From Actinotalea endophytica (GTDB lineage: Bacteria; Actinomycetota; Actinomycetes; Actinomycetales; Cellulomonadaceae), in contig NZ_JAOVZU010000009.1 in NCBI RefSeq assembly GCF_025717005.1, positions 1 through 64,000 on the forward strand: a stretch of DNA of 64,000 nucleotides, given 5' to 3'. The notes beneath the pieces are model-generated. The model ran no database searches and was not told the origin of the DNA. It saw only the letters and a program-made list of their open reading frames with translations. A program made the translations under genes and the position numbers. Shown here piece by piece: positions 1 to 64,000 of the stretch; within the stretch, counting starts at the first letter, position 1, and the number at the start of each line of letters is the position of its first letter.

Positions 1-132
1 ACCAGCGACGAGACCCGCGCCGCGGCCTACCCTGCCTGGCTACACCACTACAACCACCACCGACCCCACACCGGCATCGGCGGCGCCGTCCCCTCAGACC
101 GCGTTCACAACCTCACGAGGAACTACATCTAG
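1..132 (+). mobile_element. IS481-type transposase, C-terminal fragment (cut by window edge)
   Basis: The frame is open from the first base and ends in TAG, giving 43 residues. It contains YNHHRPHTGIGG followed by a short SDRV..NL..NYI tail, the usual C-terminal signature of IS481-family DDE integrase/transposases. The N-terminal HTH and most of the DDE domain lie outside the window, so it cannot be said whether the element is intact. The stop shares the bases CTAG with the stop of the convergent gene, leaving no room between the two genes for a terminal inverted repeat. Confidence 0.75.
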
Positions 133-440
133 CCCGCGACGTCGAAGACCGTGACCGTCGCGGCGTGCGCGCCGAGGAAGTCCGCGACCACCCGGTGGTC
201 CGGGTGCGGGAGGTAGGCCTCGACCGACTCGGGGCCGGCGAACAGGATCGCCATGGCCCAGTCGGTGCGCCCCTCCAGGCCCTCGATGCTGACGCTCGGA
301 CCGCGGTGGATCGAGAGCACCCCGTCGAGGTGTCGCAGCTGGGTGTCGACCAGCCGTGACGCCTCGTCGCCGACGCCCTCGGGGCTTCCGAGGGCCCACT
401 CGACCAGCACCATGTGCATCACGGACGCCACAGTCACCAC
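129..440 (-). CDS. Dabb-family (stress-responsive A/B barrel) protein
   Basis: Small protein of about 100 residues with the pattern expected of a Dabb/ferredoxin-like barrel: an early HMVLVEW strand, a central GPSVS stretch, and a PHPDHR segment near the C-terminus. Such proteins are small dimeric alpha-beta barrels, some of them enzymes, and no substrate can be assigned here. The start is uncertain: GTG codons lie at 440, 437 and 431. The GAGGA at 441-445 is best spaced (9 nt) from the one at 431. The gene is probably a monocistronic neighbour of the LacI locus. Confidence 0.65.
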   Translation of the reverse strand: MVTVASVMHMVLVEWALGSPEGVGDEASRLVDTQLRHLDGVLSIHRGPSVSIEGLEGRTDWAMAILFAGPESVEAYLPHPDHRVVADFLGAHAATVTVFDVAG

Positions 441-504
441 TCCTCGTCGACATCGGCAGCGAGCCCAGTCAATACCGGTCGGCGTGGGCCGCGCGGGCGG
501 TTCG

Positions 505-1512
505 TCAGGGCGTCCCGGAGGTCGACTGCCGCACGACGAGCTCGCTGGGCGCGACCAGGTCGACCGCGGCCAGCTCGCGGTCGCCGATCCGGGCGATCAG
601 CCGGTCGACCGCCTGCCGGGCGATGTACTCCTTGTCGGGGGAGATGGTGGTCAGCGGCGGGTGGGAGAAGCGGCCGTCCTCGATGTCGTCGATGCCCACC
701 ACGGCGACGTCCTCGGGGATCCGCAGGCCGCGCGTGTGCAGCGTGTGCATCGCGCCGAGCGCGAGGACGTCCGAGTAGCAGAACACCGCGTCCGGCGGTT
801 CCCCCTGGTCCAGCAGCCGGGCCATGGCCTCGGCGCCGTCGGCGCGGTGGAAGCGGCGCGTGCTCTCGATCAGTGCGGGGTCGACGGCCTGCCCCGCGTC
901 GCGCAGCGCCGTGGTGTAGCCGAGGGTGCGCAGGCGGGCGGTGTCGTGGTCGTCCTGCGCCCCGATGGCGGCGATGCGTGTGCGCCCGAGGTCGATCAGG
1001 TGCTGGACCGCGGTCCGTGCGGCGGCGACGTTGTCGATCGCGACGTGGTCGAACGCGCTCTCGAAGCTGCGCTCGCCGAGGAGGACCACCGGGCGCGCCT
1101 GGGAGATGCTGCGGACGTCGGAGAGCCCGATCTCGACCGCCGAGAAGATGATGCCGTCGAAGAGTGTGGAGTCCTGGTCGGCGGCGAACACCCGGCGCTC
1201 GGCGCTCTCGGCGGCATCGGTCTGCTCGAGCATGACGCGGTAGTCGTGCCGCTCGGCCGCGGCGATCGTGGCGCGCGCGAGCTCGGCGAAGTACGGCTGG
1301 TCGAGCTCGGGGACGACGAGCGCGATCATCCCGGTGCGGCCGCGCCGAAGGTTCCGGGCGGCGGCGTTGGGCCGGTAGCCGAGCTCGGCGATGGCCTGCT
1401 CGACCCGCGCCCGAGTCGCGTCGGCGACCCGCGTGGTACCCGTGACGACGTTCGACACCGTGCGGGGTGAGACGCCCGCCCGCCGTGCCACGTCCTTCAC
1501 TGTCGCAGCCAT
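505..1512 (-). CDS. LacI-family transcriptional repressor
   Basis: 335 residues, normal for the family. The N-terminal helix-turn-helix (TVKDVARRAGVSPRTVSNVV, about residues 4-23) is followed by the hinge region (YRPNAAARNLRR) and a periplasmic-binding-protein-like sugar domain to the C-terminus, with the typical FDGIIF, VVGIDD and LTTISP strands. It is divergent from the binding-protein gene, and three copies of CACGTTGCAA lie between them, so it most likely represses the ABC/GH2 operon and itself. The inducer is presumably a sugar released or imported by that operon. Confidence 0.93.
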   Translation of the reverse strand: MAATVKDVARRAGVSPRTVSNVVTGTTRVADATRARVEQAIAELGYRPNAAARNLRRGRTGMIALVVPELDQPYFAELARATIAAAERHDYRVMLEQTDAAESAERRVFAADQDSTLFDGIIFSAVEIGLSDVRSISQARPVVLLGERSFESAFDHVAIDNVAAARTAVQHLIDLGRTRIAAIGAQDDHDTARLRTLGYTTALRDAGQAVDPALIESTRRFHRADGAEAMARLLDQGEPPDAVFCYSDVLALGAMHTLHTRGLRIPEDVAVVGIDDIEDGRFSHPPLTTISPDKEYIARQAVDRLIARIGDRELAAVDLVAPSELVVRQSTSGTP

Positions 1513-1531
1513 GATCAGCTCCTCGCACTGC

Positions 1532-1596
1532 CACGTTGCAAAATCGTGACTTGCTCACGTTGCAATCGACATAGTAGCCTCTTTGCCACGTTGCAA
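1532..1596. promoter_or_regulatory. Three direct CACGTTGCAA repeats: candidate LacI operators
   Basis: Exact copies of CACGTTGCAA occur at 1532-1541, 1556-1565 and 1587-1596, all in the same orientation, inside the divergent region between the LacI gene and the binding-protein gene. On the minus strand the third copy supplies a -35-like TTGCAA (1596-1591), followed after 17 nt by TATGTC (1573-1568). A repressor on these sites would therefore also block its own promoter. LacI-family operators in actinobacteria often contain a central TTGCAA or CG-centred palindrome, so the match to the neighbouring repressor is plausible. Confidence 0.75.
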
Positions 1597-1663
1597 GACA
1601 CCTGAACTTCCCGGTCGATCGCATTCGACCGACCGGTCCCGTACAGCACACGAAGGAGTGGAC

Positions 1664-3076
1664 ATGGGATGGGTGCACAGCACGCAGCGCCGTGGCAGGC
1701 GCGCTGCGTTGGTCTCCGGCGCCGTGATCGGCGTCGTCGCGCTCGCGGCCTGCGGAGGACCCTCGGTCTCGGCCGGCGACGAGTCGAGTGCGGACCCCGG
1801 CAGCGGGACGACCAGCGCGACGGAGGCGCCCGAGGGCGTGCTCACCGTGCCGGCCGACTTCGCTCCCGAGGGTGAGATCACCATCTGGGACCGCAGCGGC
1901 GACCTGTTCCAGGTCTTCGACACCGTGATCGCCAGGTTCAACGAGAAGTACCCGAACATCACGGTGAACCACGTCGCGGTCGACATCGACGCGAAGCTCT
2001 CGAACACCCTGATCTCCGGGACGGATGTGCCGGACGGCACGTTCGTCGACGACTCGAAGGTGTCGAGCCTGTCGGAGTACCTCTACGACCTGAGCGAGGT
2101 CCTCGCGCCGTACCAGGAGGACATCGTCTCCCAGAAGCTCGACGTCACGAGCAACGACGGACGCTTCTACGGCGTGCCCTGGGACCTCGACCCCGGCCTG
2201 CTCTACTACCGGGCCTCGATCCTCGAGGCCGCAGGCATCGACCCGGACTCCATCGCCACCTACGACGACCTCCTCGACGCCGCACGCGCGATCAAGGAGC
2301 AGAACCCCGACAGCACGCCGATCCGGCTCGAGTCGGGTGCCTACCTCGGCCAGATGTGGCTGGAGATGTTCGCCAACCAGGACGGCACGAGCATGGTCGA
2401 CGCCGACGGCAACCTCCGTCTCGACTCGCCCGAGTACGAGCAGATCCTGGGCTTCCTGCAGACCGTGGTGTCCGAGGACCTCGGCGCGAAGGTCGAGTAC
2501 ATGTCGCCGACCGACATCGCGTCGCTGGACGACGGCACGTTCGCCTTCGTCCCGTGGGCGATCTGGTGGGACTACGTCGCCCAGCAGAACCTGACCACGT
2601 CCCAGGGCGACTGGCGCGCCATGCTCCTGCCGGCCTGGAGCGAGGGCGGGGCGCGGAGCGGCGCCATGGGCGGCTCGAGCTTCGCGATCCCGAAGGACGC
2701 GGAGAACCCTGAGCTGGCCTGGCTCTTCTACGAGTTCCTGGTCTTCGACGAGCAGGGCTACACCACCGTCTACGGGCCGAACGACATCTACCCCGGCGGC
2801 CTCAACACGTCGATCCCGAGCTACCAGCCGGCGCTCGACCCCGGGACCCCGCTCTACGAGCCGATCGACGCCCTCGGCGGCCAGGACCTGTGGGCGGTCG
2901 CCACGACGGCCGCCGACGAGATGCCCGGCAGCGTCCCGACGCCCTCGTGGTGGCCGAGTGCCGTGGACTACCTCGGCAACAACCTCCAGCGGCTCCTCGA
3001 CGGAACGATGACACCGGACGAGGTCATCGCCGACTCGACCGAGCAGATCCAGACCAACCTCGTCGACCGGAACTGA
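1664..3076 (+). CDS. ABC sugar-binding lipoprotein (family 1 extracellular solute-binding protein)
   Basis: 470 residues. The lipoprotein signal peptide has basic residues QRRGRR, a hydrophobic core and a lipobox LAAC at about residues 26-29. The mature part has the two-lobe binding-protein pattern: ITIWDRSGD early on, a central FVPWAIWWDY, and an AIPKDAENPELAWLFYEF segment. ATG 1664 is preferred over an upstream in-frame ATG (1583) because AAGGAG sits about 6-7 nt before it and the signal peptide begins there. It is the first gene of an operon with two permeases and two GH2 enzymes, and should deliver the sugar to them. Confidence 0.93.
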   Translation: MGWVHSTQRRGRRAALVSGAVIGVVALAACGGPSVSAGDESSADPGSGTTSATEAPEGVLTVPADFAPEGEITIWDRSGDLFQVFDTVIARFNEKYPNITVNHVAVDIDAKLSNTLISGTDVPDGTFVDDSKVSSLSEYLYDLSEVLAPYQEDIVSQKLDVTSNDGRFYGVPWDLDPGLLYYRASILEAAGIDPDSIATYDDLLDAARAIKEQNPDSTPIRLESGAYLGQMWLEMFANQDGTSMVDADGNLRLDSPEYEQILGFLQTVVSEDLGAKVEYMSPTDIASLDDGTFAFVPWAIWWDYVAQQNLTTSQGDWRAMLLPAWSEGGARSGAMGGSSFAIPKDAENPELAWLFYEFLVFDEQGYTTVYGPNDIYPGGLNTSIPSYQPALDPGTPLYEPIDALGGQDLWAVATTAADEMPGSVPTPSWWPSAVDYLGNNLQRLLDGTMTPDEVIADSTEQIQTNLVDRN

Positions 3077-3083
3077 TCTGCTG

Positions 3084-4010
3084 ATGTCACTCACCCAGGC
3101 GGTCACCCGCCGTGGGGGAAGCGGGACCCCGCGGTTGCGGTCGCTCCGGCGGCCGCAACCGCGGCGCATCGCCCCCTACGTGTTCGTCGCGCCGTTCCTC
3201 CTGCTGTTCGTGGCCTTCGGCGTGTACCCGATGCTCTTCGCGCTGCGACTCAGCTTCACCAACTGGCACGGCGGGGCCGACGCGCAGTGGATCGGGCTGG
3301 ACAACTACGTCTACCTGCTGCAGAACCCCCTGTTCTGGCAGTCGCTCGGCAACTCGGCCGTGCTCTGGCTGCTCGTGGTCCCGGCCCAGCTGGCGCTCGG
3401 CCTGGTCACCGCGGTCGCGCTGGACAACGCGAAGATGCGCGGGCGGGGCTTCTTCCGGGTGGCCCTGCTCATCCCGTACGTCACGCCCGTCGTGGCGATG
3501 GCCCAGGTCTGGATCATCGCGTTCGACCGCGACTACGGGGTCGTGAACGCCGCGCTCGGCGTGCTCGGCCTGCCGGACATCGGGTGGTTGACCACGACCA
3601 CGTGGGCCAAGCCGACGATCGCCCTGCTGTTCTTCTGGAAGACCACCGGCTTCGTGATCATCATCATGCTCTCCGGGCTCCAGTCGATCCCGCACGAGCT
3701 CTACGAGGCCGCCGCGCTCGACGGCGCCGGCCGGACCCGGCAGCTCGTCCAGATGACCGTGCCCCTGATGGCCCGGACGGTGATGTTCATCGTGGTCGTG
3801 CAGACGCTCGGGATCTTCCAGATGTTCGCCGAGCCGTTCGTGGTCACCGAGGGCGGTCCGTACAGCTCGACGACGACCGCCGGGCTCTACCTCTACAAGC
3901 ACATCCAGGTCAGCGACCTCGGCACCGGTGCGGCGAACTCCTTCCTGCTCGTCGTGATCCTCGTCGCCATGTCCGTGGCCACCGTGCGACTCGTGCGACC
4001 GAGGGACTGA
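3084..4010 (+). CDS. ABC sugar transporter permease (MalF/UgpA type)
   Basis: 308 residues with about six membrane segments, the first near residues 33-53 (FVAPFLLLFVAFGVYPMLF). The cytoplasmic EAA loop appears as YEAAALDGAGRTRQLVQMT near residue 208, where the ATPase docks. It begins 7 nt after the binding-protein stop. No ATPase gene is present in this locus, so a shared MsiK-type ATPase encoded elsewhere is likely, as is common in actinobacteria. Confidence 0.93.
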   Translation: MSLTQAVTRRGGSGTPRLRSLRRPQPRRIAPYVFVAPFLLLFVAFGVYPMLFALRLSFTNWHGGADAQWIGLDNYVYLLQNPLFWQSLGNSAVLWLLVVPAQLALGLVTAVALDNAKMRGRGFFRVALLIPYVTPVVAMAQVWIIAFDRDYGVVNAALGVLGLPDIGWLTTTTWAKPTIALLFFWKTTGFVIIIMLSGLQSIPHELYEAAALDGAGRTRQLVQMTVPLMARTVMFIVVVQTLGIFQMFAEPFVVTEGGPYSSTTTAGLYLYKHIQVSDLGTGAANSFLLVVILVAMSVATVRLVRPRD

Positions 4011-4012
4011 CC

Positions 4013-4933
4013 ATGGCCAACGACACTCTCCTCGCACCGACGGCCAGGCCGGCCCTGGCTCCTCGCCGTCGACGCCGCACGACCAGCGTGGATCGCGCCC
4101 CGTCCTGGCTGACCTGGGCCTTCGTCGCGGCCCTGACCGTGGCGTTCCTCGTCCCGGTCCTCTGGGCAGTGCTCTCCGCGTTCAAGCCGGCCGGCCAGAT
4201 CGTCAGCCAGCCGCTGAGCTTCGACCTGAGCCAGGCGACCACCGAGAACTTCGCCAAGATGTTCCGGGACGTGCCGATCTGGACCGGGTTCGGCAACACC
4301 GCGATCGTCCTGGTCGTCAAGGGCGGCCTGACGATGTTCTTCGCGCCGCTCGCCGGCTACGCGTTCGCGAAGTACGAGTTCCCCGGCAAGAACTTCCTGT
4401 TCGGCGCCGTCCTCGCGACGCTCATGCTGCCGATCGTCGTGCTGATCATCCCGCTGCTGCTGGAGATGAAGATCCTCGGCTGGGTCAACACCTACTGGGG
4501 GCTGATCCTGCCCGGCGCGATCGACGCGTTCGCGATCTTCTGGATGCGGCAGACCATCGCCGCCGTCCCCGACGAGCTGCTCGACGCCGCGCGCATCGAC
4601 GGCTGCGGGGAGTTCGGGATCTTCTGGCGCATCGTCGTGCCGGTCATCCGGCCCGGCCTCGCGGGGCTGGCTGTGCTGACCACGATGAACATCTACAACG
4701 ACTTCGTCTGGCCGGTCATCGTCACGAGCTCCGAACGGATGCAGACCCTCCAGGTGGTGCTGTCCTCGCTCGCGGCGAACATCACCGGCCAGACCATCAC
4801 GGCGGACTTCGCCACCGTCTGGGGCGAGCTCCTCGCGGCGAGCGCCGTGGCGATGGTGCCCCTGCTCATCGCGTTCCTCGTGCTCCAGAAGCACTTCGTC
4901 AACGGCATCCTCGCCGGCTCGGTCAAGGGATGA
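4013..4933 (+). CDS. ABC sugar transporter permease (MalG/UgpE type)
   Basis: 306 residues, six predicted membrane segments, with the EAA loop DAARIDGCGEFGIFWRI near residue 193. It starts 2 nt after the stop of the first permease. The N-terminus carries an arginine-rich cytoplasmic stretch (APRRRRRTTS) before the first helix (TWAFVAALTVAFLVPVLWAV). It pairs with the preceding permease to form the membrane channel for the bound sugar. Confidence 0.93.
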   Translation: MANDTLLAPTARPALAPRRRRRTTSVDRAPSWLTWAFVAALTVAFLVPVLWAVLSAFKPAGQIVSQPLSFDLSQATTENFAKMFRDVPIWTGFGNTAIVLVVKGGLTMFFAPLAGYAFAKYEFPGKNFLFGAVLATLMLPIVVLIIPLLLEMKILGWVNTYWGLILPGAIDAFAIFWMRQTIAAVPDELLDAARIDGCGEFGIFWRIVVPVIRPGLAGLAVLTTMNIYNDFVWPVIVTSSERMQTLQVVLSSLAANITGQTITADFATVWGELLAASAVAMVPLLIAFLVLQKHFVNGILAGSVKG

Positions 4934-4983
4934 CCGGGCCCGCGAGCAACCAGTCCTCGCACCACGAGCACTCAGGGAGAGAT

Positions 4984-7074
4984 GTGAGCACCACCGTTCC
5001 CCGGCCCGAGTACCCACGCCCGGACCGCGATCGTTCCCACGACTGGCGCACCCTCAACGGCCGGTGGGACTTCGTCGCCGACCCGATCGGCACGCTCGGC
5101 TACGACGAGGCGTCGACGGTGGCGACGACCGAGCACGTCGTCGTGCCGTTCGCGTGGGAGACGCCGGCGTCCGGTGTCGAGCGCACCTGGCTCGAGACCG
5201 CCTGGTACCGGCGCGACCTCGACGTGCCGGCCGAGTGGCGCGACCGTCGGGTGTTCCTCTGCTTCGGTGCGGTGCACCACGAGGCGCGCGTCTGGGTGGC
5301 GGGCGCGCTGGTCGCCACCCACGTCGGAGGGCACGCGCCGTTCGAGGTCGACGTGACCGATCACGTCCGGTTCGGCGGGAGCGTGCCGGTGGTCGTGCGC
5401 GTCTGGGCGCCGAACGACCAGCGGCTGATCGCGCACGGCAAGCAGCGTTCGCTGCCGCCGGACGACTTCGACGGCGTGCAGTTCACGCCGAGCTCGGGGA
5501 TCTGGCAGACGGTGTGGCTGGAGCCCCGCGCCGCCACGTTCGCGGACCTGGTCGCGCTGCGCGGCGACAGCCTCGAGGCGATCGACGCGCAGGTCCGGCT
5601 GGTCGGGCCGCACCGCGCCGGTGCGAGCGTGCGGATCGCCGTCTCGGACGGGCCCGAGGCAAGCGTCGTCACCGGGGAGGACGGCACCGCGAGCACGTCG
5701 CTGCCGCTCGCGTCGCCCCGCCTGTGGTCGCCGGCGGACCCGCATCTGTACCAGGTCACGGTGACGGTCGACGGCCCGGACGGTCGCGACCAGGTCGTCT
5801 CGTGGGTCGGCCTGCGGCGGGTGGCGCGGCGCGCCGGGTACGTCGAGCTCAACGGCGAGCCGGTCTACCTGCGCGGCGTCCTCGACCAGGGGTACTGGCC
5901 GGGCACCGGCATCACCGCGCCCTCGGACGAGGCACTCGTCGAGGACCTGCGGCTCGCGTTCGACTGCGGCTTCAACCTCGTGCGCAAGCACATCAAGCTC
6001 GAGGAGCCGCGCTGGCTGCACCACGCCGACCGGATGGGGATGCTGGTCTGGGAGGAGCCGCCCTGCACGAGCCGGTACGACGAGTCGATCGTGGACGTCA
6101 TCGGCGACCAGCTGCCGGTGATGGTCGATCGGGACGGTAACCACCCGTCGATCGTGATCTGGGGTCTCTACAACGAGGAGTGGGGCTTCGACTGGGCGGT
6201 CGACCAGCAGCCCGTCATGCAGGACGCGATCCGCGCGACCCGCGCCCGTCTGGACGCCCTGGACACCTCGCGCCTCGTGGTGGACAACTCGGGCTGGTCG
6301 CACGTCGACACGGACCTGCTCGACTGGCACCTGTACGTCGACGACATCGCCACCTGGAGCCGCTGGGTGGCCGAGCTCGCGAACGGGGAGCGTTCGGCCC
6401 TGTCGATGCCGCTCGGCCCGGACTGGCGGGTGGACAAGCCGCTCGTGGTCCCCGGTGTCACGCTCGCTGCGGACACGCCGTTGATCAACTCGGAGTATGC
6501 GACCGGGTACACGAACTACGAGCGGGCCTGGCAGACCCGGTGGCAGACCCAGGAGATGCGCCGCCACGACCGGATCGCCGGGTACATCTACTGCGAGCTG
6601 ACCGACATCGAGCACGAGACCGCCGGCATCTACTATTTCGACCGGCTGCTCAAGGACCACGCGGGCCTGCGGCTCGCCGACGTCCACGCGCCCACGACGC
6701 TCGTCTTCGACGTCGAGCCGGTGAAGCCGGGGGTCGACGTCGAGGCAGACCCTGCCGGCCGCACGGTGGAGGTCCGGGTGTCCCACCACGGGACGCAGGC
6801 GGTGTCGGGCGAGCTGGTGGTCGCATGGCTCCCCGCGCACGCACCGCTCGGTGAGCTGCCACCGGTCGCCGCCGCGAAGGCCGACGTCGTGGCCGAGCCG
6901 TACCGGGTGAGCGACCCGGTGACCGTCAAGGTGTCGTCGAGCCCGCTCGGGCCGTGGTCGCGGCTCGGCTTCTGGTTGGTGGAACCCGGGGCGTCGAACG
7001 CGGTGGCGCGCGGCTTCCTCGACGTCGGTGTCGTCGAGCCCCCGGTCGGCCTGTCGGCCACGAGGGGCGCCTGA
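4984..7074 (+). CDS. Glycoside hydrolase family 2 enzyme (first of a tandem pair)
   Basis: About 696 residues, no signal peptide, so probably acts in the cytoplasm on imported oligosaccharide or glycoside. The N-terminal sugar-binding domain (PFAWETP, ETAWYRRDL), immunoglobulin-like domain and TIM barrel appear in order. The acid/base is the first Glu of NEE in WGLYNEEWG (about residue 398) and the nucleophile candidate is Glu in INSEYATG (about 504). GTG 4984 is preceded by AGGGAGA at 4973-4979; an ATG at 4930 overlaps the upstream stop as ATGA and is a possible alternative. Substrate (galactoside, glucuronide, mannoside) cannot be decided by eye. Confidence 0.88.
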   Translation: MSTTVPRPEYPRPDRDRSHDWRTLNGRWDFVADPIGTLGYDEASTVATTEHVVVPFAWETPASGVERTWLETAWYRRDLDVPAEWRDRRVFLCFGAVHHEARVWVAGALVATHVGGHAPFEVDVTDHVRFGGSVPVVVRVWAPNDQRLIAHGKQRSLPPDDFDGVQFTPSSGIWQTVWLEPRAATFADLVALRGDSLEAIDAQVRLVGPHRAGASVRIAVSDGPEASVVTGEDGTASTSLPLASPRLWSPADPHLYQVTVTVDGPDGRDQVVSWVGLRRVARRAGYVELNGEPVYLRGVLDQGYWPGTGITAPSDEALVEDLRLAFDCGFNLVRKHIKLEEPRWLHHADRMGMLVWEEPPCTSRYDESIVDVIGDQLPVMVDRDGNHPSIVIWGLYNEEWGFDWAVDQQPVMQDAIRATRARLDALDTSRLVVDNSGWSHVDTDLLDWHLYVDDIATWSRWVAELANGERSALSMPLGPDWRVDKPLVVPGVTLAADTPLINSEYATGYTNYERAWQTRWQTQEMRRHDRIAGYIYCELTDIEHETAGIYYFDRLLKDHAGLRLADVHAPTTLVFDVEPVKPGVDVEADPAGRTVEVRVSHHGTQAVSGELVVAWLPAHAPLGELPPVAAAKADVVAEPYRVSDPVTVKVSSSPLGPWSRLGFWLVEPGASNAVARGFLDVGVVEPPVGLSATRGA

Positions 7075-8822
7075 TGGCCGGCTACCCGCGCCCCCAGCTG
7101 GTCCGGGAGCAGTGGGAGCTGCTCGACGGGCAGTGGGAGTACGAGGCCGACCCGATGGACGTCGGGGTCGGCCGGGGGTGGTCGGACCCGTCGCGCCGGC
7201 CGGCGGGTCGCATCGCGGTGCCGTACCCGCCGGAGTCGCCGCTGTCCGGGGTGGGTGTCGACGGCCCGTCGGTGCACTGGTACCGGCGCGAGTGCGAGAT
7301 CGCACCGCGCGGTGACGGACGGGTCCTGCTGCACCTGGAAGCGGTGGACTTCGAGGCGGACGTGTGGGTCAACGGCATCCACGTCGCGCACCACGTCGGC
7401 GGCTTCACCCCGATCCGGGCCGACGTCACCGACGCGCTCGTCGAGGACGGCCCGCAGGTGGTGACGGTCCGCGCCCGCGACGAGCGGACGGACCTCGAGC
7501 AGCCGCGCGGCAAGCAGGACTGGCAGAAGGAGCCGCACGAGATCTGGTACGAGCGGACCAGCGGCCTGTGGCGGGACGTGTGGTGGGAGCAGGTGCCGGC
7601 GACCCGGATCGACACGCTCCGCTGGCTGCCTGACCCGGCCTCGGGCACGGTCGGCCTCGAGGTCACGGTCGTGGGTCCGGCCCGCGAGGGTCTGGTGGCC
7701 GAGTGCGTGCTCGCGGTCGGCGCGGACGAGCTCGTCACGGTCACGGGGAACGTCCAGAAGGGCACGGCCCGGCTCACCGCCGAGCTGCCCGGGGACGTCG
7801 CCTCGCTGCGGTGGACCCCGGAGACGCCGGTCCTCCTCGACGCGACGGTCCGGCTGCGCGGGGTGGACGCCGTGCTCGACGAGGTCGGCTCCTACCTGGG
7901 ACTGCGCTCGGTCGGCACGGGTGACGGCGCCTTCCTGCTCAACGGCGAGCCCTACTACCTGCGGCTCGTGCTCGCGCAGGGCTACTGGCCCGACTCGCAC
8001 CTCGCGCAGCCGGACGACGAGGCGCACCGCCACGAGGCAGAGCTGGTGAAGGCCCTCGGCTTCAACGGGCTGCGCATGCACCAGACGACGGCCGACCCGC
8101 GCTTCCTCGCCTGGTGCGACCGGATCGGGCTCCTGGTGTGGGACGAGTCGCCGTCGGCCTTCGCCTACTCGGCGCGCGCACTGACCATGACGCTCGCCCA
8201 GCTGGCGGAGATGGTCCAGCGGGACGTCAACCACCCGTCGGTCTGCGCCTGGGTCCCGTTCAACGAGAGCTGGGGTGTGGAGCACGTGGCGACCGACCCG
8301 CGTCAGCAGGCCGCCGTCGAGGCCGGCTACCAGCTGCTGCGGGCGCTCGACGGCACGCGCCCGGTGCTCGGCAACGACGGCTGGGAGTACACGGTCGGGG
8401 ATGTCGTCGGCATCCACGACTACGGCCACGACCCCACCGCGTTCGCCGACCGGTACGCGAACCTCCCGGAGGCGGTGCGCACCGGCCGGGTCAGTGACCG
8501 GCCGATCGCGATCCGGCCGGTGGATGCCGCGACGCCCGTGGTGCTGTCGGAGTTCGGCGGGTTCACGCTCTCGGCCGACGAGCGTGCGTGGGACGCCTAC
8601 GGTGCCGTCGGGTCGGGGAACGAGCTGCTGGCCGAGCTGGCCGCGCTGGTCGACGCCGTGGTCGCGGTCGAGGGGCTCGCGGGCTTCTGCTACACCCAGC
8701 TCACCGACACGCGCCAGGAGACCAACGGTCTGCTCACCGAGGACCGGGTGCCGAAGGCCGACCCCGACGCGATCGCGGAGATCATCCGGCGGTCGGTCAG
8801 GGCTCCGGCAGCCCCGCGATGA
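7074..8822 (+). CDS. Glycoside hydrolase family 2 enzyme (second of the tandem pair)
   Basis: 582 residues, shorter than its neighbour and without a signal peptide. The sugar-binding, Ig-like and TIM-barrel regions are recognisable. The acid/base Glu is in FNESWGV (about residue 398) and the nucleophile Glu in LSEFGG (about 493). The ATG overlaps the stop of the first GH2 gene (TGATG at 7072-7076), so translation is probably coupled. It is clearly diverged from its neighbour (different acid/base context, NES versus NEE), which suggests two different linkages or sugars. Its last 26 bp overlap the convergent serine hydrolase gene. Confidence 0.88.
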   Translation: MAGYPRPQLVREQWELLDGQWEYEADPMDVGVGRGWSDPSRRPAGRIAVPYPPESPLSGVGVDGPSVHWYRRECEIAPRGDGRVLLHLEAVDFEADVWVNGIHVAHHVGGFTPIRADVTDALVEDGPQVVTVRARDERTDLEQPRGKQDWQKEPHEIWYERTSGLWRDVWWEQVPATRIDTLRWLPDPASGTVGLEVTVVGPAREGLVAECVLAVGADELVTVTGNVQKGTARLTAELPGDVASLRWTPETPVLLDATVRLRGVDAVLDEVGSYLGLRSVGTGDGAFLLNGEPYYLRLVLAQGYWPDSHLAQPDDEAHRHEAELVKALGFNGLRMHQTTADPRFLAWCDRIGLLVWDESPSAFAYSARALTMTLAQLAEMVQRDVNHPSVCAWVPFNESWGVEHVATDPRQQAAVEAGYQLLRALDGTRPVLGNDGWEYTVGDVVGIHDYGHDPTAFADRYANLPEAVRTGRVSDRPIAIRPVDAATPVVLSEFGGFTLSADERAWDAYGAVGSGNELLAELAALVDAVVAVEGLAGFCYTQLTDTRQETNGLLTEDRVPKADPDAIAEIIRRSVRAPAAPR

Positions 8823-10038
8823 AGTTCGCCACGAGGTTGAGGTTGGCCTTCTCGATCGCCCAGGGGCCGTCGCCGTTCTGCGCGTAGAGCGGGTCGGCGG
8901 TGAGCACGACGACGAGGTCCTGCTCGGGCAGGACGGCGATCTGCTGGCCGCCGTGGCCCCAGGCGAGGTCGTAGGTCCAGGGGCCGGCGTCGATCAGCCA
9001 CCACTGGTAGCCGTAGGAGGAGTGCCAGTTGGGGCCGACGGCGTAGTACCAGGCGTCCTCGGTGTACTTCTGCCAGGACTGCTCGATCCAGTCGGCGGGG
9101 ATCACCTGGCGTCCGTCGTAGACCCCGCCGTCGAGGTAGGTCTGGCCGAACCGGGCCATCTCGCGCGCGGACAGGGTGAGCTCCGTGTAGCCCAGCCGGT
9201 ACCCGGCCCAGTCCACCTGCCAACGACCGGGCGTGGTGTCCAGCGGGTCGAAGAGGTGCTCGGTGGCGAAGCCCATCAAGTCCTCGGAGTCACACGCCCG
9301 GGCCACGATGATCGCCAGCAGGTGCGAGGACAGGTTCGAGTAGTCCCAGCCGCTGCCGGGGTCACGCTTCAGCGGGACGTCGACCAGGTTGGCCGGCTCG
9401 AAGCCGTGGTAGAGCAGCTCCATGCCCTCGGCCGAGGCCTCGAGCCACGGGTAGCCGGCTCTCATCTGGAGCAGGTCGCGGACGGTGATCTCGTCCTTGC
9501 GGGGGTCGTCGAGGCGGGCCTCGAGCTCCGGGAAGTAGGTCATCATCGGCTCGTCGAGGCTGGGCAGGCACCCGTCCTCGAGTGCCAGGCCGACCAGCGC
9601 CCCGGTGTAGCTCTTGGTCACCGACTGGACGTTCGTGCTCTGCTGCGGGCTGCCCACGCGGTAGTACTCCTCCGCGACGAGGTAGCCGTTCTTGATCACG
9701 AGCAGGCTGTAGATCGTCTCCAGGTGGGCGGCGCGCCAGTAGAGGTCGGCGACCAGGTCGGGGTCGAGGTCCTGGGCCTCGGGGGTCGAGACCTGCCAGC
9801 CCTCGACGTCGGGTCCGGGGGCGTAGTCGACCGCGGCGAGCTGTTCGGGCGTCGGGTCGGGTTCGCCGCCGCAGGCCGCCAGGGCCACCGTGGCAGGCAG
9901 CGCGCAGGCGAGCGTCGCGACCATCGCGCGGAGACTCCTGGCCGGAAGCCCGCCGGGCGAGAGCCTCCGGGGCGGGAGTCGGCGCGTCGGTGACCGCCCG
10001 GTCCGAGCGCGCGGTGCGGCCGTGGTCGGTGGGGTCAT
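8797..10038 (-). CDS. Serine hydrolase lipoprotein, beta-lactamase/penicillin-binding class C fold (copy 1)
   Basis: 413 residues. A long basic N-terminus leads into a hydrophobic core and lipobox LAAC, so the protein should be membrane-anchored on the outer face. The catalytic motifs of the class C/DD-peptidase/esterase group are intact: SxxK as SVTK (Ser about residue 139), YxN as WDYSN, and a C-terminal HGG (WGHGGQQ). Members hydrolyse peptides, esters or beta-lactams; the natural substrate here is unknown. A second copy lies at 21816-23030, with long stretches of identical DNA. The start is supported by GAGGAG about 9 nt upstream. Confidence 0.85.
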   Translation of the reverse strand: MTPPTTAAPRARTGRSPTRRLPPRRLSPGGLPARSLRAMVATLACALPATVALAACGGEPDPTPEQLAAVDYAPGPDVEGWQVSTPEAQDLDPDLVADLYWRAAHLETIYSLLVIKNGYLVAEEYYRVGSPQQSTNVQSVTKSYTGALVGLALEDGCLPSLDEPMMTYFPELEARLDDPRKDEITVRDLLQMRAGYPWLEASAEGMELLYHGFEPANLVDVPLKRDPGSGWDYSNLSSHLLAIIVARACDSEDLMGFATEHLFDPLDTTPGRWQVDWAGYRLGYTELTLSAREMARFGQTYLDGGVYDGRQVIPADWIEQSWQKYTEDAWYYAVGPNWHSSYGYQWWLIDAGPWTYDLAWGHGGQQIAVLPEQDLVVVLTADPLYAQNGDGPWAIEKANLNLVANFIAGLPEP

Positions 10039-10041
10039 CGG

Positions 10042-10059
10042 GATCGCCTCCTCGCGATC
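10042..10059 (-). promoter_or_regulatory. Hairpin with the ribosome-binding site in its loop (copy 1)
   Basis: Read on the minus strand the sequence is GATCGC-GAGGAG-GCGATC: a 6-bp perfect stem whose 6-nt loop is exactly the Shine-Dalgarno element of the serine hydrolase gene. The same 18 bases occur at 23033-23050 in front of the second copy, inside a 42-bp identical leader (10040-10081 and 23031-23072). Confidence 0.55.
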
Positions 10060-10139
10060 GGGCCCGTCCGCCGGCGGCAGACTCCCACCGTGGCACCCAG
10101 GCGGCCGCTGCCCAGGGACGAACGGCCCGCGGGCGCGGC

Positions 10140-10151
10140 TAGGCTCGCGCG
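10140..10151 (+). promoter_or_regulatory. Promoter for a leaderless gene (TAGGCT, 6 nt before ATG)
   Basis: TAGGCT at 10140-10145 is followed by exactly 6 nt and then the ATG at 10152, and there is no Shine-Dalgarno sequence. Transcription would start at or beside the A of ATG, giving a leaderless mRNA. The same arrangement is found at 29055-29060 and 43633-43638. Confidence 0.5.
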
Positions 10152-10595
10152 ATGCGTGAGCCGTCCTCGCCGGAACGTCGGGTGCTGTCGCGACGGGCGA
10201 GCGCGGTCGCCGCGGCGGTGGTCCTCGCCGTCGAGGTCGTCATCGCAACGGTCCTGCGGGACGTCTCGTGGGTCCGCAACGAGCTGGGCGACGTGCTGGC
10301 CGTGATGGGCGTCTTCTTCGTATTCACCGCGGCGCTGCCCGACCCGTGGCGTCGGCGCAGCGCCGGAGTCGCGGCTGCCGCCGTCGCGGTCGGTCTCGCC
10401 GTGGAGGCCGCGCAGTGGGCTCGGCTCGGTGACCTGCTGGGCCTCGCACCCGGCAGCCTCGCCGCGATCGTGCTGGGCAGCACCGCGAGCGCCGTGGACG
10501 TGCTGATGTACGCCCTGGGCGGGGTGCTGGCGTGGGCCGCCTCGCGCGGACTGGCCCGCGTGCGGCGGCGAGAAGCCATCACGATCACCACTTGA
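10152..10595 (+). CDS. DUF2809-like membrane protein
   Basis: 147 residues with about four hydrophobic segments. RNELGDVLAV and WARLGDLLG resemble the conserved GD-containing motifs of DUF2809 proteins, small integral membrane proteins of unknown function. The start is taken as ATG 10152 with a leaderless promoter directly upstream. It is divergent from serine hydrolase copy 1 and stands alone before the GntR-type operator at 10600. Confidence 0.6.
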   Translation: MREPSSPERRVLSRRASAVAAAVVLAVEVVIATVLRDVSWVRNELGDVLAVMGVFFVFTAALPDPWRRRSAGVAAAAVAVGLAVEAAQWARLGDLLGLAPGSLAAIVLGSTASAVDVLMYALGGVLAWAASRGLARVRRREAITITT

Positions 10596-10599
10596 ACGT

Positions 10600-10631
10600 A
10601 CTTGTACAGAGTGGTCTACCCTTGATAATGT
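10600..10631 (+). promoter_or_regulatory. Promoter with GntR-type operator upstream of the alpha/beta hydrolase
   Basis: ACTTGTACAGAGTGGT (10600-10615) matches 12 of 16 positions of the pattern ACTTGTATAGACAAGT seen at three other promoters nearby. It overlaps a possible -35 TTGTAC (10603-10608), with TAATGT (10626-10631) 17 nt downstream as -10. Repressor binding here would cover the -35 element. Confidence 0.55.
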
Positions 10632-10760
10632 CAGCCCTGCTCGACGGCGCGGGACTCCCGCGCCGCGCCTCACCGCCGAGGCGGCATCAGCAACCTCGCG
10701 CGGAGACGGGTTCGGCACGCACGTGCCGGACCGGCTTGGACACGACGAGGAGGTTGGGAG

Positions 10761-11666
10761 ATGCCGGAGATCACGCGCGGGAAGGTGGACGCGAACGGCC
10801 TGAGCTTCGAGTACCTGCAGGCTGGTGAGGGCCCCCTGGCCCTGTGCCTCCACGGGTTCCCGGACACGCCGTTCACGTACCGCCACCTGCTCACGGAGCT
10901 CGCCGAGGCGGGCTTCCACGCGGTCGCACCGTTCATCCGGGGCTACGCCCCGACCGAGCTGCCGCCGCTGCGCAGCCACGTGCACAGCAGCGTCATGGTC
11001 GCCGACGCGATCGCGCTCGGCCGCGCGCTCGGTGGTGACAAGGACGCCGTCCTCGTCGCGCACGACTGGTCGGCCGTGGCGGCGTGGGGCGCGCTGAGCA
11101 GGGCTCCCGAGCTGTGGGGTCGCTCGGTGATCATCAACATCCCGCCGTTCGAGGTCTTCGGCGAGAACGTCGCGAAGTTCGCGCAGATCAAGCGCGCCTT
11201 CTACTTCTGGTTCCTGCAGAACAACCGGATGATCATCGACAAGATCCAGCACAACGACTTCGAGCTGATCAAGGACCTGTGGGGCGAGTGGTCGCCGGGC
11301 TTCGACGCGACCGAAGAGCTCGTGCACGTGCGCGAGGCGCTGCCGACGCCCGAGCACATCCAGACCGCGATCAGCTACTACTCGGCCAACTTCCACCCGG
11401 AGCAGTTCGGGTCGGCCGCGTGGGCCGGCGAGCAGGAGGCGTCGTGGGCGGGCAAGGTCCCGCAGCCGGTGCTCTACCTGCACGGCACGCAGGACGGGTG
11501 CCACATGGTCACCGACGCGCAGCTCGACTACATCTGCGACTACGCGGGCCCGGGCTCGGAGGCGTCCTGGGTCGACGGTGTCGGCCACTTCATGCTGGTC
11601 GAGCAGCCGGCCGCGGTGAACGCCACGGTGATGGACTGGCTGAAGCGCACGGCGCCGGTCGGCTGA
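10761..11666 (+). CDS. Alpha/beta hydrolase, epoxide hydrolase / haloalkane dehalogenase-like
   Basis: 301 residues, cytoplasmic. The oxyanion region is LHGFPDTPF (about residue 30), and the nucleophile elbow reads VAHDWSA, with Asp rather than Ser as nucleophile, as in soluble epoxide hydrolases and haloalkane dehalogenases. The catalytic His is in GVGHFML near the C-terminus. A start at ATG 10761 is supported by GAGG about 8-9 nt upstream. It lies downstream of a GntR-type operator, so it may belong to the sugar regulon, although its chemistry has no obvious place there. Confidence 0.8.
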   Translation: MPEITRGKVDANGLSFEYLQAGEGPLALCLHGFPDTPFTYRHLLTELAEAGFHAVAPFIRGYAPTELPPLRSHVHSSVMVADAIALGRALGGDKDAVLVAHDWSAVAAWGALSRAPELWGRSVIINIPPFEVFGENVAKFAQIKRAFYFWFLQNNRMIIDKIQHNDFELIKDLWGEWSPGFDATEELVHVREALPTPEHIQTAISYYSANFHPEQFGSAAWAGEQEASWAGKVPQPVLYLHGTQDGCHMVTDAQLDYICDYAGPGSEASWVDGVGHFMLVEQPAAVNATVMDWLKRTAPVG

Positions 11667-11730
11667 CCGACGCACGCCTGGCCGGTCCGAGCGGCCGGCG
11701 GGCTGAGAACACTCGCGGGGTGCCGTCCTC

Positions 11731-11819
11731 GCGCCGCTCAGGGTGCCGAGCGGCGCGGGGCCCGCACCCGCGAGCCACGACGGTGCGGGCGCAACGGGGC
11801 TGCCCGCCGTCAAGCGGGC
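11731..11819 (+). other. Three consecutive intergenic hairpins
   Basis: Between the hydrolase and the DUF1097 gene lie three perfect stems in a row: GCGCCGCTC/GAGCGGCGC (11731-11756, 9 bp), GCCCGCACC/GGTGCGGGC (11760-11790, 9 bp) and GCCCGC/GCGGGC (11802-11819, 6 bp). The first may be a terminator or attenuator; the set could also form a structured RNA. No U-run follows, which is usual in high-GC actinobacteria. Confidence 0.5.
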
Positions 11820-11894
11820 GGCTGTGCCGCCGACGTGTCGCCGCAACGGTGCGGCGCACGCCCCTCGACGGGGCATGAGCCACTTGGAGCAATC

Positions 11895-12368
11895 GTGGAT
11901 CCTCTTCTCTCGATCGGAATCGGCATCGGCGTGCTCGCCGGGGTCTGGACGCAGGTCAGCGCCCTGCTCGCGCTGCCGACCTGGATCGCCTTCATCTCGT
12001 GGGCGGCCTTCTACGCCGCAGGGGGCAAGACGCAGGGCCTCCTCAAGGTCCTCCCGACGACGCTGTCCGGCGTCCTGTGGGGCTTCCTGATGGTCCAGCT
12101 CGGCGGCCTGATCGGCGGAACGGTCGGGCTCGCCATCGCCATCGCCGTCCTGGCCGTCCTCATGGTCGTCCAGGCCAAGTGGTCGGTGCTGGCCTTCGTG
12201 CCGGGTGCCTTCGCGGGTGCGGCGTCGTACTTCGGCAGCGGCCTGCAGTGGCGCGAGACCGTGATCTGCCTCGTGGTGGGCGCGCTCGCCGGCTGGTTGT
12301 CCGAGGCTGCGGCGACGTGGCTGCAGGGCCTTGGCCGCCGCCGGGCCGAGGCCGAGCCGGCGGCCTGA
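11895..12368 (+). CDS. DUF1097-family membrane protein
   Basis: 157 residues, with five or six hydrophobic segments. The pattern (WIAFISWAAFYAAGG near the start, GALAGWLSE near the end) is that of DUF1097 proteins, found in enteric bacteria as YcdZ and in some transporter neighbourhoods; function is unknown. GTG 11895 is chosen because TTGGAG lies 6 nt upstream and the hydrophobic protein begins at once; a longer reading upstream (11835) runs through the hairpin region and lacks a signal. Confidence 0.65.
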   Translation: MDPLLSIGIGIGVLAGVWTQVSALLALPTWIAFISWAAFYAAGGKTQGLLKVLPTTLSGVLWGFLMVQLGGLIGGTVGLAIAIAVLAVLMVVQAKWSVLAFVPGAFAGAASYFGSGLQWRETVICLVVGALAGWLSEAAATWLQGLGRRRAEAEPAA

Positions 12369-12376
12369 GATCAGGC

Positions 12377-12414
12377 GAGCCCGGGTGGAGTGCTGCGCGC
12401 CGCCACCCGGGTTC
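12377..12414 (+). terminator. Hairpin terminator after the DUF1097 gene
   Basis: GAGCCCGGGTGG (12377-12388) pairs with CCACCCGGGTTC (12403-12414), 12 bp with one G-U pair and a 14-nt loop, just after the stop codon and before the GntR promoter. Confidence 0.6.
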
Positions 12415-12458
12415 GCCGCCCCCGTCGTGGCGGCTCGCTTCGCACCGTCCGCGGGGTC

Positions 12459-12484
12459 TAGAGTCCTTGTCTAGACATGACAAG
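12459..12484 (+). promoter_or_regulatory. GntR promoter with autoregulatory operator
   Basis: TAGAGT (12459-12464) is a likely -10. Directly downstream, overlapping the expected start site, is CCTTGTCTAGACATGA (12465-12480), related to the operators at 10600, 13293 and 18137, and reminiscent of the TCTAGA-centred sites of HutC/DasR-type GntR regulators. A second symmetry, CTTGTC-N7-GACAAG (12466-12484), overlaps it. Autorepression is the simplest reading. Confidence 0.6.
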
Positions 12485-12500
12485 TGCGAAGGGGGACGAC

Positions 12501-13235
12501 GTGGAGGACGTGCTGCAGCGCGACTCGTCGGTGCCGCTGTATGCGCAGCTCGAGGCCATCCTCCGGGCGAAGATCGCCTCGGGGGAGTGGGCCCCGAACC
12601 GCCGGATCCCCTCGGAGAACGAGCTCAACCGGATCTACGGGTTGAGCAGGATGACCGCCCGTGGCGTGCTGACGACGCTGGTCAACGAGGGCCTGCTGTT
12701 CCGCGTCCAGGGGAAGGGCACCTACGTCGCACCCCCCAAGATCAACACCGTGTCGCCCGCTTATCGCGGAGTGCGCGAGCAGCTCGAGGCGATGGGGTAC
12801 GAGACCACCACGGAGCTCGTCGAGATCGGCATCGGTGACGTGCCCGAGTCCGTCCGGTCGCGACTCAAGGTGGGTCCGGACGACGACGTCTTCCACATCC
12901 ATCGGGTGCGTTCGGTCCAAGGGGAGCCGATCAGCTCCCACCACTCGTTCGTCCCCGCGGCGCTCGCGCCCGGGCTGCCCGACCGGGACGTCGTCACCGA
13001 GCAGCTCTGCGTGGTCCTGGACGAGTCCTACGGGCTGCAGATGCGTCGGGTCCACGAGGAGCTCGAGGCGATCTCGGCCTCGCGCGACCACGCGCGCGAC
13101 CTGAAGGTCCGCACCGGGACGCCGGTCCTGCTCCTCCAGGACCTCATCGCCGACGGCAACGACCGGCCGTTCGAGTTCTCGCGCATCGTCTTCCGGGGCG
13201 ACAAGGTGCGGTTGAGCTTCGACTACAGCTTCTAG
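12501..13235 (+). CDS. GntR-family (HutC subfamily) transcriptional regulator
   Basis: About 244 residues. The winged helix-turn-helix is at the N-terminus (PLYAQLEAILRAKI, PSENELNRIYGLSRMTARG) and the UTRA effector domain follows, with the typical HIHRVRSVQGEPIS strand. UTRA regulators usually bind small phosphosugars or related metabolites. GTG 12501 has AAGGGGGA 4 nt upstream; an ATG at 12477 lies inside the operator and is less likely. It sits just upstream of the aldolase cluster in the same direction but behind separate promoters, and is the obvious regulator of that cluster. Confidence 0.92.
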   Translation: MEDVLQRDSSVPLYAQLEAILRAKIASGEWAPNRRIPSENELNRIYGLSRMTARGVLTTLVNEGLLFRVQGKGTYVAPPKINTVSPAYRGVREQLEAMGYETTTELVEIGIGDVPESVRSRLKVGPDDDVFHIHRVRSVQGEPISSHHSFVPAALAPGLPDRDVVTEQLCVVLDESYGLQMRRVHEELEAISASRDHARDLKVRTGTPVLLLQDLIADGNDRPFEFSRIVFRGDKVRLSFDYSF

Positions 13236-13268
13236 CCGCGACAGCGCCCGGCGAACAGGTTCGGTCGC

Positions 13269-13308
13269 TTGACTCCCCGCTTTAATGCGTGTACTTGTAT
13301 GTACAGGT
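13269..13308 (+). promoter_or_regulatory. Promoter and GntR-type operator of the aldolase cluster
   Basis: TTGACT (13269-13274) is a good -35; 17 nt later TACTTG (13292-13297) is a weak -10 candidate. The operator ACTTGTATGTACAGGT (13293-13308) overlaps it and matches 13 of 16 positions of the pattern shared with the other sites. This is probably the main promoter for the run of genes from 13385 to 18100. Confidence 0.6.
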
Positions 13309-13384
13309 TAGTTCATGACTACGACCTTCAGCCGACGGTGACGTCGGGATGAGGGGCCGGCGGAATCACAGAGGAGTGATGGCA

Positions 13385-14101
13385 ATGGTCGATCTCGCTG
13401 CCGTGGACGCGTGGGAGCTCGGCAAGGCGTTCGACCACTCGGTCCTCCCGAAGGACACCACCGAGGAGAAGATCCGCCAGGGCTGCCGTGAGGCGAAGGC
13501 GTACAACTGCGCGGCGTTCTACTCGTCCTCGCCGTACTGGACGCCCGTCGTGTGCGAGGAGCTGGCCGGGACCGACGTCCGTCCGGCCGCCGCCGTCGCC
13601 TTCCCGTTCGGGTCGGCGACCGCAGCGATGAAGGCACGTGAGACCGACGAGGCCGTGGCCCTCGGCTGCACCGCCGTCGACGTCGTGATGAACATCGGCG
13701 CACTCAAGAGCGGGCGGACCTCGGACGTCGCGGCCGAGCTGCGGGACTTCAAGGACGCCGCCGGCGGGGCCCTCACGAAGGTGATCCTGGAGACCGCGTT
13801 CCTGAGCCCCGACGAGATCGCCACCGGCTGCAAGCTGATCGCCGACGCGGGCATCGACTACGCCAAGACGTCGTCCGGCCAGTTCGAGGGCCCGTCGATG
13901 GAGCACCTCCTGCTGATGAAGGCGACGCTCGAGGGCACGCCTGTGAAGCTCAAGGTCGCCGGCGTGAAGTTCCCCCGCCCGCAGAACGCCTACGCGTTCC
14001 TGCTCGCCGGCGCGGACCTGATCGGGACGCGCGCCGTCCCCGAGATCATCGACGCGCTGCAGAGCATGCGTGCGATCGGCCTGGTCCCGGCCCGGCGCTG
14101 A
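13385..14101 (+). CDS. DeoC-type (class I) aldolase, first paralogue
   Basis: About 238 residues, the usual length for deoxyribose-phosphate aldolases. The catalytic landmarks are visible: Asp in VDVVMNIGAL, the Schiff-base Lys in YAKTSSG, and the second Lys in LKVAGV. The family cleaves a phosphorylated aldol to an aldehyde and a phosphosugar fragment; the exact substrate may not be deoxyribose phosphate, since a second paralogue follows at once. ATG 13385 is 8 nt from GAGGAG (13371-13376); the ATG at 13379 is too close. First gene behind the GntR-type operator. Confidence 0.85.
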   Translation: MVDLAAVDAWELGKAFDHSVLPKDTTEEKIRQGCREAKAYNCAAFYSSSPYWTPVVCEELAGTDVRPAAAVAFPFGSATAAMKARETDEAVALGCTAVDVVMNIGALKSGRTSDVAAELRDFKDAAGGALTKVILETAFLSPDEIATGCKLIADAGIDYAKTSSGQFEGPSMEHLLLMKATLEGTPVKLKVAGVKFPRPQNAYAFLLAGADLIGTRAVPEIIDALQSMRAIGLVPARR

Positions 14102-14158
14102 CGGCTCCCGTCCCACCTCGGCCGGAGATCCCGGCCCTTCGTCACCCGAGAGGCATCG

Positions 14159-14866
14159 ATGCTGACCCCAGAGCTGTTCGCCAAGGTCTTCGACATGGCC
14201 GTCCTGGCGCCTGACACCCGAGAGGCCGCGATCCGCGCGGCGTGCGCGCAGGCGAAGGACGTCGACGTCGCTGCGCTCTACACCAACCCGTGCTGGACGC
14301 CGGTCGTAGCCGACGAGCTCGCCGGCTCCGGCGTCCGCACCGGAGTCGCGCTCGGGTTCCCGTACGGCACCACGACCCTGCGCACGAAGCTGGCCGAGGC
14401 CGAGGAGGCGCTCGCCGCGGGGGGCACGGCGCTGGACATGGTGATCAACATCGGCGCGCTCAAGGACGGCAACCTCGCCCTGGTGCGCGACGAGGTACGC
14501 GGGCTGGTCGAGCTGTGCCGCGGGCGCGCCCTGGCGAAGGTGATCTACGAGGTCTGCTTCCTCAGCGACGACGAGATCCGCACCCTCACCGGCATCTGCG
14601 TCGAGGAGGGCGTCGACTGGATCAAGACCTCGACGGGCTCCCAGGGACTGCCGGACGCGCACCACCTCGAGGTGATGAAGGAGGGGCTGGTCGGCAGCAC
14701 GACGCAGCTCAAGCTCTCCGGGGTGCCGCGGCAGTTCACCCTGGCCGCGTGCCTCTGGATGCTCGACATGGGCGTCACGCTCATCGGCACCCGCTCTGCG
14801 CCGCGGCTCGTCGACGAGTACCGCGAGCACCTCGCTCGCCTGACCACATCCACTGTGCACGACTGA
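14159..14866 (+). CDS. DeoC-type (class I) aldolase, second paralogue
   Basis: 235 residues. The same landmarks as its neighbour, with Asp in LDMVINIGAL, Schiff-base Lys in WIKTSTG (closer to the classical DERA motif) and Lys in LKLSGV. GAGAGG lies 5 nt before the ATG. Overall similarity to the first paralogue is obvious (FPYGT/FPFGS, NPCWTPVV/SPYWTPVV), but they differ at many positions. Two adjacent DeoC paralogues suggest either a heteromeric enzyme or two stereo- or substrate variants. Confidence 0.85.
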   Translation: MLTPELFAKVFDMAVLAPDTREAAIRAACAQAKDVDVAALYTNPCWTPVVADELAGSGVRTGVALGFPYGTTTLRTKLAEAEEALAAGGTALDMVINIGALKDGNLALVRDEVRGLVELCRGRALAKVIYEVCFLSDDEIRTLTGICVEEGVDWIKTSTGSQGLPDAHHLEVMKEGLVGSTTQLKLSGVPRQFTLAACLWMLDMGVTLIGTRSAPRLVDEYREHLARLTTSTVHD

Positions 14867-14886
14867 GAACGCTGGAGGGCACTTCA

Positions 14887-16413
14887 ATGCCGAAGTACCT
14901 GGTGGGGATCGATGAAGGCACGACCGGCTGCAAGACGTGCGTCTTCGACGTCGACGGCAACGTGCTGGGACAGGACTACCGCGAGTACCCGTGCCACTAC
15001 CCGCGCCCGGGGTGGGTCGAGCAGGTGCCCGAGGAGATCACCCCGGCGCTCTTCGCGTCGTGCAAGGCGGCGGTCGAGCGGTCGGGCGTCGACCCGGCGG
15101 ACATCGTCGCGCTCGCCCTGGCGACCCAAGGGGCCGTGATCGGTCTGCTGGACGAGGACGGCGAGCTGATCAGGCCCTTCGTGGGGTGGCAGGACCTCAG
15201 GGGTGAGGAGTCGGTCGACCAGATCACGGATCGGATCCCCGTCCCGGAGTACTACGCGATCACCGGCGACCCGCTCGGGTTCGTGTTCTCGACCACGAAG
15301 CTCGCCTGGCTGCGCGAGCACGAGCCGGAGAACTGGGCGCGCACCGCGCTGTTCTCGACCCACATGGACTACTTCATGCGCCAGTTCGGAGCGCAGGAGT
15401 ACTGGACCGACATCTCCTCGGCGAGCCGCGAGGGCATGTTCGACGTGGACAACCACGAGTGGTCCCAGCGCGTGCACGACGTGCTCGGCATCCCGCTGAG
15501 CAAGCGCGCGAAGATCGCGCTCGAGCCGGGCAAGGTCGTCGGCACGCTCCCGGCGCACGTCGCCGCCCAGACCGGCCTGGCCGAGGGCACGCTGCTGTGC
15601 ATCGGTGCGCACGACCAGAACGCGTCGACGTTCGGTGCCGGTGCGGTGCGCGACGGGACCGCCGTGATGGTGGTGGGCACCTTCGGCTCCTGCTTCGTGG
15701 TGACCGACAAGCCCGTCCGCGACCCCGACGGCAAGCTTGTGGTCAAGGGCAACCATGGCGTGGGGAACTGGACGATCGAGGGCTTCTCGAACGCCTCGGC
15801 GTCCTCGTTCCGGTGGTACCGGGACGTGTTCGGTGACCTCGAGTCCGCTGCGGCGAGGACCGTCGGCGTCGACCCCTACGAGCTGATCTGCGCCGAGGCC
15901 GAGCACGCCGAGCCCGGTGCCGGGGGAGTCACGTTCCTGCCGTACCTCCAGGGCGCGGCGGGAGCCCGCCTCAACGCCGACGCACGCGGGTGCTTCGTCG
16001 GGATGTCCTTGGGGACCACGAAGGCCCAGATGGCCCGGGCCGTGCTCGAGGGCATCACCTTCGAGATGCGCGACGTGCTCGAGGCCGAGGCGAAGGCCGG
16101 GATCACCGTGGAGACCATCCGCCTGACCGGCGGCGCGGCGAAGTCGCCGTTCTGGTGCCAGCTGATGGCCGACGTGTTCGGCAAGCCGATCGAGTTGCTC
16201 CAGACCACGGAGACCGGCTGCCTCGGGGCGGCGCTCTACGCGGGGATCGGCGCCGGCATCTACGCGGGCCCGCACGACGCGGTCGACCGAGCGGTGACGA
16301 CCACGGCGGTCTACCACCCGGACCCGTCGCGGGCCGCCGTCTACGACGAGGCGTTCGGTCGCTTCGTCCGCATCTACGAGGCGCTCGACGGCACGGTGTT
16401 CGGCGCGTCCTGA
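14887..16413 (+). CDS. FGGY-family carbohydrate kinase (xylulokinase-like)
   Basis: 508 residues. The N-terminal ATPase-fold phosphate loop is GIDEGTTGCKTCVFD; the C-terminal domain has LTGGAAKSPFWCQLMADVFG and TGCLGAALYAG, typical of FGGY sugar kinases. It should phosphorylate a ketose or polyol at a terminal hydroxyl. The start at ATG 14887 has TGGAGGG upstream. Its place between the DeoC pair and the class II aldolase suggests it supplies the phosphorylated substrate for cleavage; the sugar is not known. Confidence 0.88.
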   Translation: MPKYLVGIDEGTTGCKTCVFDVDGNVLGQDYREYPCHYPRPGWVEQVPEEITPALFASCKAAVERSGVDPADIVALALATQGAVIGLLDEDGELIRPFVGWQDLRGEESVDQITDRIPVPEYYAITGDPLGFVFSTTKLAWLREHEPENWARTALFSTHMDYFMRQFGAQEYWTDISSASREGMFDVDNHEWSQRVHDVLGIPLSKRAKIALEPGKVVGTLPAHVAAQTGLAEGTLLCIGAHDQNASTFGAGAVRDGTAVMVVGTFGSCFVVTDKPVRDPDGKLVVKGNHGVGNWTIEGFSNASASSFRWYRDVFGDLESAAARTVGVDPYELICAEAEHAEPGAGGVTFLPYLQGAAGARLNADARGCFVGMSLGTTKAQMARAVLEGITFEMRDVLEAEAKAGITVETIRLTGGAAKSPFWCQLMADVFGKPIELLQTTETGCLGAALYAGIGAGIYAGPHDAVDRAVTTTAVYHPDPSRAAVYDEAFGRFVRIYEALDGTVFGAS

Positions 16414-16460
16414 CGGGCGATTGCCGAGCGCCCCGGCGCGCGAACGAAGGAGGAGAGCAG

Positions 16461-17330
16461 ATGAGGCGCTCGACACTGGCCATGGTCCGCGACGCGCACG
16501 ACAACGGGTACGCCGTGCCGGCGTTCAACGTGGTGGACGACCTGAGCCTCCGCGCGGTGGTCGATGCCGCGGAGGAGGCCGGCTCACCCGTGATCATCCA
16601 GGCCTCGCTCAAGACCGCGCGATCGATCGGCGTCGAGCTGCTCACCGAGATGTTCGACGCCGCGACCGCTCGCTGCCGGGTCGACACGGCACTCCACCTC
16701 GACCACTGCCCGGACCTGTCGATGATCGAGCGGGTCGTGGCGGCCCGGTGGTCGTCGGTGCTCTTCGACGCGTCGGACCGCGACCTCGGTCAGGCGGTCG
16801 CCGAGACCTCGGCGGTGGTCGGGCTCGCGCACGCCGCGGGGGTGGACGTGGAGTCGGAGATCGAGAACATCGTCGGCGTCGAGGACGGCGTGGGCTCGGA
16901 CGTGATCGTGCACAGCTACTCCGTCGAGCAGCTGGCCGACGCGATCCGGACGACCGGCGCCGACCTCATCGCGCCGCAGCTGGGCACCGCGCACGGTGCG
17001 TACCACGGGCGCCCGACCCTGCTGCCGCACCGGGTGCGCGAGCTGCGCGAGCTGGTCGACTGCCCGGTGGTCCTGCACGGCGGCACCGGTCTGACCGAGG
17101 CCGAGTTCCGGTCGCTCATCGCGGCCGGCGTCTCGAAGATCAACATCTCGACCGCCGTCAAGCACGCCTACATGGACTCGGCCTACCACTTCCTGAAGAA
17201 GGCCCGGGCGAAGGACGAGTGGGACCCGCCGTCGCTGTTCCGGAGCATCGCGGGGGAGATCCGTGCGGTGGCCCTGCGGCACTTCGACATCTTCGGTTCG
17301 GCGGGGCGCTCACCCGGGGTGCAGTCGTGA
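16461..17330 (+). CDS. Class II ketose-bisphosphate aldolase family protein (FbaA/GatY/KbaY type)
   Basis: 289 residues. Zinc-site features are present: LHLDHC with the catalytic Asp and first His, then PQLGTAHGAYHG and LHGGTGL, which bind the second and third His ligands and the substrate phosphate. NISTAV is the usual C-terminal phosphate-binding stretch. AAGGAGGAG precedes the ATG. Members cleave ketose-1-phosphate or -1,6-bisphosphate sugars to dihydroxyacetone phosphate and an aldehyde. Confidence 0.9.
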   Translation: MRRSTLAMVRDAHDNGYAVPAFNVVDDLSLRAVVDAAEEAGSPVIIQASLKTARSIGVELLTEMFDAATARCRVDTALHLDHCPDLSMIERVVAARWSSVLFDASDRDLGQAVAETSAVVGLAHAAGVDVESEIENIVGVEDGVGSDVIVHSYSVEQLADAIRTTGADLIAPQLGTAHGAYHGRPTLLPHRVRELRELVDCPVVLHGGTGLTEAEFRSLIAAGVSKINISTAVKHAYMDSAYHFLKKARAKDEWDPPSLFRSIAGEIRAVALRHFDIFGSAGRSPGVQS

Positions 17331-18100
17331 CGACCTGCCTGCTCTTCGACTGCGACGGCGTGCTCGCGGACACCGAGCGCGACGGCCACCTGGTCGCCTT
17401 CAACCGCATGTTCGCCGAGCTGGGCGTCCCGTTGCGGTGGTCCGACGAGGAGTATGCGCGGCTCGTCCGGATCGGTGGCGGGAAGGAGCGCCTGGCCGCG
17501 GCGATGACGCCCGAGGTCGCCGAGCGACTGGGTCTTCGCAACGCCGACGCCGTGGCGCGGGCGATCGCCGGCTGGCACCGGCGCAAGAGCGACCTCTACC
17601 GCGAGCTCGTCGCCTCCGGGGCGGTGCCGGCGCGACCGGGGGTGCGCCGTCTCGTCGCCGAGGCCGTCGCGGCGGGGTGGCAGGTGGCGGTCGCCTCGAC
17701 GTCGGCGCCGGGCTCCGTGCTCGCGGTGCTCGAGCATGCTGTCGGCCCCGCCCTCGCGGCCGAGGTGCGGGTGTTCGCGGGTGACGTGGTGCCGCGCAAG
17801 AAGCCGTCGCCGGACATCTACCTGCACGCGCTCGCCGAGCTCGGCGGGTCGCCCGGCGATGCGGTGGTGGTCGAGGACAGCGGGATCGGCCTCGCGGCCG
17901 CGCGCGCGGCGGGGCTCCCGGTCGTGGTGACCGTCTCGTCCTACACCGTCGACGACGACGTCACGGGCGCGTCGCTCGTGCTGAGCGATCTCGGCGAGCC
18001 GGGGGCGCCGGGCCGGGTGCTGGACGACCCGCTCGACCTGAAGCCCGGGGCCGTCGACGTCGCGCTGCTGCGCGAGGTCATCGCGGCCGGCGCCGGGTAG
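17327..18100 (+). CDS. HAD-superfamily phosphatase / beta-phosphoglucomutase-like
   Basis: 257 residues. Motif I is FDCDGVLADTE at the N-terminus, motif II TSAP (VASTSAPG), motif III the Lys in RKKPSPDIY, and motif IV VVEDSGIGLAAARAAG. This is the CbbY/phosphoglucomutase-like subgroup with a helical cap. The GTG start overlaps the aldolase stop (GTGA at 17327-17330), so the two are translationally coupled. A phosphatase or mutase acting on a phosphosugar of the same pathway is likely. Confidence 0.88.
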   Translation: MTTCLLFDCDGVLADTERDGHLVAFNRMFAELGVPLRWSDEEYARLVRIGGGKERLAAAMTPEVAERLGLRNADAVARAIAGWHRRKSDLYRELVASGAVPARPGVRRLVAEAVAAGWQVAVASTSAPGSVLAVLEHAVGPALAAEVRVFAGDVVPRKKPSPDIYLHALAELGGSPGDAVVVEDSGIGLAAARAAGLPVVVTVSSYTVDDDVTGASLVLSDLGEPGAPGRVLDDPLDLKPGAVDVALLREVIAAGAG

Positions 18101-18128
18101 GGGCAGCAGCCCGATCGGGCGATCTCGC

Positions 18129-18157
18129 TGGACCATCGTGGTATAGACAAGTATATT
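18129..18157 (+). promoter_or_regulatory. Second GntR-controlled promoter inside the cluster
   Basis: TGGACC (18129-18134), 17-nt spacer, TATATT (18152-18157) form a fair promoter. The operator CGTGGTATAGACAAGT (18137-18152) fills the spacer; its right half GTATAGACAAGT is the best half-site in the window. It would control the transaldolase-like, RpiB-type and transketolase genes as a second unit. Confidence 0.65.
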
Positions 18158-18198
18158 CAGCAACAGCGCATGAAGCGCTCGGACGCGATGGAGGCCTG

Positions 18199-19548
18199 AT
18201 GTTGACCGTCAACCAGCACACCACCGGCGACGGCCAGCTCGGGCTGCGGACCACGTTCGCCGCGCTCGACCTCGCCCCGGCCCGGGGCCACGAGGAGGTT
18301 CTCTCCCGGGTCGGACGCCTCGAGGTCGACCCCGGGCAGGTCGCCCTGATGCGGGAGCACGCGCGCGCCGTGGCCGGCAGCGACCGGTTCCACGACGTGC
18401 TCCGCACGTTCCCCACCCCGGCGGGGGAGACACCCCCGGGGTTCCGCATCGAGGCCGCACTGCTCGCCGACGGGCTGCTCGAGGTCGACCTCGTCCGGGA
18501 CATCGGCTACGGCCGCAACGGTGAGCGCAGGCCGACCGGCGTCATCTTCTCGGCCGACTCGGCGAACCCCTACGAGGTCGCGCCGGTCGCGGGCCTGCTC
18601 GGGAACCTCACCTGCAACCCCGGCATCGTCTACGACCTCTTCATCAACAACCCGGACGCCAACATCGGCCACCAGTTCACGACGCTCGAGGAAGTGATGG
18701 GCGAGCTCGGGTCGGTCCTCGGGCCGGGTGCCGACGTCAGCGTCGAGCTCGAGAACCCGTTCGAGGACGACTTCGACCGCATCCTCGCCGAGATCGAACC
18801 CTACGAGCGGCTGCTCTCGCGGTACCGGCTCGTGGTGAAGGTGCCGCACACCGGGCCGGTGAACGCGGGCAACGTCTCCCGGCTCCTCACCGGCGACGGC
18901 CGACTCCCGGACTGGTACGCCGACGCGCGCACCGAGGACTCGTTCCGGTCCCACAACCTCGCGCTCCGGCTGCGCGAGCACGGGTACCGGATCAACTACA
19001 CGCTGATGTTCGAGCCCTACCAGGCGGCGCTCGCGCTGCAGGCGAAGCCCTACTTCATCAACGCCTTCGTGCGCCACCGGCTGGGCCAGAGCATGCGCAT
19101 CCGGGAGCTCGTCGAGCTGTACCACCGCACCCACGACCGTCGTCACCTGGAGGCCCTGCGCACCTACCTGGTGGGCGTGGACCACCTCAGCGAGGAGAGC
19201 CCGGTACGGGACCTGGTGGACGTCCTGGAGTACGCCGAGGACCTCCTCGACTACCGCCGCCTCGGGGACGCGGAGGGCGCGGACGGCCTGGACAGCCTGC
19301 GGCACAGCCTGCGGCTGCTCAAGCAGTGCCACCTCGACGACACCCGGATCATCGTGTGCTCGATGGAGGGACCGCGGAACTACCCGGACATCGACAAGCT
19401 CACCGTCGACCCCGAGTTCGCCGACGTGATCGACCGCCTCATCATCACGGCCGAGCCGGCCTACCTGGCGCGGTTCGCGTCGGCGAGCCACGTCGTGTCC
19501 TACCAGCGCCGCTTCATGGCCGCCGCCGCGACCAGCGTGCACGTGTGA
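18199..19548 (+). CDS. Divergent transaldolase-superfamily protein with C-terminal extension
   Basis: 449 residues, longer than classical transaldolases (about 220-380). The transaldolase barrel signature is clear: FSADSANPYE followed by LTCNPGIVYD (equivalent to the DSA..GvTTNPsl segment), Schiff-base Lys in VVKVPHTG (Lys about 214), and INYTLMFEPYQAALA then FINAFVRHR (equivalent to N.TLlFs..QA and the phosphate-binding SPFvGR). The last ~140 residues have no counterpart that I recognise. Family role: transfer of a dihydroxyacetone unit between sugar phosphates, or aldol cleavage. It is first in a unit with isomerase and transketolase genes. Confidence 0.72.
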   Translation: MLTVNQHTTGDGQLGLRTTFAALDLAPARGHEEVLSRVGRLEVDPGQVALMREHARAVAGSDRFHDVLRTFPTPAGETPPGFRIEAALLADGLLEVDLVRDIGYGRNGERRPTGVIFSADSANPYEVAPVAGLLGNLTCNPGIVYDLFINNPDANIGHQFTTLEEVMGELGSVLGPGADVSVELENPFEDDFDRILAEIEPYERLLSRYRLVVKVPHTGPVNAGNVSRLLTGDGRLPDWYADARTEDSFRSHNLALRLREHGYRINYTLMFEPYQAALALQAKPYFINAFVRHRLGQSMRIRELVELYHRTHDRRHLEALRTYLVGVDHLSEESPVRDLVDVLEYAEDLLDYRRLGDAEGADGLDSLRHSLRLLKQCHLDDTRIIVCSMEGPRNYPDIDKLTVDPEFADVIDRLIITAEPAYLARFASASHVVSYQRRFMAAAATSVHV

Positions 19549-19558
19549 GGAGGCCGCG

Positions 19559-20002
19559 ATGATCATCGGATTCGGCTCCGACCCGAACGCGTCCGACCTG
19601 CGGGCGGCACTGATGGGCCATGCGGTCGCCCTCGGGCACCACGTCGTGGACCTCGGCTCGGACGACCCCGTGTACGCCCACACCGCGGTGCGCGTGGCGG
19701 AGGAGGTCGTGGCGGGCCGACTCGATCGCGGGGTGCTGCTCTGCGGTACCGGCATCGGGATGTCGATCGCCGCGAACAAGGTCGACGGCGCCTACTGCGC
19801 CCTGGTGGCCGACAGCTACCAGGCGCGTCGCGCCCAGCTCAGCAACAACGCGAACCTGATCGCCGTCGGTGCCCTCGTCACGGGCCCCGAGCTGGCGAAG
19901 GTCCTGCTCGAGGAGTACCTGAGCCACGAGTTCGACCCGGGCTCGAGGAGCGCGGTCAAGGTCGACGCGATCCGCAGCTACGAGAGCCGGGCCACCGCGT
20001 GA
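19559..20002 (+). CDS. RpiB/LacAB-family sugar-phosphate isomerase
   Basis: 147 residues. The hallmark active-site stretch LLCGTGIGMSIAANK is present, with the catalytic Cys about residue 62, and GSDDPVYAHTAVRVAEEV precedes it. The family interconverts aldose and ketose phosphates of five or six carbons. GAGGAGG overlaps the previous stop (19547-19553). With the kinase it could set up the ketose phosphate used by the transketolase; the substrate need not be ribose 5-phosphate. Confidence 0.88.
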   Translation: MIIGFGSDPNASDLRAALMGHAVALGHHVVDLGSDDPVYAHTAVRVAEEVVAGRLDRGVLLCGTGIGMSIAANKVDGAYCALVADSYQARRAQLSNNANLIAVGALVTGPELAKVLLEEYLSHEFDPGSRSAVKVDAIRSYESRATA

Positions 20003-20865
20003 GTGCCGTCCAGGAGCGTCGACCGGTCGCGGACCTCGCGCTCGCGGCCGCACGGGCGCGAAGGTTCGTCCTGCGCATGCTCGAGGCCTCGCCGGCCGGG
20101 CACGTCGGCGGGGCGCTGTCGGCGATCGACCTGGTGACCGCCCTCTACACGAGGGCCCTGCGGGTCGACCCCGACGACCCGCGCGCGCCGGGGCGGGACC
20201 GGTTCCTGCTCTCGGCCGGCCACAAGGCGCTCGCGCAGTACGCGGTGCTCGCGCTGACCGGCTTCTTCCCGCCGGACCTGCTCGACACCTACGGGGCGAC
20301 CGGCAGCGCCCTGGGCGGGCACCCGGACATGGCCAAGCTCCCGGGCATCGAGGCCAACACCGGTGCGCTCGGCCACGGGCTCCCGCTCGCGGTCGGCATG
20401 GCCCTCGGCCTGAGGCGATCGCAGTCGGGCAGCCGCGTCGTCGTCCTGCTCGGTGACGGTGAGCTCGCCGAAGGGTCCAACTGGGAGGGCGCAGCCGTCG
20501 CATCCCACCACAGGCTGTCGAACCTCGTGGCGATCGTGGACGTCAACGGTCTGCAGATCGGCGGGCCGACGGCTCAGGTGATGGGCATGGAGCCGATCGC
20601 CGAGAAGTTCCGCGCGTTCGGCTGGGTCGTGACCGAGGTCGACGGCCACGACCTCGACGGGATCCTCGACGTCCTCGACCGCCTGCCGTTCGCTCCCGAC
20701 GCTCCGAGCGCGATCATCGCCACCACCTGCAAGGGGAAGGGGATCACGGCGATCGAGGGCACCGTCGGCTCGCACTACTGGAAGCCGTCGGCGGCCGAGC
20801 TCGCCGACGCCGTCCGCGAGGCCGACGCGGCCGTCACGTCGCTCGAGCGGGAGGTCGCGTCGTGA
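19999..20865 (+). CDS. Transketolase N-terminal subunit
   Basis: 288 residues, the half-size subunit of a split transketolase. The thiamine-diphosphate motif is GDGELAEGSNWE followed by VDVNGLQ. Other transketolase landmarks are GHVGGALSAID and GALGHGLPLAVGMALG. GTG 19999 overlaps the isomerase stop (GTGA). It needs the C-terminal partner encoded next. Split transketolases are common in dedicated sugar-catabolic loci rather than in the core pentose phosphate pathway. Confidence 0.92.
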   Translation: MSAVQERRPVADLALAAARARRFVLRMLEASPAGHVGGALSAIDLVTALYTRALRVDPDDPRAPGRDRFLLSAGHKALAQYAVLALTGFFPPDLLDTYGATGSALGGHPDMAKLPGIEANTGALGHGLPLAVGMALGLRRSQSGSRVVVLLGDGELAEGSNWEGAAVASHHRLSNLVAIVDVNGLQIGGPTAQVMGMEPIAEKFRAFGWVVTEVDGHDLDGILDVLDRLPFAPDAPSAIIATTCKGKGITAIEGTVGSHYWKPSAAELADAVREADAAVTSLEREVAS

Positions 20866-21800
20866 CGGTGCTGGTGGACCCGCGCGCGACGTTCGGCGCT
20901 GCCGTGACCGAGGTCGCTGCGCACGACCCGCGAGTGGCTGTGGTCTCCACCGACAGCGGCGGGTCGTCGGGCTTCGGCGACTTCGCGCGGCTCTACCCCG
21001 AGCGGTACCTGGAGGTCGGGATCCTCGAGCAGGGCGCGACCGGCGTGGCCGCCGGGCTCGCCACCACCGGCGCGGTCCCGGTGTTCTGCGCGATCGCGCC
21101 CTTCGTGACCTGCCGCAACTTCGAGGCCGTGCGGAACGACCTCGGCTACATGCGGCAGAACGTCAAGGTGGTCGGCCGCAACGGCGGCCTGACGTACGCC
21201 GACCTCGGGCCCACGCACCATTCGCTCGAGGACTACGCGCTGATGCGGATGATCCCCGGGATGGTCGTGCTCGCGCCGCAGGACGCCGGCGAGATCCGCG
21301 GTGCGGTGCGCGCGATGCTCGAGCACGACGGTCCGGTGTACATGCGCATCGGCGGCCCTGCGGTGCCGTCCCTCTTCGCGGACGACGACTTCGAGATCGG
21401 GCGGGCGCGGCACCTGCGGACCGGCGAGGACCTCACGGTCGTGTCGACCGGGTACGTCACGCCGGCGGTGCTGGAGGCGGTCGACGGACTCGCGTCCGAA
21501 GGCATCGCCGCGGACCTGCTCGGGCTCGGAACCGTCGAGCCGCTCGACCAGGAGGCGATCCTTGCCTCGGCCCTGCGGACCGGCGTCGTCGTCACCGTCG
21601 AGGAGCACTACGTCCGTGGGGGCCTCGGCGGTGCGGTCAGCGAGCTGCTCGCGGAGGTGCCCGGTGTGCAGGTGCACCGGATCGGCGTCCGCCACGGGTA
21701 CGTCTCGACCGGCCGGTACGTCGAGCTGCTCGCGGCGGCCGGCCTCGACGCCCCGGGGCTGACCAGCCGGATCCGGGAGATCGCACACGGCGGGCGGTAG
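20862..21800 (+). CDS. Transketolase C-terminal subunit
   Basis: 312 residues, containing the pyrimidine-binding domain (EVGILEQGATGVAAGLA with the cofactor-activating Glu) and the C-terminal domain (LTVVSTGYVTPAVLEA). GTG 20862 overlaps the stop of the N-terminal subunit (GTGA), so the two halves are translationally coupled. It completes the thiamine-dependent enzyme that moves a two-carbon unit between sugar phosphates. It ends 15 bp before the convergent serine hydrolase copy 2. Confidence 0.92.
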   Translation: MTVLVDPRATFGAAVTEVAAHDPRVAVVSTDSGGSSGFGDFARLYPERYLEVGILEQGATGVAAGLATTGAVPVFCAIAPFVTCRNFEAVRNDLGYMRQNVKVVGRNGGLTYADLGPTHHSLEDYALMRMIPGMVVLAPQDAGEIRGAVRAMLEHDGPVYMRIGGPAVPSLFADDDFEIGRARHLRTGEDLTVVSTGYVTPAVLEAVDGLASEGIAADLLGLGTVEPLDQEAILASALRTGVVVTVEEHYVRGGLGGAVSELLAEVPGVQVHRIGVRHGYVSTGRYVELLAAAGLDAPGLTSRIREIAHGGR

Positions 21801-21815
21801 CCACCACCGTGCCCG

Positions 21816-23030
21816 TCAGCCCTCCGGGATCCCGGCGACGAAGTTCGCCACGAGGTTGAGGTTGGCCTTCTCGATCCCCCAGGGGCCGTCGCCGTGCTCG
21901 TCCCAGAGCGGATCGGCCTTGAGCACGACGACGAGGTCCTCCTCGGGCAGGACGGCGATCTGCTGGCCGCCGTGGCCCCAGGCGAGGTCGTAGGTCCAGG
22001 GGCCGGCGTCGATCAGCCACCACTGGTAGCCGTAGGAGGAGTGCCAGTTCGGGCCGACGGCGTAGTACCAGGCGTCCTCGGTGTACTTCTGCCAGGACTG
22101 CTCGATCCAGTCGGTGGGGATCACCTGGCGTCCGTCGTGGACCCCGCCGTCGAGGTAGGTCTGGCCGAACCGGGCCATCTCGCGCGCGGACAGCGACAGG
22201 TCGGCGTGGCCGTGCCGGTAGCCGGCCCGGTCGGCCATCCACTGCTCGGGCTCGATGCCGAGCGGGTCGAACAGGTGCTCGGTGGCGAAGTCCATCAGGT
22301 CCTCGCACGCCCGGGCGACGATGATCGCCAGCAGGTGCGAGGACAGGTTCGAGTAGTCCCAGCCGCTGCCGGGGTCACGCTTCAGCGGGACGTCGACGAG
22401 GCTTGCCGGCGTGAAGCGGCTGTAAAGCAGCTCCATGCCCTCCGCGGTGGCTTCCTCCCAGGGGTACCCGGCCCGCATCTGGAGCAGCTGGCGGATCGTG
22501 ATCTCGGTCTTGCGCGGGTCGTCGAGCTGGGCCTCGAGCTCGGGGAAGTACGTGATCATCGGCTCGTCGAGGCTCGGGAGGCAGCCTTCGTCGAGCGCGA
22601 TCCCCACCAGCGCCCCGGTGTAGCTCTTGGTCACCGACGCCACGGCGCTGTGCTGGGTCGGGCTGCCTGTCCGGTAGTACTCCTCCGCGACGAGGTAGCC
22701 GTTCTTGATCACGAGCAGGCTGTAGATCGTCTCCAGGTTGGCGGCGCGCCAGTAGAGGTCGGCGACCAGGTCGGGGTCGAGGCCCTGGGCCTCGGGGGTC
22801 GAGACCTGCCAGCCCTCGACGTCGGGTCCGGGGGCGTAGTCGACCGCGGCGAGCTGTTCGGGCGTCGGGTCGGGTTCGCCGCCGCAGGCCGCCAGGGCCA
22901 CCGTGGCAGGCAGCGCGCAGGCGAGCGTCGCGGCGATCGCGCGGAGCCTCCGGGCCGCGAGCGGTCGGGGCGGGCGCCGCCGGGACCCCGGCCGGCCGAT
23001 CCGGGCGCGCCGACGCGCCGTGGGGGTCAT
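21816..23030 (-). CDS. Serine hydrolase lipoprotein, beta-lactamase/penicillin-binding class C fold (copy 2)
   Basis: 404 residues, paralogue of the gene at 8797-10038. Lipobox LAAC, SVTK (Ser about residue 132), WDYSN and WGHGGQQ are all intact. Differences concentrate in the segment after ARAC (copy 2 lacks two residues there and reads FDPLGIEPEQW instead of FDPLDTTPGRW) and around the SxxK serine (HSAVASVTK versus STNVQSVTK). Both copies therefore look functional and may differ in specificity. Confidence 0.85.
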   Translation of the reverse strand: MTPTARRRARIGRPGSRRRPPRPLAARRLRAIAATLACALPATVALAACGGEPDPTPEQLAAVDYAPGPDVEGWQVSTPEAQGLDPDLVADLYWRAANLETIYSLLVIKNGYLVAEEYYRTGSPTQHSAVASVTKSYTGALVGIALDEGCLPSLDEPMITYFPELEAQLDDPRKTEITIRQLLQMRAGYPWEEATAEGMELLYSRFTPASLVDVPLKRDPGSGWDYSNLSSHLLAIIVARACEDLMDFATEHLFDPLGIEPEQWMADRAGYRHGHADLSLSAREMARFGQTYLDGGVHDGRQVIPTDWIEQSWQKYTEDAWYYAVGPNWHSSYGYQWWLIDAGPWTYDLAWGHGGQQIAVLPEEDLVVVLKADPLWDEHGDGPWGIEKANLNLVANFVAGIPEG

Positions 23031-23032
23031 GG

Positions 23033-23050
23033 GATCGCCTCCTCGCGATC
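23033..23050 (-). promoter_or_regulatory. Hairpin with the ribosome-binding site in its loop (copy 2)
   Basis: Identical 18-base element to that at 10042-10059: 6-bp stem GATCGC/GCGATC with GAGGAG as the loop, placed just before the start of serine hydrolase copy 2. Confidence 0.55.
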
Positions 23051-23130
23051 GGGCCCGTCCGCCGGCGGCAGATCCCTACCGTCGCACGCGGGTGCCCGAC
23101 CGAAGGGGACGATCGTCCCCGAGGTGCGAG

Positions 23131-23382
23131 CTACCCCGCGGAGGGCTCGGGCGAACCCTCGGCCCGAGCCCGGAGCAGGTCGCGTCGGGAGAGCAGCGCG
23201 AAGGCGATCGCCGCGAGCACCCAGACGACGGCGAACCAGCGTTCGGCGCTCCCGCCGCCGCCGTCCGGCGAGGCCTCGAACAGCACCTCGAACCAGTCCG
23301 GTACCAGGACAGTGAGGACCGCGAGCACCGAGGCGACGGCCGCGAGGGCCGCCTCGATCAGGCTGCGTGCACGAGCGGACAT
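23131..23382 (-). CDS. Small membrane protein of unknown function
   Basis: 83 residues with two hydrophobic segments (about residues 9-28 and 49-66) separated by a Gly-rich loop (DGGGGSAERW). No catalytic motif is visible. The ATG is preceded by GAGAGGA about 9 nt upstream. It lies between the serine hydrolase and the BNR-repeat protein on the same strand. I do not recognise the family. Confidence 0.55.
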   Translation of the reverse strand: MSARARSLIEAALAAVASVLAVLTVLVPDWFEVLFEASPDGGGGSAERWFAVVWVLAAIAFALLSRRDLLRARAEGSPEPSAG

Positions 23383-23440
23383 GTCGGCGTCCTCTCTTCG
23401 GGAGACGGTCGGCTCGGAGTACGACGTGGCTGAGGGCGGC

Positions 23441-26400
23441 TCAGCTGAAGTACTCCGGGAGCGAGAGCAGGTTGTTGACCTCGGTGTCGTCGGCGACGGT
23501 CGCCACGTACTCCTGCGGGTGCACGGGGTCGGGCTGGTGCACCCGGACCTCGGCCATCCGGCCGTTCGACGCCCGCACGAAGACCTCCGTGCCGGCCTGG
23601 ATCCGCCGGATGACCTCCTGCCTGGTGAAGTCGTACGTGCGCGAGCCCTCGACCAGGCGGAGCCGGACGATGCCGGGTCGCCGGATGCCGTGGAAGACCA
23701 TGCTGCGGGCGACCGCCCGGAGCCGGACGAGGCCGGTCGGGTTCGTGATGTAGCAGCCGCGGCCGACCGTGCTGACGAAGAGCCGCCGGGTCTGCGGGTG
23801 GTAGCCGAAGCCGCTCACCGGCACGCGCGGCAGGTCGTGGCCGCCGATGCCGTCGTTGGCCGGGTACCAGGACGCGCCCCGGTTGTTGCTGCGGAAGACC
23901 CCGATGTCGGTCGCGACCCACAGGCAGCGCCGGTTCTCCGGGTCGATCCAGAGGTCCCGCAGCGGGATCACCGGGAGCGCCCCGGTCCCGGCGCCGACAC
24001 AGGCAGCCCAGGTCGCGCCGCCGTCGAAGGACCGCCACAGCCGGTTCGCGCCGTTGGCGTAGCCGACGTAGACGACGTCCGCGTCGTACGGGTCGACCGC
24101 GAGGCACGTCGCGGCCTGCGCCGGTGGGGCGTTCGGTGCGGTGTAGGGCTTGGACCAGCTGGTCGACGTCCCACCGCCGGTGTGCCGCCAGACCTCGCCG
24201 TTCTCGGTGACGGCGTACACCCGGCTGGTGCTCGACGGCGCGATGGTGACGCGGACCGGAAGCTGGCTCAGGGTCGCCGAGCGGCTCCAGTTCACGCCGG
24301 CGTCGGTGCTGTAGAACAGGCCGTGCCGCGGTCCGTACGTGAGCTCGGTGCCCGCGGAGTTCTTCGCCTTCTCGGTGACCGTGGCGGCCCCGATCACCAC
24401 GTTCGAGTTGCCCGGGCGCACCGCGACCTCGCGGAACCTGGCGGCGACGGTCGCGCGGTTCATCGCGGCCCACCACTCGGTCAGGCCGTTGCTCGGGTTG
24501 CTCCAGGTCTGGGCGCCGTCGGTCGACCGGCGTAGCTGGCCGCTGCCCGGGTTGATGAAGCACCGGTCGTTGTCGTTGGGGTCGACGACGAACATGCCCC
24601 ACTCGTTGCCGCCGTGGGTGTCGCGCCAGTGGAACGCGGCGTCGGCCGCCACGATGCCCTGGTCCTGCGTGGCGCAGCCGACCATCGTGCCGTTCTGCTC
24701 ACCCACGCCGATGCTCATCAGCTGAGCGGCCTGGGTGGCGCCGGCCCGCAGCTGCCACGTGCCGCCTCCGTCGGTCGTCCGGTAGACGCCACCGTCGGTG
24801 GCCACGAAGGCGACGGCGTCGTCGGTCGGGTGGAAGACCATCTGGTGGTGGTCGGAGTGCGTGCCCGACGTGGGGCTGAACGAGAAGCCGTTGATGCTGC
24901 GCTGCAGGTGCAGGCCGCCGATGAACATCCGCCGGTGGTCGCGCGGGTGCACGGCGACGAAGCTCGTCCACTCGTCGTAGCTGACGCCCTCGCTGCCGGC
25001 GAGCGCGAGCCAGTTCTCGCCGCCGTCCTCGGAGACCGCGGTGCGAGCGGAGTCGGGCCCGAACTTCGCGACGATCAGGTTCGAGCCGGCCGGGCCCTCG
25101 CGGCCGATGGCGAGGCGGACCCAGCCGAGGTCGTTGCCGGTCGGGAAGGGCTCGCTGAAGTTGACGATGATCGCGATCGTCACCAGGTCGCCGCCCACCG
25201 GAGTCCACGTCGTCCCGCCGTCCGACGAGCGGTAGACCTTGTCGTTCCAGATCCCGGCCACCAGCCGGTTCGGGTGGTCGTGCGCGATGACGATGTCGGT
25301 GGCGTGCCCGCCGAGCACGGTGGTCCACGTCGCGCCCCCGTCGGTCGAGCGGTGCACACCGGTCGTGCTCGCGACGAAGAGCCGGTTGTGGTTGCTCGGG
25401 TCCACGACGAGCCGCGAGCACGCCATCCCGACGGACGCCGCCGGTGCGCGCTGGGTCCAGGTGGTGCCCGAGTCGGTGGACCGGTAGACGCCGGCACCGC
25501 CGTAGGCCGGTCCGTAGCTCGGCGTGTCCTCACCGGTGGCCGCGTAGACCACGTTCGGTGCGCTCGGTGCGACAGCCACCGCGCCGATCGCGAGGCTCTC
25601 CTCGAAGACCCAGCTGGTGCGCCACGTCGCACCGCCGTCGGTGGTCTTCCACACGCCGCCGTTCGCGGCGCCGGCGTAGATGATGTTGCCGTTCGTGGGG
25701 TGCCCGGCGAGGGACTTGACCCGCCCGTTGATCGAGCCGGGGCCGAACGGGAACCACGGGCCCACCACGTCGTTGACCTGGTCGATCAGCGGCCACCATG
25801 TGCCGATGCTGCCGATCAGCCCGGCGTGGTCGACGAACGAGTCGATGCTCGAGGTGAGGATCAGGTCGATCAGTGACCACTGCGGGCTGGGTCGGGTCGG
25901 GACCTCGAGCCGGCGGCCGAGCACCCGGACCGCCCGGGCGCGTGCCCGCTCGGCGGCCCTGAGGTTCGTCATCCCGGCCACGGCGCTCGGGGTGTTCTCG
26001 AACCAGGACGCGAACAGGCGCTTGTCGCGCAGGTCGTCGGGGCGGGTGAAGATCCCCTCGGCCGCGGCCCGGCCCACCGCGCGGGCTGCGAACCCGGCGA
26101 GGGCGACCTTCTCCAGCGCAGCCGGGTCCTTCGGCAGCGCGACGGCGGCGTAGATGCCGTCCTCGTCGACCGCGCCGTGCAGGTAGCCGCGATCGCTCCA
26201 GGCCGAGCCGGGGACCAGCTGCCACTGGCCGGTCTCGTCGTCGAACCGTGCCAGGCGCGCCGTGGCCGGGTCGAGGTCGGTGCCGGACCGCGGGACGATC
26301 TTGACGACGGCGTCCGCTGCGTCGGCGGGCAGGCTTACCCGCACGGCGGCGGTCAGGAAGGATGACGCGGGCTCGTCGCCGGGGAGGTCGGTCTCGGTCG

Positions 26401-26644
26401 CCCGGCCACCGCGTCCGGCACCGACCAGGGACGCGACCCCGCGGGGGACCGCGCCGCCGGGGTCGTGCGGCTCCCGTACCCGGCGCCGCAGACCCTCGGC
26501 GTGCTCCAGGGCGGCCGACCGGAGCCGGGTCATCTCCTCGATCGTCGCGGCGTCCGCTGTCGCGCCCGACCCGAGGAACCACTCGGCCTTGCGGCCCATG
26601 TCCTCCCAGCCCTCGACGCCTTCGGGAACCTGGATCTCGGCCAT
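23441..26644 (-). CDS. BNR/sialidase-like (Vps10-type) repeat protein
   Basis: 1067 residues. The N-terminal ~300 residues are of unknown type. From about residue 315 there are some ten repeats of the S-x-D-G-G-x-T-W type (for example KTTDGGATW, RSTDGGATW, RSSDGGTTW, RSFDGGATW), typical of BNR/sortilin beta-propellers, so two propellers are possible, as in GH74 or Vps10-like proteins. There is no signal peptide, lipobox or membrane anchor, which is odd for a repeat family that is mostly extracytoplasmic. ATG 26644 is 6 nt from GGGAGG. Enzymatic activity cannot be claimed. Confidence 0.75.
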   Translation of the reverse strand: MAEIQVPEGVEGWEDMGRKAEWFLGSGATADAATIEEMTRLRSAALEHAEGLRRRVREPHDPGGAVPRGVASLVGAGRGGRATETDLPGDEPASSFLTAAVRVSLPADAADAVVKIVPRSGTDLDPATARLARFDDETGQWQLVPGSAWSDRGYLHGAVDEDGIYAAVALPKDPAALEKVALAGFAARAVGRAAAEGIFTRPDDLRDKRLFASWFENTPSAVAGMTNLRAAERARARAVRVLGRRLEVPTRPSPQWSLIDLILTSSIDSFVDHAGLIGSIGTWWPLIDQVNDVVGPWFPFGPGSINGRVKSLAGHPTNGNIIYAGAANGGVWKTTDGGATWRTSWVFEESLAIGAVAVAPSAPNVVYAATGEDTPSYGPAYGGAGVYRSTDSGTTWTQRAPAASVGMACSRLVVDPSNHNRLFVASTTGVHRSTDGGATWTTVLGGHATDIVIAHDHPNRLVAGIWNDKVYRSSDGGTTWTPVGGDLVTIAIIVNFSEPFPTGNDLGWVRLAIGREGPAGSNLIVAKFGPDSARTAVSEDGGENWLALAGSEGVSYDEWTSFVAVHPRDHRRMFIGGLHLQRSINGFSFSPTSGTHSDHHQMVFHPTDDAVAFVATDGGVYRTTDGGGTWQLRAGATQAAQLMSIGVGEQNGTMVGCATQDQGIVAADAAFHWRDTHGGNEWGMFVVDPNDNDRCFINPGSGQLRRSTDGAQTWSNPSNGLTEWWAAMNRATVAARFREVAVRPGNSNVVIGAATVTEKAKNSAGTELTYGPRHGLFYSTDAGVNWSRSATLSQLPVRVTIAPSSTSRVYAVTENGEVWRHTGGGTSTSWSKPYTAPNAPPAQAATCLAVDPYDADVVYVGYANGANRLWRSFDGGATWAACVGAGTGALPVIPLRDLWIDPENRRCLWVATDIGVFRSNNRGASWYPANDGIGGHDLPRVPVSGFGYHPQTRRLFVSTVGRGCYITNPTGLVRLRAVARSMVFHGIRRPGIVRLRLVEGSRTYDFTRQEVIRRIQAGTEVFVRASNGRMAEVRVHQPDPVHPQEYVATVADDTEVNNLLSLPEYFS

Positions 26645-26971
26645 CACGTGCCTCCCGGGTGGGGCTCGCGTACCTCATGGGTGGTGTCGAGCGGCGTGCG
26701 TTGCGCGCGGCGCAGGCGTGGGGGAGCCCGGGGCGTGGTGCAGGGTGCCGGACTCCTTTGTCCCGTCCCGCATCGTCACAGTTCCACCGTCATGAGTGAC
26801 CGTCAACCCTTGTCACAGCCCGCTCGGCGCCTTGGCGGGCGCCGTGCACGATCCCGCGGATGCCTGTCGAGCAAAGCCCGGCGATCGGCGGGACAAAGGA
26901 CTGTGCGATCGCTCCGAACGGTGCGACGATGCGACCGATCGAGTGCTCGGCGCGTCGCGGGATGGAGTCCC
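26645..26971. promoter_or_regulatory. Divergent intergenic region with a 12-bp inverted repeat
   Basis: 327 bp without a convincing gene. TCCTTTGTCCCG (26754-26765) recurs as its exact reverse complement CGGGACAAAGGA (26889-26900), 123 bp apart, one on the side of each divergent gene. Between them, on the minus strand, TTGACG and AACTGT stand 17 nt apart as a possible promoter for the BNR protein. The paired elements could be binding sites for one regulator acting in both directions. Confidence 0.4.
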
Positions 26972-28333
26972 ATGACGATCGTGGTTCGCGAGCGGGCGAC
27001 GCGGTCCTTCGCCGGTCGCCGGGCGGTGCGCGCGCTCCGGGTCGGAACGGGGGCCGCCCTCCAGGTCCTGGCGGTCGTGGTCTCGGCGCCCGCCGCGGTG
27101 CTCACGTTGTGGTTCCTGGCGGCCCTCGGGGAGCGGGTCGCCGGCTCGGAGGGCGAGCCGGAGTGGGGTGCGCTCGAGTGGGGGCCGCTGCTCGAGGGGT
27201 GGCTCCTGTCGCTCGCACTCCTGGTCTCGGCACGGATCGTCGGACGGCGGCTGTCCCGTACGCCGCGCGGGATGGTGCTGTGGTTGCGCCGCTTCCGGCA
27301 CCGCGACGCCACCGGGGCTGTCGCCTCGGCGCTCGCGACGATCGGACCGACCTGGCGGGTGGTGACGCTCGACGACGCGTCGACGGAGCCGGTCGGCCTC
27401 ACCGGCGGACTGCGTGCCGCGAACGTGACGCTGACCGTTGCCGCACGGGTCGGCCGTGCGGTCGGTCTCGTCGGCAGGGCGCTCCTCGGTCTCCTCGAGG
27501 TGCTCGGGAGGATCGCTCCCTGGGTGCTCACGGCCGCCGTCGGGTGGGTCTGGTACACGGAGGGGGTCGACGGGCTCGGGAACCTCGCCGAGGAGGCGTT
27601 CGGCCCCAGCTTCCCGAGCGGCCTCGCGGCGCGTCTCATCTGGGTGGCCTTCCGCGTGCTCGCCGCCCTGCTGGTCGCCGCCGGTGTCGTTGCCGCCGTG
27701 ATCACCCTGATCCTTCCGTTGAGCACCGTGCTCATGTCGGCCGACGCCTTCGGCGAGAGCCTCTCGAAGGCCGAGTCCGCCAAGACCCGCTCCGTCGACT
27801 CGGTCGACGATGCCGTGGCCGCAGCGGCGTCGGCCGCGACGACGAGCCGGCACGCGCTCGCACCCGAGCTGAGCGTCCTGACGGTGAAGGACTCCGTGTG
27901 GCGGGAGACCGTCACGCAGCTCGCGCGCCGCGCCGACGCCGTGCTCATCGACGTGTCCGTGATCACCGAGAACCTGCTCTGGGAGGTCCACCAGGCGCTC
28001 ACGGCGCCGAAGCAGTCGGTCGTCCTCGTCGGGCGCCGCGACAGCGTGGCCACCCTCGCGACCCCGACCTCGCCGGCGCCGCTCGACCCGGCTTCGGCGC
28101 TGAACCTGGGCCGGATGCGCGAGCTCCTCGACGGGCGGGAGATCCTCACCTACACGGCCGGCCTGCGGGGCAGGCGCCGGTTCCGGACGATGCTCTACGC
28201 CGAGCTGGAGAGCCTGCGGGTCCGGAGGGCCGAGGGTGGGCTGCGATCGACCCTGGTCCTGTCGACGGCCGTGGTGGTGCTCGCGAGCGCCGCCATGCTC
28301 ACGTACCGCCTCGTCCTGGGCGTGCTGGGGTGA
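26972..28333 (+). CDS. Unassigned membrane protein with cytoplasmic Rossmann-like segments
   Basis: 453 residues. There are two N-terminal membrane segments (about 30-53 and 75-92), a hydrophobic pair in the middle (about 195-245) and a C-terminal one (last ~25 residues). The soluble parts read VLWLRRFRHRDATGA (near 103) and WRETVTQLARRADAVLIDVS then LLWEVHQAL (near 310-350). Strand-helix patterns of this kind occur in TIR/SLOG-like nucleotide-binding folds, but no catalytic Glu or Gly-rich loop is certain. GGAG lies 4-5 nt before the ATG. Function unknown. Confidence 0.6.
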   Translation: MTIVVRERATRSFAGRRAVRALRVGTGAALQVLAVVVSAPAAVLTLWFLAALGERVAGSEGEPEWGALEWGPLLEGWLLSLALLVSARIVGRRLSRTPRGMVLWLRRFRHRDATGAVASALATIGPTWRVVTLDDASTEPVGLTGGLRAANVTLTVAARVGRAVGLVGRALLGLLEVLGRIAPWVLTAAVGWVWYTEGVDGLGNLAEEAFGPSFPSGLAARLIWVAFRVLAALLVAAGVVAAVITLILPLSTVLMSADAFGESLSKAESAKTRSVDSVDDAVAAAASAATTSRHALAPELSVLTVKDSVWRETVTQLARRADAVLIDVSVITENLLWEVHQALTAPKQSVVLVGRRDSVATLATPTSPAPLDPASALNLGRMRELLDGREILTYTAGLRGRRRFRTMLYAELESLRVRRAEGGLRSTLVLSTAVVVLASAAMLTYRLVLGVLG

Positions 28334-28391
28334 CCGGTGACGCCGCAGCACCGCGCACGAGCTCAACGCCCGTCACCCGATTGACCAACCT

Positions 28392-28420
28392 GCCGGGTCA
28401 GTACAGCTAGAGGACCCGGC
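28392..28420. terminator. Convergent hairpin
   Basis: GCCGGGTC (28392-28399) pairs with GACCCGGC (28413-28420) around the stop codon of the minus-strand gene, between two convergent genes. It could act as a weak bidirectional terminator; there is no T-run. Confidence 0.4.
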
Positions 28421-29048
28421 CCTCGATCACGTCCGGACCGCCGTCATCCCCGCCGGGTCGGCCGCCCGGGGTGGTCATCTGGTTCACGAACCGGTTGACC
28501 CGGCTGCGTACGACGAAGCCTCCGACGACGGCGATCACGCCGATGGCGAGCAGGGCGGCACCGAGCACGACGGCGATCCCGGCGAGTCCCGCCGCCGGCT
28601 CCAGCAGGAACACCACGCCGAGCACGAGCTGGGCGAGCGCGAGCACCACCAGCGCACCTCGGCTGCGCTGCGTGCGGCCCGAGACGAGGACGGCGGCGTC
28701 CCCCGCGGCGCCGATCAGCAGGCCGATCCCGATGGCCCAGCCGAGCACGGAGGTGGAGCCCGAGACGTTGGCGAGCGCGGCGATGCCCGCGACGGCGAGC
28801 GCGGCCCCGGTGAGCACGGTGAGGGCTCGGCGCCGGGCCGTCCAGACGGACATCGCCAGGCCCAGGCCCAGCCGGGCGATGCCGGTGATCAGCAGCCACA
28901 GCGCGAGGACGACGGTCAGCAGCGTGACGGTCGCGTCGGGGGCGGCGAGCACCAGTCCGCCCGTGCCGGCGACGAGCACGCCGACCACGATGAGCGGCAG
29001 CCAGGTGATCGCTGCGGCGGAGCGCAGTGCGGCGGCGTCAGAGGTCAC
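28407..29048 (-). CDS. HdeD-like (DUF308) membrane protein
   Basis: 213 residues with about six membrane segments arranged as three hairpin pairs, the layout of HdeD/DUF308 proteins (ALWLLITGIARLGLG, LLIGAAGDAAVL and AVVGGFVV stretches). A polar C-terminal tail (PGGRPGGDDGG) follows. HdeD proteins are linked to acid or general stress in enterics; nothing more specific can be said here. The GTG at 29048 lies 6 nt after TAGGCT (29060-29055) with no Shine-Dalgarno sequence, so it is probably leaderless. Confidence 0.7.
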   Translation of the reverse strand: MTSDAAALRSAAAITWLPLIVVGVLVAGTGGLVLAAPDATVTLLTVVLALWLLITGIARLGLGLAMSVWTARRRALTVLTGAALAVAGIAALANVSGSTSVLGWAIGIGLLIGAAGDAAVLVSGRTQRSRGALVVLALAQLVLGVVFLLEPAAGLAGIAVVLGAALLAIGVIAVVGGFVVRSRVNRFVNQMTTPGGRPGGDDGGPDVIEGRVL

Positions 29049-29060
29049 GCGTCGAGCCTA
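29049..29060 (-). promoter_or_regulatory. Promoter for a leaderless gene (TAGGCT, 6 nt before GTG)
   Basis: On the minus strand TAGGCT (29060-29055) is followed by 6 nt and the GTG start of the HdeD-like gene. It has the same geometry as at 10140 and 43633. Confidence 0.5.
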
Positions 29061-29097
29061 GGCGCGGTTGCCCGCCCGCGCCCGGACGGTCACCTGC

Positions 29098-30393
29098 TCA
29101 GAGGTGCTTCTCCAGCTCACGGAACATCGCGTGCTGGCGGCGCACCTGGACGATCCCCCGGTACGGGTCGCGCGGGCCCTCGTACTCGCTCGAGAGATAG
29201 CCCGTGTAGCCGTGCTCGGTGAGCACCCGGAGCACCTCGGGCCACGGGATGTTCTGGTCGACCAGGTTCTCGTCGACGTCGTAGAACTTCGCCTGGATGA
29301 ACACGACGTGCTCGAGGATGTCGATCAGGTCGCTCGGCGGGACCTTGAGCGCGCGGAGCGGGACCGGGATGTCCTCCTCGTCGTCGCCGAGCCGTGAGTC
29401 GAGCTCCTGGATCGCGGGTCTCGTCATGAAGATCCCGGTGTCGATCAGCAGCCCGAAGTTCTTCGTGCCGGTCCGCTCGATGAAGGCGAGGTAGTCGTCG
29501 ACCACCGGGTGCCTGATCGGTGTCGGTGCGTGGATCTCCGGGCAGATGACGATGTTCTTCTCGGCGGCCAGGTCGAGGGTGCGCTCGACCGCCTCGTCCC
29601 AGATCGGGTGCGGGACCAGGTCCTGCGAGACGACGCCGATCTTGGGCCGGACGAACGAGAAGCCCAGCTCGGCGGCCAGCCGGACGTCCCGGGCGAGCGC
29701 CTCATGGCCCTCCTGGGCGGTGAGGTCGCGGTGCAGCCACATCCGGCTGTCGATCCACGAGCCGTAGTTCGTCGGCGTGAGGGAGTACTTCTCGAGCAGG
29801 GCCTTCCAGGTGTCGATCCACGCCGCCGACGGGTTCGGGTAGCCGGGGATGTTGCCCTCGCCGAGGATCTCGATGCCGGTCGCGCCGAGGTCGTGGATCT
29901 CGGCCATGGCGTCCTCGAGCGTGAGCAGCGTGCCCATGTCGCCCGTGAAGCTGTAGAGCGAGACGCCGTGGCGGAGCGGCGACGACGTCGCGGGTCCGAG
30001 GAGGGTCAGGCTGCGTTCCGCGTGGAAGACGCCCGGCTGGAACTCGATCGGGATGTAGGGCGCGCGGAGGCGGATGTCGACCGCCACGGCGTGCACGCCC
30101 GGCGCCAGGCCTCCGGTCAGCGGGACCTTGACGACCATGGGCTCGTCGAGGGCCCATCGGACGTCGGTCGACGTGCGCAGCTCGGTGAGCGTCATCTCGC
30201 GGCCCTGCAGGACGACGCTGGTCTGCTCGTGGTCCCAGGTCCGCCCGTCGACGGCGACGGCGACGCCGTCGACCAGCGAGCCCGACAGCCCCCGGTAGTT
30301 GGGGTTGCGGACGAGCAGCTCGAAGCCGGTGACCAGGCCGTCGCTGACCGTGTTGGTGAACCCGCGGTTCTGGATGATGTCCCTGTTCAGCAT
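29098..30393 (-). CDS. Fused C-glycoside deglycosidase-like protein (beta-type domain + TIM-barrel alpha-type domain)
   Basis: 431 residues. Residues about 1-118 (NRDIIQNRGFTN, PNYRGLSGSLVDG, LTGGLAPGVHAV) match the DUF6379 fold of the small beta subunit of C-glycoside deglycosidases. Residues about 140-430 form an AP-endonuclease-2/sugar-isomerase TIM barrel (alpha subunit type) with candidate metal ligands Glu in CPEIHAP, Asp in LIDTG and Glu in SSEYEG. In known CarBC/DgpBC enzymes these are separate proteins that cleave the C-C bond of 3-keto-C-glycosides by beta-elimination. Where such barrels usually have a His ligand the sequence reads FIQAKFY. No 3-oxidase is next to it. Confidence 0.72.
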   Translation of the reverse strand: MLNRDIIQNRGFTNTVSDGLVTGFELLVRNPNYRGLSGSLVDGVAVAVDGRTWDHEQTSVVLQGREMTLTELRTSTDVRWALDEPMVVKVPLTGGLAPGVHAVAVDIRLRAPYIPIEFQPGVFHAERSLTLLGPATSSPLRHGVSLYSFTGDMGTLLTLEDAMAEIHDLGATGIEILGEGNIPGYPNPSAAWIDTWKALLEKYSLTPTNYGSWIDSRMWLHRDLTAQEGHEALARDVRLAAELGFSFVRPKIGVVSQDLVPHPIWDEAVERTLDLAAEKNIVICPEIHAPTPIRHPVVDDYLAFIERTGTKNFGLLIDTGIFMTRPAIQELDSRLGDDEEDIPVPLRALKVPPSDLIDILEHVVFIQAKFYDVDENLVDQNIPWPEVLRVLTEHGYTGYLSSEYEGPRDPYRGIVQVRRQHAMFRELEKHL

Positions 30394-30421
30394 GGCGCTT
30401 CCTTCCCCCGGACGGAGATCA

Positions 30422-30446
30422 CCTTACGGCAAGAAATGCCATAAGG
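30422..30446. promoter_or_regulatory. Palindromic operator upstream of the deglycosidase-like gene
   Basis: CCTTACGGCA-AGAAA-TGCCATAAGG is an inverted repeat with 9 of 10 bases paired, 29 bp before the start of the minus-strand gene and between it and the LysR stop. The outer CTTA...TAAG symmetry suits a LysR-type site, and ATAAG-like elements recur in the LysR/AKR promoter region. Confidence 0.55.
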
Positions 30447-30481
30447 AGCGGGGTGAAGCGCACGGATTCGACAGTTCGTAC

Positions 30482-31420
30482 TCAGCTGCGCGCGGTCGCC
30501 GCGTCCAGGTCGAGACGGGTCGGGCCCGCGCCCCCGCAGGTCGGCGGGTCGGCGAGCAGCTCGAGGAGGTATGGCGCGGGGGAACCGCTCCGGTCCCAGG
30601 GGGCGGCGACCGCCGAGACGAGCCACTCGGGCGCACCCTGGTCGGGCAGGGGGACCGTGACGAGCCGGGTCGCCTGAGGCTTCCAGGAGACGTGTCGGGG
30701 CGCCACTGCGATGCCGAGGCCGCGGTCCACGAGCTCGAGCAGCGTGTGCACGTCGTTGACGCTCATTCCCACGTGCCGGTGGACCCCGGCAGCGGCGAAC
30801 GCCGCGTCGTTGAGCGGCCGTAGGGCCCAGGAGTCGTGGAAGTCGATGAACGTCTCGCTCGCCAGGTCGCGCAGGCCGAGCCGGGACCGCTCGGCCAGCG
30901 GGTGCTCGGGTGGCAGGAACGCGACGAGCGGCTCGCGGCCGAGCTCGGTCGTGATCAGGCCACCGAGATGGTCCTTGGTCGCGACCAGGGCGACGTCCAG
31001 GTCGTTGCTCCGCACCAGGCTCACCAGCGTGTGCGAGCCGTCCTGGGTGAACTCGATCGCGACCTGCGGGAACCGGCGCCGGAAGCGCTCGAGCAGGGCG
31101 CCGACGTCGACGACGCCCAGGCACTGCTCGGCACCGATCCGCAGCGTCCCGGACAGCTCGCGTGACGCCTGCACCACGGCGTCGCGTGCGGCGGTGGCCT
31201 GCTCGAGCATCGCGCGGGCGTGCGGGAGCAGTGCCCGCCCGGCCTCGGTCGGCTCGACGTGCCGGGTGGTCCGGGTGAACAGCGAGGTGCCCAGCTCGCT
31301 CTCGAGGCTCCGGATGGCAGCGGACAGACCGGACTGGGAGACGCCGGCGAGGGCTGCGGCCCGGGTGAAGTGCCGCTCCTCGGAGAGCGCGACCAGGTAC
31401 TCCATCTGCCGCAGGTCCAT
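30482..31420 (-). CDS. LysR-family transcriptional regulator
   Basis: 312 residues. The N-terminal winged HTH is textbook (MDLRQMEYLVALSEERHFTR, AGVSQSGLSAAIRSLE, about residues 1-40), and the C-terminal two-lobed effector domain follows (LRIGAEQCLG strand). It is divergent from the first aldo-keto reductase gene and upstream of the deglycosidase-like gene on the same strand, so it probably controls both sides. Effector unknown. Confidence 0.92.
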   Translation of the reverse strand: MDLRQMEYLVALSEERHFTRAAALAGVSQSGLSAAIRSLESELGTSLFTRTTRHVEPTEAGRALLPHARAMLEQATAARDAVVQASRELSGTLRIGAEQCLGVVDVGALLERFRRRFPQVAIEFTQDGSHTLVSLVRSNDLDVALVATKDHLGGLITTELGREPLVAFLPPEHPLAERSRLGLRDLASETFIDFHDSWALRPLNDAAFAAAGVHRHVGMSVNDVHTLLELVDRGLGIAVAPRHVSWKPQATRLVTVPLPDQGAPEWLVSAVAAPWDRSGSPAPYLLELLADPPTCGGAGPTRLDLDAATARS

Positions 31421-31441
31421 TGATCGCCTCTGCTTCTGTGT

Positions 31442-31488
31442 CTTATCGGAAACAGTTGTTGGACTTATAGATTACCGCTGCCTAGGCT
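31442..31488 (+). promoter_or_regulatory. LysR/AKR divergent promoter region
   Basis: TTGGAC (31459-31464) and TAGGCT (31483-31488) are 18 nt apart and would drive the first aldo-keto reductase gene. CTTAT elements at 31442-31446 and 31464-31468 flank and overlap the -35 and resemble the arms of the palindrome at 30422, so they are candidate LysR contacts. Confidence 0.45.
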
Positions 31489-31536
31489 CGCCGCGGAACC
31501 CGGGGACCCGGGTCCGACACCGATGAGAGGGCAACG

Positions 31537-32397
31537 ATGCTGCAGCGCCGCCTGGGCGACCGGACCGTGTCGGCGATCGGCCTCGGCGGCATGCCGATGT
31601 CGATCGAGGGACGGCCGGACGAGGACCGATCGATCGCGACCATCCACGCGGCGCTCGACGCCGGGGTGACCCTGATCGACACCGCGGACGCGTACCACCT
31701 GCTCGCGGGCGAGGTCGGCCACAACGAGGAGCTGATCGCCCGCGCGCTGCGCAGCTACGGCGCGGACGCCTCCGAGGTGCTCGTCGCGACGAAGGGCGGC
31801 CACCTGCGCCCCGGAGACGGCACCTGGACCCAGAACGGCGACCCGGCCTACCTCAAGCAGGCCGCGAAGGAGTCGGCCACCCGGCTCGGCGTCGAGGCGA
31901 TCGGCCTCTACCAGTTCCACCGGCCCGACCCGCGGGTGCCGTACGCCGACTCGATCGGTGCGCTGGTGGAGCTGCTCGAGGAGGGCGTCATCGTGCGGGC
32001 GGGGATCTCCAACGCGAACGTCGAGCAGATCGACCTCGCCGACCGGCTGCTCGACGGGCGCCTGGTCTCGGTGCAGAACCAGTTCTCCCCGCGGTTCCGC
32101 TCGAGTCTCGGCGAGCTCGAGCACTGCGCGAGCAAGGGCATCGCCTTCCTGCCGTGGAGCCCGCTCGGCGGCATCGCGCGGTCGGGCGAGCTCGCCGCCA
32201 ACCACGAGGCGTTCGCCCGGGTGGCCGAGGCCCACGGCGTGAGCGTCTACCAGGTCACGTTGGCCTGGGAGCTCGCGCTCGCGCCCGTGGTGATCCCGAT
32301 CCCCGGGGCCAGCCGTCCCGAGTCGGTCCGCGACTCGCTCGGCGCGGCCGACCTCGCGCTGTCCGCCGACGAGATCGCCCTGCTGTCCCAGGCCTGA
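31537..32397 (+). CDS. Aldo/keto reductase
   Basis: 286 residues, cytoplasmic, NADPH-type TIM barrel. Catalytic residues can be placed: Asp and Tyr in DTADAYHL, Lys in VATKGG, His in YQFHRPDP. The GPIPGASRP-like region appears as VIPIPGASRPESV near the C-terminus, which binds the cofactor phosphate. GAGAGGG precedes the ATG. Divergent from LysR; a role in reducing a keto-sugar or the enone product of the neighbouring deglycosidase-like enzyme is a reasonable guess only. Confidence 0.88.
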   Translation: MLQRRLGDRTVSAIGLGGMPMSIEGRPDEDRSIATIHAALDAGVTLIDTADAYHLLAGEVGHNEELIARALRSYGADASEVLVATKGGHLRPGDGTWTQNGDPAYLKQAAKESATRLGVEAIGLYQFHRPDPRVPYADSIGALVELLEEGVIVRAGISNANVEQIDLADRLLDGRLVSVQNQFSPRFRSSLGELEHCASKGIAFLPWSPLGGIARSGELAANHEAFARVAEAHGVSVYQVTLAWELALAPVVIPIPGASRPESVRDSLGAADLALSADEIALLSQA

Positions 32398-32433
32398 ACC
32401 GACCGTCCGACCAACTCTCGAGGAGCACCACCC

Positions 32434-33366
32434 ATGCGTCGCGTGCCACTGTCCACCACCGGGGTGACCGTCCCCAACGTCGTCCTCGGTCTGATGCGCA
32501 TCCAGGAGATGTCGGACCGGGAGGTGCAGACCCTGGTCGGCACCGCCCTGGACCACGGGATCGACTTCTTCGACCACGCCGACGTGTACGGCTCGTCGCT
32601 GCACGGCTGCGAGCGGCGGTTCGCCGAGGCGATGCGCTGGACCCCCGCCCAGCGCGAGCAGGTCGTCCTGCAGTCGAAGGCGGGCATCGTTCCCGACGGC
32701 CCGTACTTCGACTTCTCGGCCGAGCACCTCAAGGAGGCGGTCGACGGCTCGCTCGCTGCGCTCGGCACCGACTACCTGGACATCCTGCTGCTGCACCGGC
32801 CCGACGCCCTGGTCGAGCCGGAGGAGGTCGCCGAGGCGTTCGACGAGCTGCACGCCGCCGGCAAGGTCCGGGCGTTCGGTGTCTCCAACCACACGCCCGG
32901 CCAGATCGACCTGCTGCGCAAGTACGTGCGCCAGCCGCTCGTGGCGAACCAGCTCCAGCTGTCGATCACGCACGCCCCGCTGGTCGCGCACGGCGTCGCG
33001 GCGAACATGGACGCGCTCGACCAGTCGGTCAGCCGGGACAACGGCACGCTCGACTACTGCCGCCTGCACGACCTCACGGTCCAGGCGTGGTCACCCCTCC
33101 AGGCGGGCTTCTTCACCGGGACGTTCCTCGGTTCCCCGGACCACCCGGAGCTCAACGAGGTCATCGACCGGTTGGCCGCTGCGTACGACGTGACGCCGCT
33201 CGCGATCGCGGTCGCCTGGATCACCCGCCATCCGGCCCGGATGCAGGTGGTCCTCGGCACGACGACCCCGCAGCGCGTCGCCGACGCCGCGGCCGGGTCC
33301 GACGTCGAGCTGACCAAGGCCGAGTGGTACGAGCTGTTCCGCGCCGCGGGGTACCGGGTGCCGTGA
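32434..33366 (+). CDS. Aldo/keto reductase (YdhF-like)
   Basis: 310 residues. Asp and Tyr in FFDHADVYG, Lys in LQSKAGI, His in LLLHRPDAL form the AKR tetrad. The LRIQEM-like start and the DYLDILLLHRPD stretch resemble the YdhF subgroup of oxidoreductases. GAGGAG lies 9 nt upstream of the ATG and 36 bp follow the first reductase gene, so the two are likely cotranscribed. Confidence 0.88.
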   Translation: MRRVPLSTTGVTVPNVVLGLMRIQEMSDREVQTLVGTALDHGIDFFDHADVYGSSLHGCERRFAEAMRWTPAQREQVVLQSKAGIVPDGPYFDFSAEHLKEAVDGSLAALGTDYLDILLLHRPDALVEPEEVAEAFDELHAAGKVRAFGVSNHTPGQIDLLRKYVRQPLVANQLQLSITHAPLVAHGVAANMDALDQSVSRDNGTLDYCRLHDLTVQAWSPLQAGFFTGTFLGSPDHPELNEVIDRLAAAYDVTPLAIAVAWITRHPARMQVVLGTTTPQRVADAAAGSDVELTKAEWYELFRAAGYRVP

Positions 33367-33397
33367 CAGTGGGGCCACGGCACCCGGGCCGGGATCG

Positions 33398-34033
33398 TCA
33401 GGGCATCGTCCCGCGGCCGTGGCCACCGCCGAACCCGCCCGTGCCCCGCATGCCGCCCATCCGCTGACCGCCCAGGCCGATCGGGTCGCCGGCCTGGTGG
33501 GCGGCGAGGATCGCGTCGGCCTCGGACTGGGTCAGGGTGCCCGCCGCGACCCGCTCCGCCAGGAGGTCCTCCAGCGCTGCGGTCCGCTCGGCCTGGCGGT
33601 CGTCGTCGAACGACTGCAGCGCCGCGAGGACGTCGGCCTCGTCGACGCCGAGCGCGTCGGCCAGGGAGGCGGCCTCTGCGGCCTGGCGCTCGGCCAGGGC
33701 GTCGTCGGTCAGGTCCCGGCCACGCACGGTCACCGGGTTCTCGGCGTGGAACGCGACCAGGGCCGCGGTCACGTCGTCGGCGGCGACGCCGAGCTTCTCG
33801 GCGAGGTAGTCGGCCACCGCGCTCGCGCCGTACCGGCCGGTCGTGCCGTCGGCCGACGCCCAGCCGCCCCGCATGCCTGCCCCGACGCCGGCGCCGAGGC
33901 TCGCTCCGCACCACGCCGTGGTGTCGTCGTCGGCGGTGGTGTCCGCCGCGGCGGCGCTCGCGGTGCCCAGCACGCCGGCGATGACGACCGCGCCGGCCGC
34001 CAGGCCCGCGCCGATCTTGGTTCGCGCCCTCAT
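33398..34033 (-). CDS. Exported small helical protein of unknown function
   Basis: 211 residues. A Sec signal peptide with a typical AxA cleavage region (SAAAAD, about residues 26-31) is followed by a Gly-rich stretch and then short helical units containing LGV-[AD]-DEADV/ADDV and LTQSEADAILA, a repeated pattern like that of calcium-responsive or YckD-like small proteins. The C-terminus is Gly/Met-rich (GGMRGTGGFGGG). GGAGGA precedes the ATG. No enzyme motif is seen. Confidence 0.65.
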   Translation of the reverse strand: MRARTKIGAGLAAGAVVIAGVLGTASAAAADTTADDDTTAWCGASLGAGVGAGMRGGWASADGTTGRYGASAVADYLAEKLGVAADDVTAALVAFHAENPVTVRGRDLTDDALAERQAAEAASLADALGVDEADVLAALQSFDDDRQAERTAALEDLLAERVAAGTLTQSEADAILAAHQAGDPIGLGGQRMGGMRGTGGFGGGHGRGTMP

Positions 34034-34166
34034 CGTGTTCCTCCGTGGTTCTCGTCCGACTGTGTGGTTCCAGCCTCACGACCTCGGATGAGGGCGGTGC
34101 CGCGTCGACCGTGAAGCTTTCATGAAGCCCGCGGCGTGCCGGGCGGCACGCCGCGGTCGGGTCGCC

Positions 34167-35882
34167 TCAGGCGCGGGTCGGGCTGCGCTGCTCGTCGGCC
34201 GCGACCACCAGGTTGCGGCCGCGGCGCTTGGCCTCGTAGAGCGAGGCGTCGGCCTGCGCATGCAGCAGGTCGGCGTCCGCGCTCGGCCCGACGGCCACGC
34301 CGACCGACACGGTGATCCGGCCACCGGGCCCGCCGGACGTCCCGGCCAGGTCGCTGGCGGCGACCGTCGCGCGGATCCGCTCCGCGGCGTCGTGGGCCCG
34401 TGTCCGGTCCGCTCCGGGCAGCAGAACCGCGAACTCCTCGCCGCCGTAGCGGTAGACGACGTCCTCGCGGCGTACGCAGTCGGTGAGCAGGATCGCCAGC
34501 CGGCGCAGCAGCGCGTCGCCCGCCACGTGGCCGTGCGTGTCGTTGTACGCCTTGAAGTGGTCCACGTCGAGCATCAGGAAGCCGACCGAGCTGTGCGTCC
34601 CGTCCTGGCTCGCCGCGGCGACGTCGCGATCCAGCCGGCGGCGGTTCGCGAGCTCGGTCAGACCGTCGGTCAGGGACAGCTCGGCGAGCTCGTGGTGGTG
34701 CTCGACCGTCGAACGCGTCGCGGCGACGATGGGTGCGAGCCGCTCGAGCCGGGTGCGCGCAGGGGCGTCGAACGACCTGCCGGCGTCGCGACGCGCGACC
34801 AGCACGCCGGAGACCTGCCCGCCGCCGGTCACCGCGACGGCCAGCAGGGCCGACGGAGGCTCACCCTCGCGCCACGGGGCTGTGGTGGTGCGGCTCTGGG
34901 CGGTGTCGGTCACCTGCTCGAGCAGGGCGGTGGCCCGGGCCGTCAGCGGCACCTCGGACGGCGCCGTGTCGGTGACGTGATCCTGGCCCGGGCCGCCGAG
35001 CCACGCGGCGCGGTCGGCGCCGGTGAGCCGGCACACCTCGGCGAGGACGACCGCGCAGAGCTGGTCCCGGTCGGTGACCCCGGCCAGGCGACGGCCCGCG
35101 TCGAGCGCCGACTCGGCGTCGGCCGTGGCGGAGCGCCGGCGCCGGAGCAGGACGACGGCGCCCCCGGCCAGCGCGAGGGCCAGCCCGGCGGCCCCGCCGA
35201 TCAGCGCCGTCGCCAGCGGGCCGGGCGACGCGTCCGGTGCGCCGGCCAGCGGCACCCTCCCCGGGAGGTCGGTGGCCGTGGCGTTCGGCCGCACGTCGGG
35301 GCTCGGTGCCGGGCCGGTGTCGACCGCCTCGGGCGAGAGGATGCCCGGGTCCGGAGCGAGCGGGTCGGCGGCGGCGAGCGTCTCGAGGTCGTCGAGCGCG
35401 CCGACCCAGTCCGGCGCGGCCAGGGCGATCGTCTCGCCGGCCGCGACGGCGTCGAGCGTCGCCTGGGGCAGGGGGGACAGGGCCCGCGCGGTCTGGTCGC
35501 CGAGCGCGACGCCGTCCGCACGCAGTCGCCGCAGCGCCTCCGCGCCCTGCTTGTCCGCGGCCTGGAGCCACGCGTGCAGCCCGGCGGTGTCGAGCCCGTC
35601 GAGGTAGGAGGCGTACTCGTCGTGGATTCTCGCGAGCCGGGGTGGGACCACGGCGAAGGCGTCGACCTCGACGAGCACGAGCACCTCGCTCTGCAGCGCG
35701 ACGATCGCGTCCTCGAGGTCCGTGACGACCTGGTCCTGGTCGGTGCCGGCTGCGGGAGCGGCGACGGCGGTCCCGGCCGCGGTCCAGAGCGTGGCGAGCA
35801 CGACGAACCCCGCGGCGGCGGTACGCAGGGCTCGGAGCGCGACTGTCACGTGCCGTCCATCGGCACTCCGAACGGGTGACAT
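34167..35882 (-). CDS. Membrane-anchored GAF-GGDEF diguanylate cyclase
   Basis: 571 residues. After an N-terminal hydrophobic segment (about 15-42) there is an extracytoplasmic region of ~170 residues, a second membrane segment (GAAGLALALAGGAVVLLRR, about 222-240), a GAF domain (about 250-390) and a GGDEF domain at the C-terminus. The active-site signature is intact as YGGEEFAVLLPGA, with MLDVDHFKAYNDTHGH before it. No EAL domain is present, so it should synthesise cyclic di-GMP in response to an external or redox/ligand signal. It stands alone. Confidence 0.92.
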   Translation of the reverse strand: MSPVRSADGRHVTVALRALRTAAAGFVVLATLWTAAGTAVAAPAAGTDQDQVVTDLEDAIVALQSEVLVLVEVDAFAVVPPRLARIHDEYASYLDGLDTAGLHAWLQAADKQGAEALRRLRADGVALGDQTARALSPLPQATLDAVAAGETIALAAPDWVGALDDLETLAAADPLAPDPGILSPEAVDTGPAPSPDVRPNATATDLPGRVPLAGAPDASPGPLATALIGGAAGLALALAGGAVVLLRRRRSATADAESALDAGRRLAGVTDRDQLCAVVLAEVCRLTGADRAAWLGGPGQDHVTDTAPSEVPLTARATALLEQVTDTAQSRTTTAPWREGEPPSALLAVAVTGGGQVSGVLVARRDAGRSFDAPARTRLERLAPIVAATRSTVEHHHELAELSLTDGLTELANRRRLDRDVAAASQDGTHSSVGFLMLDVDHFKAYNDTHGHVAGDALLRRLAILLTDCVRREDVVYRYGGEEFAVLLPGADRTRAHDAAERIRATVAASDLAGTSGGPGGRITVSVGVAVGPSADADLLHAQADASLYEAKRRGRNLVVAADEQRSPTRA

Positions 35883-35947
35883 GAGGGTTACCTCATCTGC
35901 GTCCGAGGAGTGACATAGGTCCCGCGGCGCAGCGGGCCGATCGGGGC

Positions 35948-35984
35948 TAACGTTTCGATCGTGGCTGAATCAATCAGGCTTGAA
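35948..35984 (+). promoter_or_regulatory. Leaderless ArsR promoter with operator in the first codons
   Basis: TAACGT (35948-35953) is followed by 7 nt and the GTG at 35961, with no Shine-Dalgarno sequence. ATCAA-N6-TTGAA (35969-35984) lies directly downstream, matching the imperfect ATCAA-N6-TTGAT type of ArsR/SmtB operators. Regulator binding would sit across the first ~25 nt of the transcript and of the coding region. Confidence 0.5.
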
Positions 35985-36296
35985 TCGAGCCCGGAGCGGC
36001 GGTCGGCGACCCAGGAGGCGGCGCTCGAGCTCCTCACCGCGGTGGCCGACCCGGTCCGGTGGGCCGTCCTCGAACGGCTCGGCGACGGGACGCGGTGCGT
36101 GTGCGACCTGCGCGCCCAGGTCCCGGTGGCGGCCAACCTCCTGAGCTACCACCTGAAGGTGCTGCGGGACGCGGGCCTGGTGACCACGGCCCGTCGTGGG
36201 CGCTGGGTGGACTACACGCTCGCCCCGGACGCCCAGGAGCGGCTCACCGCGGCCCTGCCCACCGTCGGGGCGATCCGCGTCGAGGTGGCCTCGTGA
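35961..36296 (+). CDS. ArsR-family metalloregulator
   Basis: 111 residues. Winged HTH with ELLTAVADPVRWAVLERLGDG, then RCVCDL at the start of the recognition region, the Cys-x-Cys pattern used by As(III)-sensing ArsR proteins, and NLLSYHLKVLRDAGLV as recognition helix. Its gene overlaps the permease start, so it most likely represses this operon and is released by arsenite or another thiol-reactive metalloid. Confidence 0.88.
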   Translation: MAESIRLESSPERRSATQEAALELLTAVADPVRWAVLERLGDGTRCVCDLRAQVPVAANLLSYHLKVLRDAGLVTTARRGRWVDYTLAPDAQERLTAALPTVGAIRVEVAS

Positions 36297-37345
36297 GCGT
36301 GACCGAACGGGTCGCGGCGCACCCCGGCCTGCGGCGGTGGTCCTGGGTGGTCGGTGCGGCCGTGGTCTGGGTCGCCGCCTACTGGGCCAACCCGTACCTG
36401 TGGGACTGGCTGCTCTTCGACGTCCTCGCCCTCGACCCCGACTCCCGGCTCGGCTCGGGCGTCCACTTCTTCTTCTACGACACCGTCAAGATCGGCCTGC
36501 TGCTCACCGGGATCATCTTCGCGGTCACGGTCCTGCGCTCGTTCATGTCGGTCGAGCGCACCCGCACAATCCTCGGTGGCAAGCGCGAGGGCGTCGGCAA
36601 CGTCGTCGCCGCCGGGCTCGGCGTCGTGACACCGTTCTGCTCGTGCTCGGCCGTCCCGGCATTCATCGGCTTCGTCGCCGCCGGGGTGCCGATCGGCGTG
36701 ACCATGAGCTTCCTGATCGCCTCGCCGATGGTCAACGAGGTCGCGATCGCCCTGCTGCTCGGTCTGTTCGGGCTCGGCCCGACCCTGCTGTACATCGGTG
36801 CGGGCCTGACCGTCGCGATCGTCGGGGGCATGGTCCTCGGCCGGCTGCACGCCGAGCGCTGGGTCGAGCCGTTCGTGTTCGAGACCCGGCTGCGCGGCAA
36901 GGTGATCGACCCCGCGATCGGCCTGACCTGGGACGACCGGCTCCAGATGGGGCGCGAGGAGGTCGTCACGATCCTGCGCAAGATCTGGCCGTACCTGCTG
37001 GTCGGCATCGGCCTCGGCGCGGTCATCCACGGGTGGGCGCCCGAGGACCTGTTCGCGCGGTACGCCGGCGCGGGCAACCCGCTGGCGGTCCCGGTCGCGG
37101 TGCTCATCGGGGTGCCGCTGTACTCCAACGCCGCCGGCGTCCTGCCGCTGGTCGAGGCCCTGCACGACAAGGGCCTGCCGATGGGCACCCTGCTCGCCTT
37201 CATGATGGCCGTCGTCGCGCTGTCGCTGCCCGAGATGATCCTGCTGCGCCGGGTCCTGAAGCCCCGCCTGATCGCCACCTTCATCGGAGTCGTCGCCGCC
37301 GGCATCCTCGCCGTCGGCTACCTGTTCAACGCCGTCCTGGCCTGA
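36293..37345 (+). CDS. Permease of the ArsP/DUF318 family
   Basis: 350 residues with about eight to ten membrane segments. The family signature TPFCSCSAVP is present near residue 115, followed by SPMVNEVAIALLLGLFG, and a matching VPLYSNAAGVLPLVEAL in the second half. ArsP-type permeases export trivalent organoarsenicals, and related DUF318 proteins travel with ArsR regulators. GTG 36293 overlaps the ArsR stop (GTGA), so translation is coupled. Confidence 0.85.
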   Translation: MSVTERVAAHPGLRRWSWVVGAAVVWVAAYWANPYLWDWLLFDVLALDPDSRLGSGVHFFFYDTVKIGLLLTGIIFAVTVLRSFMSVERTRTILGGKREGVGNVVAAGLGVVTPFCSCSAVPAFIGFVAAGVPIGVTMSFLIASPMVNEVAIALLLGLFGLGPTLLYIGAGLTVAIVGGMVLGRLHAERWVEPFVFETRLRGKVIDPAIGLTWDDRLQMGREEVVTILRKIWPYLLVGIGLGAVIHGWAPEDLFARYAGAGNPLAVPVAVLIGVPLYSNAAGVLPLVEALHDKGLPMGTLLAFMMAVVALSLPEMILLRRVLKPRLIATFIGVVAAGILAVGYLFNAVLA

Positions 37346-37378
37346 CCTACCCGCACCACCCACCAAGGAGAGACACCC

Positions 37379-37621
37379 GTGAACATCAAGATCCTCGGCT
37401 CCGGCTGCGCCAACTGCGTCAACCTCGAGCGCGCCGCCCGAGAGGCTGCCGCCGAGCTGGGCCTGGACGCCGAGTTCGAGAAGGTCACCGACTACGGCGA
37501 CATCGCGGCCTACGGCGTGATGCGCACCCCGGGCCTCGTGGTCGACGAGCAGGTGGTGCTGTCCGGCCGGGTGCCGACCGCTGCGCAGGTCAAGGAGCTC
37601 CTCGCGCCGCTCGCCGGCTGA
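37379..37621 (+). CDS. Small thioredoxin-like protein (redox-active disulfide type)
   Basis: 80 residues. Thioredoxin fold minimal form: MNIKILGSGCANCVNLE with a CxxC (CANC), a cis-Pro segment MRTPGLVVDE, and no extra domains. Such proteins (MTH895-like) often follow DUF318 permease genes. AAGGAGAG lies about 8 nt before the GTG. It may reduce a metalloid or keep the permease cysteines reduced. Confidence 0.88.
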   Translation: MNIKILGSGCANCVNLERAAREAAAELGLDAEFEKVTDYGDIAAYGVMRTPGLVVDEQVVLSGRVPTAAQVKELLAPLAG

Positions 37622-37643
37622 ACCGATCAGAGTCGAGGACGCC

Positions 37644-38771
37644 GTGTCCGAGCACGTCGACATCGAACGACCGTCCGGCTCCGTCGAGCCGTCACCAGCA
37701 CTCGCGGCCTCGCGGCTGCGGGACCTGCACCCCGGCTGGCTCGCCGCGGCGATGGGCACGGCGATCCTCGCCGTGGCCACCGACGCCAACCCGGGTGGTG
37801 TCGCAGGCCTCGCCCCGGCCGCGCACGCCGTCGGCGCCGTGCTCGCGGTGGCCGCGTACGCCATCGGAGCGATGCTGCTGATCGCGTACGCCGCCCGTTG
37901 GGTCCGGCACACCCCGGCAGCCCTGGCGGACCTGCGGCACCCGGTGCTCGGCGGACTGCACGCGACGCTGCCCGGCGCGATCCTCGTGCTGGCCGTGATG
38001 ACCGCGGCCCTGGGCGAGCGGCTGATGCCTGCCGGTACGGTCACGGCGGTCGTCGCGGTGCTCGCGGTGGTGGGCACGACCCTGGCGTTGGTCTTCGGTG
38101 TCGCGTTCGGCTACTCGCTGTTCACCGGTGACGCCCCCGCGGGAGCGGTCAACGGCGGGTGGTTCATCCCGCCCGTCGTGACGGTCATCGTGCCGATGGC
38201 GCTGACCCCGCTGATGACTCACGTGAGCCCCGGGGCGGCGCCGCTGCTGCTGTTCATCGGGTACGCGTGCCTCGGCCTGGGCTTCATGCTCTTCCTGCTG
38301 GTGCTCGGGATGCTGCACGACCGGCTGGTCCTGCACCCGCTGCCACCGGCCCAGCTGGCACCCTCGCTGTGGATCGCACTCGGCCCGATCGGGGTCAGTG
38401 CTCTGGTGCCGATGAACCTGGCCCGAGCGGGACAGATGGTCTTCGGCGACAACGCCGGGGCCGTGATCACGGTGAGCCAGATCTTCGCCACGGCGATCTG
38501 GGGCTTCGGCCTGTGGTGGTTGGCGATCGTCGTCGCGCTGCTCGTGCGCTACCTGCGCACCGGCCCGGTGCCGTTCCACATCGGCTGGTGGGGCTTCGTG
38601 TTCCCGCTGGGCGCGTTCACCGTGGCCACCATCACCCTGGCTCGCGTCTGGCAGCTGCCCGCGGTCGACGGGTTCGGCGCGCTGCTGTACCTCGGTCTGG
38701 TCGCCGCGTGGGTCGTCGCGGCCACGAGGACGGTCGCCTCGATCCGGTCGGGGCAGGTCTGGCGGCGCTGA
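37644..38771 (+). CDS. TehA/SLAC1-type (TDT family) transporter
   Basis: 375 residues with about ten membrane segments. LHPGWLAAAMGTAILAVAT and GGWFIPPVVTVIVPMAL are typical of tellurite-resistance/dicarboxylate (TDT) carriers with the SLAC1 anion-channel fold. It starts 22 bp after the thioredoxin-like gene and may be part of the ArsR-controlled operon. Substrate is unknown: tellurite, organic acids or inorganic anions are possible. Confidence 0.82.
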   Translation: MSEHVDIERPSGSVEPSPALAASRLRDLHPGWLAAAMGTAILAVATDANPGGVAGLAPAAHAVGAVLAVAAYAIGAMLLIAYAARWVRHTPAALADLRHPVLGGLHATLPGAILVLAVMTAALGERLMPAGTVTAVVAVLAVVGTTLALVFGVAFGYSLFTGDAPAGAVNGGWFIPPVVTVIVPMALTPLMTHVSPGAAPLLLFIGYACLGLGFMLFLLVLGMLHDRLVLHPLPPAQLAPSLWIALGPIGVSALVPMNLARAGQMVFGDNAGAVITVSQIFATAIWGFGLWWLAIVVALLVRYLRTGPVPFHIGWWGFVFPLGAFTVATITLARVWQLPAVDGFGALLYLGLVAAWVVAATRTVASIRSGQVWRR

Positions 38772-38863
38772 CGGCGTCGGCCTCACGTCGCGGACACCTC
38801 GGCGGGCAGGGCTCTGCACGCCCTAGGCTCGACGAGCCCCCACCGACGGATCCCGGAGGAGCC

Positions 38864-39958
38864 GTGCCCGAGACCTCTCCCGATCTTGAGGTGATGCTGG
38901 GCGACCTGCGGGCGCTCGTCGAGACCGAGGCGTCGTCGGACGACGACGCGGCCCTCGCGCGATCGGCCGAGGTCGTGGCCGAGCTGGGGGAACGGCGGCT
39001 GGGGGTGGCTCCCGAGCGGGTCCACGGCCCCGGCCACCACCTGCTCTGGCGGTTCGGCGGCGAGCCGCGGGTCCTCGTGCTCGCCCATCACGACACGGTG
39101 TGGCCCACCGGGTCCTGGGAGCGGCTCTGGGCGCTCGAGGACGGGCGGGCCAGCGGGCCCGGCGTGTTCGACATGAAGGCCGGGCTGGTCATGGCGCTGC
39201 ACGCGGTCGGCGGCCTGGCCGACCGGTCCGGGGTCGAGCTGCTGGTGACGTCCGACGAGGAGGTCGGCAGCCCGACCGGACGCGCGATCGTCCAGGAGCG
39301 GGCGGCGGCGTGCGGGTCGGTCCTCGTGCTCGAGCCGAGCGCCGACGGCGGCGCCGTCAAGGTCGCACGGGCGGGTGTCGCGAGGTTCCACGTCGACGTC
39401 GAGGGGCGGGCCGCCCACGCGGGCCTGGAGCCGGAGAAGGGCGTGAACGCGGGCGTCGAGCTCGCGCACCAGCTCCTCGCCGTGGCCGGGCTCGACATCC
39501 CGGACGCGCAGATCACGCCGACCGTCGTGCAGGCCGGGACCGCGGGGAACACCGTGCCCGCCTCGGCCTCCCTCACCGTCGACGTGCGGGTGCGCACGCT
39601 CGTGGCGGATGCGGCGGTCGAGGCGGCGTTCGCCGGTCTCCGGGCCGTGCTGCCGGAGGCCGGCGTCAGCGTGCGGCGCTCGGTGAACAGCCCGCCGCTG
39701 GAGGCCGCGGCCACCGCGGAGCTGCTCGCCCTCGCGCGCGAGGTCGCCGCGGAGCTCGGGCTCGCCGAGCTCTCGACCGCGACGGTCGCCGGCGCCTCGG
39801 ACGGGAACCTCGCGGCCGCGGTCGGCGCGCGCGTGCTCGACGGGCTCGGCGGCGTCGGGGGCGGCGCGCATGCGGCCGGGGAGTGGATCGACACCACCCA
39901 GCTCGTGCCACGCACCCTGCTGGTCCGCGGGCTGCTCGAACGGCTGGTGGCCGGATGA
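38864..39958 (+). CDS. M20-family amidohydrolase/peptidase (glutamate carboxypeptidase-like)
   Basis: 364 residues. Dinuclear zinc-site features in order: His-x-Asp as LAHHDTVWP, GPGVFDMKAG with the bridging Asp, TSDEEVGSP with the catalytic Glu-Glu, and a C-terminal GGVGGGAHAAGE His. The dimerisation domain lies about residues 175-290. GGAGGA is 4 nt before the GTG, and TAGGCT (38824-38829) is a possible -10. With the next two genes it matches a pathway in which an M20 enzyme removes the succinyl group from N-succinyl-L-amino acids. Confidence 0.85.
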   Translation: MPETSPDLEVMLGDLRALVETEASSDDDAALARSAEVVAELGERRLGVAPERVHGPGHHLLWRFGGEPRVLVLAHHDTVWPTGSWERLWALEDGRASGPGVFDMKAGLVMALHAVGGLADRSGVELLVTSDEEVGSPTGRAIVQERAAACGSVLVLEPSADGGAVKVARAGVARFHVDVEGRAAHAGLEPEKGVNAGVELAHQLLAVAGLDIPDAQITPTVVQAGTAGNTVPASASLTVDVRVRTLVADAAVEAAFAGLRAVLPEAGVSVRRSVNSPPLEAAATAELLALAREVAAELGLAELSTATVAGASDGNLAAAVGARVLDGLGGVGGGAHAAGEWIDTTQLVPRTLLVRGLLERLVAG

Positions 39959-40779
39959 CCGCCCACGAGGAGGCGCAGGCCGCCGCGACGCGCGCCGGCG
40001 TGGTGATCCGGCACGCGGACAGCCCCGAGGCGTGCCGGACGGCGACCGCGATCATCGACGAGATCTGGCCGCTGGACAGCGGCAGCCTGGTGGACCCGAA
40101 CCTGCTCCGGGCACTTCAGCACTCGGGCAGCTACGTCGCACTCGCCGAGGCCGAGGGCGAACCGGTCGGGGTGTGCCTGGGCTTCTTCTCCAGCCCGCCC
40201 GACGTCCACCTCCACTCGCACATCGCGGCGGTCCTGCCCGGGTCGGCGCTGCGCGGAGTGGGCTACGCGATGAAGCTGGACCAGCGCGCGTGGGCGCTGG
40301 ACCGCGGGGTGACCGCGATCGAGTGGACCTACGACCCGCTGGTCCGCCGCAACGCGTGGTTCAACCTGCGCCGGCTCGGCGGCCGGGTCGCGGACTACCT
40401 GGTGGACTTCTACGGGCAGATGAGCGACGGCCGGAACCGCGACTTCGGCTCCGACCGGGTGCTCGTGCACTGGGACCTGACCGCGCCGCTCCCGGTGTCT
40501 CAGCCGGACGGGGAGCCTGGCGGGCCGGTCGACGAGATTCTCGAGGAGAGCTCCGACGGCCGGCCGATCGTGCTCGGCGCGCCCGCCGCGGACCGGTCGG
40601 CGACGGTCGCGGTGCCCGCGGACATCGAGGAGCTGCGTGCCACCGAGCCCGACATCGCCCGGGCCTGGCGCCCGGCGGTGCGCGAGACGTTGGGGGCGGC
40701 CGTGATGGCCGGGACCCACACGATCGGCGTCGACGACGCCGGGCGCTACCTGCTCAGGCACCGGGAGGACGCCGGATGA
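39955..40779 (+). CDS. GNAT-fold acyltransferase (COG3375 type), candidate amino-acid N-succinyltransferase
   Basis: 274 residues. The N-terminal half has a GNAT pattern (AEAEGEPVGVCLGF strand, GVGYAMKLDQRAWAL acetyl-CoA loop region, YDPLVRRNAWFNL), which in this subfamily is found beside N-acylamino-acid racemase genes. The ATG overlaps the upstream stop (ATGA). In the Geobacillus pathway the GNAT enzyme uses succinyl-CoA to acylate a D-amino acid; that role is inferred from the neighbours. Confidence 0.78.
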   Translation: MTAHEEAQAAATRAGVVIRHADSPEACRTATAIIDEIWPLDSGSLVDPNLLRALQHSGSYVALAEAEGEPVGVCLGFFSSPPDVHLHSHIAAVLPGSALRGVGYAMKLDQRAWALDRGVTAIEWTYDPLVRRNAWFNLRRLGGRVADYLVDFYGQMSDGRNRDFGSDRVLVHWDLTAPLPVSQPDGEPGGPVDEILEESSDGRPIVLGAPAADRSATVAVPADIEELRATEPDIARAWRPAVRETLGAAVMAGTHTIGVDDAGRYLLRHREDAG

Positions 40780-41882
40780 GGATCGACCGGATCGAGCTGC
40801 GGACGCTGAACCTGCCGATCGTCACGCCGTTCACCACGTCGTTCGGGACGCAGACCGTGCGTGAGGTGATGATGGTCCACGTCCAGGGGCCTGACGTGGA
40901 CGGGTGGGGCGAGTGCGTCACGCTCGCCGAGCCGATCTACTCCCCGGAGTACACGGCGGGCGCCCGCGAGGTCATCCGGCGATGGCTGGGGCCGATGCTG
41001 CTCTCCGCCGAGGTGCGCACGGCGCGGGACGTCGCCCCCGCGCTCGAGCACGTCGTGGGGCACCGGATGGCGAAAGGTGCCCTCGAGATGGCGGTGCTGG
41101 ACGCCGAGCTGCGCGCCCAGGGCCGGTCGTTCGCCGAGCACCTCGGGGTGCAGGTCGACCGGGTCCCGTCGGGCGTCTCGGTCGGCATCGTGGACTCGGT
41201 GCCCGAGCTGGTCGAGGTCGTCGGGGACTACCTCGAGCAGGGCTACGTGCGGATCAAGCTCAAGATCAAGCCGGGCTGGGACCTCGAACCGGTGCGCGCG
41301 GTGCGCGAGGCGTACGGCGACATCCCGCTCCAGGTCGATGCGAACACCGCGTACACGCTCGGCGACGCCGCGCACCTGGCCAGGCTCGACGAGTTCGACC
41401 TGCTGCTCATCGAGCAGCCGCTCGGCGAGGAGGACCTGCGCCAGCACGCCGAGCTGGCCCGACGGATCGCGACCCCGGTGTGCCTGGACGAGTCCGTGGT
41501 GTCGGCGCAGGCCGCGGCCGACGCGATCGCGCTCGGCGCGGCCGAGGTGATCAACATCAAGCCGGGCCGGGTCGGCGGGTACCTCGAGGCCGTCCGGATC
41601 CACGACCTCGCGCGGGCCCACGGCGTCCCGGTGTGGTGCGGCGGGATGCTCGAGACCGGCGTGGGCCGCGCGGCGAACGCGGCACTCGCGGGCCTGCCGG
41701 GTTTCAGCCTGGTCGGCGACATCTCGGCGTCCGACCGGTTCTACGCGCGGGACATCACCGAGCCGCTGCGGCTCCAGGACGGGCACATCGCGATCCCGGC
41801 CGGGCCCGGCTTCGGCGTCGAGGTGGTCCCCGACGCCCTGGAGGCGTTCACGGTCGACGTCGCCGAGGTGCTGCCGGCCTGA
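40776..41882 (+). CDS. N-succinylamino-acid racemase / o-succinylbenzoate synthase family enzyme
   Basis: 368 residues, enolase superfamily (muconate-lactonising subgroup). Catalytic and metal residues: KxK in IKLKIKPG (Lys about 161 and 163), Asp in VDANTAYT, Glu in IEQPLGEED, Asp in LDESV and Lys in NIKPGRVGG. The 20s loop FTTSFGTQ is typical of NSAR/OSBS. The ATG overlaps the GNAT stop (ATGA). No other menaquinone genes are nearby, so a racemase role with the M20 and GNAT partners is more likely than OSBS. Confidence 0.88.
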   Translation: MRIDRIELRTLNLPIVTPFTTSFGTQTVREVMMVHVQGPDVDGWGECVTLAEPIYSPEYTAGAREVIRRWLGPMLLSAEVRTARDVAPALEHVVGHRMAKGALEMAVLDAELRAQGRSFAEHLGVQVDRVPSGVSVGIVDSVPELVEVVGDYLEQGYVRIKLKIKPGWDLEPVRAVREAYGDIPLQVDANTAYTLGDAAHLARLDEFDLLLIEQPLGEEDLRQHAELARRIATPVCLDESVVSAQAAADAIALGAAEVINIKPGRVGGYLEAVRIHDLARAHGVPVWCGGMLETGVGRAANAALAGLPGFSLVGDISASDRFYARDITEPLRLQDGHIAIPAGPGFGVEVVPDALEAFTVDVAEVLPA

Positions 41883-41999
41883 TCCGGGGCGGTTGCCGGG
41901 TGCTCGCGGTCCCTTCGGCGCCACCCGGAAGGTGAGCCTCGTCCACCAGGGTCAACGCTCGCGGCACGCCACGCGGCGGGCCGTGCACCGCCTGCCGGG

Positions 42000-42413
42000 T
42001 CAGGCGGTGGCCGCCACTGTTTCGAGCAGCACCGTGAGGTCGGCCTCGGCGTCCTGACCTGCGACGACGGCGGGTGTGCCGGCCTCGGTGGCCACGTCGG
42101 TGATGTCGGTGCCGTCGCCGGTCACCGGCAGCACGACGATCCCCGAGACGCCGAGGGCCATCAAGGACCAGGCCTGCCGCTGCTGGTCGACCTGGGTGTC
42201 GGCGGGCAGCGTGACCACCTGGAGCCCGTCGTCCAGCGCCGCGGCCTGCAGCGCGGCGGCGTACTCGGCGGCGCCCTCGCTCTGGGCCGGCAGCACGACG
42301 CCGATCCGGTGCGGGACCGTCGCCGCCGAGGGGTCGAGCGCGGCCCCTGCGCCGGTCGCGCCCCCGGTGAGCAGCACTGCTCCGAGTGCGGTCGCGACGA
42401 GCGTCCTGTTCAT
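42000..42413 (-). CDS. Small exported protein with a periplasmic-binding-like half domain
   Basis: 137 residues. Signal peptide with an AxA-type end (GATGAGAALD). The mature part (HRIGVVLPAQSEGAAEYAAAL, VTLPADTQVDQQRQAWSLMA, VSGIVVLPVTGDG) resembles the first lobe of type I sugar-binding proteins or LacI effector domains, but only about half of such a domain is present and no permease or ATPase is adjacent. GGAGGA precedes the ATG. It may be a remnant or a minimal binding protein. Confidence 0.6.
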   Translation of the reverse strand: MNRTLVATALGAVLLTGGATGAGAALDPSAATVPHRIGVVLPAQSEGAAEYAAALQAAALDDGLQVVTLPADTQVDQQRQAWSLMALGVSGIVVLPVTGDGTDITDVATEAGTPAVVAGQDAEADLTVLLETVAATA

Positions 42414-42427
42414 GGTGTCCTCCGTGG

Positions 42428-42517
42428 TGCGGGCGCGGCGGAGCCGTGCTGGTGGGTGGTCGGGGTGCGGGCGCGGCGGAGCCGTGCGGGTGGTCGGGTT
42501 CGGGCGCGGCGGAGCCG
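42428..42517. repeat. Three copies of a 17-bp GC-rich repeat
   Basis: CGGGCGCGGCGGAGCCG occurs exactly at 42430-42446, 42468-42484 and 42501-42517, with partly similar spacers (GTGGTCGG), in the region between the small exported protein and the IclR gene. Each unit can fold locally. Role unknown. Confidence 0.6.
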
Positions 42518-42576
42518 CGAGGGCGGTGGGTGGTGCGCACTGCGGCCGGGGCCGCCGTCGGGAGGCCGGGCGAGGT

Positions 42577-43371
42577 TCAGCCGGTCTCGCCGGCGCTCGT
42601 CTCGCCCAGGGCGGCCGATAGTCGGTCCGCAGTACTGACGACCTGCGCGGCGAGCTCGGCGGTTGCGCCGAGCGCCCGCTGGACCGGCAGGCCGATCCCG
42701 AGGCAGCCGACGGCATCGCCGCCGTGCCCCTCGAACACCGGGGCCGAGATGCCGTACCCGCCGGTGTGGTTCTCCTCGTCGTCCACGGCGTAGCCCTGCT
42801 CGCGGACCGCGGCCAGGTGCGCGCGCAGCGCCTCGGGGTCGGTGATGGTCCGCTCGGTGCGGGCCGGCAGCACCTCCGGGACGGGTGCGAGCTCCCAGGC
42901 GAGCAGGCATTTGCCGACGGACGTCGAGTGCAGCGGCAGGTGCCGGCCCTTCTCGAGGACGACTCGCAGCGACTGCGCGGTCTCGTAGGCGTCGATCACC
43001 AGTGCCGAGTCGCCGGAGGCGACCGCGACGTGCGCGCACTCGCCGGTCAGCTCGACGAGCTTCTGCAGGTACGGCGAGGCGAGCTCGCGGAAGCGCTGCT
43101 GGGCCTCGGTCAGGCCGAACCGCGAGCGCAGCGCCGGGCCCAGGCGGTAGCCCCGGCGCGTCCCTGCCGGGAGCACGGCGAAGCCGTTGTCCGCGAGCGT
43201 GCGCAGCAGACGCGACGCGGTCGACTTGTGCACGCCCAGCTCGTACGCGACCTCGTTCACGGCGAGCCCCTTGTGGCGCAGCGCAGGGTCGGACTCGACC
43301 TCGATCAGCAGCCGGATGATCGTGAGGCCACGCTGCAGGGAGTCCCGCCCTGCCCCGCGCTCCGCCATCAC
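42577..43371 (-). CDS. IclR-family transcriptional regulator
   Basis: 264 residues. N-terminal winged HTH (LAVNEVAYELGVHKSTASRLLRTL, about residues 29-52) and C-terminal IclR effector domain with the STSVGKCLLAWE stretch. It is divergent from the second LacI gene, and two GCGC-flanked palindromes lie in the shared upstream region. Targets are not certain; it may control the NSAR operon, the small exported protein or itself. Confidence 0.92.
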   Translation of the reverse strand: MMAERGAGRDSLQRGLTIIRLLIEVESDPALRHKGLAVNEVAYELGVHKSTASRLLRTLADNGFAVLPAGTRRGYRLGPALRSRFGLTEAQQRFRELASPYLQKLVELTGECAHVAVASGDSALVIDAYETAQSLRVVLEKGRHLPLHSTSVGKCLLAWELAPVPEVLPARTERTITDPEALRAHLAAVREQGYAVDDEENHTGGYGISAPVFEGHGGDAVGCLGIGLPVQRALGATAELAAQVVSTADRLSAALGETSAGETG

Positions 43372-43453
43372 TGCCTCGCTCCGCCGGTCGGTCGTCTACG
43401 GCTGTGACGCTACGGGGGAGCTGGTCCCCGGGCCAAGGATCGAGGTGCCGATC

Positions 43454-43510
43454 GTTGCGCCAAGAGCAACCCAGGCGTATCGGGGAAGCCGTGCGTTGCG
43501 CTCGGCGCAA
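43454..43510. promoter_or_regulatory. Two candidate IclR operators
   Basis: GTTGC-GCCAAGA-GCAAC (43454-43470) and TTGCGC-TCG-GCGCAA (43496-43510) are palindromic and share the TTGCGC half. They are about 41 bp apart, close to four helical turns, in the 305-bp region between the IclR and LacI genes. The rest of this region holds the LacI promoter and leader peptide. Confidence 0.6.
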
Positions 43511-43632
43511 TGACGACGGTTCTCGGAGCGAGTGCGGCGCGCAGTCGCCAGGGTCGTCGCCTCGACGGCCGTGCCGACCTGGGTCCGCCACCCGCGCCGG
43601 CTTCCGCCCGGGGCCGACGGCATCGGGTCCGC

Positions 43633-43638
43633 TAGCCT
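43633..43638 (+). promoter_or_regulatory. Promoter element of the leader peptide and LacI gene
   Basis: TAGCCT is followed by 6 nt and the ATG of an 11-codon reading frame at 43645, the same spacing as the leaderless promoters at 10140 and 29055. Confidence 0.45.
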
Positions 43639-43644
43639 CCGACC

Positions 43645-43680
43645 ATGCAGCCGGAGCGTCGCGACCAGGTCGAGCCGTGA
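43645..43680 (+). CDS. Leaderless 11-residue leader peptide overlapping the LacI start
   Basis: The frame reads MQPERRDQVEP and ends in TGA at 43678-43680, which overlaps the GTG start of the LacI gene at 43677 (GTGA). With TAGCCT 6 nt upstream of the ATG, the mRNA would begin at or beside this start. Translation of the short peptide would deliver ribosomes to the LacI start, which has only a weak Shine-Dalgarno-like AGGTCGAG. The peptide itself has no recognisable property. Confidence 0.45.
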   Translation: MQPERRDQVEP

Positions 43681-44690
43681 CCGCGCGGCGCGCTCAGCGG
43701 CCGGTGGTCCGGATCCGCGACGTCGCGCAGGACGCGGGCGTCTCGCCGCAGACGGTCTCGAACGTGCTCAACGACCAGGGCCGGTTCACCGAGGAGACCC
43801 GGGCCCGGGTGCTCGCCTCGGTGGAGCGCACCGGGTACCGGCCGAACCGTGCGGCCAGGCAGCTGCGGACCCGGCGCTCGCGGCTGATCGGCCTGCACCT
43901 GCCGGCCGCGCAGCTGAGCGTGAGCAACACCTTCTCGATCGCCTTCGTGCGCGAGGTGATCGAGGCGGTGCGCCGGGTCGACCACCAGCTCGTCGTGCTG
44001 ACCACGCCGGTGGACTCGCCGGACCTCGACGCCGAGCTGCTGGCTCCCGGCGTGGACGGCTACGTCCTGTTCAACGTCGGTCTGGACGACCCGCGGCCTC
44101 GCGTGCTCGTGGACGCCGGGGTGCCGTACGCGCTCTTCGGGCGCGCGCTGGACCCGGACATCCAGGGGTGGATCGACATCGACAACGCCGCGGCGATGAC
44201 GCCGCTGGTCGACCATCTGGTGGAGCGGGGCTACCGGACGTTCGGCTACGTCACCTACGACGACGACGCGTACTGGACCCAGGAGCGGTGGGAGGGCGCC
44301 ACGGCCCGGCTCGCGCACCACGGCCTCGCGATCGACCCCCGCTGGTTGCTGCGCGGGACCGAGGCCGAGATCCGGGAGAACGTCGCGCCGGTGCTGCTCG
44401 GCCCGGACCGGCCGGAGGCGATCATCTGCGAGTCGGACGCGCTGGCCGAGATCGTCCACGTGATGGCGACCAGGCAGGGCCTGCTACCGGGCCGGGACGT
44501 CGCGATCACGGGCTTCGACGCGGTGCCGATGCGGTTCGAGCTCGAGCCGAGCCTGACCTCGGTCGCGATCCCGGTCCGTGAGGTGGCGGACGCCGTGGTG
44601 CGGCAGGTGCTCGACGAGGTCGACGGTGCTGCGGCGCCGACCGCGGGCACCTTCCTGCCCACCCGGTTGGCCGTCGGCGGGAGCACCTGA
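43677..44690 (+). CDS. LacI-family transcriptional repressor (second)
   Basis: 337 residues. HTH VVRIRDVAQDAGVSPQTVSN at about residues 10-29, hinge YRPNRAARQLRTRRS, then a sugar-binding domain with DGYVLFNVG and ITGFDAVPM strands. It precedes, in the same direction, an ABC/GH31/GH36 operon whose upstream region contains two 15-bp perfect repeats, its likely operators. GTG 43677 is chosen because of the GTGA coupling to the leader peptide and the distance to the HTH. Confidence 0.9.
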   Translation: MTARRAQRPVVRIRDVAQDAGVSPQTVSNVLNDQGRFTEETRARVLASVERTGYRPNRAARQLRTRRSRLIGLHLPAAQLSVSNTFSIAFVREVIEAVRRVDHQLVVLTTPVDSPDLDAELLAPGVDGYVLFNVGLDDPRPRVLVDAGVPYALFGRALDPDIQGWIDIDNAAAMTPLVDHLVERGYRTFGYVTYDDDAYWTQERWEGATARLAHHGLAIDPRWLLRGTEAEIRENVAPVLLGPDRPEAIICESDALAEIVHVMATRQGLLPGRDVAITGFDAVPMRFELEPSLTSVAIPVREVADAVVRQVLDEVDGAAAPTAGTFLPTRLAVGGST

Positions 44691-44762
44691 GGTCACGGAT
44701 CGGCCACGTCGTCGAGTCCGGGGGTTGACGCATCCGTAGGGCGCGTGCGACCGTAGTGCTCG

Positions 44763-44872
44763 CGTGGTTGATCGTTACATCACGATCCGACCGCAGGATG
44801 CCCGGCCCCGGCGTCACCACCCAGACCAAGCCGTCAGGGCATCCGGCCTTCTCGTGATTGATCGTTACATCA
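44763..44872 (+). promoter_or_regulatory. Two perfect operator repeats for the second LacI repressor
   Basis: TTGATCGTTACATCA occurs at 44768-44782 and 44858-44872; with the preceding bases the shared motif is CGTGRTTGATCGTTACATCA (R is the one varying base). The repeats are 90 bp apart, in the same orientation, and the second is about 40 bp before the first permease start. ATCGTTAC-type sites are typical of actinobacterial LacI repressors. Looping between the two is possible. Confidence 0.7.
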
Positions 44873-44912
44873 GAGATCGAACCTGCACGACGTGGTGAAG
44901 GAGAAAACCCCG

Positions 44913-45848
44913 ATGAGCGCTCAGGCGACGGTCGAGCTGCCGAGGTCGGTGGCCCAGCGGGCCCCGCGACGAGGCAGGCGGCGCCGTTCGGAGCTGTGGT
45001 TCGCGCTGGCGATGATCGCCCCCGCGGGTCTCGGCTTCCTCGTGTTCTACCTCTACCCGACGATCCGCGGCTTCTACCTCTCCCTGACCGAGTACTCGCT
45101 GCTCGGCAGCCCGACCTACGTCGGGACGGAGAACTTCCAGGCGATCGCGCACGACGAGGTGTTCTGGACCTCGCTGCGGGTGACGATCCTCTACGTCCTG
45201 ATCAACATCGTCTCCCAGACGGTGCTCGCGATCGGGCTCGGGGTGCTCATGCACCGCCTGACCAAGTCCGCGCTGATCCGGGGCAGCCTCCTGCTGCCGT
45301 ACCTGATCGCGAACGTCGTCGTCGCGCTGCTGTGGTTCTGGCTGCTCGACTACCACATCGGGATCGTCAACGCGGCGCTGGACTCGCTCGGCCTGACCAA
45401 GGTGGCCTTCTTCGGCAGCAGCACGTGGGCGATCCCGACGATCGCACTGGTGAACACCTGGCGCCACATGGGCTACACGGCCCTGCTGATCTTCGCCGGC
45501 ATGCAGACCATCCCGAAGAGCGTCTACGAGGCCGCGGCCGTCGACGGCGCGAGCGAGTGGCGGATGTTCTGGAAGATCACGATGCCGCTGCTGCGGCCCA
45601 TCCTCGTGCTCGTCCTGGTGATCACGGTCACCGGCTCGTTCCAGGTCTTCGACACCGTCGCGGTGACCACCAACGGCGGGCCCGGGAACGCGTCGCGCGT
45701 GCTGCAGCTCTACATCTTCGACCAGGCGTTCGGACGCTCCCACTTCGGGTACGCGTCGGCGCTGTCGGTCGTGCTCTTCGTGATCCTCATCGGCGTCGCG
45801 TTCGCACAGATGCGACTCATGCGCGCCGGCGAGTCGGACCTGGACTGA
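44913..45848 (+). CDS. ABC sugar transporter permease (MalF type), second locus
   Basis: 311 residues with about six membrane segments (first FALAMIAPAGLGFLVFYLYP). EAA loop YEAAAVDGASEWRMFWKIT near residue 208. GAAGGAGA lies about 9 nt before ATG 44913; an upstream GTG at 44892 is less well supported. First gene of the operon, behind the LacI repeats. Confidence 0.92.
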   Translation: MSAQATVELPRSVAQRAPRRGRRRRSELWFALAMIAPAGLGFLVFYLYPTIRGFYLSLTEYSLLGSPTYVGTENFQAIAHDEVFWTSLRVTILYVLINIVSQTVLAIGLGVLMHRLTKSALIRGSLLLPYLIANVVVALLWFWLLDYHIGIVNAALDSLGLTKVAFFGSSTWAIPTIALVNTWRHMGYTALLIFAGMQTIPKSVYEAAAVDGASEWRMFWKITMPLLRPILVLVLVITVTGSFQVFDTVAVTTNGGPGNASRVLQLYIFDQAFGRSHFGYASALSVVLFVILIGVAFAQMRLMRAGESDLD

Positions 45849-45860
45849 GGGGTGGCACGC

Positions 45861-46775
45861 ATGGCAACGACGATGGACGTTCAGCTCCGGCGCCCGAGGT
45901 CTCGGGTCAAGGTCGGCCGCATCGCAGCCTGGGCGCTGCTGGTCCTCATGATCCTCGTGACGGTCCTGCCGTTCCTGTGGATGCTGCGGACCGCCCTGTC
46001 GAACAACCGGGCGCTCGCCGCGAACTCGTTCTCGCTGCTCCCGGCGGACTTCACGCTCGGGCCGTTCAAGCGGGTCCTCGGCCTCGCGACACCCGAGGAG
46101 GCGCTCGCCGAGGGCGGGTCCGGAGCCTCGCTCAACTTCTGGCTCTACCTGCGCAACTCGACGATCGTCGCGCTCGGTGTGACGACCGGGCAGCTCATCT
46201 TCTCCTCGATGGCCGCGTACGCGTTCTCGCGGCTGCGGTGGCGCGGGCGTGACGTCGTGTTCTTCGTGTTCCTCTCCGCGCTCATGGTGCCGCCGATCTT
46301 CACCTCGCTGCCGAACTTCCTGACGGTCAAGTCGCTCGGTCTGCTCAACACGCTGCCGGGCATCATGCTGCCGACGCTGTTCATGACGCCCTTCGCGGTG
46401 TTCTTCATGCGGCAGTTCTTCCTCGGGATCCCACGTGAGATCGACGAGGCCGCCATGATCGACGGCGCGCGGCCCTTCCGGATCTTCTTCCGGATCATCC
46501 TGCCGATGTCGGCGGCGCCGGTGACCACGCTCGGGCTGCTCACGTTCATCACGGTCTGGAACGACTACTTCTGGCCGCTGCTCGTCGGCCGCACCGACGG
46601 GTCGCGCGTGCTGACCGTCGCGCTCGGCGTGTTCCGCTCCCAGACACCTCAGGGATCCCCCGACTGGGCCGGCCTGATGGCCGCCTCCCTCATCGCGGCA
46701 CTCCCGATCGTGCTGCTGTTCATCGCCTTCGGGAAGCGGGTCGTGAACTCGATCGGCTTCTCCGGGATCAAGTGA
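45861..46775 (+). CDS. ABC sugar transporter permease (MalG type), second locus
   Basis: 304 residues, about six membrane segments, EAA loop DEAAMIDGARPFRIFFRI near residue 192. ATG 45861 has GAGG 10 nt upstream; a GTG at 45852 is too close to it. It pairs with the previous permease. As in the first locus, no ATPase gene is present. Confidence 0.92.
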   Translation: MATTMDVQLRRPRSRVKVGRIAAWALLVLMILVTVLPFLWMLRTALSNNRALAANSFSLLPADFTLGPFKRVLGLATPEEALAEGGSGASLNFWLYLRNSTIVALGVTTGQLIFSSMAAYAFSRLRWRGRDVVFFVFLSALMVPPIFTSLPNFLTVKSLGLLNTLPGIMLPTLFMTPFAVFFMRQFFLGIPREIDEAAMIDGARPFRIFFRIILPMSAAPVTTLGLLTFITVWNDYFWPLLVGRTDGSRVLTVALGVFRSQTPQGSPDWAGLMAASLIAALPIVLLFIAFGKRVVNSIGFSGIK

Positions 46776-46802
46776 GGCCTCGTCCTACCCGGACCGCCTC
46801 GT

Positions 46803-46856
46803 CCGCACCTTCATCTGCACCTTCATCTGCACCTTCATCTGCACCTCCATCTGCAC
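46803..46856 (+). repeat. 12-bp minisatellite between permease and binding-protein genes
   Basis: Four and a half tandem units of CTGCACCTTCAT: 46803-46814 (one change), 46815-46826, 46827-46838, 46839-46850 (one change) and a partial 46851-46856. It lies just before the ribosome-binding site of the binding-protein gene. Copy number may vary between strains. Confidence 0.85.
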
Positions 46857-46888
46857 GGCACTGCTCAACCCAGCAAAGGAGATCAACC

Positions 46889-48244
46889 ATGAAGTCGACC
46901 ACGCTACGGCGCGTGGCCCCGCTCGCGGCCCTTCCCCTCGTCCTCGCCGCCTGCGGCGGGGGCGGAGGCTCCGACGCCGGCGGCGAGAGCGGCGGCGGGA
47001 CGACCCTCAGCTACTGGCTGTGGGACGCCAACCAGCAGCCCGCATACCAGCAGTGCGCCGACGCCTTCCACGAGGCCAACCCCGACATCACCGTCGAGAT
47101 CACCCAGAACGGGTGGGACGACTACTGGTCGGGCGTGAGCACCGGCTTCGTCTCCGAGACGGCTCCCGACGTGTTCACCGACCACCTGTCGAAGTACCCG
47201 GAGTTCGTCACGCAGGGCCAGCTCCTCCCGCTGGACGACTACGTCGCGGCCGACGGCGTGGACCTCTCGCAGTACTCCGAGGGTCTGGCCGACCTCTGGG
47301 TCGGCCAGGACGGCCACCGCTACGGCCTGCCGAAGGACTGGGACACGGTCGCGATCTTCTACAACGCGGACATGGTCGCCGACGCCGGCTACGCGCCCGA
47401 GGACCTGGCGAACCTCACCTGGAACCCGGACGACGGCGGCACCTACGAGCAGCTCATCGCGCACCTGACCGTCGACAAGAACGGTGTGCGCGGCGACGAG
47501 GCCGGCTTCGACAAGAACGACGTCGCGGTCTACGGGCTCGGCCTGCCGGGCTCCGGCGGCGCCAACGGGCAGACCGAGTGGAGCATGTACACCGGGACCA
47601 CCGGCTGGACCCACACGGACGTCAACCCGTGGGGCACGCACTACAACTACGACGACGAGCGCTTCCAGTCGACGATCGCGTGGTGGTACTCGCTGATCGA
47701 GAAGGGCTACATGCCGCCGCCGGAGACCACGGTGGGCGCCTCGATGAACGACGACTTCGGCGCCGGCAAGTACGCGCTGAACGTCAACGGCTCCTGGATG
47801 ATCAACAGCTACTACGGCTACGACGGGATCAACGTGGGCCTCGCCCCGACCCCGGTCGGCCCGAGCGGTGAGCGCGCCTCGATGTTCAACGGTCTCGCCG
47901 ACTCGATCTGGGCGGGCACCAAGCACCCGGACGAGGCCGCCAAGTGGGTCGAGTTCCTCGGCTCGACCGCGTGCCAGGACCTGGTCGGCCAGGCCGGAGT
48001 GGTCTTCCCGGCCATCCCGAGCTCGGCCGAGCTGGCCAAGACGTCCTTCGCCGACCGCGGCATCGACGTCGACCCGTTCATGGTCCAGGTGCAGGACGGC
48101 ACGACCTTCCTGTTCCCGATCACCGACCACGCCGCGGACGTGAATGCGATCATGCAGCCGGCCATGGACGCGGTGATGGGCGGCACGGCCGACGTGAGCT
48201 CGCTCACCGAGGCGAACGACGAGGTCAACGCCCTGTTCAACTGA
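46889..48244 (+). CDS. ABC sugar-binding lipoprotein, second locus
   Basis: 451 residues. Signal peptide with lipobox LAAC (about residues 19-22) followed by a Gly-rich linker. The family 1 binding-protein pattern is clear: LSYWLWDANQQPAYQQC, YGLPKDWDTVAIFYNADM, a Tyr/Trp-rich centre typical of sugar contacts. AAAGGAG lies 7-8 nt upstream. It comes after the permeases, unlike the first locus, and is followed by a stable hairpin and the hydrolase genes. Confidence 0.93.
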   Translation: MKSTTLRRVAPLAALPLVLAACGGGGGSDAGGESGGGTTLSYWLWDANQQPAYQQCADAFHEANPDITVEITQNGWDDYWSGVSTGFVSETAPDVFTDHLSKYPEFVTQGQLLPLDDYVAADGVDLSQYSEGLADLWVGQDGHRYGLPKDWDTVAIFYNADMVADAGYAPEDLANLTWNPDDGGTYEQLIAHLTVDKNGVRGDEAGFDKNDVAVYGLGLPGSGGANGQTEWSMYTGTTGWTHTDVNPWGTHYNYDDERFQSTIAWWYSLIEKGYMPPPETTVGASMNDDFGAGKYALNVNGSWMINSYYGYDGINVGLAPTPVGPSGERASMFNGLADSIWAGTKHPDEAAKWVEFLGSTACQDLVGQAGVVFPAIPSSAELAKTSFADRGIDVDPFMVQVQDGTTFLFPITDHAADVNAIMQPAMDAVMGGTADVSSLTEANDEVNALFN

Positions 48245-48252
48245 GCGACCGC

Positions 48253-48282
48253 GCCCGGGGCCGGTGCACGCCGGCCCCGGGC
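48253..48282 (+). terminator. Intercistronic hairpin after the binding-protein gene
   Basis: GCCCGGGGCCGG (48253-48264) and CCGGCCCCGGGC (48271-48282) form a perfect 12-bp stem with a 6-nt loop. Such hairpins after binding-protein genes commonly stabilise the upstream mRNA or terminate part of transcription, giving more binding protein than downstream enzyme. Confidence 0.65.
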
Positions 48283-48359
48283 GGGTCCGAGGATGGTGCC
48301 CCCGGAGCGACGGCACGCGGCCGCCGCGCTCCGGCCGATCCACGACCTGAGGAGGTCCC

Positions 48360-49919
48360 GTGCCGACCACGGACGAGCTCGAGCTGCCCCTGGCCCCCGG
48401 TGAGCTGTGGTGGGGCGGTGCGGTCGCCGACGGCGCCGCCATGCCGTTCGGCCGGGCACCGCACCACCGCGACCTCGCCCGCAACGCGGGCTTCGCCGAC
48501 GCCGAGCACGACGGGGCGAACCAGAGTGCGCCGCTGCTGGTCTCCAGCCACGGCCGCTACGTGTGGTCCGAGAACCCGTTCGCCTTCACGTTCGCGGACG
48601 GGTCGCTGACGGTGTCCGGGGACGACGTGACGGTCGGCAGCGGAGGGGCGACGCTGCGGGACGCCTTCACGACGGCGTCACGGCAGCACTTCCCCGCGAG
48701 CGGTACGACCCCCGACGAACGGATGTTCTCCGCGCCGCAGTACAACACCTGGATGGAGAACCCGTTCCTGCCCACGCAGGAGGGGGTGCTCGACTACGTC
48801 TCGCGGATCCTCGGCCAGGGGCTCCCGCCCGGCGTCGTGATGATCGACGACCGCTGGTCGCAGGACTACGGGGCCTGGCGGTTCGACGAGGGACGGTTCC
48901 CGGACCCGGCAGCCATGGTCGCGACCCTGCACGAGTGGGGGTGCCCCGTGATGCTGTGGGTCGTCCCGTACGTCAGCCCCGACTCGGCGGAGTTCCGCGA
49001 GCTCGAGGGCCGAGGGCTGCTGCTGCGGCGTCCGGACGGCGAGCCGGTGGTGCGCCGCTGGTGGAACGGCTACTCGGCGATGCTCGACCTGTCCCACCCG
49101 GACGCGCTGGGCTGGCTGCGCGAGCAGTGGGCACCGCTGACCGCGATCGGCGTCGACGGTTTCAAGCTCGACGGCGCGGACCTGCGCTACTACGCCGACG
49201 ACGACGTCGCGCACGACGCGCCGCGCCCCAGGACCGACCTGTGCGAGGCATGGGCGGCGCTCGGCAGCGAGTACGCGTTCAACGAGATGCGCGCATGCTG
49301 GAAGCTCGGTGGCCGGCCCCTGGCGCAACGCCTGCACGACAAGCCCTCGTCGTGGGGGAGCGACGGCCTCGGGTCGCTCATCCCCGAGCTCGTCGCCCAG
49401 GGGCTCATCGGGCACCCCTACACCTGCCCGGACATGATCGGTGGCGGGCTGATGACCGGGGTGACCACGCCGGAGACCGTCGACCAGGAGCTCTACGTCC
49501 GCTACGCCCAGGTCGCGGCGCTCGCGCCGATGATGCAGTTCTCGCTGTCCCCGGCCCGCGTCCTGGACGCCGAGCACCGCGCGGCCGTCGCGAGCGCGGT
49601 CGCCGTGCGTGACGCGCACCTGCCGGTGATCCTCGACCTGGTGCGCTCGGCCTCGCGCACCGGCGAGCCCGTGCTGCGCGCTCTCGCGTACCACCACCCC
49701 GGTTTCGAGCACGTCGCCGACGAGTTCCTGCTCGGCGAGGACGTCCTGGTCGCCCCCGTGCTGGAGCCCGGCGCGACGAGTCGGCCGGTCATCCTCCCGC
49801 CCGGTACGTGGCTGGACGCCGCCGGCGCACCGCACACCGGGCCCGGCGAGGTCCTCCTCGAGGTCGACCTGCACACCCTCCCCGTGTTCCGGCGGCTGCC
49901 GGACGATACCCAAGAGTGA
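48360..49919 (+). CDS. Glycoside hydrolase family 31 enzyme
   Basis: 519 residues, no signal peptide, so probably cytoplasmic. FSAPQYNTWMENP and VVMIDDRWSQDYG mark the start of the catalytic barrel; the nucleophile is Asp in GVDGFKLDGAD. The QYNTW pattern is closer to MYORG/YicI-like members, some of them alpha-galactosidases, than to starch-type alpha-glucosidases. GGAGG precedes the GTG. It comes directly before a GH36 alpha-galactosidase-like gene (1 bp gap). Confidence 0.85.
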   Translation: MPTTDELELPLAPGELWWGGAVADGAAMPFGRAPHHRDLARNAGFADAEHDGANQSAPLLVSSHGRYVWSENPFAFTFADGSLTVSGDDVTVGSGGATLRDAFTTASRQHFPASGTTPDERMFSAPQYNTWMENPFLPTQEGVLDYVSRILGQGLPPGVVMIDDRWSQDYGAWRFDEGRFPDPAAMVATLHEWGCPVMLWVVPYVSPDSAEFRELEGRGLLLRRPDGEPVVRRWWNGYSAMLDLSHPDALGWLREQWAPLTAIGVDGFKLDGADLRYYADDDVAHDAPRPRTDLCEAWAALGSEYAFNEMRACWKLGGRPLAQRLHDKPSSWGSDGLGSLIPELVAQGLIGHPYTCPDMIGGGLMTGVTTPETVDQELYVRYAQVAALAPMMQFSLSPARVLDAEHRAAVASAVAVRDAHLPVILDLVRSASRTGEPVLRALAYHHPGFEHVADEFLLGEDVLVAPVLEPGATSRPVILPPGTWLDAAGAPHTGPGEVLLEVDLHTLPVFRRLPDDTQE

Positions 49920-49920
49920 G

Positions 49921-52068
49921 ATGACGATGGCCGAGAAGACCCTGCACCTGCGCCGCGGTGGGACGAGCGTCGTGCTCGAGCTCGGCGACCACGAGCTGCC
50001 CTGCGTCGTGCACTGGGGCCCGGACCTGGGCGAGGTCGGCCAGGCCGACCTGCGCGGTCTGCTGCACGCGTCGCGCCCGCCGTACGTCGACTCGCAGCTC
50101 ACCGCGCCGCCGCGGGTCTCGCTGCTGCCGATGCACTCGGCCGGCTGGCTCGGGCGCCCCGGGCTGCTCGGGTCGCGGGACGGGCGGGACTGGTCGGTGG
50201 CGTTCGACTCGGTGCGGCACGAGGTGGTCGACGGCGCGGACTCGGCGCAGGTCGCGCGCCTGGTCAGCGTCGGCACCGACCCGGCCGGCGGACTCGAGGT
50301 CCGGACCGAGCTCGAGCTGCACCCGTCGGGGCTGCTTCGGGTACGCGCCGCGGTGCGCAACGTCGGCGACCCCGACTACGCCGTCCAGCTCGTCCAGCCC
50401 GCGCTGCCGGTCCCGGCCGACGCGGCCGAGCTGCTCGACATGGCCGGACGCTGGGGCCGGGAGCGCACGCCGCAGCGTCGGCCGTTCGACCAGGGCACCT
50501 GGTTGCGCGAGGCCTGGGGTGGGCGGCCCGGCCTCGACAGCGCCACGTTCCTCGCCGCCGGCGAGCACGGCTTCGGGTTCCGGTCGGGCCGGGTCTGGGG
50601 CGTGCACCTGGCCTGGTCCGGCAACCAGGTGGTGGCGGCCGAGCGCACCTCCACCGGGTGGCGGGTGCTGGGCGGCGGCGAGCTGCTGCTGCCGGGCGAG
50701 ATGCTGCTCGCGACCGGCGAGGAGTACGTCTCGCCCTGGCTGACCGCGTCGTGGGGCGAGGGCCTCGACGAGCTGTCCGCGCGCTACCACCGATTCCTGC
50801 GGGCACGCCCCGAGCACCCCGGGCGCCCCCGACCGGTGCTGCTGAACGTCTGGGAGGCGGTGTACTTCGACCATGACCTGCCGCGGCTCCTGGACCTCGC
50901 CGACCGGGCCGCCGCGCTCGGCGTGGAGCGGTTCGTGCTCGACGACGGCTGGTTCCTCGGACGTCGGGACGACACCCGTGGCCTGGGGGACTGGGTGGTC
51001 GACCCGGCGGTGTGGCCGGACGGCCTGGGTCCGCTGGTGGACCGGGTGCACGGACTCGGCATGGAGTTCGGCCTGTGGTTCGAGCCGGAGATGGTCAATC
51101 TCGACTCCGAGCTGGCGCGGTCCCACCCGGACTGGGTGCTCGGCACGGCGCACGGTCCCGGGCCGGCCTCACGGCACCAGCACGTCCTCGACCTGACTCG
51201 CGCGGACTCGTACGGGCACATCCTCGAGGCGATCAGCACGCTGGTCGCCCGGTACGGGATCGGCTACCTGAAGTGGGACCACAACCGGCCCCTGGTCGAC
51301 GCCGGGAGCGGAGCGGGCCGGGAGCCGGCCGTGCACGCGCAGACGCTCGCCGTCTACCGGATGATGGCCGAGCTCAAGTCGCGCCACCCCGGCCTGGAGA
51401 TCGAGTCCTGCGCGAGCGGCGGCGGACGCATCGACCTGGGCGTCATGGCGCTGGCCGACCGGGTCTGGGTCAGCGACTGCATCGACGCGCACGAGCGGCA
51501 CCGCCTGGTCCGGTGGACCGGGCTCACCCTGCCTCCCGAGCTCATGGGCACCCACGTCGGGTCCGGCGCGGACCACACGACCGGCCGGATGCTCGGCCTG
51601 GACTTCCGTGCCGGGACGGCCGTCTGGGGCCACATGGGCATCGAGTGGGACCTCGCGCGGGCGTCGGACTCCGACCTGGAGGCCCTGCGGGCCTGGGTCG
51701 CGTTCCACAAGAGCGTGCGTGGCCTGCTGCACACCGGTGACGTGGTCCGCGCCGACCTGCCGGACCCTGCGCTGCAGCTCGACGGCGTCGTCGCCGCGGA
51801 CCGGTCCGACGCCCTGTTCCGGCTGTCGGCGCTCGACCACGACCTGACCTGGCCCTTGGGCCGGGTCAGGCTCCCCGGCCTGGACCCGGACCGCGCCTAC
51901 CGCGTCACCGCCGCCGCACCCGGCGACCTGCCGGCTCGTCGCTCCGGGGCGCCACCCTGGGCGGCCGAGGGCGTCGTGCTGCCCGGCCGGGTGCTCGCCG
52001 AGGTCGGCGTCCAGGCGCCGTCGCTGAGGCCCGACGAGCTGGTGCTGCTGCGCGTGACGGCGGTCTGA
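49921..52068 (+). CDS. Alpha-galactosidase, glycoside hydrolase family 36
   Basis: 715 residues, normal for GH36, no signal peptide. N-terminal beta-supersandwich, then the barrel with FVLDDGWFLGRRDD, FGLWFEPEMVN, the nucleophile Asp in YLKWDHNRPL, ESCASGGGRIDLG, and the acid/base Asp in WVSDCIDAHERH. These are the classical GH36 motifs. Start at ATG 49921, or ATG 49927, right after the GH31 stop. It should remove alpha-galactosyl residues from imported melibiose or raffinose-type sugars, or related plant oligosaccharides. Confidence 0.92.
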   Translation: MTMAEKTLHLRRGGTSVVLELGDHELPCVVHWGPDLGEVGQADLRGLLHASRPPYVDSQLTAPPRVSLLPMHSAGWLGRPGLLGSRDGRDWSVAFDSVRHEVVDGADSAQVARLVSVGTDPAGGLEVRTELELHPSGLLRVRAAVRNVGDPDYAVQLVQPALPVPADAAELLDMAGRWGRERTPQRRPFDQGTWLREAWGGRPGLDSATFLAAGEHGFGFRSGRVWGVHLAWSGNQVVAAERTSTGWRVLGGGELLLPGEMLLATGEEYVSPWLTASWGEGLDELSARYHRFLRARPEHPGRPRPVLLNVWEAVYFDHDLPRLLDLADRAAALGVERFVLDDGWFLGRRDDTRGLGDWVVDPAVWPDGLGPLVDRVHGLGMEFGLWFEPEMVNLDSELARSHPDWVLGTAHGPGPASRHQHVLDLTRADSYGHILEAISTLVARYGIGYLKWDHNRPLVDAGSGAGREPAVHAQTLAVYRMMAELKSRHPGLEIESCASGGGRIDLGVMALADRVWVSDCIDAHERHRLVRWTGLTLPPELMGTHVGSGADHTTGRMLGLDFRAGTAVWGHMGIEWDLARASDSDLEALRAWVAFHKSVRGLLHTGDVVRADLPDPALQLDGVVAADRSDALFRLSALDHDLTWPLGRVRLPGLDPDRAYRVTAAAPGDLPARRSGAPPWAAEGVVLPGRVLAEVGVQAPSLRPDELVLLRVTAV

Positions 52069-52275
52069 CGGCGCGGCCCGCGACCACCGGCGCCGCCTTC
52101 ACAGGGCTCTCACACGATCAGGACGGCTCCGGCACCGTGGTCGCCCCGGTCGCCGTCGATCCCCGCTAGCGTCCTTGATCGCAAGCGCCGGTGGGCAGGG
52201 GGCACACACGGTCCGGCATGCGGTCGATCATGCGCGCCTCCTCGAGGACCGGTGTCCATCGACCCGGGAGGACCC

Positions 52276-53898
52276 GTGGGACATCTCAGACGCATGCTCG
52301 TCACCGCTCTGGCCGTAGCGCTGGGGGCCGTCGGCCTCGTGACGGCGCCGGCCGCCGTCGCGGCACCGGACAGGCTGCCGCTGACCGTGACCAACGACTC
52401 CGGCCGCGGCGAGGCCGTCTACCTGTACGTGCTCGGCACCGACCTCGCCTCGGGACGGCTCGGCTGGGTCGACGCCGCGGGCACCTTCACCGCGTGGCCG
52501 GCCGGGAGCCTGCCGCCCTCTCCGGCACCCGACGTCGCGATCGCCGGACCGGGCCAGGGCGGCTCGACGACCGTCCACATCCCGCGCGGCTTCTCCGGCC
52601 GCGTGTACTTCTCGTTCGGCGAGAAGCTGCCGTTCTCGCTGACGCCGGACGGCCTGGTGCAGCCCGCCCCGTGGGTTGCCGACGACCCGAGCCACGACAT
52701 CCTCTTCGACTGGAGCGAGCTCACCTACGACGCGTCCGGTCTGTGGTTCAACAGCTCCCAGGTGGACATGTTCGCGGTGCCCCACGAGGTCGGCGTCACC
52801 GCGCCGGACGGCACCACCCGGACGATCGGGGCGTTGGTCGCGGGCGGTCGCGACCAGGTGATCGACGCGATGCGCGCCAACCCCGCTTGGGCGAACACCG
52901 TGGTCACGCGTGACGACGGCACCGTGCTGCGCGTGCTGGCGCCGGGCAAGGCCGCCGCGGCCGGGCTGCTCGCCGACGGCTACCTCGACGGCTACATCTC
53001 CTGGGCCTGGCAGCAGTACGTCGGGCGGGACCTGACGATCGCGCCGTTCACGGACAGTCCGGGCGTGCGGTTCTATGGCCGGACCATCGGTGACGTCATG
53101 CGGTTCACGAACACCTCCGGCACGGTCGTCGCGACGTTCACCAAGCCCAGCAGCGCCGACGTGTGGGGGTGCGACGGCAACCTGTTCGCGCCGAACGACG
53201 CGGTCGTCGGGCCGATCGCCCGGACGCTGTGCGCAGCGCTCAACCGCGGCACGCTCGGCACGCTAGACGTCCAGCCCACGTCGGACACGAACGCGTTCTA
53301 CCGGTCGAGCCCGACCAACGAGTACGCCGCCGCCGTGCACGCCGCCATGGCCGACGGGCGCGCCTATGCGTTCGCGTTCGACGACGTCGGCGGGTTCGAG
53401 TCGCTCGTGCACGAGGCCGACCCGAGCGCGGCCTCGATCCGGCTCGGGTCGTTCACCGGCGGCTCCGACGGCGGCTCGGACGACGGCTCGGACGACGGCG
53501 GGTCCGTGGACGGCTCGACGGTGAGCATCGTCAGCGACTGGAACGGCAAGTGCGTCGACGTGCCGGCGGGCAACTTCGCCGACGGGCAGCGGATCCACGT
53601 GTGGACCTGCGACGGCTCGGCGAACCAGGACTGGACGTTCGTCGACGGGACCATCCGGACCCAGGCGGACATGTGCCTCGACGTCGCCTGGGGCTCGACG
53701 GCGAACGGCGCAGCAGTTCAGATCGCGACCTGCAGCGGCAACCCGGCGCAGCAGTTCGTCCTCAGCGACGCCGGCGACCTGGTGAACCCGCAGGCGAACA
53801 AGTGCGTCGACCTCGCCGACTGGAACCCGGCCGACGGCGCCGTGCTGCAGCTGTGGGAGTGCGCGGGCACCGCCAACCAGAAGTGGCACCTCGGCTGA
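52276..53898 (+). CDS. Secreted GH64 beta-1,3-glucanase with ricin-type (CBM13) domain
   Basis: 540 residues. Sec signal peptide (hydrophobic core LVTALAVALGAVGLVTAPAA, cut near AVAA-P). The GH64 catalytic region covers about residues 35-395 (PLTVTNDSGRGEAVYLYV start, GRVYFSFGEKLPF, WFNSSQVDMFAVP), the thaumatin-like fold that releases oligosaccharides from 1,3-beta-glucan. A Ser/Gly/Asp linker (DGGSDDGSDDGG) leads to a C-terminal lectin domain with QxW motifs (SANQDW, NPAQQF, TANQKW). GGGAGGA 3 nt before GTG 52276 decides the start. TAGCGT at 52177 may be its -10. Confidence 0.88.
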   Translation: MGHLRRMLVTALAVALGAVGLVTAPAAVAAPDRLPLTVTNDSGRGEAVYLYVLGTDLASGRLGWVDAAGTFTAWPAGSLPPSPAPDVAIAGPGQGGSTTVHIPRGFSGRVYFSFGEKLPFSLTPDGLVQPAPWVADDPSHDILFDWSELTYDASGLWFNSSQVDMFAVPHEVGVTAPDGTTRTIGALVAGGRDQVIDAMRANPAWANTVVTRDDGTVLRVLAPGKAAAAGLLADGYLDGYISWAWQQYVGRDLTIAPFTDSPGVRFYGRTIGDVMRFTNTSGTVVATFTKPSSADVWGCDGNLFAPNDAVVGPIARTLCAALNRGTLGTLDVQPTSDTNAFYRSSPTNEYAAAVHAAMADGRAYAFAFDDVGGFESLVHEADPSAASIRLGSFTGGSDGGSDDGSDDGGSVDGSTVSIVSDWNGKCVDVPAGNFADGQRIHVWTCDGSANQDWTFVDGTIRTQADMCLDVAWGSTANGAAVQIATCSGNPAQQFVLSDAGDLVNPQANKCVDLADWNPADGAVLQLWECAGTANQKWHLG

Positions 53899-53917
53899 TC
53901 TGTCGATCATGAGAAGC

Positions 53918-53951
53918 CTCGGGCCCCGCGGTCGTGACCGCGGGGCCCGAG
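53918..53951. terminator. Strong bidirectional terminator
   Basis: CTCGGGCCCCGCGGTC (53918-53933), 2-nt loop, and its perfect complement GACCGCGGGGCCCGAG (53936-53951) lie between the convergent GH64 and GH16 genes. The 16-bp stem serves both directions. Confidence 0.85.
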
Positions 53952-53990
53952 ATGTTGTCAGGCGTGGATCTCGCCCGGATCCTTCTCTCG

Positions 53991-55382
53991 CTAGAGGGCG
54001 CCGCCCGGCAGTGACCACTTCTGCGCGTTCGTGCCGTTGCAGTCCCACAGCTGGATGCGTGCGCCGTTCGCGGTCGACGAGCCCGGGTCGTCGATGCAGC
54101 GCCCGGACGCGGGGTTGCGGTACCCGCCGTTGTACGGCTCCCACACCTGGTTGGGCTGGCCGGGGTTGCAGTCCCAGATCTGCAGCGGCGTCCGGTTGGC
54201 GGTGCCCCACTCGGTGGCGTCGAGGCACTTGCCCATGGCGCGCAGGGAGTTGTCGACCAGGGTCCACTTCTGGGCGACCGTTCCGTTGCAGTCCCACAGC
54301 TGCACCGCGGTGCCGTTGGCGCTGTCGGCGCCGGCCACGTCGAGGCACTTGTTCGCGATGCCCGAGAGGACCGGGCCGGTGCCGGTGGTGGGGGTGCTCC
54401 CGGGCGTCTTGGTCGCGACCGTCACGTAGTCGACCAGCATCGGCCTCCCGGACACGGTCGACGCGTACGGGCCGCCACCGAACGCGTCGGGGAACCCGCC
54501 CCCGACGGCGACGTTGAGGATGATGAAGAAGCCGTGGTGCACGGCGTTGTCCCACGTGGTCGCGTCGACCTGGTCGGCGCTCACGGTGAAGAAGTTCGTG
54601 CCGTCGCGGTAGTAGCGGATCTGCTCCGGGCTCACGCTCCGGTCGACCTCCACCCCGTAGGTGTGGAAGCTCGTGCCGCAGGTCGCGCAGGTCCGCTCAC
54701 CGGAGGTGAGGCCGGTGGTCTCGTTGCACGGTCCGCCGGGGTTGGTCCCGCAGTGCAGGGCGGCGAAGTGGCTGCTGCGCCCGTTGATGTTCTCGAGGAT
54801 GTCGATCTCGCCGAGCGAGGGCCAGCCGGCCGCTCCGGTGCCGCGGGCCGAGGCCCCCAGCATCCAGAACGCCGGCCAGTACCCCGCGCCGTCGGCGGTG
54901 GTGACGTCCGGCTGCTTGATCGAGGCCTCGACCCGCAGCACCCCCCCTGCGGGTGCCGCGAAGCTCGTGTCCTGCGTCTCGATGCGGCCGGACGTCCACC
55001 CGCCGGCGGCGTCCCGGATCGGCTTGATCGCCAGGTGCCCGCTCCCGTCCTGGTAGACGTTCGCGGTGCTGTCCGTCATGTACTCGATCTCACCGGTGCC
55101 CCAGTTCCACGCGCCGCCGTCATAGCCGTGGCCGATGTCGTACAGCCACTGGGAGCGGTCGAGGCCCGAGCCCGCCGCGCCGCCGAAGTCGTCGCTCCAC
55201 ACGGTCGTGAAGCCGCTCGGCGGCGTCGGGACGGCGGCGGGGACGGCCCGTGGCGCGGTCGGCGCTTCCGGGACCGCGGCCTGGGCCGCGGTGCCCGCGC
55301 CGAGCGTCGCGATCGTGACCGCCGCGAGCGTGGCCACGACCGCGCTCGTGCGTCTCGGTCGGGAACGGGAGCTGAGGTGCAT
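53991..55382 (-). CDS. Secreted GH16 beta-glucanase with ricin-type (CBM13) domain
   Basis: 463 residues. Twin-arginine-like basic start (SRSRPRRTSAVVATLAAVTI) and a cleavable signal ending near AQAA. GH16 domain (about 55-305) has the catalytic signature GEIDILEN (nucleophile and acid/base Glu), WPAFWML and HTYGVEV. This form is typical of laminarinase-like endo-1,3-beta-glucanases. C-terminal lectin domain has three QLWDCNG/QIWDCN repeats with W motifs. ATG 55382 is chosen at the signal peptide; a longer reading upstream lacks support. Shine-Dalgarno is weak. Confidence 0.9.
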   Translation of the reverse strand: MHLSSRSRPRRTSAVVATLAAVTIATLGAGTAAQAAVPEAPTAPRAVPAAVPTPPSGFTTVWSDDFGGAAGSGLDRSQWLYDIGHGYDGGAWNWGTGEIEYMTDSTANVYQDGSGHLAIKPIRDAAGGWTSGRIETQDTSFAAPAGGVLRVEASIKQPDVTTADGAGYWPAFWMLGASARGTGAAGWPSLGEIDILENINGRSSHFAALHCGTNPGGPCNETTGLTSGERTCATCGTSFHTYGVEVDRSVSPEQIRYYRDGTNFFTVSADQVDATTWDNAVHHGFFIILNVAVGGGFPDAFGGGPYASTVSGRPMLVDYVTVATKTPGSTPTTGTGPVLSGIANKCLDVAGADSANGTAVQLWDCNGTVAQKWTLVDNSLRAMGKCLDATEWGTANRTPLQIWDCNPGQPNQVWEPYNGGYRNPASGRCIDDPGSSTANGARIQLWDCNGTNAQKWSLPGGAL

Positions 55383-55792
55383 CTGTCGGATCCGATCTTC
55401 CGGAGGAACCGGGACCGTGCAGTCCCGGTCGGCCCCACGCGACCGACGTCGGTGCGAGGGGCGCCCTGCCGCGCGTACCCCAGGGGTGCGTGCGGCGGGA
55501 CGGTCCGGTGGAGTGCCCGCGAGGCGCACCGCTACGCCGGGTTCGGCGGGCGGTGGCGCGCGGGAGGGGATCCTCCACGGTGCTGGGCGGCATCCCCGGA
55601 TCGTGGCACCGCATGATCAGGTCGCTCGGGGCATTCGGCCGGATGTGCACAGGATCTGCACAGGATGTCGGCGGGCTCCGCTGACGTCCTCGCGGTCGTC
55701 GTCGATCATGGGACGGCGGTCGGCCACGGCGCCGGCGCAGCACGATCCGGGCCCCAGGGGGAGCCCGGCGGACAAGCAGGGGGAGTACGACA
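55383..55792. promoter_or_regulatory. Divergent upstream region of GH16 and GH18 genes with phased 11-bp repeat
   Basis: 410 bp with no convincing gene. GGATGTGCACA-GGATCTGCACA-GGATG (55641-55667) is a 2.4-copy tandem repeat with an 11-bp period; TGCACAGGAT occurs exactly at 55646-55655 and 55657-55666. GTGCAC-type half-sites at helical spacing could bind a regulator on one face of the DNA, serving one or both exported enzyme genes. No clear -35/-10 pair could be fixed. Confidence 0.5.
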
Positions 55793-57469
55793 GTGGTGAG
55801 AAGAAGTAGATCGATGCTCAGTGCGCTCGCACTCGCGTTCGTGGCCATCGCCCCGGTCGCGGTGGCGACGGGGGCACAGGCCCAGGGCCCGGCGGCGACG
55901 GCGACGGTGGCGTGCACCGGTGCGCAGTGGAGCGCGACCGCGGTCTACACGGGCGGCGACGTCGTCACCCACGACGGCCACAGCTGGTCGGCCGCCTGGT
56001 GGACCCAGGGCGAGGAGCCCGGGACCACGGGCGAGTGGGGCGTCTGGCGGGACCAGGGGACCTGCTCGGGTGACCCGACGGACCCGACCGACCCGACGGA
56101 CCCGACCGATCCCGCCGCGTGCGCCGCAGCGACGTGGGACGCCGCGACCGTGTACACGGGCGGTGACCTGGTGTCCTACGAGGACCACACCTGGAAGGCG
56201 AACTGGTGGACGCTCGGCGAGGCGCCGAGCACCGGCGGCAGCGGCGTCTGGGCGGACCAGGGGACCTGTACCGGCTCCACCGATCCCACGGATCCGACTG
56301 ATCCGACGGATCCGACCGACCCCACCGACCCGACGGACCCGCCCGGCACGGGTGACGGCTCCGGCCGCGTCGTCGGCTACTTCACCGAGTGGGGCATCTA
56401 CGGGCGCAACTACCAGGTGAAGAACATCGAGACCTCGGGCTCCGCGGACCGGCTCACGCACATCGTGTACGCGTTCGGCAACGTCCAGAACGGCCGGTGC
56501 ACCATCGGCGACTCGTACGCCGACTACGACAAGGCGTTCACCGCGGACCAGAGCGTCGACGGCGTCGCGGACACCTGGGACGGCAGCCTGCGCGGCAACT
56601 TCAACCAGCTGCGCAAGCTCAAGGCCATGCACCCCGACCTGAAGGTCCTCTGGTCGTTCGGCGGGTGGACCTGGTCGGGTGGCTTCACCCAGGCCGCGGC
56701 CGACCCGCAGGCCTTCGCCGAGTCCTGCCACGACCTCGTCGAGGACCCGCGTTGGGCCGACGTGTTCGACGGGATCGACATCGACTGGGAGTACCCGAAC
56801 AGCTGTGGCAACTCGTGCGACTCGAGCGGCTACGAGGCCTACCCGAACCTGATGCGTGCGCTGCGGGAGGAGTTCGGCTCCGACCTGGTGACCTCGGCCA
56901 TCACCGCCGACGGGACCTCGGGCGGCAAGATCGATGCGGCGGACTACGCGGGCGCAGCCCAGTACGTCGACTTCTTCATGCCGATGACGTACGACTTCAA
57001 CGGAGCGTTCAACCCGACCGGTCCGACCGGGCCGCACTCGCCGCTGACGTCGTACCCGAACGAGCCGATCGCGGGCTTCAACTCGACCGCGACGATCGAC
57101 AAGCTCAGCTCGTTGGGCATCCCGTCGGACAAGCTCCTGCTGGGCATCGGGTTCTACGGCCGCGGCTGGACCGGCGTCACGCAGTCGACCGCGGGCGGCA
57201 CCGCGACGGGTGCGGCGCCCGGCACCTACGAGGCCGGGATCGAGGACTACAAGGTCCTCAAGAACGACTGCCCGCCCACGGGGACCGTCGGTGGCACCGC
57301 GTACGCCTTCTGCAACGGTGAGTGGTGGAGCTACGACACCCCCGGCACGATCGCCGGGAAGATGGCGTTCGTGAACCAGCGGGACCTCGGCGGAGCGTTC
57401 TTCTGGGAGCTCTCCGGGGACACCGCGAACGGTGAGCTGATCAGCGCGATCGGCACCGGTCTGGGCTGA
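55793..57469 (+). CDS. Secreted GH18 chitinase with two N-terminal chitin-binding domains
   Basis: 558 residues. Signal peptide (MLSALALAFVAIAPVAVATG, cut near AQA). Two family 5/12 carbohydrate-binding domains (about 40-90 and 105-158; WSAAWWTQGEEPG and WKANWWTLGEAPS with their aromatic contacts) separated and followed by Asp-Pro-Thr linkers of repeated PTD triplets. The GH18 barrel begins near residue 190 with VVGYFTEWGIYG and has the catalytic DGIDIDWEYP (DxxDxDxE, Glu as acid). GTG 55793 or 55796 start; GGGGGAG is 9-12 nt upstream. It degrades chitin outside the cell. Confidence 0.93.
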   Translation: MVRRSRSMLSALALAFVAIAPVAVATGAQAQGPAATATVACTGAQWSATAVYTGGDVVTHDGHSWSAAWWTQGEEPGTTGEWGVWRDQGTCSGDPTDPTDPTDPTDPAACAAATWDAATVYTGGDLVSYEDHTWKANWWTLGEAPSTGGSGVWADQGTCTGSTDPTDPTDPTDPTDPTDPTDPPGTGDGSGRVVGYFTEWGIYGRNYQVKNIETSGSADRLTHIVYAFGNVQNGRCTIGDSYADYDKAFTADQSVDGVADTWDGSLRGNFNQLRKLKAMHPDLKVLWSFGGWTWSGGFTQAAADPQAFAESCHDLVEDPRWADVFDGIDIDWEYPNSCGNSCDSSGYEAYPNLMRALREEFGSDLVTSAITADGTSGGKIDAADYAGAAQYVDFFMPMTYDFNGAFNPTGPTGPHSPLTSYPNEPIAGFNSTATIDKLSSLGIPSDKLLLGIGFYGRGWTGVTQSTAGGTATGAAPGTYEAGIEDYKVLKNDCPPTGTVGGTAYAFCNGEWWSYDTPGTIAGKMAFVNQRDLGGAFFWELSGDTANGELISAIGTGLG

Positions 57470-57480
57470 CCTGGTCGTCG

Positions 57481-57528
57481 GTGACGCCCCCGGTCGGGTT
57501 CCGCGAGGAGCCTGACCGGGGGCGTCAC
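57481..57528. terminator. Terminator after the chitinase gene
   Basis: GTGACGCCCCCGGTC (57481-57495) pairs perfectly with GACCGGGGGCGTCAC (57514-57528), a 15-bp stem, between the convergent chitinase and TetR genes. Confidence 0.85.
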
Positions 57529-57559
57529 CCTGCAGGGGCGTCGACCGGCGCCGCGTGCG

Positions 57560-58258
57560 TCAGGGTGTGGCAGGCGGGACCCCCAGCAGGTGGGTCACGA
57601 GGCTGTCCACCTCGACCGTGAGATCGGGCCACGGAAACTGGGGGCGGGCCGTGCGCAGGCTCACGGTGCCGTGCAACGCGGTCCACAGGTGGATCGCGAG
57701 AAGGTCGGCGTCCGGCCGCCCGGCCGCCTCGACGGCCTCGTCGCGCATCGCGGCGAAGACCTCCGCCCCGGCTCGGGCCACCTGCGCGGCTGCGTCGGCC
57801 GCGAGCGTCGGCGCCTCGAACATCGCCCGGTACTCGCCGGGGTGCTCGGCCCCCCAGCGGGCGTACGCGAGGCCACGGGCGCGCACCCGCACGCCGGGCC
57901 GGTCGCCGGCCGCGTCCGCCGCGGCGTCGAGCGTCGCGCCGAAGTCCGTGAAGTAGGTGACCTTCACCTCGGCGAGCAGCTCGTCGAGGGTCGCGAAGTG
58001 CAGGTAGACCGACGTCGTCGCGATGCCCACCTCTCGTGCGACCGCCCGGAGCGACAGGTCGGCCGGGTCGCCCGTCGTGGCCAGCAGGCGCCTGGCCGCC
58101 TCGACCACCTCGCCGCGCAGTCGCGCGCCCTCGCCGCGGCGTGCCCGGGGACGCCGTGACGGCGCACCGGAGCGTGGGCGCCGGGCGTGCTCGTCGGGCC
58201 GCGGGTCGGGTGTGGTGTCGGCGCCACCGGCCTGCGGCACCTCGGCGCGATCGGCCAT
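57560..58258 (-). CDS. TetR-family transcriptional regulator (TetR_C-type ligand domain)
   Basis: 232 residues. A basic, disordered N-terminal arm of ~40 residues precedes the HTH (DLSLRAVAREVGIATTSVYLHF, with the usual helix at about residues 64-86). The C-terminal ligand domain follows (WGAEHPGEYRAMFEAP, LWTALHGTVSL), typical of WHG-type TetR domains. ATG 58258 has AAGGAGG 6 nt upstream. Divergent from the membrane protein/MMPL genes, with operator-like sequence between, so it probably controls them and itself. Confidence 0.88.
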   Translation of the reverse strand: MADRAEVPQAGGADTTPDPRPDEHARRPRSGAPSRRPRARRGEGARLRGEVVEAARRLLATTGDPADLSLRAVAREVGIATTSVYLHFATLDELLAEVKVTYFTDFGATLDAAADAAGDRPGVRVRARGLAYARWGAEHPGEYRAMFEAPTLAADAAAQVARAGAEVFAAMRDEAVEAAGRPDADLLAIHLWTALHGTVSLRTARPQFPWPDLTVEVDSLVTHLLGVPPATP

Positions 58259-58316
58259 GACGGCCTCCTTCCGCACGCGCTGCCGGTCGGCAGCGGCGAC
58301 GTTGACGAGTCTAAGG

Positions 58317-58350
58317 CTACGGGTGTACACCTAATAACACTACAGGTGTA
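58317..58350. promoter_or_regulatory. Candidate TetR operator
   Basis: CTACGGGTGTA (58317-58327) and CTACAGGTGTA (58340-58350) repeat directly 23 bp apart, the palindrome GGTGTACACC (58322-58331) lies in the first, and GGCTAC/GTAGCC frame the region. It is the only AT-containing stretch between the divergent genes (CTAATAACACTAC) and must also contain their promoters. Confidence 0.55.
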
Positions 58351-58398
58351 GCCCAAGGTGATCCGACCGGCGGGCGTCACCGCGACGAGGAGGATCCG

Positions 58399-59121
58399 AT
58401 GCCCGACTCAGCCGTTCGTCCCGTCGGCACCGGCACGGCGTTCATCGCCGTCCCGCTGGTGTTCGTCGCAGCGTTCGCCGTCCACCCCGACCTGCTCGAC
58501 CCCCGCCTGCTCACCCCGGGCGAGGTGATCGACAGGGCCCACGGCGCGGCCCTGCTCCAGCTCGGCCACGCCCTGGTCCTGCTCGCCACACCGCTGCTCG
58601 TGGTGGTCGCGCTCCACCTCGTACACGTGCTGGACGGCACCCGGGCGCACCGCTCCGGGCTCGCCGGCGGCGCCCTCGCCGTGATCGGCGCGCTCGCGCT
58701 CGCGGCCGACAAGGGCGCCCTGTGCCTCACGATGAGCGCCTTCGACACGCTGCCCGAGGACGTGTTCGCGCAGCTGCGCCCCGGTGTCGAGGCACTGTTC
58801 GACAAGGCCGGATGGATGGTGCTGGTCTGGGGCATCGTGCTGCTGCCGCTCGGCTTCGCGATCCAGGCGGCCGCGCTCTGGCGCACCGGTGCGGTCCCGC
58901 GGTGGCAGGCCGCGTCGTTCCTGGTGGGCATGCTCCTGATCGGCACGCCCGACGGCATGGAGATCGTGAACCTCGCCGGGGCCGCAGCGCTCGGCGTCGC
59001 CTTCGTGCCCTGGGGCGTCGGTCTGATCGCCCGGGGCTGGGCCGGACGCGGCGGGACGAGCGCCGTCGGTCCCATCGGCCTGCCGGCGGTCGAGCTCGCG
59101 GGCGTACCGCAGACGCGGTAG
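58399..59121 (+). CDS. Membrane protein of unknown function
   Basis: 240 residues with six or seven hydrophobic segments (for example AFIAVPLVFVAAFAVHP, LVVVALHLVHVL, VWGIVLLPLGFAIQA). HPDLLDP and PDGMEIVNLAG are the polar conserved-looking spots. GAGGAGGA lies 6 nt before the ATG. It is first in the gene order opposite TetR and 87 bp before the MMPL gene. I do not recognise the family. Confidence 0.6.
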   Translation: MPDSAVRPVGTGTAFIAVPLVFVAAFAVHPDLLDPRLLTPGEVIDRAHGAALLQLGHALVLLATPLLVVVALHLVHVLDGTRAHRSGLAGGALAVIGALALAADKGALCLTMSAFDTLPEDVFAQLRPGVEALFDKAGWMVLVWGIVLLPLGFAIQAAALWRTGAVPRWQAASFLVGMLLIGTPDGMEIVNLAGAAALGVAFVPWGVGLIARGWAGRGGTSAVGPIGLPAVELAGVPQTR

Positions 59122-59208
59122 AGCGATGACCGCACAGGGCTGACGACCCGGACGGTCGACCCGACGAACCTGGAGTGACCTCGACACTGCGTCCGAAAGG
59201 TTCCCGTC

Positions 59209-61419
59209 ATGTCCTCACTCGCCAGCTGGTGCTACCGGCGGCGTGGCACGGTCCTCGCCGCCTGGGTCACCGTCCTGGTGGCCCTCGTCCTCGCCGTCGT
59301 CACCGCCGGTACGTCCTTCACCACGGTGGCCGACCTGCCCGACAGCGAGTCGGCCACCGCCTACGAGCTCCTCGCCGAGATGGGGCAGGGCTCCGGGACC
59401 GCTCAGGGCCGGGTCGTCTGGCACGCCGACGGGGTCGCCATCGACGCCCCGTCCGTCCAGGCCGAGGTCGCCGCGATGCTCGACGAGGTCGCCGCGCTGC
59501 CCGGCGTCGAGGCCGTCGTCAGCCCGTACACCGACGCGGGCGCCGGCCAGCTGAACGCCACGGTCGGCACCGCCTTCGCCACGGTGGTCGCCACCGATGC
59601 GGTCGACGTCGCCGAGGTCCGGGCGATCACCGATGCCTACGACTCGGCGGTCCTCGAGGTCGCCGCCGGCGGCCAGGCGCTCTCCGAGCTGCCGTCCCCG
59701 TCGCACGGCATGGAGGTGGTCGGCATCCTCGCGGCCTTCGCGCTGCTGTTCGCGATGTTCCGGTCCTGGTGGGCCGCGGTGCTGCCGATCGCCACCGGGG
59801 TCACCGGCGTCGGCGTCTCGCTGCTCGGGGTCATGCTGCTGTCGCACGTCATGGACCTCGACTCGACCTCGCTGACCATGGGCGCCCTGATCGGGCTCGG
59901 CGTCGGGATCGACTACGCGCTGTTCATCGTCAACCGGTTCCGCACGGCGTTGACGGCGGGTGCCGCGGTCTCCGACGCGGTGCGCCAGGCGGTCAGCACG
60001 TCGGGGCGAGCGGTCGTGCTCGCCGGGCTCACCGTGATCGTCGCGCTGCTCGGCATGGCCGTGGTGGGCCTCGGGGTCCTCACCGGGATGGGCCAGGCGG
60101 CGGCGCTGACCGTGCTGCTCACCGTGCTCGCCGCGATCACGCTGCTGCCCGCCCTGCTCGGTGCGCTCGGCCACCGGGTCCTGTCGAAGCGTCAGCGAGC
60201 GGAGCGGGCCGGCGCCGAGCAGGTGGCCGGCCGCGCCGGGCGACCGCGGAGCGCGAGCCGATGGGCGCTGCGGGTGCAGAGGTCGCCGCGGGTCCTCGCC
60301 GTGGCCGCGATCGGCGTGCTCGTCGTGCTCGCCCTGCCCGCGACGAGCATGCGGGTCGGCAGCTCGGACGCGACGTCCGACCCGGTCGGGTCGCCGACCC
60401 GCGAGTACGCCGACCTGGTCGGCCCGGCGTTCGGCGCGGGCCTCGACGCGACGCTGGTCCTCGCAGCCGAGATCCCGGACGCCGCTGCCGCCGCGGCCTT
60501 CGACGCGCTGGTCGGCGACCTCCCGTCGGTCCCCGGGGTCGCGTCCGTGGTTGCCGCGCCGGTCCAGCCGGGCCGGACCGTCGCGCTCGCCGCCGTGACC
60601 CCGACGACCAGCGCGCAGACCCGGGCCACGCAGGACCTGGTCGACACGCTCCGTTCGGAGGTCATCCCGGCCGCGGAGCAGGGCAGCGCGCTGCAGGTGT
60701 ACGTCGGTGGTGAGACCGCCACGAACATCGACCTGTCCGAGGCGCTGATGGGGCGGCTGCCGCTGTACCTGGCGCTGGTGGCCCTGCTCGGGTTCCTCCT
60801 GCTGTCCGTCGCGTTCCGCAGCGTGCTGGTGCCCCTGGTCGGCGCGCTGAGCAACCTCGCGACCATCGCCGTCGGGCTCGGGGTGATCACCGCGCTGTTC
60901 CAGTTCGGGTGGGCGGGTCACGTGCTCGGCGTCGGCGACGCGGCCCCGACCATGTACATCGTCCCGGTGATCCTGGTCGGCGTTGTGTTCGGGCTGTCGA
61001 TGGACTACCAGGTCTTCCTCGTCTCGCGGATGCACGAGGAGTGGACCCGGACCCACGACAACGGCCGTGCGATCCGGGTCGGTACGACCGAGACCGCCCG
61101 CGTCATCGCGACCGCGGCGACGATCATGCTCGCGGTGTTCGCGTCCTTCAGCTTCGGCGGAGAACGGATCGTCTCGGCGATCGGCCTCGGCCTCGGTGCC
61201 GCCGTCCTGGTCGACGCGTTCGTGGTGCGCCTGACGCTCGTCCCGGCACTGATGCGCCTCATCGGCGACCGGAACTGGGCCTACCCTCGGTGGGCGGACC
61301 GCATCACTCCTCACGTCTCGGTCGAGGGCGCCGACTCCGACGCCGCCGGGCCGGGGGCCGCCGCGGTCGACACGCGGGTGCTCGAGCACGTGGGCACCGG
61401 GACCGACGGGCGGGAGTAG
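59209..61419 (+). CDS. MMPL-family (RND superfamily) transporter
   Basis: 736 residues in a two-fold repeat: about twelve membrane segments and two periplasmic-type loops. The first half has GALIGLGVGIDYALFIVNRF (about 224-243) and the second half VVFGLSMDYQVFLVSRMHEE, the proton-relay Asp-Tyr motifs of MMPL proteins. Actinobacterial MMPL proteins export lipids, glycolipids or drugs. The C-terminal tail is Asp/Ala-rich. It is 4 bp before the histidine kinase gene, and may be an output of that two-component system or of TetR. Confidence 0.92.
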   Translation: MSSLASWCYRRRGTVLAAWVTVLVALVLAVVTAGTSFTTVADLPDSESATAYELLAEMGQGSGTAQGRVVWHADGVAIDAPSVQAEVAAMLDEVAALPGVEAVVSPYTDAGAGQLNATVGTAFATVVATDAVDVAEVRAITDAYDSAVLEVAAGGQALSELPSPSHGMEVVGILAAFALLFAMFRSWWAAVLPIATGVTGVGVSLLGVMLLSHVMDLDSTSLTMGALIGLGVGIDYALFIVNRFRTALTAGAAVSDAVRQAVSTSGRAVVLAGLTVIVALLGMAVVGLGVLTGMGQAAALTVLLTVLAAITLLPALLGALGHRVLSKRQRAERAGAEQVAGRAGRPRSASRWALRVQRSPRVLAVAAIGVLVVLALPATSMRVGSSDATSDPVGSPTREYADLVGPAFGAGLDATLVLAAEIPDAAAAAAFDALVGDLPSVPGVASVVAAPVQPGRTVALAAVTPTTSAQTRATQDLVDTLRSEVIPAAEQGSALQVYVGGETATNIDLSEALMGRLPLYLALVALLGFLLLSVAFRSVLVPLVGALSNLATIAVGLGVITALFQFGWAGHVLGVGDAAPTMYIVPVILVGVVFGLSMDYQVFLVSRMHEEWTRTHDNGRAIRVGTTETARVIATAATIMLAVFASFSFGGERIVSAIGLGLGAAVLVDAFVVRLTLVPALMRLIGDRNWAYPRWADRITPHVSVEGADSDAAGPGAAAVDTRVLEHVGTGTDGRE

Positions 61420-61423
61420 CGCG

Positions 61424-62677
61424 ATGGACCAGCCGCTTCGTCCCGCGTGGCGAGCGTGGGAGACCCGGGTGGCGCAGGTCGGCCGCACCACCCGGGGCGG
61501 CTGGGCGCTGACGTTCGGCACGCTGGCCGTGATGCTCACCACCGTCTGGGTGCGCCAGCAGCAGGCGACGTTCCCCGGGCCGGCGCTCCTGATCGCGACG
61601 GTCGCGGCCTGGGCGCCCCTCCTGCTGCGCACGCGGGCGCCGCTGATCGTGCTCGGCGCGACCGTCGCGATCGAGTCGGCGCACCTGGCGTTCGTGCCCG
61701 TCGTGGACACCGGGCTCACGGCTGCCGAGGCGATGGGGGTCTACCAGCCGGTGCCGATCGCGACGATGGTGGCCGCCTGGACCGTGGCCTCGCGGGCGCC
61801 GCGGTGGATCGGCTGGGTCGCGGGCTCGGTGTCCGCGCTGGTGCTGCTGGCCGTCGCGCTCGTCGCGCATCCGCTGGACCTCCTGGCGACCGACCTGGTG
61901 ATGGCCAACCTCGTGGTCATCGCGACCGGCGCGGGGGTCGGCGTTGCGGCCTGGCGCGACCGGGTCGACCGCGAGGAGCGTGAGCGCGAGGACCGGACCC
62001 GGCGGGCCGTGATCGACGAGCGGCTCCGCATCGCGCGCGAGCTGCACGACGTGCTCGCCCACAACCTGACGCTCGTCAACGCCCAGGCGTCGGTCGCCGA
62101 GTACCTGATGCACCAGGACGCGGACGCCGCGGCCGAGGCCTTGCGCGGGATCAGCCGGCACACCGCGCAGGCGATCACCGACCTGCGGGCGACCGTGGGT
62201 CTGCTCAGGCGCGACGGCGAGGACGAGCCCGCCGGCGAGGACCGTGGACCGGTCCCGGGCCTGGCCCGGCTGGCGGGCCTGGTCGACGACCTGGCGTCGA
62301 CCGGGGCCGAGATCGAGCTCGAGGTGAGCGGGGCTCCGGTGGAGCTCGACGAGCTCGCCGACCTCGCCGCCTACCGGATCGTCCAGGAGGCGCTGACCAA
62401 CGCGATGAAGCACGCCCCGGACGCGCCCGTCACCGTGCGCCTCGCCTGGACGGACGGCGGTCTGGAGATCCGGGTGGTCAACGCCGCCCCGCCGCGGCCC
62501 GCGGGCCCGGCCCCGGGGACCGGGCACGGGCTGCTCGGGATGCGCGAGCGGGCCCGTGCCGCGGGTGGGACGTTCACCGTGTCGCAGGAGTCGGGCGGCT
62601 CGTTCTCGGTGGCCGCATCGCTCCCGGCGCCCGGGCGGTCCCGTGCTGCGGCCGGCGACGAGAAGGGGACGACATGA
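61424..62677 (+). CDS. NarL-type sensor histidine kinase
   Basis: 417 residues. N-terminal half has about five membrane segments (TLAVMLTTVWVRQQ, LLIATVAAWAPLLL and so on) with little outside loop, so it may sense the membrane. The HisKA_3 dimerisation box is RIARELHDVLAHNLTLVNAQ with the phospho-acceptor His. HATPase_c motifs: EALTNAMKHAP (N box) and GHGLLGMRERARAAGG (G2 box). It overlaps the response regulator gene by 4 bp. Confidence 0.92.
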   Translation: MDQPLRPAWRAWETRVAQVGRTTRGGWALTFGTLAVMLTTVWVRQQQATFPGPALLIATVAAWAPLLLRTRAPLIVLGATVAIESAHLAFVPVVDTGLTAAEAMGVYQPVPIATMVAAWTVASRAPRWIGWVAGSVSALVLLAVALVAHPLDLLATDLVMANLVVIATGAGVGVAAWRDRVDREEREREDRTRRAVIDERLRIARELHDVLAHNLTLVNAQASVAEYLMHQDADAAAEALRGISRHTAQAITDLRATVGLLRRDGEDEPAGEDRGPVPGLARLAGLVDDLASTGAEIELEVSGAPVELDELADLAAYRIVQEALTNAMKHAPDAPVTVRLAWTDGGLEIRVVNAAPPRPAGPAPGTGHGLLGMRERARAAGGTFTVSQESGGSFSVAASLPAPGRSRAAAGDEKGTT

Positions 62678-63339
62678 CGATCCGCGTGGTGCTCGCCGAC
62701 GACCAGGCCCTGCTGCGGGCGACGTTCCGGCTCCTGCTGGACGCGTCCCCGGACGTCGAGGTGGTGGCGGAGGCAGCGACCGGGGCCGAGGCCGTGCGGT
62801 GCGCGACGCTCGACCGTCCCGACGTCGTCGTGATGGACATCCGGATGCCGGAGCTGGACGGCATCGAGGCGACCCGGCGGATCTGTGCCGACCCGGCGCT
62901 CGCCGGCGTGCGGGTCCTGGTGCTCACGACCTTCGAGGAGGACGACCTGGTGGTGGCCGCCGTGCAGGCGGGTGCGAGCGGCTTCCTCGGCAAGGGCGTG
63001 GAGCCGGCCGGTCTGCTCGACGCCATCCGCACCGTCGCTGCGGGGGAGGAGCTGCTCTCCGCCGTCGCGACGCGTGCCGTGATCCGCCGGGTCGTCGAGC
63101 AGCCGGCCCGACCGCGGGTCGAGGTCCCGGGCGTCGCGGACCTCACCGACCGCGAACGCGAGGTCGTCGCGCTCGTCGCCGCCGGGCTGTCCAACGCAGA
63201 GATCGGCGAGCGCCTGTTCATCAGCCCGGCCACGGCCAAGACCCACGTCAACCGGGCGATGGCGAAGACCGCGGCACGCGACCGCGCGCAGCTGGTGGTG
63301 TTCGCCTACGAGTCGGGCCTCGTGGACCGCAGCGCCTGA
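62674..63339 (+). CDS. NarL/LuxR-type response regulator
   Basis: 221 residues. Receiver domain with acidic pocket Asp-Asp (VLADDQALL), phospho-acceptor Asp in VVVMDIRMPELDG, Thr in VLTTFEED and Lys in LGKGVEP. C-terminal LuxR HTH: LTDREREVVALVAAGLSNAE and ISPATAKTHVNRAMAKT. ATGA overlap with the kinase makes them a coupled pair. Confidence 0.94.
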   Translation: MTIRVVLADDQALLRATFRLLLDASPDVEVVAEAATGAEAVRCATLDRPDVVVMDIRMPELDGIEATRRICADPALAGVRVLVLTTFEEDDLVVAAVQAGASGFLGKGVEPAGLLDAIRTVAAGEELLSAVATRAVIRRVVEQPARPRVEVPGVADLTDREREVVALVAAGLSNAEIGERLFISPATAKTHVNRAMAKTAARDRAQLVVFAYESGLVDRSA

Positions 63340-63360
63340 CCGTCGGGGCCGTGCGGTCAG
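63336..63360. terminator. Convergent hairpin containing both stop codons
   Basis: CTGACCG (63336-63342) and CGGTCAG (63354-63360) pair; the first contains the response regulator stop and the second the stop of the convergent gene. A weak bidirectional terminator is possible. Confidence 0.45.
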
Positions 63361-63836
63361 TCCTCGGCCGGCAGCACCTCGAACACGGGGTACTGCGCCG
63401 CGACCGCCTCGAAGTCGGCCAGCGGCGCCGCTGGGTCGACCGGGATGTGCGGGCGCCCCCCCCGGCCGGGCTGCCGGGACCGGCGCAGGATCCGCGCGCG
63501 CAACGGGACCGGGACCTCCCGGAGCGTCACGGGGCGCCGGCGTCGGCGGACCAGGACCGCCCGGCCCCCGGCCGCTCGCACGTTGCGCACCCAGTTGCAC
63601 CGCTCGCCGAGCATCGAGACGAGGTACCAGCGCCCGTCCAGGTCGGCCATCCCGAGCGGGAAGGTGGTCGGCCTGCCGGTCGTGCGGCCGGGCACCTCGA
63701 GCGTCACCCATCGTCGAGGCTGCAGGCCCCAGGCGAACACCCTCGCCCACAGCCGGGACAGCCGGGTCGCGGTGCGGTCGGCGCGCTGCCCGGTGTACAT
63801 CCTGCGCAGCGCCGCGTCGGAGATGATCACGCCCAT
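63357..63836 (-). CDS. Deazaflavin (F420)-dependent nitroreductase-family protein
   Basis: 159 residues. The split-barrel nitroreductase pattern of Ddn-like proteins is present: WVTLEVPGRTTGRPTTFPLGMADLDGRWYLVS and ERCNWVRNVRAAGG (the W-x-x-N-x-x-A segment typical of this family), then TLREVPVPLRARIL. ATG 63836 is 3 nt from GGGAGGA. It overlaps the end of the upstream partial gene by 10 bp on the same strand. Confidence 0.82.
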   Translation of the reverse strand: MGVIISDAALRRMYTGQRADRTATRLSRLWARVFAWGLQPRRWVTLEVPGRTTGRPTTFPLGMADLDGRWYLVSMLGERCNWVRNVRAAGGRAVLVRRRRRPVTLREVPVPLRARILRRSRQPGRGGRPHIPVDPAAPLADFEAVAAQYPVFEVLPAED

Positions 63837-64000
63837 CCGTCCTCCCAGGGTCCGGCGGCGGCGCGTTCGCGGACCGCCGTCATTCGTGCCTCGTCCCACC
63901 GGACGTCCGGGTCCGGCTCCAGGTGGTCGTCCAGGATCCGCGCCGCGAGCAGCGCCGGCTCGGTCCACTCCATCGGGGTCGCGCTGCCGAGGGCCGTGCG
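63827..64000 (-). CDS. C-terminal part of an unidentified protein (cut by window edge)
   Basis: The minus-strand frame is open from the last base of the window and ends in TGA at 63829-63827, giving 57 residues. It contains EWTEPALLAARILDDHLE and RWDEARMTAVRERAAAGPWE, a charged helical sequence that I cannot assign. It overlaps the start of the nitroreductase-family gene, which suggests coupled translation. Confidence 0.5.
   Translation of the reverse strand, partial: RTALGSATPMEWTEPALLAARILDDHLEPDPDVRWDEARMTAVRERAAAGPWEDGWA

Follow-up and report, generated by a model that had tools for sequence, protein, structure and literature searches.

A candidate GntR regulon encoding a distinct transaldolase subfamily, with a possible role in tetrose phosphate metabolism, in Actinotalea endophytica

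Introduction

In the pathway for D-apiose that uses a transketolase, an FGGY kinase acts together with a split transketolase, and in the erythritol (Ery) pathway EryA is a kinase of the FGGY type and EryI an isomerase of the RpiB type. D-Erythrose 4-phosphate (E4P) derived from erythritol enters the metabolism of Brucella through Tal or Fba plus Tkt, as described in a section of PMC11508834. In the sulfo-TK route of sulfoquinovose degradation, SqwI and SqwGH act on a four-carbon aldose/ketulose pair, according to the part of PMC9594981 that deals with them. The locus from Actinotalea endophytica that is analysed here encodes counterparts of Tal, Fba, and Tkt by family. No description of its gene set was found in a literature search that covered openly licensed PMC papers.

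Gene content and genomic setting

The ORF list and family profile searches delimit a set of ten genes, all on the + strand, at 12.5–21.8 kb of the window (the whole stretch of 64,000 nucleotides that was analysed). It starts with a GntR-family regulator with a UTRA domain (12477..13235; PF00392, 66.1 bits; PF07702, 111.6 bits), which is followed by the class I aldolase DeoC1 (13349..14101), its paralogue DeoC2 (14159..14866), a xylulokinase-related FGGY sugar kinase (14887..16413), a class II (F_bP_aldolase) aldolase (16461..17330; PF01116, 244.3 bits), and a HAD-family phosphatase (17327..18100; PF00702, 89.1 bits). The remaining genes encode a transaldolase-like protein of 449 residues (TAL-like; 18199..19548), an RpiB-family isomerase (19559..20002; PF02502, 131.6 bits), and the N-terminal (19999..20865; PF00456, 154.4 bits) and C-terminal (20862..21800; PF02779, 120.5 bits; PF02780, 86.1 bits) components of a split transketolase. 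Neither the FGGY kinase nor the class II aldolase reached any of the listed NCBIfam cut-offs; for the kinase, 12 models were listed, the best of them xylulokinase (312.9 bits, cut-off 380.25). The nearest PDB entry for the N-terminal transketolase component is 6yak, a split-chain transketolase (E = 1.7e-75). The Pfam and NCBIfam scan of the ten cluster proteins found no member of a dehydrogenase or racemase family, and PF02952 (SqvD-type isomerase) had no match in the Pfam scan. The scanned cluster and upstream proteins included none named as a nucleoside phosphorylase or phosphopentomutase.

All enzymes that a sequence-only reading had listed, from the two DeoC proteins and the FGGY kinase to the 449-residue transaldolase-like protein and the split transketolase, are present, and their families were confirmed. 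The range of that reading, which began at position 10600, proved too wide, as the genes for an alpha/beta hydrolase (10761) and a DUF1097 protein (11835) lack the operator pattern described below and fall outside on this evidence. Upstream ABC and GH2 genes were also left out; they have CACGTTGCAA repeats of their own and lie beside a LacI-family gene.

The housekeeping tkt-tal-zwf-opcA operon of the host is intact elsewhere in the genome, so the ten-gene cluster is an accessory and probably acquired set. An apparent empty site in a sister genome was rejected, since it contained one copy of a flanking repeat gene in otherwise non-syntenic surroundings, and the insertion boundary could not be drawn from this comparison. 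Searches for plasmid homologues returned none for TAL-like, 50 records for DeoC1, and six for the FGGY kinase, all of the latter two groups below 60% identity.

A shared operator

The pattern CTTGTMTRKACM occurs as an exact match at 12466..12477 (+ strand), 13294..13305 (+ strand), and 18140..18151 (− strand). These predicted GntR operators lie 5′ of gntR, of deoC1 (block 1), and of the TAL-like gene (block 2), in agreement with the proposed arrangement of two blocks behind GntR-type operators, and the GntR protein of the window would bind all three and act as a repressor. The 4.25-Mb genome contains three exact matches, all in this cluster (one for the reversed control), a count that is circular when taken alone because the pattern was built from those three sites. 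With one mismatch allowed, there were four matches in the window, one of which overlaps the first site in reverse orientation, against 0.75 expected (two of 100 shuffles reached four). An independent test of the operator came from other organisms: of 60 loci with a TAL-like gene, 15 have the window-derived pattern in the 160 nt that precede this gene, compared with a mean of 0.02 and a maximum of 3 for ∼500 shuffled patterns. The carriers were Treponema, Propionibacteriaceae, Bifidobacteriaceae, and Clostridia. In four loci beyond these 15 (L018, L047, L053, and L070), the operator precedes an operon of RpiB, the two transketolase components, and TAL-like. A relaxed scan (one mismatch, 250-nt span) gave 22/60 loci (mean 0.63 and maximum 6 in 300 controls). 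The consensus across loci is TTTACTTGTATATACAAGTTAA, and parts of the gene set recur with the same operator in distant bacteria. As judged from these sites, the operator marks a predicted regulon that is common to three phyla. The TAL-like genes of EutH-type, Synergistaceae, and most DhaKL loci had no scored operator in front of them; therefore, not every TAL-like protein belongs to the regulon.

In Flavonifractor, the operator also precedes AcnX, a racemase-like gene, and an oligopeptide-type ABC transporter, which do not resemble tetrose enzymes. The matrix-scored site in L053 and L070 is located ∼74 nt before the operon of this family 5 transporter, the only transporter tied to the operator. 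A TRAP transporter adjoins FGGY-DeoC-GntR-TAL in Treponema (L032), and no operator of its own was scored. The exact whole-genome scan of the host found no site beyond the three, so no transporter can be linked to the regulon in this organism. The conserved operator TTTACTTGTATATACAAGTTAA offers a direct computational route to the rest of the regulon, and hence to its substrate.

TAL-like forms a distinct transaldolase subfamily

TAL-like barely exceeds the gathering cut-off of PF00923 (27.5 bits, cut-off 27) and matched no NCBIfam model. Its predicted structure (pLDDT 88.4) has the TIM-barrel transaldolase fold. The best Foldseek match in the PDB was 1vpx (E = 8.9e-10, TMt = 0.81), and of the 50 listed matches, 47 carry the name transaldolase or FSA, the other three being chains of 9v4b, titled L-glyceraldehyde-producing enzyme. 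K214, E183, and F290 are conserved in all 43 rows of the TAL-like alignment; Lys214 is the predicted Schiff-base lysine and Glu183/Phe290 the putative transaldolase-type Glu/Phe signature, corresponding to the Glu60/Phe132 pair named in PDB titles (equivalences were set by motif and strand order, and partly by a separate comparison). We infer that TAL-like is a working transaldolase. The positions equated with the phosphate-site arginines of TAL/FSA are occupied by His or Asn (293) and Glu or Asp (390) in 43/43 rows, H293 and E390 in the window protein, whereas Ser388 of the presumed site is kept and Arg292 and Arg294 are invariant. This mapping relied on motifs and strand order, with β7 placed by eye and β5/β6 in agreement with the separate comparison; a profile alignment (hhalign) to Escherichia coli FsaA reached a probability of only 0.3%. 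The usual phosphate site of transaldolases thus appears to be altered. TAL-like is a distinct transaldolase subfamily, and the earlier label of a divergent transaldolase, though right, understated this.

Within its class, TAL-like was found in one of 296 genomes, the window's own. In 13 of the 29 carrier genomes, no PF00923 match other than TAL-like was found. Within one family, canonical TAL was present in 4/19 carriers versus 104/158 non-carriers (p = 2.7e-4 in a Fisher test that ignores kinship, with absences that stem partly from draft genomes and MAGs). The two proteins coexist in L052 and other genomes. If this reading is correct, the subfamily may substitute for the textbook enzyme in certain bacteria, and genomes that seem to lack transaldolase would be misread today.

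Few of the partner genes are found near most TAL-like loci: RpiB in 12/72, split transketolase components in 11/72 and 12/72, and DeoC in 10/72, with DhaK (DHA kinase) genes in 14/72. On the tree, linkage of DeoC and FGGY required 8 changes (mean of 8.8 over 500 shuffles, 174 of which were as low), with context labels set by hand for 34 of 64 rows, 30 rows in no group, and L015 labelled DeoC_FGGY though its 9-kb contig showed FGGY only. We read this scattered linkage, no more clustered than chance, as repeated linkage, to which frequent loss or no link would look alike.

Altered sites in the DeoC pair and RpiB

DeoC1 and DeoC2 pass the DERA equivalog model TIGR00126 (147.9 and 148.9 bits, respectively, cut-off 117.3), and the equivalents of DERA Lys167, Asp102, and Lys137 are kept in 15/15 rows of the DeoC alignment. 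DERAs bind phosphate through the loops SGG and GTSS, or GVSA in some of them. These canonical loops are absent from both DeoC proteins of the window, whose corresponding segments (AGVKF and SGVPR; GTRA and GTRS) are unlike the loops in the closest DERAs of known structure.

RpiB scores above the generic RpiB subfamily model (NF004051; 137.5 bits, cut-off 135) and below the D-erythrulose-4-phosphate isomerase equivalog (NF051858; 131.4 bits, cut-off 240). In all eight aligned RpiB proteins (from the window and seven other loci), the E. coli His99 position is Ser, and Cys66 is kept. The LSNN motif is also found in the second-best PDB match, 5ifz. The section of PMC3212906 on the structure of Coccidioides immitis RpiB, which has the same change, identifies this His as the ring-opening residue and voices its authors' suspicion of shorter-chain substrates. 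Replacement of the ring-opening His by Ser suggests a four-carbon substrate for RpiB.

Proposed route and alternatives

We favor, tentatively and with a probability of roughly 45%, a GntR-controlled accessory route that makes and consumes a short sugar phosphate, most likely E4P. Block 1 would be the entry, in which FGGY acts as kinase on a sugar or on a fragment of it, and a C–C bond is formed or cleaved by DeoC1/DeoC2 via Schiff-base chemistry. Block 2 would be the exit: RpiB would interconvert E4P and erythrulose 4-phosphate, the split transketolase would transfer two-carbon units, and TAL-like would transfer three-carbon (dihydroxyacetone) units. The class II aldolase and HAD phosphatase could form a parallel bisphosphate route from DHAP and E4P through sedoheptulose bisphosphate to sedoheptulose 7-phosphate. 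The E4P assignment is based on the RpiB residue and analogy to the Ery pathway, and the direction of flow is likewise presumed. The cross-phylum operator, the RpiB Ser, the counterparts of the Tal, Fba, and Tkt through which E4P enters Brucella metabolism, the fold and residues of TAL-like, its status as sole PF00923 match in carriers, and the intact operon of the host count for the E4P route. Against it stand H293/E390, which argue against phosphorylated distal ends, the RpiB scores on either side of the two model cut-offs, the lack of an Ery-type tetritol-phosphate dehydrogenase in the cluster, and the two DeoC proteins, which E4P handling leaves unexplained. The rarity of partners near TAL-like, its coexistence with canonical TAL in some genomes, the groups without an operator, the chance-level DeoC+FGGY linkage, and the Flavonifractor operator before non-tetrose-like genes also weigh against it.

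It is rather unlikely that a fuller version holds in every step, namely an undescribed sugar pathway that Actinomycetota, Bacillota, and Spirochaetota conserve in the form of a single GntR regulon. There, FGGY would phosphorylate the sugar, and a DeoC-type aldolase whose phosphate site has been remodeled would release E4P and a two-carbon aldehyde, which in some anaerobes would be reduced by an Fe-ADH or AKR encoded nearby. The new transaldolase subfamily, a tetrose-type RpiB, and the split transketolase would assimilate the C4 half, and in many of the genomes TAL-like would have taken the place of canonical TAL. If true, a sugar route would be visible as a single conserved DNA switch in three phyla.

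The apparently altered phosphate site, seen in 43/43 rows, would also fit a TAL-like enzyme that acts on a ketose without phosphate or with some other modification and splits it by transfer of its dihydroxyacetone part to glyceraldehyde 3-phosphate, giving fructose 6-phosphate and a free aldehyde, with FGGY, DeoC, and HAD processing the latter. A reaction of this type is described for sulfofructose in the relevant part of PMC9594981, sulfofructose transaldolase (8c4i) is among the Foldseek matches of TAL-like, and DhaK is encoded nearby in 14/72 loci. However, with S388 kept and R292/R294 invariant, TAL-like may still bind an anion, its operon and operator are shared with RpiB and transketolase, which suits phosphorylated intermediates, and it is the sole PF00923 match in 13/29 carriers, so we consider this explanation unlikely. 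The last count would also suit a second copy of ordinary pentose phosphate or deoxyribose phosphate enzymes, in which a xylulokinase-like FGGY, DERA, and a non-oxidative module serve pentose or deoxynucleoside use. Split transketolases and RpiB are common pentose phosphate pathway enzymes, xylulokinase is the best FGGY model, and the DeoC proteins and RpiB exceed their DERA and generic cut-offs, so the case against standard enzymes rests on altered sites: the DeoC phosphate loops and the ring-opening His missing from RpiB in 8/8. Together with the lack of a named nucleoside phosphorylase or phosphopentomutase among the scanned proteins, the complete housekeeping set of the host, and the rarity of TAL-like (1/296), these make a second copy quite improbable. 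An FGGY kinase with a split transketolase is a feature of the D-apiose pathway, which proceeds via apulose-4-phosphate transketolase, and the combination of an RpiB-family isomerase and a two-part transketolase is similar to that of SqwI and SqwGH in the sulfo-TK route for sulfoquinovose, as presented in part of PMC9594981. That the cluster encodes either known pathway is nevertheless very improbable, as two DeoC proteins and TAL-like are foreign to both, PF02952 is unmatched among the ten cluster proteins, and no apiose-named model was among the NCBIfam matches (a library that may lack such models).

The sequence-only reading had suggested a new pathway for catabolism of an unusual sugar, to be dropped if all enzymes were standard pentose phosphate or deoxynucleoside ones and their expression was not coordinated. 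TAL-like, which matches no NCBIfam model, and RpiB, which lacks the His, are not standard in this sense. Since the host keeps tkt-tal-zwf-opcA and the same operator and parts of the set recur in distant bacteria, what stands of the pathway idea is a dedicated, non-housekeeping regulon of aldol-type and two-carbon-transfer enzymes; no transporter is tied to it in this host.

Comparison with known systems

The DeoC proteins belong to the DERA sequence family (TIGR00126) and share its Lys167/Asp102/Lys137 equivalents, with the phosphate-binding loops replaced. The cluster has its FGGY kinase and split transketolase in common with the D-apiose transketolase pathway and differs in the rest of the set. 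It resembles the Ery pathway of Brucella in the kinase step, the E4P isomerase (EryI), and entry of E4P by Tal/Fba/Tkt, as covered in part of PMC11508834. However, the erythritol-phosphate dehydrogenase and racemase of that pathway were not found in the cluster, its transaldolase is of another subfamily, and the DeoC pair is added. In the sulfo-TAL route, the sulfofructose transaldolase SqvA is likewise a TAL_FSA member with transaldolase fold recruited to a peripheral sugar route (PMC9594981, in the portion on this enzyme). The chains of 8c4i have 217–222 residues and 14–15% identity to TAL-like, which differs in its length of 449 residues, N-terminal extension, and insertions. Like sulfo-TK (SqwI, SqwGH), the cluster pairs a PF02502 isomerase with a two-part transketolase (19559–21800), but SqvD was not found in it, and it shows no sign of a sulfonate substrate and additionally encodes TAL-like, the DeoC pair, FGGY, the class II aldolase, and HAD.

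Gene set and operators of the cluster

The genes named in the sequence-only reading are all present on the + strand in near-contiguous order, and their family assignments were confirmed. Block 1 contains gntR, deoC1, deoC2 and the genes for the FGGY kinase, the class II aldolase (Ald2) and the HAD phosphatase; block 2 contains the gene for the 449-residue transaldolase-like protein (TAL-like; 18199-19548), rpiB, and tktN and tktC, which encode the two components of a split transketolase (TKN and TKC). Overlaps occur at 17327 (aldolase/HAD), 19999 (rpiB/tktN) and 20862 (tktN/tktC). The window is G000:C20:1-64000 of a 4.25 Mb genome in 20 contigs, which its relatives in the searches mark as actinobacterial. 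The proposal that the cluster breaks down the phosphorylated form of an unusual sugar was upheld in part: the cluster is a peripheral sugar regulon that includes a distinct transaldolase subfamily, and the support did not extend to the substrate.

Sites similar to one another occur at 12466, 13294 and 18140 (the last on the minus strand), upstream of gntR, deoC1 and the TAL-like gene, respectively; the 14-bp form of the operator is CTTGTATATACAAG. The pattern CTTGTMTRKACM, which covers all three sites, has three exact matches genome-wide, all at the cluster (reversed control, 1); because it was built from these same sites, all that can be read from this count is a local regulon. The search in loci from other organisms is an independent test of the regulon, the pattern being derived from the window. 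Scanning the TAL-like protein against a collection of 84,980 species genomes gave 61 loci. All but the short contig L074 were then searched for the pattern (60 loci), with approximate gene starts mostly taken from the tblastn match. It occurred within 160 nt upstream of the TAL-like gene in 15 of the 60 loci (five Treponema, seven Propionibacteriaceae, one Bifidobacteriaceae and two Clostridia), which are not 15 independent events because several carriers are near relatives. In four further loci (L018, L047, L053 and L070) it was found ∼2.3 kb upstream, preceding an RpiB-TKN-TKC-TAL operon. The 855,269 bases of the loci held 25 sites in total, and ∼500 shuffled patterns averaged 0.018 loci and 0.98 sites, with maxima of 3 and 8, respectively. 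Allowing one mismatch and widening the span to 250 nt recovered 22/60 loci (300 controls: mean 0.63, maximum 6). Among the seven Treponema loci, the operator preceded the TAL-like gene in five as an exact match and in all seven with one mismatch.

Taken together, 26 distinct sites, including the three in the window, give the near-palindromic consensus TTTACTTGTATATACAAGTTAA. A scoring matrix was trained on those 26 sites, so its scans are partly circular; it scored sites ahead of genes for DeoC, TK or RpiB in five loci (L014, L032, L047, L115 and L117), and in L047 also where the gene for the class II aldolase begins. The matrix scan found no site before the TAL-like gene in EutH-type loci, Synergistaceae and most DhaKL loci, with L077 as an exception among the latter (18 bits). 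In two Flavonifractor loci (L053 319-5000 and 14600-15401; L070 184-4880 and 14594-15370), the interval between the RpiB-TKN-TKC-TAL operon and divergent AcnX genes contains matrix-scored sites; further sites lie ∼50–70 nt ahead of an Asp/Glu-racemase-like gene (score 22.2-27.9) and ∼74 nt ahead of an oligopeptide-type, family 5 ABC transporter operon encoding SBP_bac_5, an OppC-type permease and an ATPase (21.7-23.5). Such genes might suit a substrate that is conjugated or acidic, which we treat as a lead and not as a result.

The transaldolase-like protein and canonical transaldolase

The TAL-like protein had a marginal match to PF00923 and none among the NCBIfam models. Its predicted structure (pLDDT 88.4) had Thermotoga transaldolase 1vpx as the best structural match (E 8.9e-10, TM 0.81 on the target). 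Residues D120, T138, N140, E183, K214, P216, H217, F290, R292, R294 and S388 are invariant in all 43 aligned rows, and position 293 is His in 39 rows and Asn in four, position 390 Glu in 40 and Asp in three. E183 and F290 match the Glu60/Phe132 pair that sets transaldolases apart from FSA (Gln59/Tyr131), as judged from PDB titles that name variants with these residues swapped. From strand order and partly from a further alignment, H293 and E390 probably sit at the usual positions of the phosphate-site arginines, a mapping that stays inferred because hhalign against FsaA gave no usable alignment. The altered phosphate site favors an alternative reading, in which the substrate of the TAL-like protein would be an unphosphorylated ketose.

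Among 29 carrier genomes hand-chosen from the loci obtained, 13 had only a weak PF00923 match (E 1e-3 to 1e-10), judged by its strength, and by its location wherever this was checked, to be the TAL-like protein itself; in one further genome a PF00923 match was absent altogether. In the family of the isolate Tessaracoccus sp. SD287 (177 genomes, many of them drafts), 19 genomes carry the TAL-like protein, two as fragments only. Full canonical transaldolase was found in 4/19 carriers versus 104/158 non-carriers (Fisher p = 2.7e-4), and any other PF00923 member in 10/19 versus 135/158 (p = 0.0018), both uncorrected for kinship. The housekeeping operon of the Bifidobacteriaceae metagenome-assembled genome G885 runs tkt-zwf-opcA, without an intervening tal (L118 3707-8513), and this genome has no PF00923 match other than the weak one interpreted as TAL-like; the corresponding operon in the genome of the window runs tkt-tal-zwf-opcA (L116). 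The tkt, tal and zwf products score above their equivalog cut-offs, and OpcA is below its cut-off in both operons (242.4 and 187.8 versus 256.25). This pattern suits a TAL-like protein that replaces transaldolase in some genomes and is accessory in that of the window.

Neighborhoods of the TAL-like gene

Partners were located by tblastn in 72 loci with the TAL-like gene, 12 of them under 8 kb and the window excluded: Ald2 in 22, HAD in 23, GntR in 15, FGGY in 15, RpiB in 12, TKN in 11, TKC in 12, DeoC in 10, DhaK in 14 and DhaL in 16, with DeoC and FGGY jointly in eight. Three arrangements recur. DeoC and FGGY, with or without RpiB/TK, occur in Actinomycetota, Bacillota and Treponema. DhaKL, in many cases accompanied by Ald2 and HAD, occurs mainly in Actinomycetota. 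The third, from Nocardioides, Tetrasphaera and Mycolicibacterium, combines LysR, an FAD oxidase, Ald2, HAD, EutH and an APH-type kinase. Many loci, chiefly from Treponema and Synergistaceae, have the TAL-like gene without these partners. The single-contig genome G1055 (L105) holds a compact Ald2-HAD-TAL-DeoC-FGGY group with a facing GntR gene, and in Tessaracoccus SD287, TK and FGGY-DeoC2-DeoC1 are together and the TAL-like gene is on a different contig.

A set that resembles the third arrangement is conserved in the actinobacterial loci L057 and L062-L068 (LysR, an FAD glycerol-3-phosphate-oxidase-like protein, a Pyr_redox-like protein, Ald2, HAD, EutH, an APH-type kinase and TAL-like; EutH is on the opposite strand in L066 and L068), and appears to put the TAL-like family to a separate use. 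In Christensenella (L073 4883-12948), genes for UPF0261, Fe-ADH, phosphofructokinase, TAL-like and DhaLK are consecutive; PEP-hydrolase-like proteins adjoin TAL-like clusters in this and a second Bacillota locus (L040 5984-8021). An Aconitase X gene adjoins the RpiB-TKN-TKC-TAL operon of an Oscillospiraceae locus (L018 6143-13369), followed by DapA-like and KDG-kinase-like genes. In genome G940 (L114 2122-7680), a nickel-pincer (LarA-type) isomerase of group 22 adjoins a fused DHA-kinase-family protein and RpiB-TKN-TKC, ∼7–13 kb away from the TAL-like gene.

RpiB and the two DeoC proteins

Furanose ring closure is impossible for erythrose 4-phosphate (E4P). In all eight aligned RpiB proteins (the window and seven of the TAL-like loci, 12/72 of which have RpiB by tblastn), Ser replaces His at the position of E. 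coli His99 and Cys66 is kept. PMC3212906 describes His at this position as the ring-opening residue and reports Ser in C. immitis RpiB, for which its authors suspect shorter-chain substrates. RpiB of the window passed the generic RpiB model (137.5, cut-off 135) and, at 131.4, fell short of the cut-off of 240 set for erythrulose-4-phosphate isomerase.

Both DeoC proteins score above the DERA cut-off, their catalytic residues are retained in 15/15 aligned rows, and the phosphate-binding loops are replaced in both. DeoC1 is rare, found in 2/296 genomes of a phylum sample (E ≤ 1e-50): that of the window and G672, which also holds cut pieces of the TAL-like gene. The two DeoCs need not form a pair, because some loci (L105, L032 and L035) have a single DeoC.

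Origin and surroundings of the cluster

The TAL-like protein occurs in 1/19 genomes of the genus and 5/221 of the family, that of the window counted. A quick 64-row tree, with SH-aLRT as the only support measure, places the protein of the window (support 98-100) with L014-L016, which come from Propionibacteriaceae and an unplaced actinobacterium; the remaining carriers in its family, L006-L009, fall elsewhere. Horizontal gain is the simplest reading of this distribution and phylogeny.

A 1.3-kb direct repeat (8796-10107 and 21815-23098, 87.3% identity) flanks the cluster, hinting at recombination around it; it consists of two serine-hydrolase/beta-lactamase-like genes in the same orientation (83% amino acid identity), present as a single copy in one sister genome. 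The left contig end (1-132) encodes the C-terminal end, with an HRPH motif, of what we take to be an integrase-like transposase, so the cluster region lies beside a mobile element. A separate carbohydrate locus at 505-8822 encodes a LacI-family protein (minus strand), an ABC binding protein with two permeases, and a pair of GH2-like enzymes; the repeat CACGTTGCAA occurs three times at 1532-1596, against 0.01 expected. Just upstream of gntR, a DUF1097 membrane protein (11835-12368; PF06496, 104.7 bits) is a possible candidate transporter; no operator of the cluster regulon precedes its gene.

Proposed mechanism

A retro-aldol step would yield a two-carbon aldehyde and E4P, a scheme that would employ every enzyme of the cluster. 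Such an aldehyde would be a fitting substrate for the Fe-ADH encoded in three loci (L035, L040 and L072) and for the AKR that L035 also encodes. By analogy with Brucella, we favor E4P as the intermediate, because the cluster encodes Tal-like, Fba-like and split Tkt proteins and a tetrose-type RpiB. In Brucella, E4P derived from erythritol enters via Tal or Fba plus Tkt (PMC11508834). The RpiB-family isomerase and two-part transketolase also resemble SqwI and SqwGH of the sulfo-TK pathway (PMC9594981).
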